Part shown: in pieces, positions 1 to 64,000 of the stretch
How positions within the stretch are numbered: the first letter of the stretch is position 1
How the letters are laid out: each line of letters begins with the position of its first letter
DNA from: Selaginella tamariscina
Lineage: Eukaryota; Streptophyta; Lycopodiopsida; Selaginellales; Selaginellaceae
Assembly: GCA_003024785.1 (NCBI GenBank)
Contig: PUQB01000009.1
Location: forward strand, 207,001-271,000
Reading direction: 5' to 3'
DNA length: 64,000 nt
Translations under genes and position numbers: made by a program
The notes under the pieces: generated by a model
Seen by the model: the letters and a program-made list of their open reading frames with translations, nothing else
What the model was told of the DNA's origin: nothing
The model's database searches: none

Positions 1-69
1 TTGGTGTAATATTAATTAATCCTTGATTTTTGAAAGGCTATATTTTCATTATTATTGAATTTTTAGATA

Positions 70-258
70 TATAAGATATTGTATACTGTATATACGCATG
101 TGTATATACACATGCGTAGTGACACATGGGTAGTGATATGGCCCCATGTCAGTGCCACATGTCGCATGTGTGCCACGTGGTAGAAGATCTCTTGTATATA
201 AGTAGGGTTTTGAGTTGAATAAAGTATCACGTTCTATGCATATTTATATGTTCTTTCA
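70..258 (+). repeat. 5' LTR of element A
   Basis: 189-bp direct repeat of 4727-4916. It contains a TATATAAGTAGGG promoter-like stretch and AATAAAG polyadenylation-like sequence, and ends TTCTTTCA like its partner. Confidence 0.88.
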
Positions 259-3200
259 TTGGTGGAGAAGTTGGGTATTCCTTTTTTTCTACTTCTTCTT
301 TTCTTGTTTCTATGACAATGAATATAGAAACGGCTTTTAGCATTATTATTATTGCTATTGATGCACAAACTAAATTGTTGAAACACTTTGTTGAGGGTCC
401 ATCCTCCTTTTCCCTGCCTGAGTCTCTTGTTGGGGGATCTGCTTATAGTACTCCTTCGTCTTCTTCATAGTTCACAAATCCAAGGGTTCGACCCCAATCT
501 TTTTGTGGTGATTTGGGAGATATGTATACCACTAGTTTAATCATTTTCAAGTTATTGTTTGTTATCATAATTGGGATGAGGCCCGTGCTCTCAGAGAATT
601 TCCTACATGTTTGGAAGGCCCTACGCTCAAATGGTATAATGGATTGGTTGCGGAGATTCAAGTCAATAGTAATCGGTTGACAGAATGCCTCAACAACATA
701 CGTTTGGCAAAGTTGAGAATTCAGATAATGCTTTCCAACAACTGCATGCGATACGACAACATCATGGTGAGTCTGTATGTGGTTCATATTAGGTTCGAGG
801 ATTTAGTTCGGCATGCATATCTTAATATGCCTGAGCCCATTAAGCTTGGTATGTTATGGCCAACTATGTGACCCGAACTTGTTCGATTCATTCAGGCTCT
901 TCGTCCTACTACATTAGAGAAAGCTTTTGCACTAGCTTAACGATTTGAGTTGGTGCCTGGTGAGGGCCATGGTCTCCTTGGGTTACTTGCTTCTCCTATT
1001 CAGCATGCTGATCCAATGGAGGTTGACACTGCTGCATATGTGCCTGCACAACAAGCTCTTCGTGGTCAACCTCAGGGCCCACCCCGTGGACCACCTCTAC
1101 AAAATCGTTCTGCACTTGTTCTAGTTCTTGCCCGTGGTGGTCAAAATCTATGGATTCATGATAGGAGGAATCAGAACAATGCAGGTTGACCCAATCAAGT
1201 TCATTGTTGGGCATGTTGGCACCTGGACATACTTGACGGGCATGTGATGTGTATCCTGCTTGGTGTTCACCACATCTAGGCTGGCGACCATATGTTCTAG
1301 ATGGTGTACCTGTGGTGGCCATTATGTTTAATGATGAACTTCTAGATGCAAATGACGAAGCCTCTCTTGCAAGTGGATCTGTTGCAGAAAACCAGTAATC
1401 GTACGTGCGACTGAGGGATCCTGTGCAATGGAAACTCCCCTCCATGCTTTTTCCACTATGCATTAAGGGTTGCAAGTTCCATCAAATCATCCAGTTTTCA
1501 CATTTTTTACACGAGTGAATGATTTTTTAGTCACAATGCTTGTGGATACAGGATCTAGTATGTCTTCCATAATTACTTCTTTGGCACATTGGTGCTCATT
1601 ACCTTTAAGACGTGCAGATAAGGTCTTGCACATTTTATATAGTAATGGGCAGTCTCGTGTAGTATCACAGTCACCACTTTGACTACATTGGTTATGGGTG
1701 CCAACTGTAAGTTTCTCTCTAGGTCTCTTACAATTGTCCCTTCCCAGGTCTTCGACATTATTCTAAGATGTGATTGGTTAAAGTAGTCGAAAGGTATGTG
1801 TGATTTTTACTCTTTCTTCTCGTATTACGCTTGGAGTCTGTGTCTCTGTAGTTTGTTCCTTTACGCCCAGAGAAGCTATTGTTGTTTGTATCACGCATAC
1901 AGCTCCTTTGATTCTGGTCTTGAGTGGTGTTCATCTCAACATGTTCAAATGCTGGATCCGTCACCTGAGTATCGAGCACACTGCATCGAGCAACTTAAGC
2001 AGCAATATGCAAGTTGTGTTTAAATTTGATCTGTCCCAAGGTGCACGTGTGAAACTTAACATTGTATACCCATTGGCAATGCAAGCCTTTCAAAGTCTTG
2101 GTTTGACATAGGTCACCAAAGAGTTATCAGCCATGCGAACAGCTGATATGATTGGTAACGGTGTGTTCCATCACGGAGTCCATGGGCATGTGAACCTCAT
2201 TTGGTTCCCAAGCCTGATGGATCTCTATGATTTTGTGTGGATTACCGACCTCTAACGATGTTACCATCAAAGATGTTATCCACTTCCAAACTCTGCCGAT
2301 CTATTAGATCGTTTGGGTCAGAGTCGATGGTTTACTAAGTTGGATTTGGCATCAGGATATTGGCAGGTTCCTATGGCTGAGGAGGATATTCCAAAAACGG
2401 CCTTGGACACCATTTGGTCTTTACGAGTTTTTGGTCATGCCTTTGGATTGACTTCAGCTCCTTGCCACCTTTCAACACATGATGGATGAGCTTCTTTATA
2501 TATGCCTGATATCACTGCTGATTTTTTATCGACGATGTGCTCATTCATGGGTCTGGTTCTTGGGAGGATCACATTGTGATGTACGGCGCGTTCTTGATCG
2601 ATTTCGAGAAGGTTTGAAGTTGAAACTTGAAAAGTGTGTGGGATCAACGACACCACTTACTTGGGTTACCGTATATCTCGAGAGGGTTTACAGGTGGATC
2701 CAATAAAGTTGCAAGATGTTCGAGAGTTCCCTCGTCCCCGTACAGTACAGGAAGTCCAGCTTTTTGGGCAAGGTGCAGTACTTGGGTCGATTCATCGATC
2801 ATCTCACTGATCGAACTGCCCCTCTTCGGGAGTTAGTTCGTCCACAGGTATCTTTCAGGTGGACTCGCAGGTGTCAGCAGGCATTTGACCAGTTAAAAGA
2901 GTTCCTTGACAACTCCACCATTGCTTCAATACCCAGATTTTACTCGTCCGTTCATTTTACGAGTAGATGCCTCAGATGTTGGTATTGGTGGTGTGTTGAT
3001 GCAAACTGATGCTGTGGATTCTTCAATTCGACACCCGGTGGCTTACATTAGTCGAGTACTCACCTGAGCGGAATTATTCCACTACTGAAAAAGAATGCCT
3101 TGCTGCTGTTTGGGGTTTTGAACGACTTCATGCCTACTTACATGGGAGTGAAACACTTTTGGAGTGTGATCATGCTGCTGTCACTTCCTTATTAAAACGG

Positions 3201-4726
3201 AAGAATTTAGTGGGTCGTAGCCAGATGGGCATTACGTCTCCAGGTATATAACTTTAAGGTGGTGCACAGGCCTGGGCGAACAATGGTGGATGCGGATGCA
3301 CTTTCTCGAGCACCCCTTCCGATTCCACTTTGCCTGCTCATGCAGTAGCTGCAGTTCGGTTTGATACAAGCCCCTCAGGTATTCGATGCCGACTTACCAT
3401 CCTTGGAACAGTGGCAGGATGCTCAAAAACATGAACCATGGACGAGGCAATTGCGATGCGTTTGCAAATCCGTCTTCCGAACCTCGTTTCGACAATATCA
3501 TGCTCAGTTTCGACTTCAGGATGGTTTATTGTATTTTATTGGGACAAATCCAGAGGACAGATGGCGTTTGGCTGTACCCTCTACATATGTTCCACACCTT
3601 CTTCGAGCATATCATGATTCACCTATTGTTGGAGGTCATCTTGGTCACCAACGAGTGTTGGAGAAGCTGCCGATCCTTTTATTGGCCAGCATGCGTGGTG
3701 ATGTGATCAGGTATATTCAAAGTTGTCCCATTTGTCAAACTCGGAATTCCTCTACGACTCGGGCCATGGGGTGTTAGAATCCATCAATGTCTCTCGCCCT
3801 TTTGAGTTAATTGCAGTGGATTTAATGGGACCTTTTCCACTCTTCTCAAGGTAACCAGTACATCATTGTTGTATCTGATTATTTAACTCGATGGGTGGAG
3901 GTTGGTGCTCTTCCGGATGCAACTGCCATGTCAACAGCTTTGTTTTGTTCGATAATGTGGTTTTGCAGCATTCTTGTCCAGAGCGGATGTTATCAGATAA
4001 TGGCCCCGCTTTCATTGCAGAGGTATTCCGAGTGTTGTGTGAGAGGTTAGGGGTAAAACATTCATTTGCCTCTCCATATCATCCACAAACTGATGGTTTG
4101 GTGGAGCGATTGAATCGGACCTTCTCTCGAAGTATGTGAACTTCAATCACACGGACTGGGATTGGTATTTGCGATGTTTGAGATTTGCTTATGTAACAGG
4201 CATTCAGAGTTCGATTGGTATCTCTCCATTCAAGGCATTGTATGGATATGATCCTAAGTTGCCTAGTGAATTGGGGTTATCATCGAATCTGCCACGTGCC
4301 GAGGATGCAAAGATGTGGGCTCGACATTTGGATGCTGTTTTGCCTCTTCTGCGTGCAGAGTCTGCTGAACATCTTGGTCGAGCTCAAAATGGCAGCAATC
4401 TTCTTACAATGCACGACATCAAATTCCACCAGATTTTGCTGACGGTGACTTAGTCCTGGTACGTTTTCCCAAGCTGACTGCACCTGGGCTTGCAACTGGT
4501 TTATTACATAAGTGGCTTGGTCCCTACCGAGTACTCCGAAAGGTTGGTCCTCAGGTATCAAGTACAGTTGGTGGGATCTCATGAGGTTGAGATAGTTCAC
4601 GTGGTTCGAATGAAACGGTTTGTCGTTCGAGACTCGTTGAGACATTCATACCTTAGATGGCCCAGCTCACACGGATCCAGGACCATCAGATCCATCACCA
4701 TCTACACAGCCGCAAGGGGAGGATAA

Positions 4727-4916
4727 TGTAAGATATTATACTATTATATGCATGTGTATATACACACATGCGTAGTGACACATGGGTGGTGATCTGGCCC
4801 CCATGTGTCAGTGCCACATGTCGCATGTGTGCACGTGGTGGAAGATCTCTTGTATATAAGTAGGGTTTTGAACTGAATAAAGTATCACACTTTGTGCATA
4901 TTTATTTGTTCTTTCA
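4727..4916 (+). repeat. 3' LTR of element A
   Basis: 190-bp partner of the left LTR. It begins TGTAAGATATT just after a purine-rich tract and ends TTCTTTCA; TATATAAGTAGGG is kept. Confidence 0.88.
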
Positions 4917-4929
4917 GATACTGTGAAAG

Positions 4930-6060
4930 TTTAGTGTTAATGATATGTAATCTCCTTTGGTTAAATTGCATGATTGGACTTGTTTGCTTCACATTGTGGA
5001 TGTCAGTTGTTTATATGTATAATTGTTAAGAACCTTGACATGCCAATTTGTTATGCTTAGTTCTATAAGTTGGTTAACATGGTCTTCTATAGCTTGTTCA
5101 TTTGAATGTTGTAGTCCATCAATAATATCATCTTTTAATAGTACTTGAGTGTATCGTTCATATATGATTTGTGCTTGTTATGGATGTAAATTGCATTTAC
5201 AAATTCAATATTGTTACTTTGTAAATCAATGATAATATAAACTTGTGTTCAATTGGCCAGATGTTTTCATAATACTACCACATTCCCAAATATGGGTCAA
5301 TGTTGTACTTAACTTTGTTGATTATTTCATGCCTTAATATGAGATTGTATAGTTTGTATGTTTCATATTGTGTATTGTTTTGTTTTGTTCAATTTTTCTA
5401 ATTGCTCTAATCTTTTTTATAATTGTCCAGTTTCATTGATACCATGTTAAATTCCATTGGTGTTAAGGCTTCTAGTCCATATGTCAACTAAAACATGGTA
5501 AACTTAATAATAATTTTATATGTAATACATTAAGCTCATAATCCAAAAGGTAATCACGCATCCAAGTTCTGTGTATTAGTACTAACAATCTTGACATATT
5601 TGTAGATTCGGCTTGTGCATTTCCTTGCAGATAATATATAGTTAAAACATTATATTTAATCAAATATTTGGAACATAAAATACTTACAAACTTGTTGATA
5701 AAATAGGTGCCTTCATCGCCTATAAATTTGAATGGATCCCCATAATGTACCACAGTATTCTCATATAAAAACTTTGTAACTCCCCATGCTTACCCATTTA
5801 ATACTGTAATCTATAACTACTGAAATGTATTGATTTCAACGAATGGTCTTTAGTTTGGTTGGTTCCATAATGTCCATACCCCATTTTATGAATGATCCTA
5901 ATGGTTTATACTTGGTGTTGAGATGCAAAGATTGTATTTGGTATTGTAGTGCATATTAATGTATGTTACAAATTTCACATTGTTTATATTGGTCAATTGC
6001 ATCCTTAAATAACATAACATAATCTAGTTTATAATACTTTTAGCACTTTCAAAACACCCG
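4930..6060 (-). mobile_element. Ty3/gypsy integrase remnant (fossil)
   Basis: On the minus strand, pieces of a Ty3 integrase can be read: a zinc-finger-like segment around 5.96-6.06 kb, a core start with KWGMDIMEP near 5.86-5.91 kb, and GDPFKFIGDEGTYFINKF with the following ESTN motif at 5.60-5.75 kb, then a tail with YGLEALTPMEF near 5.43-5.47 kb. It is a different element from A, lies in the opposite orientation, and is very broken and old. It may be the 3' part of the element whose RT and RNase H are seen at 28.86-29.77 kb. Confidence 0.65.
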
Positions 6061-6166
6061 TAAAATGGCAAGCATGTTCCTTCATGTGCCTTCCATAATA
6101 CTAGTAGAATCTTTTGTTGTGGTATATACATCGACATACTAATTCTCGTCCTTGTTTAGGATTGGA

Positions 6167-6303
6167 AATTAAAGGGCTTTATATGGAAGGACACTTTTAC
6201 AATGTGACCATCAATTATGCAAGGTCGTCTTTGTTCATGATTGAAAATTGAAGGGCTTTATACAGAAGGACACTTTTATAATGTGGCCATCAATTATGCA
6301 TGG
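6167..6303. repeat. Two-unit direct repeat, period about 79 bp
   Basis: The block running from GGGCTTTATA through AAGGACACTTTTA to CATCAATTATGCA occurs twice, at about 6174 and 6253. A related AAGGACACTTTTATAA lies at about 28.6 kb. It contains no gene. Confidence 0.7.
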
Positions 6304-6629
6304 TTAAATTTTTTATTGACCTTCTAAAATTATATATTTTAGAAAATGATCTTATAAATAAAGTTTTAATTTATTAAAAAGTATTAATTCTTCTATGATT
6401 TTTATTAAACCATGCTTCAAATACTTCATTCCAAGGCATCTCTACTACATCTTTTAATCCATACAAATCAATAGACATATAATTCTCTAAAGTGGAAATA
6501 TTCATACTTGTTTTGTGAACAATCTTTAAAACATTTTAATGAGAAAAACCAAGTTTTATTCTTGTAGTATTAAAAAGAATAACATCTAGAATTACTCATA
6601 GTTAAGAAAAGATTCTCCCATAGTGACAT

Positions 6630-7331
6630 CATCTTTGCATGCTTCTCAATATATCGTAAATGTTCTATTACTAAAGCTATCCATCATAAATGTTAGAAAA
6701 CCATGTAATTCTTTTTCACATTTCTCAAATTCAACAAGACTACCAAATTGATTACATAAAATTCTCAACCACTTAACATACATTCTCTAGATACAATTCA
6801 TCCTCAATAGTATAATTTTAGAACTAAAAAGTTTACAAATATCAAACATTTTCACACCATCCTTCATTTTCTATTCAAGTTTCATCTTAATATTTTTCAC
6901 TAATTGTTTTGCCAATAACATACAGTCTTGAAAAGATTCTCCACCTTTCATATTTACATATCTCAATTTGTGAGTGTGTTGCTCACCACTAGCATCTTCA
7001 AAAGCATATTCACCATTCTTTTCACCTTCAATACTAGTTCTTTGAACCAAATGTTATAAATATTTTGTTCCACAATTTGTACAGTCTCTATGGAATTTCC
7101 TTTCAAGTTGTTCATTGCAGCATTTGCATATCCAAAAATATTAGCAATTTCCACAGTATCTCCATGGAATTGCCTAGTAAGGTTGTTTATTTTAACACAA
7201 ACATCTACAAGCAAATGTATACAAAATTGTACATTGTATGTTGTTAACTCTTCATACAAAGTTAAATTTGATTGAAAAGTGTTGATATGCATTTTATAAT
7301 TCTCTCTATTGCAAGTCCTTAAAATAACCAT
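6630..7331 (-). pseudogene. Possible hAT-like transposase remnant
   Basis: A minus-strand open stretch of 122 codons (7331-6963) reads through LLVDVCVKINNLTRQFHGDT and continues, after breaks, into a segment with WLRILCNQFGSLVEFEKCEK near 6.72-6.78 kb. The pattern of a DVC.KIN.L...FQ.D...I motif followed by a serine/threonine-poor helical region reminds me of the DUF4371/zinc-finger MYM-type hAT-like proteins common in plant genomes, but I cannot confirm this. No terminal inverted repeats or 8-bp target duplications were identified. It lies directly against the left end of DNA transposon copy 1 and could be a host sequence split by it. Confidence 0.35.
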
Positions 7332-7859
7332 CTAAAAAAGAAAATTATGTTTGTAATTAAAATGGGTATGATACATGAGAATGGGAATATAAAATAAATT
7401 ACTAATTAATACTTAAGTTTTAATTATTAATTAAGTAAATATAAAGTTAAGCTTTAATTATTAATTAATTAACAAATTAATCCTTCATTAACCTTACTTT
7501 CCTAAAATATCTTAGAATCTTCGTATTATTCTTCATTATAAAAATATTTTACAATAATTAAAAAATATTATCAAACATAATTACAAATGAAATCATTTAG
7601 GACGTCATATCCTGGACAACCATGCTAGATGCTTATGCCTAGAACGGACACATCAATGAAGCTAGAGGTTTGTACAGAAGAAAACAAGTATAGTTTGATG
7701 ATAAATGAGCGAACACAGCTCTGTGTATACTTTTATGACGTGAGGAAGTGATACTCAACCTGTTAATTTATTTGTAATTACTTTCTTCTTAACCATATAT
7801 AAAGAAATCTCCTCATTTTATATAAGTCATCACTCTCTGGATTAATCGAATCATTTTAG

Positions 7860-10745
7860 CCAATACCTTTATATTGTTGCCACCACCTAACACTTTCATG
7901 AATGCAATTAGGATCCTTATTAATATGTAATTTGTAATAAAAACAGGAGTGCATAAAGGCTTATTTAAAAAATGAAGTTCCTTAATAATAATATTGTAAA
8001 GTGCTCGGTTGATCTCCTTTAATTTATAAAATTTAAAATCACTAAAAAGAAAAGCGTCAGGGTATATTTTATATCATAGTTTTTACTATGACTCCTCTTT
8101 ACTTTGGACGTTGACTGTTGTTACCTACTGTACTATGTTGATAAGCCCTAGGTGTAGAAGAAACAGGCCCGCTTAGTGCATTTAGATATCTAGTGATGGT
8201 CCGGCCGGGTGTCATTAGGTATTTGTAAGAAACTCTAAGTGAAGCTAGCACTTCCATATAAAAAACTCTTACCTTGATTTTCCGTGTCCCGATTGGGTTA
8301 ATGGCTAGTTCTGGTGAGTTCGGCATGTCGAATATGCTTAGAAATACCCCCAGGTTTGATAGGTTAGGGTTTAGGGGTCGATGGATAACTCACCAAGTAT
8401 ATTTCCTCTGGGAATGAGATTTCAGTGCTAGCCCACTTATGTAAACAGGAAAACAAGGGGGGCCTGTATCACATAAATAAGGTAGTATATAGGAGTGAGG
8501 GTTCCTGGGTTCATGACTGAGCTCGTTACTCTTCTCCTGGTGCAAGCTCTAGCTTGTGTCGTCAAGGCACAACCCTCTGTTGTGCCGCCCTAACTTTCAG
8601 ATGTCAGGGGTACGTCCCACCTTCGGGGTAGCTTACCCTTAACGTTGGCGAATCCATGCCTGGGAGGTCTTGTCAGAATGCACGTTCCAAGAGTAGAGGT
8701 TGAGGCTTGTCTCCAGCCTCCTCCTCCACGTCAACTAGGTGTAACACTCCGGCCAAGCCAAGGCACATCCATGTCCTTGTCCAACTGTGGGCATGGGACC
8801 TTGTTTGATAGGTTCACGTTACCTGGTTCCTGAGGGTTCATTGAGGGGTTCTAGAGTTGGTATTTAGGAGCCACGTTTGTGGCACTTGGTGCAACTCTTG
8901 AATCTAGGGTTATGGCATGATAGCCCACATCATGGAAGGCAGTGTCACATGGAGATGTGACACTGGGCTAAACGTCACATGGTACAATGCCTGAGGCACG
9001 CCCTTTGGGGTTATGTCATGGGCTTGTCGCCAAGGGGTTGGATACTTTAGCAAACAGACATGCTTGTGCTTGCACTAGGGTGCTAAGCCTTGGGCATTCG
9101 CTCAAGGGAGGTTAGGTCTCATAACTAGGTGTGCTTTGGCACACTTGGCTAGGGGAGTATTCTCCTTGGAATTCAAGGGTTGAACAACCTAAACATGTTA
9201 GTAGGAGCCCTTTCGTGAGGCACTCGCAAGGTCATGTGCTTAGGGTTATCCCAAACCTAGCCTTAGAGAGTTTGCTTAGCAGAACACTCCTGTCCGCCTA
9301 CGGTGCACACTCGTGTCCTCACTAAGTACTAGCCCTAGGTCTAGGGTATAACTTGGCCACTCAAACCCTTAGGGGTTAGTCGTGGTTCAGGGTACCCCTT
9401 GACGCCCTAAAGGGGTTGTACTCCCGATGAGGGTGATTCCTCAAGGGGTAAGTGACGATGCCTTAGCTTTGTCCAGGGGTATGTGTGGAACACACGTCTC
9501 CTTGATGGGGGTTAGGGCATGAGCTTGTCTAGGTCTTCTAGGGCAAGAGCCTAAGTCAATCAGGGTTATCCCTCAAGGGTTTTGGGGGTAGACACTCTAG
9601 GGAGACTTAGGCTAAACCCTAAGTCAACTAGGGTTATCCCTCAAGTGTTCTGGGGGCAAACATTCTAGGGAGACTTAGGCTAAACCCTAAGTCTCCTGTC
9701 CACTTGGGCATTAAAGTCTAACCTTAGGGATCGTTGGGGTTGTTATGGGAAACTTAGCGTTGATCACACAGGGTGATGACGCCGAATGGCCACCTGGCAG
9801 CCACGTGTTGCCACGTGTTGGCCCTTTGGGTTAAAACTCTGATATTTTATATGGTGAATATTGCTCACAAAAGTTTTTAAGATTCTTCATTACGAAGCAT
9901 GTATCTAAATAGTTCACTAGCTCATCCATGGTATTAATATCAAAATATGGGCTGAAAGTGATTGGATGGATACAAGTAATGTTTTGATTGAGCATAGCCT
10001 TTTGAGGAGAGTCATCTACCACTAAAATATGTGCGTTCTTCATTATCTTTAATTGATTAATCTCCCAATGAAGCCCAATTAATCTTTCATTCTTGAAGAA
10101 TGTTTTTTTTTCTTACATCGTAGAATTCATTCGCTGGTTAAAAATCCAATCTTTACAAATCACCTCTTCTGCAGCACTATAATGTTTGTTAAGCAAATTT
10201 AGCAGCAGTGTCAGGTTGTGAAACTGCATGCATGACCAAATTTTCATAAGTGCACCCATCTCCTTAAGCTTTTGAAAGAGATGGTCCAACCTGGATGGAA
10301 AATGATATCATATCAAAATTTACCATGACAACTAATAAAAATCTCCCTGTCTGATTTTTTTTTCTTTGTCCTCAGGCCTTTGTCAATGAAGCAAAACACC
10401 ATTGACATCCAACAATAACGTTGTCTCTTAAATGTTTTACAACTCACTTGTTTGGTCCCTTTCACATTTATATTTTGACGCTATATTGTTTCCAATCTCT
10501 TTATTATTTACTTTTACATCATCCTTATAAAATTCAAATATTATAGGCACTGGAGAAAGTGATTCAGGAACTAAAGGCAATAGAAATGGTGATGCAGAAA
10601 TTGAAGTTGTCCCCATAGTAACGATGTTTTGAGTTGCATTATTCATTCATTTCCTGCATGAACTCTGTTATTCTAACATGTGGCACAAGAAATTTTTGGC
10701 ATACCCCTCTCTTACCTCATGCCATTGCTGAAAATCCATGTTCTT
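7860..10745 (-). pseudogene. FCP1/HAD phosphatase-like gene P of copy 1, split by a solo LTR
   Basis: Minus strand. The 5' part lies at about 10.74-9.85 kb and includes a 70-codon open stretch (10043-9831) with LVVDDSPQKAMLNQN, the aspartate-rich motif of HAD/FCP1-type phosphatases. The 3' part lies at about 8.07-7.86 kb (DFKFYKL..INRALYNII). The two parts are separated by the LTR at 8072-9844, which carries the 5-bp direct repeat TTTTA on both sides. The motif-I region near 10.38-10.41 kb still reads LLDVNGVL-like in one frame. Frames are broken in several places and no full product is expected. It is homologous along its length to gene P at 42.72-43.76 kb, so the cargo was already present in the common ancestor of both copies. 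Confidence 0.75.
8072..9844. mobile_element. Solo LTR of a Ty3 family related to element D
   Basis: The first part (8072 to about 8.93 kb) matches the LTRs of element D (start TATCATAGTTTTTACTATGA; shared GGTCCGGCCGGGTGTC block; AAGGTAGTATAT box), and it ends AAAACTCTGATA like them. At about 1.77 kb it is nearly twice as long as the D LTRs. The extra inner part holds short direct repeats near 9.53-9.70 kb. TTTTA flanks it on both sides, so this is an LTR-LTR recombination product with an intact target-site duplication. No internal coding region. Confidence 0.85.
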
Positions 10746-10934
10746 AATTGTTTTATTACATTTGTAAAATGATCATTAGCTGGCCTTATAATTACCAAGG
10801 TATATTATTTACCTTGTTAATGTATGACCCATGTTTAAACTAAAAGCTTATTTAATCCTTGAGAATTTATTTTCTGTACAAATATAAACGAAATATAAAA
10901 AATGCCTTATGTTACACTCATTTACAACTATTTG

Positions 10935-13900
10935 TCACTTTATCAACACATTATCAATTCTTCTTCGCTATTACCTTCTGAGTGAGGCAAAGAAGGTTTT
11001 AACCATTTGAAAGATTGTTTAACATTTTTTGTTTCTTCTCTTGATGTTTCAATTGTCAATGGAGTAATTGAATGTTCTGTGCTCCTTGACATAACTTTCG
11101 GTGTAATATCTGGTTCAAGATCATTTTTAAACTCCGACATTGAATTAGATTCCTCCTCAGAGTTATCGCACTTCTCGGGAGGGAACTTTTCTAAATGCTC
11201 ATGTATGGGTTTGTTAGGGTAATTAGTTGAAAACCTCTTTATCCACTTGTTTGAGTCCTCGACCATGGTCTTATTCTTTTCAACGACAAAGACACATGTA
11301 TCCTGAAGGTAACACTCATTTAAAACGAATCCCCTAGTGTAGTAGTAAAAAACCCATGCATCACTATGAGGACCCCTAATTAAGTTGACAATGCTCCATG
11401 AAGCCTAGCTTGTAATGTTTCATAATGTACATTACCAAATATGTCCCTCTCAGCTATTGATGTATTGGATAGAGGTTCATGCCTGTTGGAGTGAAAACAG
11501 ATGTTTGACCAATCATTCGAAAGTTTTGAAATTGTTTGGTGCATTCCAGACAACCAAGTGACAACTATATCAATATACTTGGATCATCATTGTTCATGTA
11601 AAATCCAGTTCAACAATGTTTGTTCTTCTTAGCGAAGACAAAGGCGAAGGTATCAGTGACATGAACAAAAATTAAAAAATAAAGACATGAAGATGTATAT
11701 ATCAGGTAAGTGTGCAAAAATTAAATAATAAATACCTTTTCTGTACATGCTTGCATAGCTAAGCTTCTCCACCAAATCTTCTAACGCCTTATCTAAAGAA
11801 GGATTTTTTAATCCATCATGAACATTCCTACTGGTAGTTAATTTAAGTATCAAAGGCATAGGATAAGGTAAGCTTTCCTTCGCCCGATGAGAGGATATGT
11901 ACAATATATACATGTATGTGTGTGTGTATAAACATGCATATTGTGACATTTTAAACATAGATTGCTCACTTTCTTATTTAACCATTGATAACATATGTAA
12001 AGAAAACTTATTACCCTATAAAGTTTTTGAATCCGATAACAAACATCTGTAGGCTTGTCATGTTCGTAGCATTCTCCTTTATAAGGTTCAACTCTGTTCT
12101 CCGCTGTTGAAGGATTGCCATAAGAGAAGGTGTCATCGTGATGTTCCGTTGGCATGTAATAGATTCTTGCCTAGATCTTCCAATTGGTTCACCCATTGGA
12201 CAAGCATATCATTATATGTCACATGAAGATATTTGCTAACCTCCTCGTATACTGAAGCCAAGGCTCAAGCCAGTTTGTGACAGTGTATTTCCAACCACTC
12301 CTTGAAGTGTCTGATTATCTTCAGCTCCATTGCTTTGAGATGAAAATGAGAGGTGGGGCTATTGTTGTTAATTTGTAGTTTGCCATCAGCCACCAAATTA
12401 GCTAACACATCCATCTCCTCCACTATTGTTCTGTTCAAAGGCTTTAACCATGTGAGCTTGAAGTCATTGTCTACATCCTTTGCAGCTTAAACAGACTTAG
12501 TCTTGGAGTCTTATTGGGTTTCTTTGCAGACTTTTCGAAGGGCTCCCCTTCACTTGTTTACTTCTTCTTCAGTGTTCCTTTCATGAACGATTCCATGATT
12601 CCCACCTATTTAGCAAAGACCTTGTCCTCGGGGCAAGAAATTAGCATCATCAAAAAAGATGTTTCCTTCTTGCCCACCTGAACAAAATCAATTGCTGCAA
12701 TTTCTTCGGCTCTCTGTAGATGAAAAAATTAACAGATTAATATATTGACAAGTCCTACCAAAACAATTTCCTTACTCGGTATTCTGCACTTTGTTCTCTC
12801 CCTGTAGTAGCTCTTTGCAGCCACCCAAGAGTTTCTCACATGAATTGCGTGTGTTTGAACTTCTCCTATATTTTGCAGTTGTAGTGGTTGGTGTCGGCAA
12901 CATCCCATTCCACCGATAACTTATGGTATTGCTCAGTTGTGAGATTCAACTTAATTAAAAATGTCAATCTTTTTTATGAACTTCTCATGGGTATGCTCAA
13001 GAAGATTTATTGTCATCGTTTCTTTATTGTGTTCATCGAGAAGTTATTGGGCTACCGTTATCGTGTGTTGGCCGTTAATAATGTAGTACCTTATTGATTT
13101 TTTATTCTCCATTTGGATTTTTGTGATTTGTTCTAGTTTTGTCATCCACACTACCTTAGCGCCTTCTTTCTTTCATAGTATGGGCACAAAACATAAGAAT
13201 TATCATCCTTCATCTTCTCCATGAACTCAGCTACACATTCCTAATTGAATGGCCTATAATTGAAGTTGGGGTTAATGCTGTAATACTTAACCCTATACTC
13301 ATAAATCATATCATCCAACATCATTTCTTTGTGGCTTATTGCAGCATGGGATGTCACTAGTGCAGCTAATAAAACGACAAATGACTTTCTTCTGCAGTCA
13401 GAATCAACAAGTATAAGCCTTGACTACAACCGTTTTGGTGTTTTTGGCACACTCTTCCAGTTTCCGAAGATTCCTAAGCAAATTAAACGTGATTTATAAA
13501 GAACTTAGGACTAAACCACCCTTTCAATCTCTTTAATAATGTCGTTGTGTTCTTCTTCAATAAGAATCGGGATGATTGCTTCACTTGTGGATGTTCAATA
13601 TTGTGAAGCAATATCTGCTGCAAGTACACATATTCGATGAGTATTGAGATCCTCGAAGTAAACATCTAATCAGATCCCCTTCATAGATGGGCTTTCATTT
13701 AGTTGAAGAAGAACTTTACGGTCAACATCATTAGTAAACACATGAATGTCATAATTGATAAGCTGACAGAACCACCCAAAGTTCTTGTTATATCTGGCAT
13801 CCTTCGGATCCAAGAACGTGACATTGAATAGAACAAGGTATATATTTGAGCATCATTCAATCTCAGTTCGTAGCCTGCCCTCGCGTGCTTGACTAGTGAA

Positions 13901-14190
13901 TCTATTTTCTATTGTTTTGCTTGTCCATGCGATGTGACAAAGATTAGTTTGATAGCAACCATGGTTGATCCAATGCACTTCCCGTTTATTTTGAAATATG
14001 GCTAAGTTAATTCTATAATCGCCCAGCCCATCTCATCTCATCTCTTCCTTTTGTCTTTAATGTCACCTCAATTCCACATTTGAATACAAAAATGATAAGT
14101 TTTCCAAGCACATATTTGAGTATAATAGATTTTATTTTAATTCTTACTCAGAATTTAATGAGACTCCATACTAATGGCTGAATCAGTTCG
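10935..14190 (-). pseudogene. ParB/methyltransferase-like gene M of copy 1
   Basis: Minus-strand, decayed counterpart of gene M at 39.42-42.53 kb. A 107-codon open stretch (11266-10943) starts MVEDSNKWIKRFSTNY and ends in an acidic serine-rich tail with a stop. Read further upstream without interruption it gives WVFYYYTRGFVLNEC followed by CVFVVEKNKTMVED, which supports the same methyltransferase motif I/II reading in copy 2. A second stretch (about 11.8 kb) has ALEDLVEKLSYASMY. The ParB-like part lies at about 13.05-13.33 kb but is broken. Introns appear at the same places as in copy 2. Both copies share the gene, so it belongs to the transposon and was not a late acquisition by one copy. 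Confidence 0.6.
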
Positions 14191-14435
14191 TTTGATCAAA
14201 TCGTTAGTCTGCACAATATTACATTATGAATACAGTTCATATAAAAACACACATATACTTATATAAACCCGAATATACAAATACACTATTAAAACTTTAT
14301 AGGGTCTATACATATTTTTTTCTGAAGTGCTCAAACTAATTAAATGGCGAAGAATTATAATATACAGACAAATATGTACTTTTATATATTAAGACATTAG
14401 TACATTCACATACATCCTTCTGTGTTTCAGAGAGA

Positions 14436-14540
14436 AGTGGGTGGATTAAGTGTCTAAAACTCACATTTGTGATAGTGTAAAAAATTGGTATTATTCGGTT
14501 TTAAAACCACCACAAATGTGAGATTTGAACAGTTTTACAT
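14436..14540. repeat. Conserved hairpin between genes M and T in copy 1
   Basis: Two inverted arms (AACTCACATTTGTGAT and CCACAAATGTGAGATTT) are separated by an AT-rich loop. The same hairpin, with a different loop, lies at 39.19-39.29 kb in copy 2. In copy 1 it sits directly beside gene T because about 5 kb is absent between them. Confidence 0.7.
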
Positions 14541-15314
14541 GCATGTTGAGGTTTCTGGAATGGAATTTGAAGAGGGTTCTCATATATTGTGAAATGTAGA
14601 TGAAATCAAGGCAAACATAAAGAATGCAGAGTCACAAACAAATATTAGTACAAGTTCACAAGATAATGACTTGCTTACTGTGATGATGAGGCGATTCTCT
14701 TTCTTCATGAGGTCAAGGTTGGGAGGGGCATCATCACAGCTATAAATCCCATATCAAAAGAGAAACTAGGGCCCTATGTCATGGGTGTAATTATGATAAA
14801 GGTTTCATTTAATGGCACATTGCATTCTAGATCCCTCGTGAGATGGTGAACATTTGAATTAAAATGGTGAGATGGTTCAACATATTCAGGGTTACATTTC
14901 AATAATAACAACCCAGAAAGACAACCCATGTTTGAAGAGGTTCCTTACATTGGTCTATAGTAAGAAAAAGGCAATTCATGGGCTGCAAATCAGCACCAGC
15001 AAGTTCCAACAAGAGGGTCAAGATGGATTTCACATCTTCAACAAGTGTTGTTAGCATTTTTCACGATTGATTATTGCAAGAAGTGTTGTTAAATGGCAAA
15101 CTAGAATGAAATTACCCAATGTAGACATGCCTTTCGTATGCTCACCCAAAAGCAAAGGCATGAGTTTGTATATGTTGCACTAACTAGGTGTATTGATGGA
15201 ATGGCCTTAGACACAAGTTATCAAAGTACATCTATGGTATTTAATAAGATGGCCATCTGCTTCAAAGCTTGGTACACTATATATGGGATCCCATAGACCA
15301 CGTTCTACCACTGA

Positions 15315-15860
15315 TGTCAAGCCACGATCCAGGAACAAGGGAGTGAGTAGGATTCCAAGAACAGGAAGGCTTAACTCAGGAGCAGAACCAAGAACAGGAC
15401 GGGATCCAGGAGCAAGACAGGATCGGGATAGGATCCGAGAGCAAGACAGGAACTTGAATAGGATAGGAACTAGGAACCAGGAGTAGGATGAGAATCAGGA
15501 ATAAGACAAGAAGAGAACATGAAGCAAGGAGCAAGACAAGAACAAGACAAAACAAGATTGATCGTAGAAAGACTGGTGTTAATAATGACTGATTGTACAA
15601 CAATTAGGTCGGAGCTTTTATGCTCACAACTCCAAGCTAATCTGGTCATGAGTCTAATCTAGTCATGAGTTAAGAATAGTGACCCTTATCCTCTAGGCAT
15701 ATCCTATAGCATATCCTATAGGCATATCCTGTAGGAATATCTTGTAGGTATATCCTGTAGGAATATCCTGCAGGCATATCCTGTAGGTATATCCTGTAAC
15801 CCGTATCCTGTAACCTGTATGTTGTATCTGGAATCCTGCATTCTATATCGAGTTGTGACA
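15315..15860 (-). repeat. 3' LTR of element B
   Basis: 546 bp, starting TGTCAAGCCACGATCC and ending GTTGTGACA on the plus strand. It holds a run of 17-18-bp units of the type TATCCTGTAGGAATATCC (about 15.69-15.83 kb). Confidence 0.85.
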
Positions 15861-16449
15861 GCACCTCCTCCTTAAGGACGAGTTCCATGAGTCTTGGGAT
15901 CTAGTTTAGCAAGATAATGCCGATGGAAAACAGCAACTTTGGAAGAAGCATGGACTAAGTTGGATGCAGGTTCCCAAGTGCGATCGGTAGGCGAATAACC
16001 TTTTCAATCCACCAAGTATTGAAGTTGGCGGCGATGAAGACGAGAATCAAGGATGGCTGCAACTTCGTACTCAGGTTCACCGGTAATGACCACATGAGGG
16101 GGAGGAGAAGAAGCATGACCAGGAAGAGAAGAAGGATGATACGGCTCCAACAAGGAGGTATGAAACACAGGATGAAGTTTCACCATAGATGGTAACTCGA
16201 GTCGGAAAGCTATAGGATTGACCTCCGCCACAATCCTGTAAGGGCTCAATCGTTAAAAATCCAACTTAGAAGAATGCATGTTGGTGCGAATATGTCAACG
16301 AAGAAGCCAAACGAGGTCACCAACCTTGTATGCAGGTGCTGGTTGATGGTGAGTATCAGCATGATGCTTGTACCGTTCCTATGCCTGCTGAAGATGAACT
16401 CAGAGATCATCCTATACCTGACGAAGATGCTGGAGACGATCCTGTACTA

Positions 16450-17565
16450 CAGGAGCGGAAGAAGGAGAAGCAGGAGGAGCAAACTGTAGTGTTGATGAAC
16501 TGACAAGAGGTGAATCAAAAGTGGAAAGAGCTTGCAGATGTGCTGAGGAACTGACATGAGGTGAATCAGGAGTGGAGAGAACTTGCGGATGTGCTGAGGA
16601 ACTGATATGAGGTGAATCCTGTCGAGGAGGAATCTTCAACACTAATACAGGATTGGAAGAACCCTTTACAGAAAACCACGAACTAAGGAGAGTCAGAGAA
16701 TGTGCTGACAAACTAACAGGAGGTGGATCCTGTCGAGGAGGAGTCTTCAACACTGATATAGGATTGGAAGAACCCTGTACAAGAAATTGCGAACTGAGGA
16801 GAGCCTAAGAATGTGCTGAGGAACTGACATGAGGTGGATCCTGGTGAGGAGGAACCTTCGGAAATCGCGAACTGAGGAGAGTCTGAGAATGTGTTGACAA
16901 ACTGACAGGAGGTGGATCCTGTCGAGGAGGAGTCTTAAACACTGATACAGGATTGGAAGAACCCTGTACAGGTATCCGCGAACTTACAGGAGTGGAGAGA
17001 GCCTGTGGATGTGCTGAGGAACTGACATGAGGTGAATCAGGAGTGGAGAGAACTTGCAGATGTGCTGAGGAAATGACATGAGGTGAATCCTGTTGAGGAG
17101 GAATCTTCAACACTAATACAGGATTGGAAGAACCCTGTACAGGAAACCGCGAATTAAGGAGAGCCTGAGAATGTACTGATGAACTGACAGGAGGTGGATC
17201 TTGTTGAGGAGAAACCTTCGACACTAATATAGGATTGGAAGAACCCTGTATAGGAAACCGCGAACTGAGGAGAGCCGAAGAATGTGCTGACAAACTGACA
17301 GGAGGTGGATCCTATCAAGGAGGAGTCTTCAACACTGATACAAGATTGGAAGAACCCTGTACAGGAAACTGCGAACTGAGGAGAGCCTGAGAATGTGCTG
17401 AGGAATTGACAGGAGGTGGATCCTGTCAAGGAGGAGTCTTCGACACTGATACAGGATTGGAAGAACCCTGTATAAGAATCCGCGAACTTATAGGAGTGGA
17501 GAGAGCCTGTAGATGTGCTGAGGAACTGACATGAGGTGTTTCCTTTGAGGAGGAATCTTCAACTC
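16450..17565 (-). repeat. Coding tandem repeat inside element B
   Basis: Some ten degenerate units of roughly 60-120 bp, recognisable by GAGGAACTGACATGAGGTG, GGATCCTGTCGAGGAGGA and ACAGGATTGGAAGAACCCTG. They stay largely open on the minus strand and encode proline/serine-rich peptide (SSAHPQALSTPDSPHVSS). The array lies between the protease and the integrase tail. Confidence 0.85.
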
Positions 17566-19600
17566 TGATACAGGAACATGCATGGTCAATCCTGAAGCTT
17601 GTACTGCCTCAAACACTAAGGACGTATCCTGCACGCAGGAAGGTACAAGATTGATCCTGGTTGTCGGAGAGGAAAACGTGAGCGTCCTAGACCTCCAATC
17701 AATCTGAGGATTTGCAACCACGAACCATGGCATGCCCAAAACGATAGGAGTCGACCGAGTCTTTATCAAGTTGAAGGAAATCGAACAGTTAAATCTGCCA
17801 TGACTGCAGAGAGAGGTATGGTAGCATGAGTAACTACGCCTGAAGCAATTAGACGACCATCGGCCACCTCTACATGAACTGCACGCTTCAACTTCACCAC
17901 CGGAATGCCATGCTGAGTTGTAAAAGTGTCATTCATAAAGCATGCATTTGCACCAGTGTCTAATAGGGCAAACTCCTTGAGCTATCGATTATTAAGATGA
18001 ATGTGTACAGGAAACTTAAGTGATGAAATGGTATGAGCAGCACCAATGGAGCCTGCACCTACGTCCAACTTTGCGGCTCCTAGACGAAGTGGACATTAGA
18101 GTTTTTCGACTGAACTTCAACTTCAACTTCACGCGTCTTGAACTTCTTGGCTTTAATAGGACATTCTACCACCTTGTGTCCTGCTTCACCACAATACAAG
18201 TATAGGTTCTCACTGCGGCGACGTTGCTTCTCAGCAGCGGAAAGAGAGCCACGCTTGGATTTCTCAACCTCCATAGGACTACTCCAGAAGGTGGTGTAGG
18301 AACATGTACCATAGCTGCAGGATTGGTTTGCAGGAACTACTGACGGGATATTTCCTAACGACGCTAGAACAAACGGTTGTCGCAACAAACAGCTTGTTGC
18401 ATGATCTCTACTAATGTTTGGGCATCCGGTAATGTAAGGAGAAGGTCCTTCACGTCATCCCTCAACCCAAAACGGAAGTGTTCGATCAATGCAGTCTCGT
18501 CCCATGGAATGTTCGTGCAAAGTTGCTGAAATTCGAATGCATAGACGGAAGCTGGTCGGGATCCTTGAGTGAGCTTTTGTAACTTCGTGCATGCAGAACG
18601 GTACTTGTCAGGATCCCCAAAGCAGGCTTCAAAGGTAGCCACAAAACCTTCAAAGTCTTTCATCAATGGGTCGTCACGCTCCAGCAAGGGGGCAACCCAA
18701 GCCCGTGGAGATCCACTTAGTAAGGATGCCAAAAGGCCAACCTTTTGTGCATCAATCGAGTAGTGCCGTGGTTGCATGTGGATCAAGAGCCGGATCTGAT
18801 TCAAAAAACCTTGGAAATCGACACAATTACCACTGAACTTTTCTAGCATACTGATCTTCGGCTCCGAAGAAAAGTTTGATGAAGAGGGAACCACCGATGC
18901 CTGAGAGAGAGCCTGTGCAGCAGCCTTGGAGGATGCGTCAGCAGTTGCATGTGCTGCATTGGTGGAACCTTGTAGATTGGTGACCACTTGGCGCAAAGTG
19001 GCCAGCTCATGAAGCAACATTTGGTGCTCGCGTTGAAATTGCTCAAAATTGGCCATGATCTATGAAAGAAAAAAAAAGGAAAATGAAGAAAAAGAATCAA
19101 AGGAAAAAAAGTAGCTGGAAATCGGAAAGCTATGAAATCAGTTACTATCAAACTGTCAAGCCACGATCCAGGAACAAGGGAGTGAGCAGGATTCCAAGAA
19201 CAGGAAGGCTTGACTCAGGAGCAGGACAAGAACTAGGAATAAGACAGGAACAGGATGGGATCCAGGAGTAAAACAGCATCGGGATAGGATCCGGGAGTAA
19301 GACAGAAACTGGAATAGGATAGGAACTAGGAACCAGGAGCAAGATGAGAATCAGGAACAAAACAAGAAGAGAATAGGAAGCAAGGAGCAAGACAAGAACA
19401 AGATAAGACAAGATTGATCGTAAAAAGACTGGTGTTAATAGTGACTGATTGTACAACAATTAGGTCGGAGCTTTTATGCTCACAACTCCAAGCTAATCTG
19501 GTCATGAGTCTAATCTAGTCATGAGTCTAATCTAGTCATGAGCTAAGAATAATGACCCTTATCCTCTAGGCATATCCTGTAGCATATCCTATAGGCATAT

Positions 19601-20274
19601 TGTTAAAGGTAAAATATTAGAACATCCTACTGTGGAGAGAATAAGGGTAGAAAGGTCCGTAGTAAGCATGGAAGGAAAGGCTGTGAAGGAGGAAAATCCT
19701 TACTGAGAGGAAAAGGTGCGTAAGGAAAAGGAAAGAAAGGCTATGAAGGAGGAAAATTCTTACCGAGAGGAAAAGGTGAGTAAGGAAAAGGAAGGAAAGG
19801 CTGTGAAGGAGGAAAATCCTTATCGAGAGGAAAAGGTGAGTAAGGAAAAGAAAAGGATGACGTGGTGAGAGGAAGGGTAGTTAAGGAGTAGTTAGGGCAA
19901 GGGAGAAAGGGTCTCTAGAAGGGTCTCCATAAGAAGTTCTAACAGGACAGAGGGTCTCCATTTGAAGTTCCAGCAGGAGATAGAGGTTTCTACACTTTGT
20001 CTCTTGTATTCATGTAGTAATGAAAGGTGCATATTATAAGATCTTGTGTGTATATATGTATACTCTCAATGAATGGATCTAACAAGGCAATAGCCAAAAT
20101 CCGTTCTTGCTCTTGACTTCGGAGACCAGTCATTGTGGCTTTGAGAGAAGGAGTTTTAATATATGTAAATGTGGAGAGTTGAAGGAAAGAGAGTGTGTAG
20201 CTTTTCTTAAAGGTTAGGAGAAAGGAACCCGGTTAAACAGGAAAAGGTGGGGCTTCTGATTTTCCTGTTTAATA
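19601..20274 (+). repeat. 5' LTR of element C
   Basis: 674 bp. Three tandem units of about 62 bp at 19.67-19.86 kb (GGCTGTGAAGGAGGAAAATC core) are repeated in the right LTR at 23.51-23.70 kb. Confidence 0.87.
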
Positions 20275-23200
20275 TTTGGCGACCACGGAGGGATTTCGCC
20301 ATTGCAGTGTTAGCATTCATTGAGAAAAGAGACTAAAAAGATAAAATTCTCATTCTGAAAAAGGCTCAGAAGGTGTAGAGCCGGATGTGTAAAAGAGAAG
20401 GAATGAATGGAACCTTGGAGGAACCATCGTCCTGATCCAGCCTTAGCTGATCAAAGGAACCAAAGGCAGGCCAATAGAGTGGTTGCCCAACAGCAACCTG
20501 AAACTGACGAAAATAGACGTCAAAATATCCTTGACAAGATAGTAGAGGATATTGCAGAAACAATACAGAAATCTGAGGCTGATCCAGAGAATTGGAGGCA
20601 ATATCAAACAGCTAGTTTAGAGAGACTGTGAGAGGAACGGACCGAGATTGCAAGGAGAAGGATCTCCTGAGAACTCCCGAAGAGGAAGGGAGGAAGGTGT
20701 AAGAGGAAATACACCAGAGCAAAAGATTATTACAAATATGGCACTTTTCCCGGGAATGTTTGGGGGTACGGTGATGTATCCCACATTCTCAGCAGGAAAG
20801 AAAGAAAATCCGAAAAGGCACTTACAACAGTTTGAAGAGGTAGTAAAACTGTATAAGGTGACAGATGCAGAAAGGCTGCTTATATTTCCACATACATTGA
20901 AAGGAAATGCCTCTAACTGGTATTATGATTTAAAAAGGAAGTCAGAGAGGATTATCAGAAGGTTACTGATGCTTTTAAGGAATATTTCAGAAAGGAGGAA
21001 TTGCCAGAGGAACATTAGAGAAGTTAAGGACTATCCTTCAAGGCAAAACAGAAAGATAAATGAATATACACACCGTTTTAAGAAACACGAGAAAAAGTGT
21101 AAGGCATATGTAAAGATGGATGCCTTATTGCAATAGTATAAGCAAGGGTTGCTAAAACCATATAGAGATCTAGCACTCACTATCAATGAAAAAGATAGAG
21201 AGGATCTCATTGATCAATTAAAAATATATGAGAAGAAGAGAAGGCAAATAGAAAAGATTGCAAAAGGAAAGCTGAAAGTATATAGAAGAAAGGAAGAATC
21301 CTCTGATGAAGAGGAAGAGGAAGCTGATGTAGTAAAGGTTCGTAAATATTCAATAGATGAGAAAGCATTGGTTCAAATGATGAAAACCTTAAAGGGAATG
21401 ACAGTTAAGGAGGAGATAAAGGCAAAGGTATGGTGCACTAAATGTAACAATCCGGGCCATACGGTGGAGGAATGTAGGCTGCAACTGCCTACATGCCAAA
21501 TTTGCAGAAAGGAAGGACATGTAGCTTGAAACCGCAGACATTTCCTGAACCAGAATGTGGCTGGTATAGAGAGAGAAAGGAGAATGGATGAACGTACACC
21601 TCCTAGAAGGTTCCCACCTAACAGGAATCGCGGGAATGATAACGCTATTCCTTATGAGAACAGGAATAATATATATGGCAGAAGGAATGAAGTTTCTTAT
21701 CAGAATAGGAACAGTGGATATTATGAAAGAAGGAATGATGTTCCTTACGAAAACAGAGAGGATAGGTATTATGGAGAAAAAAATGGTCCATACAATGGAC
21801 AACAAAAGAATAGATCCTATACAGAAAGAAATGATAAACAATATAGAGGAGAAGTAAGACCTTATCAAGGTCAAAGAGGTAGAAATGATCAATATAATCA
21901 GGTCAATAATAGACAAGGACCACAGGGTAGGAATTTTCCTTCCCATGTTTGTTATACATGTGGTGAAACATGACATATCTCTAGGGAAGTCCTAGGCGGA
22001 ATGTACAACCTCCTACTTCCACCAGAATGACTAATGTGCAGCCTACAACACGGCTTATTCAAATAGAGGAGGAAAAGGATGAGTATCCACCCGTTGCAAG
22101 GGCAGTTATAGCTCTTCAAAGAAGAGAAGGAATCCTCTTATGATGGAGAAGGAGGTAGATATTCCTAACAAGAAGGAGAGCTTGTTACAGGAAAAGGTAA
22201 ACGAGCAGGAAAGGATCCTGACCAGAAAGGTCAGACTGATAACGAATCAGAAGGTACAGACAAAGGTGATATAGATAAAGGTGAACAAAGTTTTTCATTA
22301 TTACCATTACATGATAAAATGGATTCCATGTATCACCAAGCTATAAATCAGGAATAAAGGTTACGCTTGGACAGTTGATAAAGGTAGCTCCTTACATAAG
22401 AAACCAATATTAAATGCATTAAGTTCAGTCAGCAACAAACATCACCTTCACGTGAAGGATACACAGTTTGTAAAATGGATAAGGAAGTACTGTATGAAGG
22501 TGATTATGATGGACAAGTTCCTTGCATCACAGTATATGTGGGAAGAAATAAGTTAAAACGAGTGTTAATAGATGGAGGTTCAGGTGTGAATTTTATTGAA
22601 GAAGGTGAATGTAAAAGGATGGGTTTAGGACCAATCCAACCTGCTCCATTTAACCTTAAAATGGCTGATCAACAGAGTGTAAGGTCACTAGACATAATGA
22701 GAGGAGTCACTATCACAGTAAAAGGATTCAAATATAGGATATCCTTGCTTCCTACAAAAAGAAGAAAAGGATACTGTTTATACTATGTTCTTAGCCAGAC
22801 TATGGATTAAGTCTGATAAGGTTATTCAGAATGGAAAACAGAAAGATGATGGTAAAGAAGGAGAAGGAAAACTAATGATCTTAAACATACTAAAAGGTAT
22901 GTTAAAAAGGAAATCCGACCTAGAAGGATATGATTGGTTTAATGGGCTAGATAATCAGGAAGAAGTAGAAATCCTGAAACATATCCTATTTAAAGGTCTT
23001 AACAATATTGACCTTCACGTAGTGCTGAAAGGAAAGAAAACTGTTCAGCAGAAGGAAAAACAAGACCTGATTACAGAAAAGTTTTATAAGGCAATCCTGT
23101 ATAAGATTGATTTGCAGGAACAACCTTCAGAGTATACATATGTGTATACCACAATCCTTTAAAGCAAGTGAATATAAACACAGAAAAGAAGCCAAAGGAA

Positions 23201-23436
23201 CATGAAGGAAAAACTATTCAGGAACAGGAAAAGAAAGCAAATCCTGATCCTAAGGAACAAGATGCAGAAAGCAAGTGCTGCAACTTAAGGTATCAACTTC
23301 CAACCAAAACTTAGGAAAGTGAAGAACAACTTTTGGAAGTATAAAGGAGAGAATCCACAGTACCATGAAGATCAACATCCAAAGGAAGGAATAGGATAGT
23401 TGCCGTGAGGACACAAAACGAATAAGGAGGGGGCAG

Positions 23437-24116
23437 TGTTAAAGGTAAAATATTAGGAGCATAGACATCCTACTGTGGAGAGAATAAGGGTAGAAGGTCC
23501 GTAGTAAGCATGGAAGGAAAGGCTGTGAAGGAGGAAAATCCTTACCGAGAGGAAAAGGTGCGTAAGGAAAAGGAAAGAAAGGCTATGAAGGAGGAAAATC
23601 CTTACGAGAGGAAAAGGTGAGTAAGGAAAAGGAAGGAAAGGCTGTGAAGGAGGAAAATCCTTACGAGAGGAAAAGGTGAGTAAGGAAAAGGAAAAGGATG
23701 ACGTGGCGAGAGGAAGGGTAGTTAAGGAGTAGTTAGGGCAAGGGAGAAAGGGTCTCCAGAAGGGTCTCCACAAGAAGTTCTAACAGGACAGAGGGTCTCC
23801 ATTTGAAGTTCCAGCAGGAGATAGAGGTTCTCTACACTTTGTCTCTTGTATTCATGTAGTAATGAAAGGTGCATATTATAAGATCTTGTGTGTATATATG
23901 TATACTCTCAATGAATGGATCTAACAAGGCAATAGCCAAAATCCGTTCTTGCCCTTGACTTTGGAGACCAGTCATTGTGGCTTTGAGAGAAGGAGTTTTA
24001 ATATATGTAAATGTGGAGAGTTGAAGGAAAGAGAGTGTGTAGCCTTTCTTAAAGGTTAGGAGAAAGGAACCCGGTTAAACATGAAAAGGTGGGGCTTCCG
24101 GTTTTCCTGTTTAACA
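23437..24116 (+). repeat. 3' LTR of element C
   Basis: 680 bp, highly similar to 19601-20274, so the insertion is comparatively recent. Flanked by CATAT on the right. Confidence 0.87.
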
Positions 24117-26429
24117 CATATCTTGTAGGAATATCCTGTAGGTATATCCTATAGGAATATCCTGTAGGCATATCCTATAGGAATATCCTGTAGGCATATC
24201 CTGTAGGTATATCCTATAACCGTATCCTATAACCTGTATCCTGTATCCGGAATCCTGCATCCTGTATCGGGTTGTGACAACCGAAGGGATGAGTGGCTAG
24301 ATGGAGTGTGCAACTCAGTACATGGGAACACTCGTCTGGTCAAAACCCATTCTCACATTATGATAACCATAGAGATACTCAAGGCTGTTGTGGAAGCAAA
24401 TGTAGACATGATGCCTCACAAATGCCGTACAAAAAATGTAGGGGATAGGGAAAATCTCAAGGTTTTGCCTTCAATTTACACTCAATTGAAGCTGTGTGAA
24501 CATGTGAATAAGTGCCTCAGTTTGATGGGGCTTCAAATAATCTGCATTGAAATACTCATTTTAAGGATGTGAAGATTGCAAAACACTCTAGCTTTTTCAA
24601 GTGTGACACTTGTACATAATTGAAGGTTGCAAAGGCTTGTGCAAAAACCTTAATGGAGATCACTACCATTCAAAAGAAGATGGAGGCCCATATGATTACA
24701 CAACAAACTTGCCAGTCTTAATACTATGCACACCGCATGCTTTCTATGTCACACCCATCAAAATACATGTGCTTGATCCACAACAAGATGGATCATTCAA
24801 AGACTAGCATTCTAAAGCTCATTGCAACACTAAAGTGCCTTGGAAATGTCATGAAACTTCCGATTCATTGACAGGTGTGTTAACACATGGACACGGTTGT
24901 GAATCGTATAAACATTTTTCACTTCCACATTGGTCTAGTGACTCCAATTTCACTATTGGGTCATTGGCTATGTGTTTCAGAAACCTTGAAGCCCACTCGT
25001 GATCTCAAAATGAAGAAACAACACCTTCAACCTTTACATAATGCTCTCATGAACACATTTGCACTTGAGGTTACTTGGGAATATAAGAGGCATTGTCAAT
25101 AGCCTGCACAAAAAACAAATGGCTTTATTAAGAGTTCTAGTTTAGTGGAGGGATCTAGCTCACATAGTGTATATATGTCCTCAACATTAAATAAGCTTCC
25201 TCATCATTTGCTTTTACAGATGAATAATTGTGCAAGCGAGAAGAAAAATAGGTAAATCATTTTAATTAAGGGTTTATCAAGCTCATACTTATTTTTATTT
25301 TCTAAATATGTACTAGCATACTTGTTAATGCTTGTTGCCAAAGGTGTGTTTGAGACAATTAGGCTCAATTTTCTTATGGTTGGTCACACTTATAAAGATA
25401 TTAATACATTCTTCAACAAGGTCTTCAATTCTTTAAAAAGGACAAGTGCACTTACCTTATCACATATGATGGATCTTTTTGAAAATTGCATCTCCAAAAA
25501 AGTTGTGGTTTGCTTGTGACTAAGGTGTCAAACTTTAAAATGTTTCTTAAGGAGTATATCAAAGAGGGGAATGATTCTTTAACTGGTCACCTTGTGCCAA
25601 TATAATTCTTTTTCTCTATAAGAAATGGTATACCTATTATGCAATACAAGTTACGGCCATCAGAGCAGGAGTGGTAACAGAAAGTGGGCTTAATGCTCTT
25701 CAAAAGTGGAGAAGATGGATCCCAAAAGGACAACTAGACCCTATTTCATTGAGTGCCCAACTCAAGGAACAAAAGCTTATTATTGATGGCATCAAAAAAA
25801 TATGACATGGGTTCAAAAATTGATGCCAAAGAATTATGATAAGGCAACTGGTTATTCAGAACTATATAAGAATGTGGTCGACTATTGGGAGATTATTGTT
25901 CGAGAGTTAAAAGGTCTTGTTGTCACAAGTACAGAATTACAACACCCTTTTGGCCTAAAACAAAGTGGCAAGAGGAGATTAAAATGACATTAATGACCGC
26001 AAACGACATAAAAGCCAGTAGTGATGTGAAAGTGCAAACCCCACACTTTGTTGAACAAAGGAAACAAACCTAAACCATATTTTGATTGTTGTAAGGATCT
26101 TCAAAAAATGATGATCGTCCTCATTATTTTAAATGTGTCATATAACCAACCTATTTGGATGGATTAAATTATTAACACACCTAAAGTTATCACAAAAATT
26201 AATATGGTAAAGGTTAGATGGTTTAAACCACAAAAGAGGCAACATGAGAAGGAGAGCAAAAGATATAATAGATGCCTAGAGAAAACATGGTTTCCCAATT
26301 AAAAAGACCCAGCATGTTTTATAAATATTGAATCTATTTGATATGGTGGATGTCAAGAAGTATTAATAAAGTCACAATTAATAAAAATTGCAAAAAAATG
26401 TATGTTTTTTAAAGCTTAAAGCAATTACA

Positions 26430-26956
26430 AAATTATAAAATATAGTATATTTAATATTCATAATTATAATAAACTTTTTAATAATAATACCAAATTGTTA
26501 CTTAACTATATAAATTTATAAAAAGTTATAGAATAGGATTTTGTATATATATATATATATATTATTAGTACAGATTTTTAATTTGTTATATTTAAATATT
26601 AATTTTAATAACAACATAAATAATTATGATGTACCTTTCATGCTTTTTAATAACTTTTATGTTAGCCCATACAATCTTAAATATAATATATTATATAACT
26701 TAATACCTTCTACTTTTATAATGTTATCAAGTTTTGGTCCACAAATGTTATAATTTATTAAAGGGTCAATTACAAAAATAAAATGTTCTAAAGAATATTC
26801 TATCTTTAAACATACATTTTAAAGAATATTCTTTCTTTAAACATATACTATTCTAAAGAATATTCTTTAATATTATAAATTGCTAATTAAATAGCTAAAA
26901 TTACTAATTATTAAGAAATATGACTATAACATGCTCATTTTAGTTACAACATGCAT
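26430..26956. other. AT-rich right end of transposon copy 1
   Basis: Non-coding, very AT-rich, with a (TA)n run at 26.54-26.56 kb and several AAAGAATATTCTTT palindromes (26.78-26.87 kb). It corresponds to 30.85-31.33 kb of copy 2 in reverse complement and ends at the short terminal repeat. Confidence 0.7.
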
Positions 26957-27160
26957 TTTTTAATTAATTACCAAAAAGAATATATCACACACACATATGT
27001 GTGTGTGTATGCATACAAGTGTTATGAATAATATGTATTTATTTATACCTAATAGATTTGCATCATGTTTAAATTTGGAATTTCCAAAAGCACCCTCAAT
27101 GTAAATTTATTCATACGCTTATAAGATGCATATAACTATATATAAACATCTTAACAAATT

Positions 27161-27479
27161 ATGTCAATGTAAACCAATTGTGAAAATTCATTAATTGTTT
27201 GGCTTGTAACAAGATTTTACCAATAAACTAAACAATGAATATCAAGCAAATAGGAAACTTTAACTTTGAGTCTTGTGATTAAACCACTTTTACAGCCCAT
27301 CATCACTTTATAACTTGCATGGATGGTTGTAAAGTGATGATGGGATGCAAAAGTGGTTTAATCACAAGACTCAAAGTTAAAGTTCCTTATTTATTTGATA
27401 TTCATTGTTTGGTTCATCGATAAAATCTTATTGTAAACCAAACAATTGATGAATTTTCACAATTGGTTTACATTGACAT
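27161..27479. mobile_element. Fold-back MITE, 319 bp
   Basis: Near-perfect inverted repeat: arms of about 155 bp begin ATGTCAATGTAAACCAATTG on the left and end with its reverse complement on the right, with the centre near 27.32 kb. No coding capacity and no clear target-site duplication. Superfamily not assignable from sequence alone. Confidence 0.88.
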
Positions 27480-28855
27480 GCAAGATGCCACAAGATTACA
27501 TAGTAATAATCCCATATCCTCCACAACCTTTTTAATTTCTCTTAACTTAAACTCTACTCCTCCATCATATGCTTTAATTAGCTTAACATTATCACCATTT
27601 CTTTCATCTTTCAAATAATGTATAAAACTATCATATGACCTTTTTTACCTTTATTTGTTATATTGTAATCAAATAAATTAGAATACTAAGGACTCTTTTG
27701 AACTTCTTTACATAATTGAATCCACAAGACTTCTTTCATTACATGTAGAAACTCCATTGTAGACACTTTGTTTATGTAAATTCCATATTTATTATTTAGT
27801 GGCATTTGATAATTACAACTCATTTGGTGATAATCCCTACATAGCACTTGGATCTTATCTTTTTAGATCTAGCTTTTCCATTGTATAAATCAAAATGCTC
27901 TAAAGATGATTCAAGCATAAAACAAAATATAATTATCATGTAATGGTTATGTTCATAAGCCTCTACTTATTATCAAGTGTTACAACATAATTTAGAAGGG
28001 AGATGGATATTTTCTTTTGTTTTTGATCCCATTTGTCTATTATTTTCCATGCTCAACAGACTTGGCATGTTGGTTCAAAACTTGTAATTGAATGATGTTG
28101 CATCCTTTGAAAACAAAAGCAATCTTCAATTTATTATTTAAATCAATATGATGATAAACACAAGCTCTACATTTGATCCTTATTTATCACAATAAATTGA
28201 TAAGCCCAATCATGTTAGATTTTCCATTTTAAATTCCATACTCTTGATCTTTTCTTCTTTAAAGGGCTCTCAATTGTTGAAAGTTACTCTATACGATTTC
28301 TAAATTAGATTTCTCCATCATCTTCAAAAAGAAAGTCATTACCTCATCTCTATTGACATGGAGTTGCTTTACTTTCTTCACTAGATTCTAAAAAATAAAA
28401 TGATTCCAAATATACATGTTTTCAATTTCTTTTTGGCCTCCCTTTGGAGCCATAACCAATGTGCACAATAAATAAAAAAATTAAAAAAAAACTTTTTATT
28501 GAATGTAGGCGGGTGATAATGCATATATAAAGAATATCCAATGTAAAATTCTTATATTTATTTATAATATATATGCAAAGAATATGCTTTTAGGGCTTGA
28601 AGGACACTTTTATAACTTGCCCTTCAAATCTTAAGACTTACAACATGTCCCCTTCAATTATTGAAGGGTTGAAAATCTTTTTAACTTTCCACACTTATTG
28701 ACTTTGTAAAGTGTACATTCTCATGCAAGGTTGAAGAGCTTTGGAAGGGCTAGAAACCTTTCCTTGTTTATAACATACTCCTACTATTTTTCTTGTTCGT
28801 AATACAATAGTAACATATGTTTTAGGTACTATCCTCATACCAAGATGCTCAACAA
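27480..28855. other. AT-rich intergenic stretch, no gene seen
   Basis: No open frame of useful length. A minus-strand segment near 28.33-28.45 kb (MAPKGGQKEIEN then VKQLHVNRDEVMTFFLKMME) looks weakly protein-like and could belong to the same family as the remnant at 6.63-7.33 kb; this is a guess. Confidence 0.5.
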
Positions 28856-28859
28856 TATT

Positions 28860-29772
28860 CTTTTAATATTGCAGAAATGTATTTATTTTCATACCTTAGA
28901 ATTGTGTTGCAATTTGTAGTTCATTTGAAATTCTTATGGGTGACTCACCCATCGTAATTCGACTCAAGTAGTTAGCTTGTTATGTAATCATCTTGGCTTA
29001 TGAATAATTTAGAAATTAAACTTCTACTATATATTTGTTACTATCTCCATATTGAGATACTTAACAATATTGTAGATATGTATTTGTTGCATATGATCTG
29101 GAATTCTCGTGAGTGACTCACCCATCATAATTTGGCTCAAATAATCAACTTATTGATGTAATCATCTTAGCTTATGAATAATTTGGAAATCAAACTTCTG
29201 TAAAAGTAAAAAACATTTCATTAATCATCCATAAAATTGTATGAATGCTTGATCATCAACTATAAACTTACGTGATTAGTTAATAGATAATGTTGGAATT
29301 TCTTTCATGCATAAACCATTTCAAAAGCTTCTTTTTTGTCGGTATGTAATAACTTATTACTAGCATAATAATTTTTTATTTTATTTTTTGTCATCTTGAC
29401 TCTAGGTCAGTATACATCCAATTGCAATGTGTGACGCATCAAGTTAAACATGAAATTCCCTATCCCCTTGGGTGTTGTCAATATTGATGCCTTAATGCCA
29501 CTTTCATTATTTAAAAACTCTGTTCACATTATGGTGTCCATTAAAATGGATGATTTTTTTTTCACAGTAAGTGGTTTTGTTATAGTAACATAATTATGAA
29601 TAAACTGTTAATGATATCCCAAGGAAGCGACACAGTTCCATTATACTGATTAGTATTTGCAATGTCTATATAACTTGTACTGTATCTTGTATTTCTTGTT
29701 TACACAAAAGATGTTCCAATTAAACCTCAAATTTGACAAAAATATATACTTGTTTAGATTCAACGCAATATT
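28860..29772 (-). mobile_element. Ty3/gypsy RT-RNase H remnant (fossil)
   Basis: Minus-strand pieces of a Ty3 pol: an RT C-terminal segment near 29.58-29.72 kb, the RT/RNase H junction with LDASHIAIGCIL near 29.40-29.45 kb, an EAFEMVYA segment near 29.31 kb, and the RNase H end with FDFQIIHKPR and VDYLSQI near 29.1-29.2 kb, of which a second, related copy lies at 28.9-29.0 kb. Very old, many breaks. DNA transposon copy 2 abuts it on the right. Confidence 0.62.
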
Positions 29773-30840
29773 ATGCACGTTGTAACTAAAGTGGGCATGA
29801 TACGTGAAAATGGGAATATAAAATAAATTACTAATTAATACTTAAGTTTTAATTATTAATTAATCATTTAATTAATATGTAATTAAGCTTAAATATTAAT
29901 TAATTAATTAATTAATCCTTCAATAACCTTACTTAGTAAGGAATATTCCTAAACTATCTTAGAATATTCATATTATTCTAAAAATAGTTTACAATAATGA
30001 AGAAATACTATCAAACATAATTACAAATGAAATCATTTTCTTATCAACATGTTAATTTATTTATAAATACTTTCTTCCTAACCATACAGAGAAATCTCCT
30101 CATTTTGTTTAAATCATCACTCTCCGGATTAATGAAATCATTTTGGTCAATATCTTGATGTTGTTACCACCACCTAACACTCTCACGAATGCAATTGGGA
30201 GTTGCTATCCTTGTTAATACATAAAATGTAATAAGACCAGGTCTGCATAAAGGCTCATCTAAAGAATGACATTCCTTAAGAATAATATTATAAAGCGCCC
30301 GGTTGCTATCCTTTATTTTATAAAATTCAAAATCACGAGAAAGAAAAGCTTCAGGAAATGTTTGATACAGTGGATATTGCTCACAAAATTTTTTGAGATT
30401 CTTCTTTATGAGGCACGTATCCAAGTAATTCACTAGCTCATCCATAATATCAGTATAAGAATATGGATCGAAAGTGATTAGATGAATACAAGCAATGTTT
30501 TGGTTGAGCATAACCTTCTGAGGAGAGTCGTCTACCACTAACATCTGTGCGTTCTTCATTATCCTTAAGCGACTGATCTCCCCATGAGTCCCAATTATTC
30601 TTTCATTCTTGAAGAAGTATGGCTTGTTTTCCTTTCTTATGTTGTGAAATTCGAGAGGTTTATAACATATTCGCTGGTCAAAAATCCAATCTTTACGAAT
30701 CACCTCTTTTGCAACACTATAATGTTTCTTAAGCAAATTTAACAGTGGTGTTAAGTTATGAATCTGCATGCATGACCAAATCCCCACAAGCGCACTCATC
30801 TCCTTAAGCTTTTGAAAGAGACGATCCAGCCCTGGACGAA
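29773..30840. repeat. Left long terminal inverted repeat of copy 2
   Basis: Reverse complement of about 43.19-44.24 kb with only scattered differences. The outermost about 390 bp is AT-rich non-coding; the rest is gene P sequence. Inside it, from 30841, sequence matching the original short end of copy 1 follows (AATGGGCATGGTTATAGT), so the long repeat was added to or replaced the original terminus. Confidence 0.9.
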
Positions 30841-30846
30841 AATGGG
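30164..30846 (-). pseudogene. Partial gene P duplicate in the left inverted repeat
   Basis: Minus strand, open for more than 220 codons. It begins at the residues FRPGLDRLFQKLKEM of the phosphatase domain and continues through WSCMQIHNL, KDWIFDQRI, KPYFFKNERIIG and LVVDDSPQKVMLNQN to a C-terminal tail ending RESVRWW. The N-terminal catalytic motif (DVNGV) is absent because the duplicated segment starts downstream of it. This copy is more open than the one on the right, which has a frame change near 43.35 kb. Without motif I it is not expected to be an active phosphatase. The upstream residues in the same frame (MLIIRKWDYNHA) come from the old transposon end and are fortuitous. Confidence 0.82.
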
Positions 30847-31327
30847 CATGGTTATAGTCCCATTTCCTAATAATTAGCAATTTTAACTATTTAATTAGCA
30901 TTTTCTAATATTAAAGGAATATTCTTTAGAATATATATTTGAAAAGAATATTCTTTAGAATATTCTATTTTGTATTCGACCCTTTAATAAATTATAGCAT
31001 TCATTGAACAAAAATTAATAACATTATAAAAGTAGAAGTATTAAATTATATAATATATTGCCTAATATAACAATTAAGGAAGAGCATAAGAGGTACATTA
31101 TATAAATATTGATGTTGTTATTAAAATATTAATATTTAAATATAACATTATTAATTAAAAATTTGTAGTAGTAATAATATATATATAAAATCCTATAATA
31201 ATATAGTCAATCTTCCATATCATTTTTTAAATTTATATAGTTAAGTAAACAATTTGGTACTATTATTAAAGAGTTTATAATAATTATGAATATTAAATAT
31301 ATGATATTTTATAATTTTGTAATTGCT
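30847..31327. other. AT-rich spacer between left repeat and gene T
   Basis: No gene. It contains AAAGAATATTCTTTAGAATA-type inverted motifs (30.91-30.97 kb) and corresponds to 26.43-26.93 kb in copy 1. Confidence 0.7.
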
Positions 31328-34300
31328 TTAAGCTTCAGAAAACATACATTCCCTTGCAGTTTTGTTAATCGTGACTTTATCAACGCTTCTTGACATCCAC
31401 CCATATCGAATGGATTTAACATTTATAAAACATGCTGGGTCTTTTTGATTGGGAGACCATGTTTTCTCTAGGCATCCATTATATCTTTCGCTCTCCTTCT
31501 CGTGTCGCCTTTTTTGTGGTTTGAACCATGCAACCTTAACAATACTATTTTTTGTGATTACTTCAGGTGTGTCGATAATTTGACCCATCCAAATAGGCTG
31601 ATTATATGACGCATCTGGAGTAATGAGAACCATCATTAGTTTTTGAAGATCCTGCAGCAATCAAAGTATGCTTTAGGTTTTTGGTTCCTTTGTCCAACAA
31701 AGTGTGGGGTTTGCACTTCCACATCACTACTGGCTTCTATGTCGTCTGTGCTCAGTGATGTCATTTCAATCTCCTCTCGCCACCTTGTTTTAGGCCAAAA
31801 AGGGTGTTGCAATTCTGTACTTGTGACAGTAGGCCCTTCCAACTCTCGAACAACAGTCTCCCAATAGTCGACCACATGCTTATATAGTTCTGAGTAACCA
31901 GTTGCCTTATCAGAATTCTTTGGCATCGATTTTTGAACCCATGCCACATATTTTTTGATGCCATCAATAATAACCTCTTGTTCCTTGAGCTGGGCACTCA
32001 ATGGAATAGGGTCTGGTTGTCCTTCTGGGAGAAGTGGCTTTCCATTCTCTCCACTTTTGAAGAGCATTAACCCCTCTTTCGGTAACCACTCCTGCTCTGA
32101 TGGCCGTAACTTGTACTGCATAATAGGTATACCATCTCGTATGGAGAAAAAGAATTGTAGCGGCACAAGGTGACCAACTAAAGAATCACTCCCTCTTTTA
32201 TATACTCCTTGAGAAATTTTTTGAAGTCTGGCACCTCAGTCACAAGCAAAGCACAACTTTTTTTGGAGATGCAATTTTCAAAAAGATTCATCATATGCGG
32301 TAAGGTAAGTGCACTTGTCCTTTTTGTAGAGTTGGAGACCTTGCTGAAGAACGCATCAATATCTTCATGAGTGTGACCAACCATAAGAAAACTGAGCGTG
32401 ATTGTTTCAAACACACCTTTGGCAACAAGCATTGACAAGTATGCTAGCACATATCTAGAAAATAAAAAAAGTAAGTATGAGCTTGAGAAACCCTTAAGTA
32501 AAATGATTTACCTATTTTTGTTCTCGCCTGCACAATTATCCATCTGTAAAAGCAAATGACGAGGAAGCTTATTTGATGTTGAGGACACATGTACACTATT
32601 TGAGCTAGATCCCTCCACTGAACCTGAACTCTCAACAGGGCCATCTGTTTTTTGTGCAGGCTACTGACAATGCCTCTCATATTCCCAAGTAGCCTCAAGT
32701 GCAGACGTGTTCATGAGAGCATTATGTAAAGGTTGAAGGTGTTGTTTTTCACTTTGAGATCACTGATAGGACTTGTCTGTGAGTGGGCTTCAAGGTTTCT
32801 GAAACACATGGCTAACGACCCAATAGTGAAATTGGAGTCGCTAGACCAATGTGGAAGTGAAAAGTGTCCATATGACTCACAACCGTGTCCATGTGTTAGC
32901 ACACCTGTAATGAAATCGGAAGTTTCATGACATTTCAAGGCACTTTGGTGTTGTAACGAGCTTTGGAATGCTGGTCTTTAAATGATCCATCTTGTTATGG
33001 ATCAAGACCTCCATCTTCTTTTGAATGGCAGTGATCTCCACCAAGGTTTTTGCACAAGCCTCTGCAGCCTTCAATGATGTACAAGTGTCACACTTGGAAA
33101 AGCTAGAGTGTTTTGCAATCTCCACATCCTTAAAATGAGTATTCCATATGTTGTTGAAGGTACCAGTGCAGATTGCTTGCAGCCCATCAAATTGAGGCAC
33201 TTGTTCACATGTTCACACAGCTTCAATTGAGTGTAGATTGAAGGCAAAACCTTGAGATTTTCCCTGATCCCTGCATTTGTGGTTCGGCATTTGTGAGGCA
33301 TCCTGTCTGCATTTGCTTCCACAAAAGCCTTGAGTATCTCTATGGCTGCCATAATGTGAGAGCGGGTTTTGACCAAGCGAGTGTTCCCATGTACTGAGGT
33401 TCGCGCTCCATCTAGCCACTCATCCCTCCGACGGTAGAACGTGGTCTTTGGGATCCCGTATATACTGTACCAAGCTTTGAAGCAGATGGCCACCTTATTA
33501 AATACCATGGATGTACTCTGATAACCTGTGTCTGAGGTCATTCCATCAATACACCCAGTTAGTGCTGCATATACAAACTCATGCCTTTGCTTTTGGGTGA
33601 GCGTACGAAAGACATGTCTACATTGGGTAATTTCATTCCGGTCTGCCATCTGACAACACTTCTTCTTGCAGCAATCAATCGTGGAAATGCTCATAACACT
33701 TTCGGAAGATGTAGGATCCATCTTGACCCTCTTGCTGAAACTTGCAGGGGAAGATCTGCAACCCATGAATCGCCTTTTTCTTACAATAGGACCAATGCAA
33801 GGAACCTCTTCAAATATGAGTTGTTCTTCCGGGTTGTTATTATTGAAATTCAACCCAGAATATGTTGAACCATCTTCCGTCTTAATTCAGATGTTCGCCA
33901 CCTCACGAGGGATCCAGGATGCAAAGTGCCATTAGGTGAAACCTCTGTCACAACTACACCCACGAAGTCGGACCCTAGTTTCTCTTCTGACACTGCTTCC
34001 ATTGGATTTATAGCTGTGATGATGCCTCTCCCAACCTCAATCTCATGAAGAAAGAGAATCACCTCATCCATCACAGCAGGCAAGCCATCATCTGAAAAAC
34101 TCGTGCTACTGTTTGTTTGTGACTCTGTATATTCTATGTCAGCCTTGACTTCATCCAAATTCCACAATACAGGAGAACCCTCCTCAAATTCCATTCCGGA
34201 ACCTCAACATGCTTGAAAATGGTGTTCACCCATACGTACACACAAGATCCTTGGGCAATATTGTGACATGATGCATTATCATCTCGAACTTCCACAGTTC

Positions 34301-34364
34301 CAGTGCCAACTATCTCGTTGTTCCGAAGAAGACATATTTTATCTCCAGTATTATACATATTGTC
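31328..34364 (-). CDS. DUF7869-type putative transposase, gene T of copy 2
   Basis: Coding parts on the minus strand: N-terminal segment from 34364 (MYNTGDKICLLRNNEIVGTG), a following acidic and VVVTEV segment (34.2-33.85 kb), a middle region (33.85-33.07 kb) with YYRRRDEWL-like sequence, a cysteine segment SSFSKCDTCTSLKAAE (about 33.1 kb), then QMDNCAGENKNR (about 32.53 kb) and, after a small intron (32510-32458), FLMVGHTHEDIDAFFSKVS (about 32.35 kb). The C-terminal half (32.17-31.33 kb) ends in a domain with WMGQII and VKVAWFKPQ, similar in pattern to chromatin-reader folds. DNCAGENKN plus VGHTHEDID is the signature of DUF7869 proteins, which occur in multicopy elements and are probably RNase H-like transposases (inference). 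Two or more frame shifts and one short internal loss relative to copy 1 make it likely non-functional as sequenced. Transcription probably starts upstream of the leader exon near 35.4-35.7 kb. Confidence 0.7.
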
Positions 34365-35381
34365 CTGCACATAAATAATTGTGTTATTTATGATATCTGT
34401 TTATGCAATATTTCTAAGAAATCATAACTGCGGTTGCTTAATAATATGCATGTGCAATAATACATAATTATGTATAAAGATAATATCTCATGCTTTATTA
34501 ATACAACTGATGGGGGATTAATCCCGCCCACGACTCCATCCGACGAGGAACGATGGGCGGGATTAATCCCGCCGATTTTCCTCGCGGGAGGGAATCGTCG
34601 CGGGATTAATCCGCCGAGGTACTTCCTCGTCTGAGAGAGGCGGCGGGATTAATCCCCCGCCTACTCCTCCGACGAGGAAGTGGCGGGATTAATCCCGCCG
34701 CTTCTTCCTCGCGGGAGGGAATCGCGGCGGATTAATCCCGCCGCAAATCCCTCGACGAGGAAGAGGGGGCGGGATTAATCCCGCCCACAACACTGACGAA
34801 GGAGAATAGGCGGCGGGATTAATCCCGCCCACAACTCTGACGACGGGGAATAAGCGGCGGGATTAATCCCGCCCACAATTCTCTCCGAAATTATGATTTT
34901 AAAGAAATTCGGGATGAATCCTGCCCACAAATATTTAAAACAGGAATGTGATGGCGAGATTAATCCCGCCACACCTTCTCTGCCTCCTAAAATGGATGGC
35001 GAGATTAATCCCGTAGATAACTCTTTTCAATAAATTCAAGTATCTCTTTATCAGTTGAGAGAGTTATCGGCGGGATTAATCCCGCCGCTCTTCTTAAGAG
35101 GCGGAGAAGCATTGCCCGAACTAATTCTGTCATAGCTATCAAAGAATGGTGGCGGGATTAATCCCGCCACCTCTTCGAAGAGGCGAAAAAAAATGGCCGG
35201 ATTAATCCCGCCGCCCGGCTAACCGAGAATATTAAGTTAAAGTATATTTAAACGGGATAAATCCCTAACAGAATATATTGTAATCCTAATGCATTCCTAA
35301 ATCCCTAAATTCTAAAATTTAAGAGAGAATGTAAGAGAGTGAATCTTTATAAATATATTTAAATTTGTTTATAATACTTAC
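34365..35381 (-). other. Leader intron of gene T (inferred)
   Basis: On the minus strand a strong donor (ACAA|GTAAGTATT, boundary at 35381/35382) and an acceptor (TTTATGTGCAG|GACAATATG, boundary at 34365/34364) delimit a 1,017-bp intron just upstream of the first coding exon. Palindrome cluster 1 lies wholly inside it. Confidence 0.5.
34511..35216. repeat. Palindrome cluster 1 (about 15 copies of an 18-bp palindrome)
   Basis: Around 15 full or near copies of GGCGGGATTAATCCCGCC, which is its own reverse complement, spaced 25-100 bp apart. Spacers carry related CG-rich arms (CCGACGAGGAAG, TTCCTCGCGGGAGGGAATCG). The GC-rich cluster stands out sharply against the AT-rich surroundings. Two degenerate copies (CGGGATGAATCCTG, CGGGATAAATCCCT) lie in or just beyond it. 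Confidence 0.95.
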
Positions 35382-35690
35382 TTGTAAACAGCACTGAAGG
35401 CGCCGTGCTTTCCTATAAACAATAGCGCACCCAATTTAATGTCGCTCCTGAGCTGATCACTAAGAAGAAAAAAGAAAATCTGAAGAGTGAAAAATAAAGA
35501 AATAAAGAAACCCTTGCCGGAGAAAGAACCAGATCTGAATTTGAGTGGGAAATTAAATGCATTTTCAAATTTACATGTCAGACCGACAATACTTATGTCA
35601 GAAATTCGAAATTTTTGAAATAACAGAAAAGAAAATTTAAGATGAGTTGAAACAAATAACCGACAGTCTGACATATATACTCTCCAATTC
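35382..35690 (-). other. Leader exon of gene T (inferred)
   Basis: Minus-strand stretch of about 300 bp ending in the strong donor at 35381. It stays open for 98 codons in one frame but the encoded peptide is phenylalanine/leucine-rich and unlike any domain; it is more likely 5' untranslated. Confidence 0.4.
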
Positions 35691-35699
35691 CAATGAGTG

Positions 35700-37360
35700 T
35701 TTTAAAATTGCATTTAATGTCATTCAAGTGCTTCAAGCTGTTTAATATTACGAAATTTTTGTAATTATTCTACATTCTTAATATTCAAGTATATATTATT
35801 AAGTTTATATTATATATATATACACTAATACAATAAATAAATTGATATATTATTATGTATCATTTAAAATATATTCATAGTCTGTTTATTATTATTATTT
35901 TCTTAATTACTCGAGTAATTAATTTACATTTCCTACTATTAATGGGATATTCTTTGTTATTTTCTTAATATTCAAAGAATATTCCAATATTAAACATGAT
36001 TATCATAATTAAATTAGTCTTATTCTTAATTATCTCAGTAATTATTCTACATTTGTATATATTAATGGGATTTTCTCAATTAATTTGTTATTATTTCAAG
36101 AATATTCTAGTGTTAAACCTTATTATCAATATTAAATTAATATATATTATTAAAACTATATATGGCTATATATTAGATAAAATCATATATTATTATGTAT
36201 AATTTAAAATATGTTCATAGTGTGTATATTAATATTATTTTCTTAATTATTCGATGTTTGTTTTGCACATATTATATATAAACACAAATCATAAATTTAT
36301 ATATACATGTGCACACGCATTAGAAGCACTTACAGAGACACATATGCACACACATGCACATTGTCCTAAACCAAACTTGAGAAATTATATGTTACTTCTT
36401 TATTGAAAAACATCATGTTCAACGCATGTATGATCTATATGTACTCAGTGTGTGTGTATGTAACACATTGAATTTACACATGTAATATATATATGTATGT
36501 CTGTGTGTATACACGTGTGTATGTATATATGTGTACTAATATAATATATGCAATGTGTATGATTTTCATTTGTTAACACTCTATCTCTTCTCTCATACAT
36601 ACACAGTGTCCATGCATAATCCCTTCTCTCATACATACACACCATGCATGATCCATAATATGTACTGATGTTACAATATTATGTAATATGTATAATATAT
36701 ATCTGTGTATAACACTCACCTCTCATACATAAACACCATGCATGATCCATCCTAACCCTAAACCCTAAACCCTAAACCCTATGTAACACATTGAATTTAC
36801 ACATGTAATATGTATGTATGTCTGTGTGTATACACGTGTGTATGTATATGTGTTACTAATATATCCAATGTGTATGAATTTAATTTGTTAACACTCTCAC
36901 TCTTCTCTCATACATACACACCATGCATAATCCATGTAAATATGTAGTCTCTCTTCTCTCAAACATACACACCATGCATGATCCATAATATGTATTGTCA
37001 CTCTTTCTCATACATACACACCATATTGATCATGTACTCTGTCTCTCTAATATTAATATGTACTATATGTATATATGTCTATGTATATAATACTATGTGT
37101 GTATATATGTATCGCTGCACGTGAAACTTTAACACTCTCATGAACACACACGTGTTAAACCCCTGCATGATATTTATTCTTGGGGTGTATGTGATACACC
37201 CACGCACACGCACATGCTGATAATATAATGAAAGAATATTCGTTTAGGGTGAATCACTAGTTTAATCTTTTAGGGTTTAAGTATATTCTTAGAAGGAATA
37301 TTCAATTAGGGTTAATATATATTCTATTCCTTTTAGGGTTTAAATATATTCCTAGGGTTT
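35700..37360. other. AT-rich centre between divergent genes T and M
   Basis: No gene seen. It has duplicated AT-rich blocks (ATGTATMATTTAAAATAT near 35.86 and 36.20 kb), repeated CTCATACATACACACCATGC units (36.6-37.02 kb) and CA/TG microsatellites. The promoters of both genes must lie somewhere here if the leader exons are right. Confidence 0.6.
36751..36780. repeat. Telomere-like CCCTAAA repeat
   Basis: CCTAACCCTAAACCCTAAAC and the following AAACCCT units form about four copies of the plant telomere heptamer, interstitially, inside the transposon centre. Single TTTAGGGTTT boxes recur near 37.27-37.35 kb, so it may be a telo-box-type promoter element. Confidence 0.8.
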
Positions 37361-37405
37361 GTAAGGCGGCGGCGGCGGTGAAATCTCCTTCTCTCTCTCT
37401 CACAG
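37360..37405 (+). other. Leader exon end of gene M (inferred)
   Basis: A GCGGCGGCGGCGGTGAAATC segment is followed by a CT-rich tract and the donor CACAG|GTGAGATC at 37405/37406. Matching acceptor TATTTTGCAG lies at 39380. The resulting 1,975-bp intron would contain palindrome cluster 2. Confidence 0.4.
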
Positions 37406-37419
37406 GTGAGATCTCTTTC

Positions 37420-37855
37420 TCTCTCACACACACACTCCTCTGAGTTTATATTTATTATTTTTATTTACATATATTTATATGTGTGTATCTTAATAATATA
37501 ATTTAGATCTCTATCTCTCGCACACACGCACACTCGTATACATCACACACACACACACACACATATATACAACACACACACACACACAACACCACACACA
37601 CACACATATATATATATATATCCTTCTCTCTCTCTCTTCTCTATAGATCTCTATCTCTCGCACACAACGCACACTTGTATACATATACACACACAAATAT
37701 ATATATATATATTAATATATATATATATCTGTGTGTTTTGTGTTTGTGTATCTGTATAATTTTATTAATTTATTAATTTTATCTCTTGCACACGCACGCA
37801 CACTCCTGTTTATTTGTATGATTTTATTTGTTTTGCTCACACACGCATACTCACG

Positions 37856-37896
<41 letters not shown>

Positions 37897-38175
37897 CCTA
37901 TATACATATAATATACATACATATATTATGTACCAGTATCTGTATAATTCTATTTATTTATCTATTTCTCGCACACACATGCACACTCCTGTATATATAT
38001 ATGTGTGTGTGTTGTTTGTTTATCTGTATTTTATTTGTTTCACACACGCATACACACGATATACATATAATTTGTGTATCGGTATAATTTGTGTATCAGT
38101 ATAATTTATCTGATTTGTCTATCTCTGGCACACACACGCACTCTCCTACACACATATACATATATATAAATATAT
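37420..38175. repeat. Microsatellite block (CA, TA, CTCT repeats)
   Basis: Dense ACACAC/ATATAT/CTCTCT repeats, partly duplicated as larger blocks (CTATCTCTCGCACACACGCA occurs near 37.51 and, slightly changed, 37.65 and 37.97 kb). Open frames here are low-complexity artefacts. Confidence 0.85.
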
Positions 38176-38182
38176 GTGCATA

Positions 38183-39080
38183 GCGGCGGGATTAATCCCG
38201 CCGCCCTTCAGGCAAGCTATTCGGTTAGTCTCATGAGCGGCAGGATTAATCCCGTCGCGTACGCATGCCCTACGCAGAATCGGGCGGGATTTATCCCGCC
38301 GCCAAAGGCCTGCCTGAAGGGCCTAGGCAGCGGGATTAATCCCGCTCGATTCCGCGCAGGCATTGGCGTCCGGCGGGATTAATCCCGCCGCCTAGGGCCC
38401 GAGTAAAGGGCCTGGGCAGCGGGATTAATCCCGCTGCCCTATGCGGAATCAGGCGGGATTAATCCCGCCACCAAAGGCCTGCCTGAAGGGCCTAGGGGGA
38501 TTAATCCGCCCGATTCCGCGCAGGGCATTGGCGTCCAGCGGGATTAATCCCGCCACCTAGGCCCGAGTGAAGGGCCGCGCGGGATTAATCCCGCTGCCCT
38601 GCGCGGAATCGGGCGGGATTAATCCCGCCAAAGGCCTGCCTGAAGGCCTAGGCGGGATTAATCCCGCCCAATTTCCGCGCAGGGAATTGGCGTCCGGCAG
38701 GATTAATCCCGCCGCATAGGGACCGAGTGAAGGCCCTGGGCGGCGGGATTAATCCCGCCGAGCCTTTCAATGCCTATTGGAGGAATGAATCCCGCCACCC
38801 TTCCTTTTTTCTCATTGGTGAGTCGGACCAATCCCAAACGTTTTCTGTCTGAGACGTAGAAGGTTTACAACATACCAATGGAGAGAACTGGAAGGGTGGC
38901 GAAATTCATTTAACCATCCTTACATGGTGGGCGAGATTAATCCCGCCTCCTTTCTGGAGTCACTGAAGGGGTGTGCCAAATAAATCCTGCCAGTTCTCTC
39001 TGAGACCGAGAAGGGTGGCAAGATTAATTCCGCACTCCCGTTCAAGGCCTCCAGAAAGGTGGCGAGATTAATCCCGCCGC
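38183..39080. repeat. Palindrome cluster 2 (about 18 copies of an 18-bp palindrome)
   Basis: About 18 full or near copies of GGCGGGATTAATCCCGCC. Between 38.28 and 38.76 kb they form a higher-order repeat of about 150-175 bp, each unit holding about four palindromes separated by AAAGGCCTGCCTGAAGGGCC, CGATTCCGCGCAGGCATTGG and GGCCCGAGTAAAGGGCC spacers. Copies beyond 38.78 kb are more diverged (GGAGGAATGAATCCCGCC, GGCGAGATTAATCCCGCC). Decay is mostly at CG sites. Confidence 0.95.
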
Positions 39081-39187
39081 ACCTTCCATGTGAATATATA
39101 TGTGTATTAGTATATATAAGTTGCATATCTCATTTTATTTACTTTTATCATCTTATCATAATATTTCGAGTAAAAGCTAGGAACTAT

Positions 39188-39288
39188 GTAAAACTGTCCA
39201 GAGCTCACATTTGTGGTGGTTCTAAAACGAAATGTTATCTTTCTTTTGCACTAGCACAAAGGTGAGCTTTGGACAGTTAATTCCGTCA
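39188..39288. repeat. Conserved hairpin upstream of gene M in copy 2
   Basis: Arms CTGTCCAGAGCTCACATTTGTG and its approximate complement CACAAAGGTGAGCTTTGGACAG enclose about 45 bp. The arms, but not the loop, are kept at 14.44-14.54 kb in copy 1. Confidence 0.75.
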
Positions 39289-39380
39289 CTTCTCTCTGTG
39301 TATTATTTTTGTATATTCGGGTTTATACAAGTGTGTGTGCGTTTTTATATGATTTGTATTCATAGTGTATTATTTTGCAG

Positions 39381-42300
39381 AAGGACGATTTAATTAAACA
39401 AGGAGATCGAGTCATTAGTATGGAGTCGTCGTCAAATTCTGGGTAAGAATTAAAATAAAATCTGTTATACTCGGATATGTGCTTGAACTAATCATTTTTG
39501 TATTCAGATGTGGAATTGAGGTGACATTAAAGACGAGAGCAGGAGAAGAGATGGGCAGGGGGATTCTGGAATCAACTTGGCCATATTTAAACTAAACGGG
39601 AAGCGCATTGGAACAACCATGGTTGCTGTCAAACTAACCTCTGTCACATCGCATGGACAAGCAAAACAATGGAAAGTGGGTGTGCTAGTCAAGCATCCGA
39701 AAGCATGCTGTGAACCCAGATTGAACGATGCTCGACACATATGCCTTGTTCCATCCAATGTCACGTTCTCGGATCCAGAGGTCGCCAGTTACAACATTAA
39801 TTTCGGGTGGTTTTGTCGACTTGTGGATAATGACGTTCACGTGTTCACTAATGATGTTGACCGTGGAGTTCTTCTTCAACTCAACGAAAGCCCATCTATG
39901 GAGGGGATCCACTGGATGTCTACTTCGAAGATCTTCAGACTCATCGAGTAGGTGTATTCTCAGGAGATATTGCTTCACAATACAGAAAATCCACAAGTGG
40001 AGCAATCGTCCCTCTTCACATTGAAGAAGAACACAGCGACATCATAAAGGAGATTGAGAGGGTGGCTTGGTCTCAGGTTCTTTACAGATCACGTTCAATT
40101 TGCTTAGCAAATTTCGGGAGCTGGAAGAGTGTGCCGAGAACATTAGAACAGCATCAATCGGGGATCACACATGTTGATTCGGATCGTAGAAGAAAATCAT
40201 TAGTCGTTTTGTCAGCTGCACCTGTGGCGTCCCATGCTGCAATAAGCCACAAGGAAATGATGTTGGATGATAGGATTTACGAGTGTAGGGTTAAGTATTG
40301 CAGCGTCAACCCAAACTTCAATTACAGGCCACTCAATCAGGAACGTGTAGCTGAGCTCATGGAGAAGATGAAGGACGACAATTCTTACACCGTTCCACAT
40401 AATGCTGTTTTGTGCGCATACTACGAGAGAAACAAAGGCGCTGACAAAGTGTGGATCACAACACCGGAACAAATGAGGAAGGTTCAGACGGAGAATAGAA
40501 AATCATCAAGTACTACATCATTAGTGGCCAGCACACAATAACGGCAGCCCAACGACTTCTCGACGAACACAACAAAGGAACGATGGCAACAAAACTTTCC
40601 GAGCATACCCGTGAGAAGCTGACGAAAAGATCGGCGTTTTTAGCGAAGCCGAATCTCACAATCGAGCAGTACCATAAGTTATCGGCGGAATGGGACGCTG
40701 CAGACACCAACCACTACAACAGCAAAATATGGGAGAAGTTCAAACACACGCGAGCCGTGTGGGAATCTCTTCAGCGACCACAAAGAGCTACCGCAGGGAA
40801 TACACAATCTGCGGACTACCGGGTAAGCAAATTGTTTGGGCGGGATTTATCTCGCCGGTATATTAATCTGTCTTTTTTCTCAGAGAGTTGAAGAAATTGT
40901 AGCAGTTGATTTTGCCCAGGTGGGCGGGAAGGAAACATCCTTTTTGATGATGTTGATTTCTTGTCCCGAGGATAGGATCTTTGCAAATGGTTGGGGATTA
41001 TGGAATCCTTTGCAAAAGGAACACTGAAGAAGAAGCAGACAAGTGAAGTGGAGCCCTCAGAGAAGTCTGCAAAGAAACCCAGTAAGACGCCGAAGGCTAA
41101 GTCTGTTCAATCTATAAAGGATGTAGACAACGATTTCAAGCTCACATGGTTGAAGCCTTTAAATGGAACAACGATGGAGGAGATGGAAGTCTTGGCTGAT
41201 TTGGTGATTGATGGCAAATTACAGATTAACAACAGCAGCCCACCTCTCCTTTTCATCTCAAGGCAATGGAGTTGAAGACGGTCAGGCACTTCAAGGAGTG
41301 GTTGGGAATACACTGCCACAAACTGGGTTGGATTTCGGCTTCAACATACGAAGAGGTCAGCAAATATTTGCATGTGACAAATGATGATATGCTTGTCGAA
41401 TGGGTGAATCAATCGGAAGATCTGGGCAAGAATCTATTGCACGCCAACGCCAAAAAGGAGAACATTGCGATGACGCCTTCTCTTATGGCAGTCCTTCAGC
41501 AGCGGAGAACCGAGTTGAACCTTATAAAGGAGGATGCTACGAATCACGACAAGCCCTACAGATGTTTGTTGTTGGATTCGGAGACTTTATGGGGTACCAT
41601 CACTGCTTGTAGGAAACCGTTTCAATTGTTCGTGATGGATCGGCGGGTGTCAAAAAATCCTTCGACAGACAGGCACTAGAGGATTTGGTGGAGAAACTTA
41701 GCCGTGCAAGCATGTACAAAGAAGGTATTTATTATTGAATTCATACTTGCACTCTTGACTGATATCTACGTTTTCAGGTATTTATTTCTTGATTCTTGCT
41801 CATGTCACCGATACCTTTGCCTTCTCCTTTGCCAAGAGGAATAAACATCGTTGGACAGGATTTTATATGAATGATGCTGATCCGAAGTGCATTGATTCGG
41901 TTGTTCACTTGGTTGTTAGGAATGCGCCAAAAATTTCAAACTTCCAAATGACTGGCCAGGCATCTGTTTGCACTCCAACGGCCCTGAACCTCCATCCGAT
42001 ACACCGATAGGTGAGAGTGACGTATTCGGCAATGTACGTTATCCAAACATCACAAGTCAAGCGGCACGGAGCATCGTCAACTTGATCAGGGGTCCTCACA
42101 GTGATGCGTGGGTTTTTGACTACTGCACTAGGGGGTCCGTCTTGAAGGAGTGTTACCTTCGGATACATGTGTATTTGCCGTTGAAAAGGATAAGACCATG
42201 GTTGAGGACCTGAACAAGTGGATAGATAGGTTCTCAACTGATACCCCAACGAATCCATAAAGGAGTATTTGAGAAAGTTCCCTCCGATAAGTGCGATAGC

Positions 42301-42535
42301 TCTGAAGACGAATCTGGTTCAATGTCGGAGTCTGAGGACGAACTTCAATCAGATATTAGACCGGAAGTTATCTCGAGGAGTACAGAACATTCGCACACTC
42401 CATTACCCATGGAAACATCAATAGAAGACAGAAGATCTTGAACCATCTCACAAGCGGCTTAGACCTTCTTCGCCTCACTCAGAAGGTAATAGCGAAGAAG
42501 AATTGTTAATGAGTTTTAGAGTGACGAATAGTTGT
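39381..42535 (+). CDS. ParB-like + DNA methyltransferase-like protein, gene M of copy 2
   Basis: Start ATG at 39420 (MESSSNSG, then donor GG|GTAAGAAT; acceptor at 39507). Further introns include 40823-40883 and about 41732-41781. Order of parts: an N-terminal region with LNGKRIGTTMVAVKL (39.6 kb); a ParB/sulfiredoxin-like segment with NYRPLNQERVAELMEKMK (40.32 kb) and YYIISGQHTITAAQRLLDE (40.52 kb), the latter matching the G-H/Q-R box of ParB; a lysine-rich linker (41.03-41.1 kb); and a C-terminal region in which WVFDYCTRGSVLKEC (42.11 kb) is followed at the expected distance by CVFAVEKDKTMVEDL (42.17 kb), resembling motifs I and II of permuted (beta-class) DNA methyltransferases. The acidic tail ends near 42.53 kb. 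Known phage and bacterial ParB-methylase fusions have this order. A DPPW/DPPY motif is not evident; LLLDSETLWGTI (41.57 kb) is the nearest candidate. The frame shifts several times. Confidence 0.5.
40839..40856. repeat. Single palindrome inside an intron of gene M
   Basis: GGCGGGATTTATCTCGCC lies in the intron 40823-40883. The matching intron of copy 1 (near 12.75 kb) has a decayed TAGGACTTGTCAATA at the same place. Confidence 0.7.
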
Positions 42536-42720
42536 AAATGAGTGTAACATAAGGCATTTTTGTATATTTCGTTTATATTTGTACAGAAAATAAATTCTCA
42601 AGGATTAATGAAGCTTTTAGTTCAAACATGGGTCACACATTAACAAGGTAAATAATATACCTTGATAATTTTAAGGTCAGCTAATTATCATTTTGCAGAT
42701 GTAATGAAACAATTGAGAAC

Positions 42721-43760
42721 ATGGATTTTCAGCATTGGCATGAGGTAAGAGAGGGGTTTGGCGACAATTTCTTGTGCCACATGTCAGAATGACAGAGTTC
42801 ATGCAGGAAATGGATAATAATGCAGCTCAAAACATCGTTACCATGGGGGCCACTTCAGTTTTTTCATCATCATTTTTATTGGCTTCAGTTCCGAAATCAA
42901 TTTCTTCAGCGCATGCAATATCTGAATCTTGTAAGGATGATGTACAATTAAATGATGAAGGGATAGGCAACGAGATAGTGGCAACGGATAAATGTGAAAG
43001 GGAGCAAACAAGTGATTTGCAAAGTATTCAAGAGGCAACGCTATCCATGTTACTCATGGCCATATTGTGTTGTTGGATGTCAATGGTGTTCTGCTTCATC
43101 GACAAAGGCCCGAGGATAGGAAAAAAGAAATCAAACAAGGAGATTTCATTCCTTGTCATGGTAAATTTCGATATGATATTATTTTTCGTCCAGGGTTGGA
43201 TCGTCTCTTTCAAAAGCTTAAGGAGATGGGTGCGCTTGTGGGGATTTGGTCATGCATGCAGATTCATAACTTAACACCGCTGTTGAATTTGCTTAAGAAA
43301 CATTGTAGTGTTGCAGAAGAGGTGATTCGTAAAGATTGGATTTTTGACCAGCGAATGTTATAAACCTCTCGAATTTCACAATATAAGAAAGGAAAGCAAG
43401 CCATACTTCTTCAAGAATGAAAGAATAATTGGGACTCATGGGGAGATCAGTCGCTTAAGGATAATGAAACATATCTTAGTAGTAGACGACTCTCCTCAGA
43501 AGGCTATGCTCAACCAAAACATTGCTTGTATTCATCCAATCACTTTCGATCCATATTCTGATACCGATATCATGGATGAGCTAGTGAACTACTTGGATAC
43601 GTGCCTCAGAAAGAAGAATCTCGAAAATTTTTGTGAGCAGTATCCACCGTATCATACATTTCCTGAAGCTTTTCTTTCTCGTGATTTTGAATTTTATAAA
43701 ATGAAGGATAGCAACCGGGCGCTTTATAATATTATTCTTAAGGAACGTCATTTTAGATGA
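42721..43760 (+). CDS. FCP1/HAD-type phosphatase-like protein, gene P of copy 2
   Basis: Start ATG at 42721 (MDFQHWHE) followed by a short intron with donor GAG|GTAAGAGAG and acceptor CATGCAG|GAAATGG near 42.81 kb; both are kept in copy 1. Then a low-complexity linker (42.82-43.03 kb) and the phosphatase domain: motif I HGHIVLLDVNGVLLHRQR (43.06-43.11 kb), FRPGLDRLFQKLKEMGALVG (about 43.19 kb), WSCMQIHNLTPLL (motif II, 43.25 kb), KDWIFDQRM, KPYFFKNERIIG and LVVDDSPQKAMLNQN (motifs III/IV, 43.48 kb). Plant FCP1-homology proteins with DLNG at motif I are the nearest family I know; like them it has Asn where classical DxD enzymes have the second Asp. Frame changes occur before motif I and near 43.35 kb. 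From 43.19 kb on it lies in the right inverted repeat. Probably captured from a host gene long ago, since copy 1 has it too. Confidence 0.75.
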
Positions 43761-44235
43761 GCCTTTATGCAGACCTTTCTTATTACATCTTATGTATTAA
43801 CAAGGATGGCAACTCCCAATTGCATTCGTGAGAGTGTTAGTGGTGGCAACAACATCAAGATATTGACCAAAATGATTTGATTAATCCGGAGAGTGATGAT
43901 TTAGACAAAATGAGAGATTTCTCTGTATGTTAGGAAGAAAGTATTTATAAAAATTAACATGTTGATAAGAAATGATTTCATTTGTAATTATGTTTGATAG
44001 TATTTCTTCATTATTGTAAACTATTTTTAGAATAATATGAATATTCTAAGATATTTTAGGAATATTCCTTACTAAGTAAGGTTATTGAAGGATTAATTAA
44101 TTAATTAATTAATATTTAAGGCTTAATTACATATTAATTAAATGATTAATTAATAATTAAAACTTAAGTATTAATTAGTAATTTATTTTATATTCCATTT
44201 TCACGTATCATGCCCACTTTAGTTACAACGTGCAT
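43186..44235. repeat. Right long terminal inverted repeat of copy 2
   Basis: Inverted partner of 29773-30840. The outer about 390 bp is AT-rich (TTAATTAATTAATTAA runs) and ends ACTTTAGTTACAACGTGCAT; the inner part is the 3' two thirds of gene P. Confidence 0.9.
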
Positions 44236-45950
44236 TTATGCCTTATCATTGGTAGTGGTCTATTACGAATAGTCATTGGACACTGTTAAGCTTCATGTCT
44301 TGCAATTCCACAAATTTGGCATTTTGACATTCAACACTCATTCATAGTATGTCTTCATTTTAACAAGTAGTACATGTAGTTTGCCTTCTCTATCGAAACT
44401 CTAAGTCCCTTTTATAATAAATTTTTTAATTATGTTTCTCTACTTTCATAATCATGTTAGCTTTAAGATCTTCAACTTTTCTATTATTTTTATGACTTCC
44501 TCCAAATCCTTGAGCTCATGTAATTGTACTTACATTTGTAAATCATTCCTTAATTCAATCATGCATCATTTTTTGGTAAATTTGTTCAAAACCTACATTG
44601 ATTACTTGTTTAAACTGTTTAGTATAAGCTTCCATATTTGTTTGTTTTCCTACCTTATTTTTTTTATAATAACATTGGGATCTCTCTTTCAATACTTAAT
44701 ATGTAAACATTTGAAACATTAGTAACAAGTCATATAATTCATACAATTGAGCATGATCATATGCTAATCATTTGCATCTCTCATAATGTAAATAAAATTT
44801 ACATTGTTAGTAGTATCTTGATTTATGTTCACACTTCTTAAATTGTTTATATGCTCGTCATAATTAATGTATCCAATCTCTAGATACCCTAGTTATTCTC
44901 ATTCTGCATTCTTCCAATTTGCTCCACTTAAGCCTCATATTTAATTTGTGGTGCTTTTAAAATTCCCATAAATCTCATCTCTTTTTAGAATTGTTTATAT
45001 TTGCTTCTATTGTGAATTTACTTTTGTAACCACCTTTCTTCTTTACTATTTTGCATTTTATTGCTCTGCTTGTACTTTTTATTCTTTTGGAATTTTCTTA
45101 TACTCATTCATATTACTTATTGACTCCCTTCAGCAATTCACCTCTTCAATCTCTTCTTCTTCTTAAACTTTTCAAATATCCCTTGTAATCCTTATGATAC
45201 TCTATACTCTAACTTCATCTTTCACTAGTTACTTATATAATTGCATTCTTTGGTTAGCATCACTCCTAGTTGTCATATATTAAGGGCTCACATACACAAT
45301 TCATCAATAATACGATCAATACTGACCAATGCAAAATCATATAACTAGTCATGTATGATAAAGATAAGGATATCTAAGTCTGTAGAATGCTACATTCACA
45401 TAGAAAACAAGCTATTATTATGGATCCCAATGTAGTAGATAGTAAACATGGATTGTCCTCTCTCTACTATGTCATTCTTATTTATATGTCTTATATTCCG
45501 TTACTATAACCATTACATACTCTTATTCATTTCTTTTGTTATTGTAATTACTTATAACCTTATGTCCTCCCTTTCTTGTATATATTTGTATTTATATTTT
45601 CTTTAACCTGATCCACTAATATATCCTACTTAATTTTTTAATATTCTTATCAATTTAAATTAAAAATAAGGTTCAGTCTGAACATTTGATTTAGATGCTT
45701 TTAAAAATATTAATTATTTTTTGATTAAGTATATTCTTTATTTTATTTGTAAGTATATATTTTACTCATTAATATTAGGATTTAAAATAAACTTACCATT
45801 TCTAATATATTCTTAGCATAATTTAACAACTCGTTGGAAATTTTATGTTTCACATATGACTATTTTATATTAAATATGTGTATCATACATTAAATTATAT
45901 AATTATTAATATATTCTACTTATGGTTATTATTTTTGAATAGTTGGACTT
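44236..45950 (-). other. AT-rich stretch, possible gag debris
   Basis: No usable open frame. On the minus strand near 44.27-44.31 kb KCQICGIARHEA resembles a CCHC knuckle, and the following 0.9 kb is lysine/glutamate-rich, so an old retroelement gag is possible. Otherwise nothing recognisable. Confidence 0.3.
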
Positions 45951-45959
45951 GGGTGTTGA

Positions 45960-47450
45960 GGTGATGGTTATAACAAAAACTGATGAAAGATCTCGTTTAC
46001 CTTTTTGTTCAATGAGATCATGCAAACTCATAGGGGCTCCAAAGATGGGTTTGGAAAGTTTAAAACTTTTACCTCATTCGGCAAACTGAAACATTGCTTA
46101 CACCAATCGATAGTTGGATTGTGCATCTTAAACATAATGTACCAAGGATAACTATATACTTAAGACTAATGATCATGTTAAAGAAGATCCTATAAGAAGT
46201 ATCTTCCAAGGTCACATGGATAGGCTCAAACTCCTTAACAATAGCACTTGATGCCACATGTTATGAATCCATGACAGAGATAAGAACTTGGTATGAAAGC
46301 TTCTTCATTAATATAAGTGTCAATGTGCAAAGGTGTGATCCATGAAACAAGCATTGGCTCAAAAGTCCAAAAGAGTCAATACTATGACCTTGTGACCCCT
46401 ATCCATGCAAAGCTCAACTTTTGTTGTAATGACTTACCAACTCAAAACAACAGAATGAAATCAATTGTTTAGGGACTCTTCATGCTTAGGATTGTCTAAC
46501 CAAATGGTTCCTATTTTAATTAAACTTACTTGTTTAACTCCTCTTCCATCTTGCTAAGAACTTTAAAATTGTTACTATGGCTCAAAGGCTTGGAACTCTC
46601 AAGGTGAATGTGGTTGATAATGATGGGTCTGGGATTACAGGGTGAACATGGTTGTTCATGTGCCTTGGCTTGTTTGGGCAGTTGATTGCGATATAACCAG
46701 GGCCAACACAGTAAAGACACAAATCATTAACCCTACGACGTTGCTTCTTAGCTAGGGTCAAGGGACCTTGGTGTCAAGATTTAGTGACCTTGCACTCCAT
46801 GGGGACTAGTCCTTGAGTTGGGGCTAGAGCATGTCCATGATTTTCCATTGGTGCTACCAGGTTGAAGTCACTACTATTGTGTAAGTGTATGTTCTCAAAT
46901 GAGATTGTTGGAACCGTTCCAAGTGACATTTAAATAACTAATTATCATATCATACAGCATGACTAATAGCCTTAAAGAGACTTATTGGGTCCTCATGGAA
47001 TGTCAGGAGAGGTCCTTAATCATTATGGAGCCCTTAATGGAATTGCTTACTTAGAGCTTCTTCATCCCAATTGTGCTTGAATTGGGGCTAGAGCATGTCC
47101 ATGGTTTCCCATTGGTGCTATCGGGGTTGAAGTCACTATTGCTGTGTAAGCGTATTCTATCAAATGAGATTGTTGGAACCGTTCCAAGTGACATTTAAAT
47201 AACTGATTATCACATCATACGGCATGACTGAATAATCTTAGAGAGACTTATTGGGTCCTCATGGAATGTTAGGAGGAGGTGACATCATTACGGAGCCCTT
47301 AATGGAATTGCTTACTTAGAGCTTCCTCATTCCTGGACCCACATGAATTTGAACCTTTGGCTTTAGATTTGAATTTGGACCTATGGTTCCAAATTTGAAT
47401 CTCGACCCTTAATTCTGGATCTAAATCTAAACCTTAGTTCATTATTCTAT
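45960..47450 (-). mobile_element. Ty3 gag-protease remnant (fossil)
   Basis: Minus strand. A CCHC-like knuckle with RRRVNDLCLYCVGPGYIAIN lies at about 46.68-46.74 kb, similar in build to the knuckle of element B (KQRRRSENLYLYCGEAGH). A protease-linked segment with HNPTIDW lies near 46.10 kb. Gag-like sequence upstream contains a tandem duplication. Heavily broken and old; LTRs not identified. Confidence 0.55.
46811..47335. repeat. Tandem duplication, two units of about 260 bp
   Basis: TTGGGGCTAGAGCATGTCCA begins both units (about 46.82 and 47.08 kb). They remain similar through GAGATTGTTGGAACCGTTCC and GGAATTGCTTACTTAGAGCT. Confidence 0.85.
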
Positions 47451-47557
47451 AATATTTTAAGGAAATATTTCAATGTTGACATATACCAGCATCAACATCA
47501 ACTTGGTGTATTATAATGGTTCATGATAGCATCATCCTCGACATTGAGGATAGATAA

Positions 47558-48516
47558 TGTCATAGTTTTTACTATGACTCGACCTTTTACTTTGGGGTTT
47601 GACTATTGTTACCTACTAGATTATGTGATGAACCCTAGATGTAGAAGAAACAGGCCTGCATAGTGCACTTGGATATCTAATAATGGTCCGGCCGGGTGTC
47701 GTTAGGTATTTGCAAGAAACTCTAGGCAATAGCACTTCTATTTAAAAACTCTCCCCCGTTTTGACGTTTCAGGTTAGGGTTCTTCGCAAAATATAGCTTG
47801 TCAAAATAAGGTTAGGGACACCCCTAGGGTTGACCTAACCCTAGGGTTGCCCTAACCCCACGCCTAAACTCCCCCCTAGGGGTTAGGTTTAGGGTTAGGT
47901 TAGGACAACCATTTTCTCTAAGGGCTGGCATTTCCGTGCCAACCCACTTACTCACTTAGGTAAACGGGGGGGGGGGTCCGTCACATAAATAAGGTAGAGT
48001 ATATGTAGTGAGGCTTCCTGGGTTCAAAAGAGAGCTCGTTAACCTCCTACCGGTGCAAGCTAAGCTTGTGTCGTCAAGGTGCAACCCTCTGTTGTGCCGC
48101 CCAAACTTCCACACGACAGGGGTACAACCCACCCTAGGGTTAGACTATCCTTATCGTTGGCAGGATCTTGCCTTTGAGACGGGCACGTCACTTCCAAGGA
48201 GTTAGCCAGATTCCTTGGTCCGAAAACCTGCTCGCAAGCTCAAAGGTATTGCCCGAGTTCACGTTCCGCAAACTAGTGGTTGAGGCCTTGCTCCGGCCGC
48301 CTCAACCACGCCAAGCTAGGAACAACACCTATAACTCGGCTAGTCCGTGCATCCTGATTCACAAGGTGAGTCTCGTTCGTGGACTTGGTCAGTTAGGGTT
48401 TAAGTTCCTAAGGGTTGGGTTCCTAATACGGGTTACTTTACCAGATTCCGTGGGGTTTCCAGAGAGGGTTGGCACCTGGCAAGCCGCCTTTGTGGCACCA
48501 GGTAAAAACTCTGACA
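47558..48516 (+). repeat. 5' LTR of element D
   Basis: 959 bp. It contains GGTCCGGCCGGGTGTCGTTA, a long G run at 47.97 kb and an ACATAAATAAGGTAGAGTAT promoter-like box, all shared with the right LTR. Confidence 0.93.
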
Positions 48517-51500
48517 ATTGGTATCGGAGCAAGTTCTTGCGGTCAGTAGGACTTAAGTCATAGGTGTTTCAATGTTTAGATAACTCTAAATTCTTGATAT
48601 ACTCTATCGCTTTGGTTAACATGTCTGTATTCTGCGCAGAGAGTTTGATCCTGTGAGTTGTCAAACTTCGGAGAACACTTGCTCAGTGAGTCGGCGTGAG
48701 ATTCTAGGTATGTCCGAAAGTCTTATGCTAGTTAAGCTGATGTGTGTGGGTGTACAACCTGTGCAGGGTGTTTCCAACTTAACATTGGGAATATTCCAAG
48801 CATATTCTCCGAGTGTTGAAACTAGGGTTCAATACGATGAGCAAAGAAAGCAACCAGAGCCTGAGGCAGAGAGGGCTGTCGCAGAGGCTCAAAATGAGGA
48901 GATGGATGAGCTGATCCAGGTCGACCCCCTAGGGTTAGGCAGCGACCTGGTTGGTGAAATAATGATGGATGCCCTAAACGAACTTCGAGGGGATGTTTGG
49001 GTTGAACGACGAATCGATAATGTTGCCGTTCGGATTCCGAAAATACTGCAGTGCCAGATGTTCCGCAACCAGACACACGGAAAAAGAAGAAGAAGCATGA
49101 CTCAGAGTCAGGTTCCTCTGAATCAGATTCTTCGACGGAAGTAGTTGGTGGAGGTCCCAGTAAATTCAAACCGGTAAAGCCTTCGAATTTCATGGGTTCA
49201 AAGGATTACAAGGTTTTGGATGACTGGTTGTATGATATGGAAAGCTATTTCGAGGCTGCTTCCGTGAGAAAGACAGAAAAGGTTGCATGTGCAAGCAGTT
49301 TCTTAAAGAAGAAGCTAAGACTTGGTGGCGAATTGTTGAAGGTGAACGTGGATACCGAAACAGCTGGAAGCACATGAAAAAGGAGATCAAAAAGCAGTAT
49401 ATGCCGGATGATCTCGGTTTGCGATTGCGTGCTGACCTGGCACTTTGTCAACAGGGAGTTCGGGGAAGTCCAATGGACCACGTTTATCGATTCGAAAGTG
49501 TACGGCGATTGGTGCCAAATATGAGCGATGATGAAGCTCGAAGTTGCTTCATGGCTAGCTTGAATGAGAACGCGAAGGGAAATCTTAAGGTACAAGCCAC
49601 AAGCTATCGGGAATGTCAAGAGGCAGCTCAAAAGGTTGCTTATGGCATGTCGTTAGAAGACTTGTACAAAGGGGAGGAAGCAAAACCTAAACCAAGGAGG
49701 TTTCCTCCAAAGTCTGGGTTCAGAAGGTTTGATAGGCGACCAGATCAATCGCCATCAATTCGAAGTGCAAGTCCCTTTGTTAGTTCCAAGTTTTCGGACA
49801 CATCAAGACCCACCGGATTTCGGAAACCATTGGCGTTACCACCTCCTCAGCAGCCAAAGGATCGGCTCCAAAGTCTGCTCCGCTTCCGCAGGCGGGGTCG
49901 TGAAATGTTATAATTGTAACAAGCCTGGTCATTTTGCTAAAGAGTGTCGGCACCCTCACAACAATCAGGACATTTCAAGGCGATGGTAGAAGAGGAAGTT
50001 GCTGAACCAGAAACGCTTGAAGATCCGGAAGATGAGTCAGAAGAGGTAATGTTGTGCCAGACACAACCTGCCTTATTCGCTATTCAAGACAAAACTGACC
50101 CTTTGCTATATTTGACAGGAAGGATACGAGGGGACCGAGTCCGAATGATGATCGATACTGGAGCAACATACAACTTCATATCGACTAGTCTAGCTCGTCG
50201 ATTGAATTTGGATGTAATAAAGATGTGTGAAATAAAGATCAATTTTGGCAAAGGTTCTCAAAATACTAATAATATAGCAAGGGCAGTTCCTGTCCAAATC
50301 AAAGATTGGAAGGCTAAGCTAGACTTAGTTGTCTTGAATATGACGGGGTTTGACTTTGTTTGGGTATGGAATGGTTCCATAAACATGTAATCGAAATGAG
50401 GGGTTCCGGAGATAATCGAATCACGCTTGCAGCAGATAAAGAAGACATTAGAAAAAACGCTCAAATGGAAACGCTAACTGATAAGGATTGGAATCCTATG
50501 TTCCTTACCTTAACTCAGTTGCGTAAGCAGTTAGACATCGGGAACGTGTGTTTCTTGCAATGGTTTTGGATACTGGTGAAGTCAAAATAGGAGATGGTCA
50601 AGAATCTGTTCCGAACCTATTTTGGAAGTCTTGAACATGTTTAAGGATGTTTGGAAGACTTGCCGCCGAGTTACCTCCACGTCGAGCTGTGGACCACAGA
50701 TAGAGATTTTGCCAGGTTCGTCTCCACCGGCAAGAGCCCCATATCGGTTGAATCCTCAAGAGTTAGTAGAATTGAAGAGACAGCTGACAGAATTGATTGG
50801 TCGAGGACACATTCGACCTAGTCGATCGCCATATGGTGCACCTATCTTGTTTGTAATGAAAAAGGATGGTACGATGCGAATGTGTGTGGACTATCGAGCA
50901 CTGAACGCGATAACTATCAAAAATAAGTATCCTCTTCCACGAGTGGACGACTTATTTGATAGGCTATCGAAAGCAAAGTATTTTTCAAGAATAGACTTGA
51001 GATCTGGGTACCATCAGATTCGGGTAGCAGAGAATGACATTGAGAAGACCGCTTTTCGAACGCGTTATGGATCATTTGAGTTTCTAGTCTTGCCATTCGG
51101 GTTGTGCAATGCTCCAGCAACTTTTTGCACAATGATGGATGATGTGTTTAGAGACTATCTAGACGAGTTCGTAGTGGTGTATATTGATGACATTCTGGTT
51201 TTCAGTTCGACAATTGAGGAACATGTGGAACACTTAGAAAAAGTGTTTCAGAGGTTGAGAGAGAACCAGTTGTATGCTAAAGAAAGCAAGTGCGCATTTG
51301 GTCAAACCAAGATAGATTTCTTGGGACACTTGATCTCAGGTGGGGAGGTTGCCATGGACCCAAAGAAAATTCAAGCTATTACTGAGTGGATGACTTAAAA
51401 GACGTGCATGAAGTTAGATCATTTCTTGGTCTGACAGGGTATTACCGAAGATTCATAAAGGGTTACTCGGAAATAGCGGCCCCATTGACAGATCTTACGA

Positions 51501-53874
51501 AGAACATTCCATGGCATTGGACTCCAGAGTGCCAACGTGCATTCGTCAAACTCAAAGAGGCTATCTCTTCTGAGCCAGTTTTGCAGTTGCCCATCTTTGA
51601 AGATCCCTTTGAAGTAGAATGTGACGCTTCCGACTTTGCAATTGGTGGTGTATTGCAACAGAAAGGACATCCAGTGTCCTTTTTCTCGAAGAAGTTAGAT
51701 GCCGCGCAAACTCGATGGCCTACTCACGAAAAGGAGATGTATGCTATTGTTGCTTCCTTGGAGTATTGGCGTCATTATCTTCCAAGTCATGGCACTGTGG
51801 TTTGGACAGATAGTGTAACTCTAAGGTATTTTGAAACGCAGCCGAAGCTATCCAAAGTATGCTAGATGGCAGCAGAAGTTGGCACGATTTCAGCCTGAAA
51901 TCAGACATAAGCGGGAAAGGACAATGTGGTAGCTGATGCACTCAGTAGAAAGGGTCATCTTCGTATTATGTCAGCACCCGTGTCAACTTTGGTGGATGAA
52001 TTTGTGACGGCGTATCCTCAGGACAAGTTTGCAAGGAGCTTTGAGCCTGGTGGCAAAGAGGAAACAAGTTCATCAATTACGAAGAGATGGTAATATTCCA
52101 GCAGGAATAGAAAGTCGAATGGATGCACTCAAACAGGCCATTTTGCAGTACGAGATGGAGTTCTTTATTATAAAGAAAAGAGACTCTATGTTCCAGAAGG
52201 GACATGGAGGGAGAGGCTATTAAGAGAGCATCACGACGTTCCTTTGGCAGGCATGGTGGAAGGCATAAGACGTTGGCTTTGTTGAAACAGGGATTCTATT
52301 GGCCGGGTATGATAGATGATGTTGCCAAGTATGTCAAGACATGCCCCACATGTCAACAAGAAAGAGTCGATCGCAAAAACGAGCTGGGAAGTTACATGTA
52401 TACCGATTCCAGAGCGGCCATTTCAAAGTGTTACTTTGGACTTTATCATGGGATTGCCAAAATCTTGTGGTTTTAATGCTCATGGTGGTAGTCGATCGTT
52501 TTCAAAGGTTGCTCATTTCATTCCAACTGTAGAGACAGTGAATGCAAACAAGCAGCAAAGTTGTTCTTCCACGAAGTCGTAAGAGTGCGCGGGCTACCGG
52601 AAACGATGATCTCAGATCGGGATCCTCGATTTACTGGCAAGTTTTGGGGAACGTTGTTAAGCATTTTACGATGCAAGTTCAGTATAGCTTACCATCCACA
52701 AACGGATGGTCAACGGAGAGGGTGAACCGACAAGTCGAGGACTATCTCAGATGCTATGTTCAAGGTGATCAACTTGATTGGGCTGAACACTTGGATATGG
52801 CTGAGATATGTTACAATAACTCGACACACACTGCAATCGGATGTAGCCCGATGGAAGTGTTAACTGGGAATAAGGGTGGTATTCCTCAGAGTATGGTGTT
52901 ACCGAAAGACGATAGCAATCGAGTTCCATCTGTAGCAGAGTTCACGGGACAATTGTATCGAACATGGGAAGCTGCTCGTCAAGCGATGGCTGCAGCACAG
53001 GAAAGGTATCGTCAGCAGTACGATAAGCATCGGCGGGATGTAGAGTATCAGGTTGGGGATATGGTATTGTTGAGTACCAAAAACCTGAAGGTTCCAATGA
53101 CTCTTTCGAGGAAGTTTCTATCGCACTACATAGGTCCATACAAGGTGGTGAAGCAAGTAGGGAAAGTGGCTTATGAGTTGGATCTTCCTCCAGAGTTGGG
53201 AACAATACACAATGTGTTTCATGTCAATTTGCTCGAGCCATTCCACAAAGATGAGAAACATCCGCAAAGATATGAAAACTTACGTCCGCCCCTGAGCTGG
53301 TTCATGAAGGTACGGAGTACGAAGTCGAATCCATATTGGGCAAAAGGAAGGTTTATGGACCGCGAAAACGTAAGTTTGAGTATCTCGTCAAATGGAAAGG
53401 CTATCCAGCGTGCGAATCGACATGGGAACCATTGGAGAATCTACAAAACGCGATGGAGTTGGTGAATGAGTTTGAGGCAAGGTCTCAAACTAATTAAGGA
53501 ATAAAGTTATTTCTTCTTAACCTAGGGGCCGACAGACAACATTAACTAGAGGCCTCCGATATAAATTCTAGTTAACTAAAAGAAATTAACTAACTTGTTG
53601 TCTGTGTCGGGTGACAGACTTTGCAGACGTGCAAAAGGTCTCCAAATGACTTCTTGTCGCAGGTGGTACCTCGGCAGCTGAGTTCTCACTCAGTGAACGA
53701 CGGTTCTGAAGTATTTGGCTTCGCGTAATGCAAGGGGGGTAATAAAACTTGTGAACTTTTTGCTGACTCCGCATAGAGTGATTAGCGTTAGTTTTCAGTT
53801 AATTTTTCCTAACCTAGTCTAGTCTTGGAGTTAGACGTCAACGAGGACGTTGACATTTTCAAAGGCGGGGAGTG

Positions 53875-54815
53875 TGTCATAGTTTTTACTATGACTCGAC
53901 CCTTTACTTTGGGGTTTGACTGTTGTTACCTACTGGATTATGTGACGAACCCTAGATGTAGAAGAAACAGGCCCGCATAGTGCACTTGGGTATCTAGTGA
54001 TGGTCCGGCCGGGTGTCGTTAGGTATTTGCAAGAAACTCTAGGCGAAGCTAGCACTTCCATTTAGAGAACCTCCCCCGTTTTGACGTTCCAGGTTAGGGT
54101 TCTTTGCAAATTATAGCTTGTCAAAATAAGGGTTAGGGACACCCCTAGGGTTGACCTAACCCCACGTCCTAAACCCCCCCCTAGGGGTTAGGTTTAGGAT
54201 TAGGTTAGGACAACCATTTTCTCTAAGGGCTGGCATTTCCGTGCCAGCCCACTTACTAAACGGGGGGGGGGGGGTCCGTCACATAAATAAGGTAGAGTAT
54301 ATGTAGTGAGGCTTCCTGGGTTCAAAAGAGAGCTCGTTAACCTCCTACCGGTGCAAGCTAAGCTTGTGTTGTCAAGGTGCAACCCTTGTTGTGCCGCCCA
54401 AACTTCCACACGACAGGGGTACAACCCACCCTAGGGTTAGACTATCCTTATCGTTGGCAGGATCTTGCCTTTGTGACGGGGCATTCACTTCAAGGAGTTA
54501 GCCAGATTCCTTGGTCCGAAAACCTGCTCGCAAGCTCAAAGGTATTGCCCGAGTTCACGTTCCGCAAACTAGTGGTTGAGGCCTTGCTCCGGCCGCCTCA
54601 ACCACGCCAAGCTAGGAACATACCCTAAGCTCGGCTAGTCGTGTGTCCTGATTCACAAGGTGAGTTGTTCGTGGACTTGGTCAGTTAGGGTTTAAGTTCC
54701 TAAGGGTGGGTTCCTAATACGGTTACTTTACCAGATTCGTGGGGTTTCCAGAGAGGGGATTCCAGGGTTGGCACCTGGCAAGCCGCCTTTGTGGCACCAG
54801 GTAAAAACTCTGACA
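53875..54815 (+). repeat. 3' LTR of element D
   Basis: 941 bp, partner of 47558-48516; followed by AGATAA, which also precedes the left LTR. Confidence 0.93.
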
Positions 54816-55870
54816 AGATAATGCACAATTTAGAAGGTTGTGAATTCAATTCTTTTTTCAAGGTACATATTAACCTCACCCTAATGAGGTTCAAATTGGC
54901 AAACTTTTGGGCCATGAACCATCCTCGATGCCAAGGATGGTGCATGGCCCATAAGGTTGTCAATTCGAACCTTATTTAGGCTTATATTAACCTCACCCTA
55001 CCAAGGTTCAAACTCACAATCTTTTGGACCATGCACCATCGTTGGCCCCAAAGATGGTGCGTGGTCTTAAAAGGTTGAAAATTCAAACCTTGTTAAGTGA
55101 GGTTAATATGATACATTGATAAAGAATTAAATTCACAACTTTTTAAGACTATGCATCGTCCAAAGTGCTTATACTGAGGACAATGAATGACTCCAAAAGA
55201 TTATGAGGTCAAACCTTATTAAGGTGAGGTTAATATTGTACCTTGAAAAAAGAATTAAATTTTGGGTCATACCAAAAGATTTCAAGTCAGATTTCTTTTA
55301 GGGTGAGGTTATTATTGTACATTGAAAAGTAATCAAACTCGTTACCCTTTGAGGCTGTGCATTGTCCTTGATGCCAAAAAACATTGAAAAATAATCAAAC
55401 TCACAGTCTTTTTAGTCTATGCATCGTTCTTGGCTCTAAGAAACATTAAAAAAATAATCAAACTCGGGCCATGCATCCTCAACATTGAGGATGATGCATG
55501 ACTCCATAAAGTTACAAGTTTTGTTCCATCCTTGACGTCGAGAATGATACGTGACTCCATAAAGTTACAAGTTTTGCTCCATTCTTGAACTAAGAATGAT
55601 GGATGACCTCGAAATTCTATGAGTTTGCCAAACCTTGCCAATCTCCAAATTACTCCACTTCTTACACACCCCTAACAGAGCAGTCCACACCACACTGTCT
55701 GCTACAAATGGCATTGCCTCATTCTTGTTGCTAAAGATAATGCATGGCTTTAAAAAATTATGAATTTTGTCTCATCCTTAACACCAAGGATGGTGCATGG
55801 CCCAAGAAGGTGCAAACTTGTTGCTTTTGTGACCGTGCTTCTTCCTTAATGTTGAGAATGGTTAATCAAT
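54816..55870. repeat. Degenerate tandem array
   Basis: About eight diverged units of 80-130 bp carrying CCAAGGATGGTGCATGGCCC, AAGGTTGTCAATTCGAACCT and AGGTTAATATTGTACCTTGA motifs in varying order and orientation. The same motif (CATCCTCGACATTGAGGAT) occurs just left of element D, so D was inserted into this array. Confidence 0.7.
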
Positions 55871-58514
55871 TTTATGAATTTAAAAATGAATTTTAAATAG
55901 ATATATCCATTGTGTTTGGTTTAAAAAGTAAATATTTGTTTGAACAAGAAATGGAAATATAAACAATATAAAATAGAATTTATTTTAATTCATTTTAAAA
56001 TGATTTTATATAAAGATTCTTTTTTATTTTTTTAAAAACAAAAATATACTTATGTAAAGCTTAATTATCCTTATAAAATATTCTTATTACCGTAATATAG
56101 ATATGTAATAACTATTTATACACATGAACAGGTTCTTGACGTTGAGGACAACACGCTAGGCTTTGAAAATAACATTTTATACAAATATCTAGAATTTTAT
56201 TTCTCTTTTCATAACATTCACTGTTCAACCACAAAATTGTACATATGGTTGTACAACAACACACTCTTTAAGTTAACTTTTGTACACACATTATATATTT
56301 AAAGATATTATACTATAATATAATGAATAAAATTTAAACTTCAACTAAAGTATATTCTTTAAAAATATTACATCACCAATATCAATGTGTCCATATCATA
56401 AACACTATTACATTTTAATTAATTTCTATATAAATTTAAGTTAAAGTACATATATTATTAGGATATTCTATTCTTTATAATTAAAATGTTTTAAATATTG
56501 TTTAAAGTTGAAAACAATTTAAGTCATACAATTGGAAAATATCCTTGGAATATAATTCATTGTAAACTAAATATAAGATTTTACTAGCTATTTAATTATT
56601 TTTATAATTAGAATTTCTTACATGAAAAATGAAATCTGAACAATAAGACATTATCCTCTTTACTATATTATAGGATATCTCGCTATTTTTACAATTAAAT
56701 TTTCTTAAATAAAATTTAAGAGTAAAGCAAAGTCTAATCCAATTAGATATTCATTGTCGGTGCCTTAAATTAAAATATTTAATTTTTTAAATGAAATTTA
56801 AGCTAAAATAAAATATAAACCATCCAATTTTTACTCGAATGCAGTGTATCATCGGATTCTAATATTCCTTTTTGAAAAATTAAATGTATGTGAAACATCT
56901 ATACCTATAAAATCTCATATTTCTACGTCAAGCTTCTTTTAATATAATGATTTTTATAAAAATACTTTGGTCGCTATTGATTGAAGTCTTTAATCATGAA
57001 ATCTTAAAAGTGCTAACACAATATTGTTGCGAACACGTGAACAATCTTTACTATCAAACATCTGTACACACTGCTTTACCAGCACCTTTCAAATTTTCAA
57101 AATTTTCAAAACGTTAAAGTTTAAATTTACTGTTCACCCGTTCTACTAACAGATGCACAGTAGTAAGAACATCTGTGTACACATGTAGCGAGAGAGTTCA
57201 TATATACACACACGAACTATATGTGTGCTATACACGACATGCGACAACGCATACCGCAGGGGTACCTCATATTATACCACAAAGTACCACGTTTGATACG
57301 CGCACACACATGATGCAAAACATGCACTCACATGGACAAGTACACGTGCACCCCCGAGAGAGAGAGGAGAGAGGTTGATATAGCCATGCAGGTGATGAAA
57401 CTATGTCTACACTAGACGATGGACAAAACACACAACATACACACGCACACGTTGCTTGCACACACCTGCGTAGGCTGTTTCTAGAGTAAATTGAGAAGGC
57501 CATGTGTTGTTGGTCCCAAGAATGATTGCAGTAGTTCCATAAAATAGACATGTATCAGATTGTGTCTCTCACGTTCACGGAAAAAAGCCTGTATTTTCTC
57601 CAGGCTTTAAAGTAAAAAGTAAAATAAATATATAATATTAAAGTTACTTTTACTGTTTTCTTGTATCTTTCCTCTTTAGGGAAACCATATCAAGCTCAAA
57701 CTTTACTATTTCGGTCTGTGTGAAACTTCGTTAACAAAACACTCCTTTGGTAAACTCATATTTTTTAATCTTTTTCGTATTGTTTGTTTTTTACCTAGCA
57801 TTCATATACTTTCCAGCTCCTGAATTGTACTGTTTGTTCCACTAAATATTGCAGCTGCATCCTACATTCTGAACATATGCTGCAAATGGAGTACTATTCT
57901 CTTTTATATATATATATATACATATTTTAATTACCTGCTAGACTAAAATAATAATAATAATTAAATAGTTAAAATGACATTTTACGTAAAAGAGTAAATG
58001 GAATTGAGCTAAGCCGGTACTTGTTTATGTATTTAATTTTTAAATCATTAAATTTTTTTCACGTATTGTACAAAGTACTCATTAGATAAAGCTTTTACTG
58101 GTGTAGGTAGAGGGAATGATGCCAATTGGAGAATCGAATCTCGTAGATCTACTGGTAAAGATACCAGTGCACGACAGTACGGACACTTATCTGTCAAATT
58201 GACTGAAGTCCAACTCCGTCTGTTACTGTTAACCGGAAGGAATATTCCTCCAATTTGAAAAGTTAGATGCTATGCTAAATTTGAAGGAATTTTTGTGTGT
58301 ATTATTGTGTGTCTGTTATGTATGGTTTTGTCATATTATGCGGTCCAATCAAAACTTAGATACACTATATATATAATCCTCAGTTAATGTTATCCATATT
58401 TCTTATTTAGCATTGTTGATGTCATCTATCATTGATACATTGCATGATTGTCAGAGCCCCAACACACACACACACAGTGCGTATGTGTGTCGTCCCAATG
58501 TACACGAGAACTTG
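55871..58514. other. AT-rich intergenic DNA, no gene seen
   Basis: No coding or RNA gene recognised. Short CA/TG runs near 57.2-57.5 kb and (TA)n at 57.91 kb. The open frames here are low-complexity. Confidence 0.6.
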
Positions 58515-58678
58515 AATGTGGGGGTGATCATCAATTTCCATGTAGCTTTCTCTATCATATATGGTCTTCAGCGTTTCGTATATTTAAATGATTTGAAAAA
58601 AATAGTCCAATAACTTAATACGATACTAAACGCTGAATACCATATAAAATTGATGACCACCCCACATTATATATGTAT
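58515..58678. mobile_element. Small fold-back MITE, 164 bp
   Basis: Inverted arms: AATGTGGGGGTGATCATCAA on the left, TTGATGACCACCCCACATT on the right, with further pairing around TCAGCGTTTCGTAT and ATACGATACTAAACGCTGA. No coding capacity; no clear target-site duplication. Confidence 0.75.
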
Positions 58679-58745
58679 AATATATAATATGCACGGTCTT
58701 AAATAATTTAAAACCGTGCATATTATATTATACATATATATATAC
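58679..58745. repeat. AT-rich inverted repeat
   Basis: TATAATATGCACGGT and ACCGTGCATATTATA flank a short AT-rich centre. It abuts the MITE and may be part of the same composite. Confidence 0.8.
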
Positions 58746-59740
58746 GATTGCCGAAATTGAAAGATAAAAAGTCAAGTTTTTGATGCGTGTTGGATTATTT
58801 TTTAAGTACAAGAATATTCAATCCTCACGTGTAGGCACCTTTCTTACTCATCCAATTCAAACTCCAAATCATATAATCTACGAAATATATATTAAAAGTC
58901 GATATAATATGATTGCCGACAGTATAAATGCCTCATCAATCTTAGCAATATACTTGGAGCGGAAGCAATCATCTTATAAATGTATACAGTATAGGAAAAT
59001 ATTTGCTAATCCTACGTGGCGATGACGTAACGATGACCTGTCGGGGTTCCGTACGTTGGCGCGTAATCTAGGCGGGCCGTTTTATGGTGGTCCCTGCCGC
59101 ATTTCCGCTGGCATGGCCATGGCCGCCGTACCCGGTTTGTATATTCGCCACCCAACTAAAATGCTGTGAAACGGGCGCCTTTACTATTAAGTTTATATCT
59201 ATCCATAGATCTTTTGCAAAAGACAATATATAATATAGAGAAAAACAGTTCAAACACAACTAAAAGACATCTTGCAGTAGTTTTCCCGCATTTTTTATTA
59301 ATTTAAATTCAGTTTTTCATTTCAAATACATTAATCACTTGCACTTACAAGGTTTAATGATGTTTATAAACTAAGTTGTGTTACTTAAGTTCCTGTAACT
59401 AACTAGTATTTTTAATTAGTTATATATACTAGTTGATCGTGCTACTCGACTCACTACCTAACTTGACTAACTCTTATGTGGGTTGGACTATCTTTTTCTT
59501 ATGGAAAATGAGGCAAAACTTTCATGCCTTTAACATCTTTTGCTTAATTTAAATTTATAATTTAATTACGTTTTTTTTTATAATAACAGTACATTCCTAT
59601 ATAATCAGCACTACGTAAAACAGTCCAAAAAAAGAGGTCTAAATCGAGCCACGACCTATACAAATATACTACTAAACATCATGAAATCTTGTACATTAAT
59701 CTAATCAAATCTACATATTTTTATCAAGCTTAATACGTCT
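58746..59740. other. Intergenic DNA upstream of the NAC gene
   Basis: No gene seen. A short GC-rich island at 59.02-59.17 kb (GGCGGGCCGTTTTATGGTGG, CATGGCCATGGCCGCCGTAC) stands out but has no convincing frame. Confidence 0.5.
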
Positions 59741-59780
59741 GACACACCCACGGACCCTGGAGGCCTGGACCTGACCCTAG

Positions 59781-59974
59781 ACACGTGGCACAGTTCTACT
59801 GGGTTACACCTCTCGTTGACATGTGAGCACGAGTACATGGCCCTATCCACACCGTCGATTTATTCTCCATTGTTATCTCTCTTTTCACACGCTTGATATA
59901 TCAGTTCATTCATTCGTCTCGATTTGGTCGGCTCGTTTCTCCTAAGTTCTTTGTTTCTCTCGTATATATATATT
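59781..59974 (+). promoter_or_regulatory. Probable promoter of the NAC gene
   Basis: An ACACGTGGC box (G-box/ABRE type) at 59781-59789 and a TATA-like stretch TATATATATATT at 59963-59974 lie about 380 and 190 bp before the chosen ATG. CT-rich leader sequence follows. Confidence 0.5.
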
Positions 59975-60162
59975 CTCCCGAGGAAAAATATATATATTTC
60001 TCTCTGTGTGTTCCTCCAATGTAACTAGAAGACTTCAGTCAGTTGTTCATTGGTTTAAAGAAAACACACCTTGTCTTGTCGGTTCATAGCTTGTTCTTCT
60101 GGTACGCGATACAGAGATTTCTTTCTGTCTACTATTTCACAGACATACTGCAAGTAGTATAT

Positions 60163-61494
60163 ATGGATTTTATGTCTCTAGCTCAGATGCATCAGCGGCC
60201 CGAGGATCCTTATCTGCCTCCAGGGTTCAGATTTCATCCCACAGACGAGGAGATCATCTATTACTTGACAAGGAAAGTCCTCTTCAGCACATTCAGAATC
60301 AGCGCAATTACGGAAGTTGACCTCAACAAGTGCGAGCCTTGGATCTACCCGGTACGTGCCACGATCTCAAATCTATATACTTCTTAGACACCCATGTTCT
60401 CAGATTTATGTATATCTATATATAAGAATATGTTTCTGCAGTAAAACGCTGATATGTATACATGTCTTCTTCTGCAGGAAAAGCGGCAATGGGGGAGAAG
60501 GAATGGTACTTCTACACGCTCCGAGACCGGAAATACCCGACTGGGATGCGAACCAACCGGGCTACCGAAGCCGGGTACTGGAAGGCCACAGGGAAAGACC
60601 GGAACATACTCAGCTCCCGGAACCAGTGCCTGGTGGGCATGAAGAAGACATTGGTTTTCTACCGGGGAAGAGCTCCCAAGGGCCTCAAGAGCAACTGGAT
60701 CATGCACGAGTATCGCCTTGATGGCGAAGTCAGTCATCTCAACCGCAGCTTGAAGCTCTCAAAGGTAATGAGTCTCTCCATATATTGAGGAGAATGTGCA
60801 CGGATATGTGTATTGAATACATATACAAGATATTGATCCGTGTAAAAAATGCAGGACTCCGAGTGGTAATATGCAGGATCTTCCAGAAGTTACCGGGAGG
60901 CAAAAAAGCTCTTATCACGAGGGACTTGAACACAAACAGCAACCAGGTTAAGGACTCTTCATCCCAGGTTAATCTCCCACACGCATCTTTACCGCCCTTA
61001 CGCGATGATTCGCCGAGAGTTACCGTGACTGAACTCGAGACGAGCGAGACAAGCCAGCCGAGCTTCTCAGAGAATTCATATCCGCGGAGCTCCAGCGGGG
61101 TATTCCAGCGGGATATCCCCCAGAACATGAACATTCTGAAGGCTAACCAGTCAGCTTACATTCTTGCCCCACCCCCTTGCTGGAGAACTACAGTTTCTCC
61201 AGTACCGACAGGCAGGATTTCTCGGTTGCACAGCCGGATATAAGCTCCCTGAAGGCTCTGGATCAGTTCTCCAGGTCATTAGCAGGACCTTATTCAAAGG
61301 CCGGGATAAGGGCGTGCAAGTTAGAGCCCAAGGTGAACGCTCCCTCCTCATTTCACATGAACCCCATGGCATGGTTGAACCAGCAGCACAGTCTAGTCCA
61401 GGCACCACAGAACTACCCAACGCTCCAGGAGCTGACTACACCGGTTTTGAATACCGTCGTTACTGGTGAGATGGACACACTGTGGAGTTACTGA
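60163..61494 (+). CDS. NAC-domain transcription factor, NAM/CUC-like
   Basis: Nuclear DNA-binding transcription factor. Exon 1 60163-60351 (start [15 protein letters not shown]), exon 2 60478-60764, exon 3 60855-61494; introns lie where plant NAC genes have them. NAC subdomains: [52 protein letters not shown] and [36 protein letters not shown] and [18 protein letters not shown]. The variable C-terminal half ends [17 protein letters not shown] and the [10 protein letters not shown] form point to the NAM/CUC group, whose members set organ boundaries and meristems; the exact role here is inference. Three places need one extra base for a continuous product: the exon 1 donor (CCCG|GTACGT leaves exon 2 out of frame), GAGTGG|TAATATGC in exon 3 (VICRIF), and the C run at about 61.17 kb. 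All are homopolymer sites, so sequence error is likelier than decay. I chose the ATG at 60163 because upstream codons in frame (MFIGLKK) are UTR-like. Confidence 0.92.
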
Positions 61495-63343
61495 GGTTCA
61501 AAGTGTTCACAACAGCATGAAATTCCAGGTTGCAACTGGGGTAGAACTCTTCATGGTTACATATGTAGCTTTCAAATCCCCACATCGAATTGCCCGCATT
61601 CATGTTACAACTTGCTTTCCCAAAGCTCAGCTAACACTTCCCTCACATACCACCTCCCTTTGTTCAGCTATATGCTATTGTATTGTATAACTTAGTTACA
61701 TTGAAAATGTCGTTTACTGAATATATATCTCGTGTGTGTGCGTAATGTATATCTCGTTTGCGTGCGTGCGTGCGTGCGTGTGTTGAATATAATGTAAACC
61801 TGGAATCTGCTGTCTAGATCTTGCCCTTCCATTACGGATTTCCCTGTGACATCAACACAATAGTAGTAGAATCTGTGATAGATTTAGATAGTGAAAATAT
61901 AAGCGGTAATAGTCAAATGTAAGTGATCAACGTTTATGAAAACCAGTGTACAATACAACAGTAGCTCATTAGATGTTGCAACAAGGACATTGATACCACG
62001 AGTATCTTATATGAATGTGGTGTGTGTGTGTGTCAAACCAGACAGAAAACTCAAGCATAAATATGTGTACTAATTTATTAGAAAATTAAATAAAAACATT
62101 TAATTGTCACATTTGCACATGATATGCAGACTTCGATGATCGCCTGGACTCCATTGCATTGATGGGCATTTGGTAAAGCCCATCGTTTTCCATCATACGC
62201 AAATGGGTCAGGAAATGTACCTGAATTTTGCCATGCCCTGAGCCCTGTTTAGGGCTTAATACTCTGTTTCCACATAATACGAATGTCCAAGGGTTAAAGT
62301 TGTACGTGACACATGCACACGCACGCCCGAAACACACACAAGGACTAAACTTTGACAGAGAGACCAAAGAACTCTCATACAGAGCACATTCACACAAATA
62401 GCTTGCGTATAAATACACACGCACACACAGGTACTAACACATACAAGACGAAGGTTGAAGTTATAAAACGCGCGCTCACAATAGAGATTTACACACACAC
62501 CACACACATATGCTGCTGTTGGTTTCAGTGGGTGGTTTTCTTATGGTTGTTTTTTTATTTAACCATATACTTAGATTACGTACACGCACAAGCATACTAC
62601 TGTCATCTTCAGGCATTACATTAATAATGCCAACCACTAAACCGCAATTAAACACTATAAATGTAACCACATCTCTCTCTCACTCCCTCTCTCTCTCTCC
62701 CACACACACACACACATGCACTGTGCGCACCGAGAACGACAGATTCATTAATTTGATATTTATTAATAAAATATTGAATAATACTTAATAAATACTAATA
62801 ATATTTTAAATAGTTAAATCATGAAGAATTTATTTAAAATATGGTAATTGATTTAAACTTCAAGCCATTGGTTCTCTGTTTATTAATTAAAAATGCGTAT
62901 TCTAAATTTAACCTAAAATAGTTATAATTCTAAACTTTTAATAAAATATTTAATGAAACTCCTAATTAAATCATTAATAAAATATTAATTTAAATATAAA
63001 TATGTGGTTTAATATACAATTCCTCGAGTGATTTGGTTAGCCAATTTTATTATTTGAGCTTTGCTGTTTTTAAATACTGTTTATTATTTTTTATTGCAAA
63101 CACAAACCTTTATTATCTTAATTTCATTAAATCCTTAATTACTTAAATTAAGTTAATTAATTGAGTGAGACAGGTTTAATTATAGTCAATCGTGGTATTA
63201 CCTGAATGCATTCGGTGTCTTTTTCAGGCATTACCTCAAAGTGGTCAACCACTAAACTACAATTAACTACTCATATATATAATTTTGCTTAATATCATAT
63301 ATTTTTTATATATCTTATTAAAATTTTGTCAATATCGAAACTC

Positions 63344-63379
<36 letters not shown>

Positions 63380-63788
63380 GCACGCACGCACGCACGCACG
63401 CACGTTCTCTGTATACTTTCTTTTCAAAAGTCTGCAGAACTAGACATATGCACATGGAATGCTTTTCCTCAGGTTGTGGGCCAATTTATTTGATGATATT
63501 CTTTGGTTATTAGCAGAGCTGGCTAACCTAGTACTTGCTCCGGACTAAGGTACAAACACGTCTATATCAACCGAGTAAAACAGTAACGAGTTGAGTGGGT
63601 TTCTCAAGCTATGAAATCACCATGGAAGGCATCTCTGTACATCTAAGAACTCAATCCAGCGTATATATTGATTTTCCTCTGAATGTGACATCAAACCCTA
63701 TATATTCACGCACACACACGCACAAACATATATCACCACCACTCTATATGTACATAAAAAATGTACCTAAACTGCCTGTGCCATACCA
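61495..63788. other. Intergenic DNA with microsatellites
   Basis: Contains the NAC 3' UTR at its start. Repeats: (TGCG)n at 61759-61782, CA/CT runs near 62.68-62.72 kb, and a compound (TA)n(CA)n(CGCA)n tract at 63343-63404. No gene recognised; the CA-rich open frames are artefacts. Confidence 0.6.
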
Positions 63789-64000
63789 CTACGTAGAGAA
63801 GAAATGGCAAGAGTTTGAGTAATCCAGAAACCCAGAAGGGTTGTATTGTGGTGTCCCAAACTGCTGTTGTGGAGCTTCTTGTTTCGCACTGAAGAAGTTA
63901 TGTGCTCTAGTTTGTGGTCCAGGCGCGGTATTGAAGAGAAAGCTTGAATCACTAAGACCATTACTTGCTACATATTGTTGCAGCATATTGAGAGAAGGCT
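63789..64000 (-). CDS. 3' end of an unidentified gene (partial at window edge)
   Basis: Minus strand, open from the window edge to a stop at 63789. The reading frame PSLNMLQQYVASNGLSDSS... ends DYSNSCHFFST and is rich in Gln, Asn, Ser and Phe, as are the C-terminal tails of many plant transcription factors. It is not simple repeat and its composition is unlike the AT-rich surroundings, which supports real coding. No domain is visible in the 70 residues present, so I cannot name it. A shifted frame (63961-63767) is also open and is an alternative. Confidence 0.5.
   Translation of the reverse strand, partial: PSLNMLQQYVASNGLSDSSFLFNTAPGPQTRAHNFFSAKQEAPQQQFGTPQYNPSGFLDYSNSCHFFST

Follow-up and report, generated by a model that had tools for sequence, protein, structure and literature searches.

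Arrays of an 18-bp palindrome between the divergent genes of a DUF7869 transposon in Selaginella tamariscina as candidate protein recognition sites

VANDALs are Mutator-like, and their VANC system is a worked example of a transposon turning off host silencing by sequence. The arrays of VANC motifs sit in noncoding regions of the VANDAL elements (PMC5735166; PMC10398659). According to the sections of the former report used here, the VANC21 motif comprises nine bases (YAGTATTAY) and its arrays vary between related elements (PMC5735166). Sola2 elements are described in the relevant part of their source as having short inverted repeats at their termini and AT-rich target duplications of 4 bp (PMC3627910).

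The locus described here was found in a 64,000-nt stretch of the Selaginella tamariscina genome, referred to as the window. It resembles VANDAL/VANC of Arabidopsis in that the noncoding parts of one transposon family contain a single short motif as tandem repeats, as far as the consulted part of the VANC report describes it (PMC5735166). Unlike VANDALs, it has a DUF7869 transposase, and the motif is an 18-bp perfect palindrome where the VANC21 motif has nine bases. A further difference is that VANC targets evolve fast, whereas the palindrome seems the same in old as in young copies. The logic is known, here with an unrelated transposase family and an 18-bp perfect palindrome. A Mutator-like transposase was considered and rejected, DUF7869 being the sole Pfam match above the cut-off in the transposase gene. 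With En/Spm (CACTA) the element shares the many motif copies and a stretch in the left gene that resembles Transposase_23 (TNP1/EN/SPM) below the cut-off; its arrays, however, are internal between divergent genes, and its target duplications measure 4 bp instead of 3. An assignment to CACTA was likewise discarded, CACTA termini and subterminal motif placement both being absent. By comparison of their ends, Sola2 and the present element have in common short inverted repeats at the termini and 4-bp duplications rich in AT, but palindrome arrays are not mentioned in the passages on Sola2 used here (PMC3627910).

The array-bearing element is a degenerate DNA transposon with a DUF7869 transposase (Table 1). 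Its termini read (A)TGCA[ACT]GTT[GA]TAACTAAA..., and in copies on contig C1 the short terminal repeat appears as TGCA[AT]GTTGTAACTAAAATGGGCATG on the left with the match TGCACGTTGTAACTAAAGTGGGCATG on the right, some copies showing a few mismatches. Read by eye with ATGCA taken as the element end, exact AT-rich 4-bp target duplications (ATGT, TTAT, ATAA) flank three of the five C1 copies with both ends; one of the other two has three of four duplication bases and one is ambiguous. For the window copy, with its duplicated end, no target duplication was found. The left end of other copies falls immediately beyond the position equivalent to 30836, and those C1 copies for which the left end was fetched carry no right-end duplicate there. 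Since the usual C1 form ends at this place, the left side of the window copy bears an additional right end, namely a duplicate (29774-30842) of the right end (43183-44234), NIF gene pieces included. Complete sampled copies measure 13.6-14.8 kb, excluding one with a gap of N. Both arrays are present, 2.98-3.60 kb apart, in six of ten C1 regions (A, E, F, G, H, J); region B has the right array only and C the left only, D is interrupted by a gap of N, and rearrangement is seen in I. Array size differs among young C1 copies (94-99% coding-half identity), the sampled segments, incomplete ones included, containing 16-45 sites. Two rearranged older copies (L029 and L030, near 2057-2072 kb on C1) show palindrome spacings of 29, 44-45 and several hundred bp, unlike the usual arrays. 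In the older copy 2 of the window, the intergenic block with the arrays is missing together with the 5' portion of the transposase gene, and no palindrome site was found. Tandem coding-like repeats with units of about 110 bp lie at 16412-17575, inside a nested insertion of this copy.

Table 1. Features of the transposon copies in the window (positions of the whole stretch)
Feature	Position	Strand	Remarks
Copy 1 of the transposon	29774..44234		Inverted repeats of ~1.07 kb at both ends, 95% identity (self-comparison)
NIF (FCP1-like phosphatase) gene piece	30167..30880	-	In duplicated left end
Left gene, DUF7869 (PF25273) transposase	31331..34372	-	E 1.9e-25; broken frames; exon limits by eye
Left palindrome array	34511..35212		15 sites, 7 exact; upstream of transposase gene
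AT-rich noncoding stretch between arrays	35213..38184		CA/TA repeats; telomere-like CCCTAAA run near 36760
Right palindrome array	38185..39078		18 sites, 6 exact; upstream of second gene
Imperfect inverted repeat between right array and right gene	39186..39278		Matched in 3 sampled C1 copies, also in inverted sense
Right gene, unnamed protein	39381..42257	+	Broken frames; exon limits by eye
Lone imperfect site	40839..40856	+	2 mismatches; apparent intron of right gene, intron read by eye
NIF gene pieces	43016..43760	+	Right end; open frame of a C1 copy matches PF03031
Copy 2 of the transposon	7351..26955		Older, inverted, rearranged, with nested insertions; seen by self-comparison of the window; junction ~14534-14540

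No complete open frame was found in the window copy for the left, right or NIF genes. The left gene has 94 homologues, among them proteins of Riccia, Physcomitrium, molluscs and corals, which, compared at the protein level, belong to the same transposase family; its best match, from a metagenome, covers 92% of the query stretch at 45% identity. Besides the N-terminal Transposase_23-like stretch it contains an HTH_psq-like motif, both weak and below Pfam's cut-off. For a relative of this DUF7869 family (P0005), a predicted model contains Tudor/Agenet-like and BAH-like chromatin-reader parts. In the case of the right gene, no homologue was obtained at E<=1e-3 among 6,616 candidates, and none at E<=1 among 7,996 candidates for its middle part. 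Its comparison with Pfam and NCBIfam profiles gave no match above the cut-off, and a PHROG family of unknown function matches weakly (E 0.035). A short N-terminal stretch is common to the left and right genes (12/37 identical, E 2e-5 in a single comparison). The NIF phosphatase-like cargo of a C1 copy has DVNG in place of the usual DxDx motif; judged by this motif, the cargo may have been captured from the host and be of a non-catalytic type.

The palindrome, GGCGGGATTAATCCCGCC, is two-fold symmetric. Allowing up to five mismatches, we found 33 sites in two clusters of 15 and 18, which agrees with the sequence-only reading, where about 33 copies in two clusters had been reported at the correct coordinates and between divergent genes, here the DUF7869 transposase to the left and the unnamed gene to the right. 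The copies had also been called perfect. This applies to the 13 exact sites and, as regards self-complementarity, to two more at 38329 and 38418, in which both outer bases are altered; the others among the 20 non-exact sites, which differ at 1-5 bases, are imperfect. The AT-rich setting holds for the DNA around the clusters, but the clusters themselves are richer in GC. With at most three mismatches the window contains 30 matches, 29 of them inside the clusters, and 100 dinucleotide-shuffled versions of the window gave none. Gaps of 43-46 bp make up 18 of the 31 within the clusters, and over 11 sampled segments the spacing peaks at 44-45 bp. Higher-order repeats are present in the right array, as seen by self-comparison. 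A site 1633-1778 bp beyond the last right-array site occurs in the window and in seven sampled copies. The inverted repeat next to the right array has a diverged counterpart in copy 2, read by eye at about 14450-14540.

In the whole genome (300.7 Mb, 1391 contigs) the exact 18-mer occurs 27,128 times, where an independent-base estimate predicts 0.0006 copies; the reversed pattern, used as control in the same genome, does not occur. Copies were sampled from contig C1, from four further fetched loci, one of them also on C1, and from the window. The C1 stretches surround the first 100 listed sites, all on this one contig, and were picked for having sites; in them, non-array element sequence is found no more than 2.3 kb from each of the 101 exact sites. 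A first look with a 401-base transposase query yielded 1,642 candidates. The 40 that were scored, including the window, all show 99-100% identity, which shows a recent burst.

An alignment centred on the palindrome, with 320 sites from 11 segments, gives a mean pairwise identity of 0.86 in the 18-mer, a value partly due to the choice of sites by their likeness to it, against 0.30 in the flanks (28 bp per side, the two bases adjoining the 18-mer excluded). Between the two window arrays the spacers show no relation, 1 of 14 left spacers scoring higher against right ones than the best of 20 shuffles; with the additional site in the intron, the same word thus stands in at least three contexts. The window spacers are also found in the same array of the young copy J (14/14 left, 15/16 right). 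As old copies we took the four loci, the window aside, that best match copy 2. In coding sequence they are about 80-88% identical to the window copy, and they retain palindrome arrays at the same place, with 22, 23, 12 and 23 sites, of which 1, 1, 0 and 2 are exact. L047 was excluded from the spacer tests because L046 and L047 look like one lineage; three old copies were thus compared with five young ones (the window copy, A, E, G and J). Old left-array spacers still match the young ones (11/11, 7/10 and 10/10 above 20 shuffles). On the right, two old copies could be compared with young right arrays: 3/6 and 1/8 spacers score above 20 shuffles, and 4/6 and 2/8 reach p<=0.05 with 200 shuffles. 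The right spacers of L049 resemble young left spacers better (6/8 in both tests), as against 1/6 for L046. On this side the spacers have changed far more than the word, in one lineage without whole replacement. The sequence-only reading had named confinement of the palindrome to the element as support and had suggested selection for it rather than for the spacers; the C1 sample bears out the former, and the latter is upheld by the alignment identities and by the right arrays of old copies. Its remark that spacers differ is correct between units and between clusters, but among young copies of the same array they are alike. That reading would have been refuted by spacers no less conserved than the palindrome from copy to copy, and this applies in part: young copies share their spacers and those of old left arrays can still be matched, whereas in old right arrays they match only partly.

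At old sites, C>T and G>A make up most of the changes (31/47, 25/32 and 52/65), which would be consistent with ordinary host methylation acting on dead copies. Paired compensating changes are not commoner than by shuffling (7 vs 8.4), which fits recognition of a sequence better than a hairpin. Outside the 18 bp, 0.17-0.49 of sites pair in mirror symmetry, peaking at 1 bp (0.45) and at 7-9 bp (0.38-0.49). The symmetry has no clean end at 18 bp, and the spacers therefore contain their own inverted repeats.

An array of recognition sites is the best reading of these clusters because the palindrome is, in the C1 sample, restricted to the element and is better kept than its spacers. On balance we lean towards regarding both clusters as binding-site arrays for one sequence-specific protein, most likely encoded by the element, which would act on the shared intergenic region. 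Binding by a protein, its origin in the element and the effects of binding are inferences. The candidate would be the product of the transposase gene or of the right gene, reading the two-fold symmetric GGCGGGATTAATCCCGCC as a dimer. By occupying numerous sites ahead of both divergent genes, the protein would label the DNA as 'self', and it would control the intergenic region common to both genes. It could keep this region open against silencing as in VANC, tune transcription and/or help transposition in the manner of TnpA. Against such arrays of binding sites stands that young copies and the left arrays of old copies keep their spacers too, that the mirror symmetry extends past the 18 bp, that the motif seems stable where VANC targets evolve fast, and that the searches above gave neither homologue nor profile match for the right gene while the matches of the left gene to Transposase_23 and HTH_psq are weak.

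The reader of the sites might also come from the host, the element having gathered the palindromic site of a host activator as an enhancer for its two genes. This would agree with arrays upstream of both divergent genes, with a perfect dyad suited to a dimeric factor and with a motif that is the same in old and young copies, as expected of a conserved host reader. It would, however, burden the host with a heavy decoy load of 27,128 sites, all with one element family in the C1 sample, and we consider it unlikely. The palindrome is not known to match any plant transcription-factor site. If host proteins do bind instead, a transposon would have spread decoy or enhancer sites on an unusually large scale. 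Somewhat more doubtful is an origin with no recognition function at all, by amplification driven by tandem repeats or palindromes (slippage, hairpin-mediated duplication) and hitch-hiking with a successful transposon. The variable array length, the spacing peak, the inverted repeats within spacers and the tandem expansion seen in the higher-order repeats of the right array all speak for it. Yet tandem duplication copies the spacer too, while the palindrome alone is common to both window arrays and the intron; besides, it is better kept than the right-array spacers in old copies, and compensating changes are not enriched.

Sites that serve only as transposition accessories or for repression, with no anti-silencing role, have a model in TnpA of En/Spm, which in the part of the source used here binds repeated subterminal motifs, helps excision and regulates (PMC2613891). 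The present arrays are internal, the first site lying about 3.7-3.8 kb from the left end in sampled copies and the last one 5.2 kb from the right end of the window copy, which differs from the subterminal TnpA motifs and makes such a restricted role improbable. The element had further been thought to encode a ParB-like or methyltransferase-like protein with parS-like or methyltransferase self-recognition sites. A ParB-like pattern can be seen by eye in the right gene (NPNFNYRP...ISGQHTITAAQ), but neither Pfam and NCBIfam profiles nor PDB sequences gave a match, nor did a homologue appear at E<=1 among 7,996 candidates; this claim is not supported, and we give sites of that kind hardly any credence.

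Returning to binding by a protein of the element itself, we tentatively raise the possibility of a second, independently evolved and sequence-specific system of anti-silencing or self-recognition in a plant DNA transposon. In it, a DUF7869 transposase family, with P0005 as a relative modelled with chromatin-reader parts, and an orphan partner gene would use arrays of the stable 18-bp palindrome to mark the element's own copies, about 27,000 sites having been spread in one genome. If true, the unrelated transposase family and its arrays would allow a direct test of the repeated evolution of self-recognition, and the site and its binding protein might form a strong natural pair.

The window is plant nuclear DNA, with a NAM/NAC gene piece at 60 kb, pieces of Ty3-type retrotransposons and a telomere-like CCCTAAA run. 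Inverted repeats at 54821-55500, fold-back-like by eye, lie beside a direct duplication of 91% (47558-48517/53875-54816). As a separate observation, seven prokaryote loci (L001-L007) each contain two 12-base cores, 18-42 bp apart.
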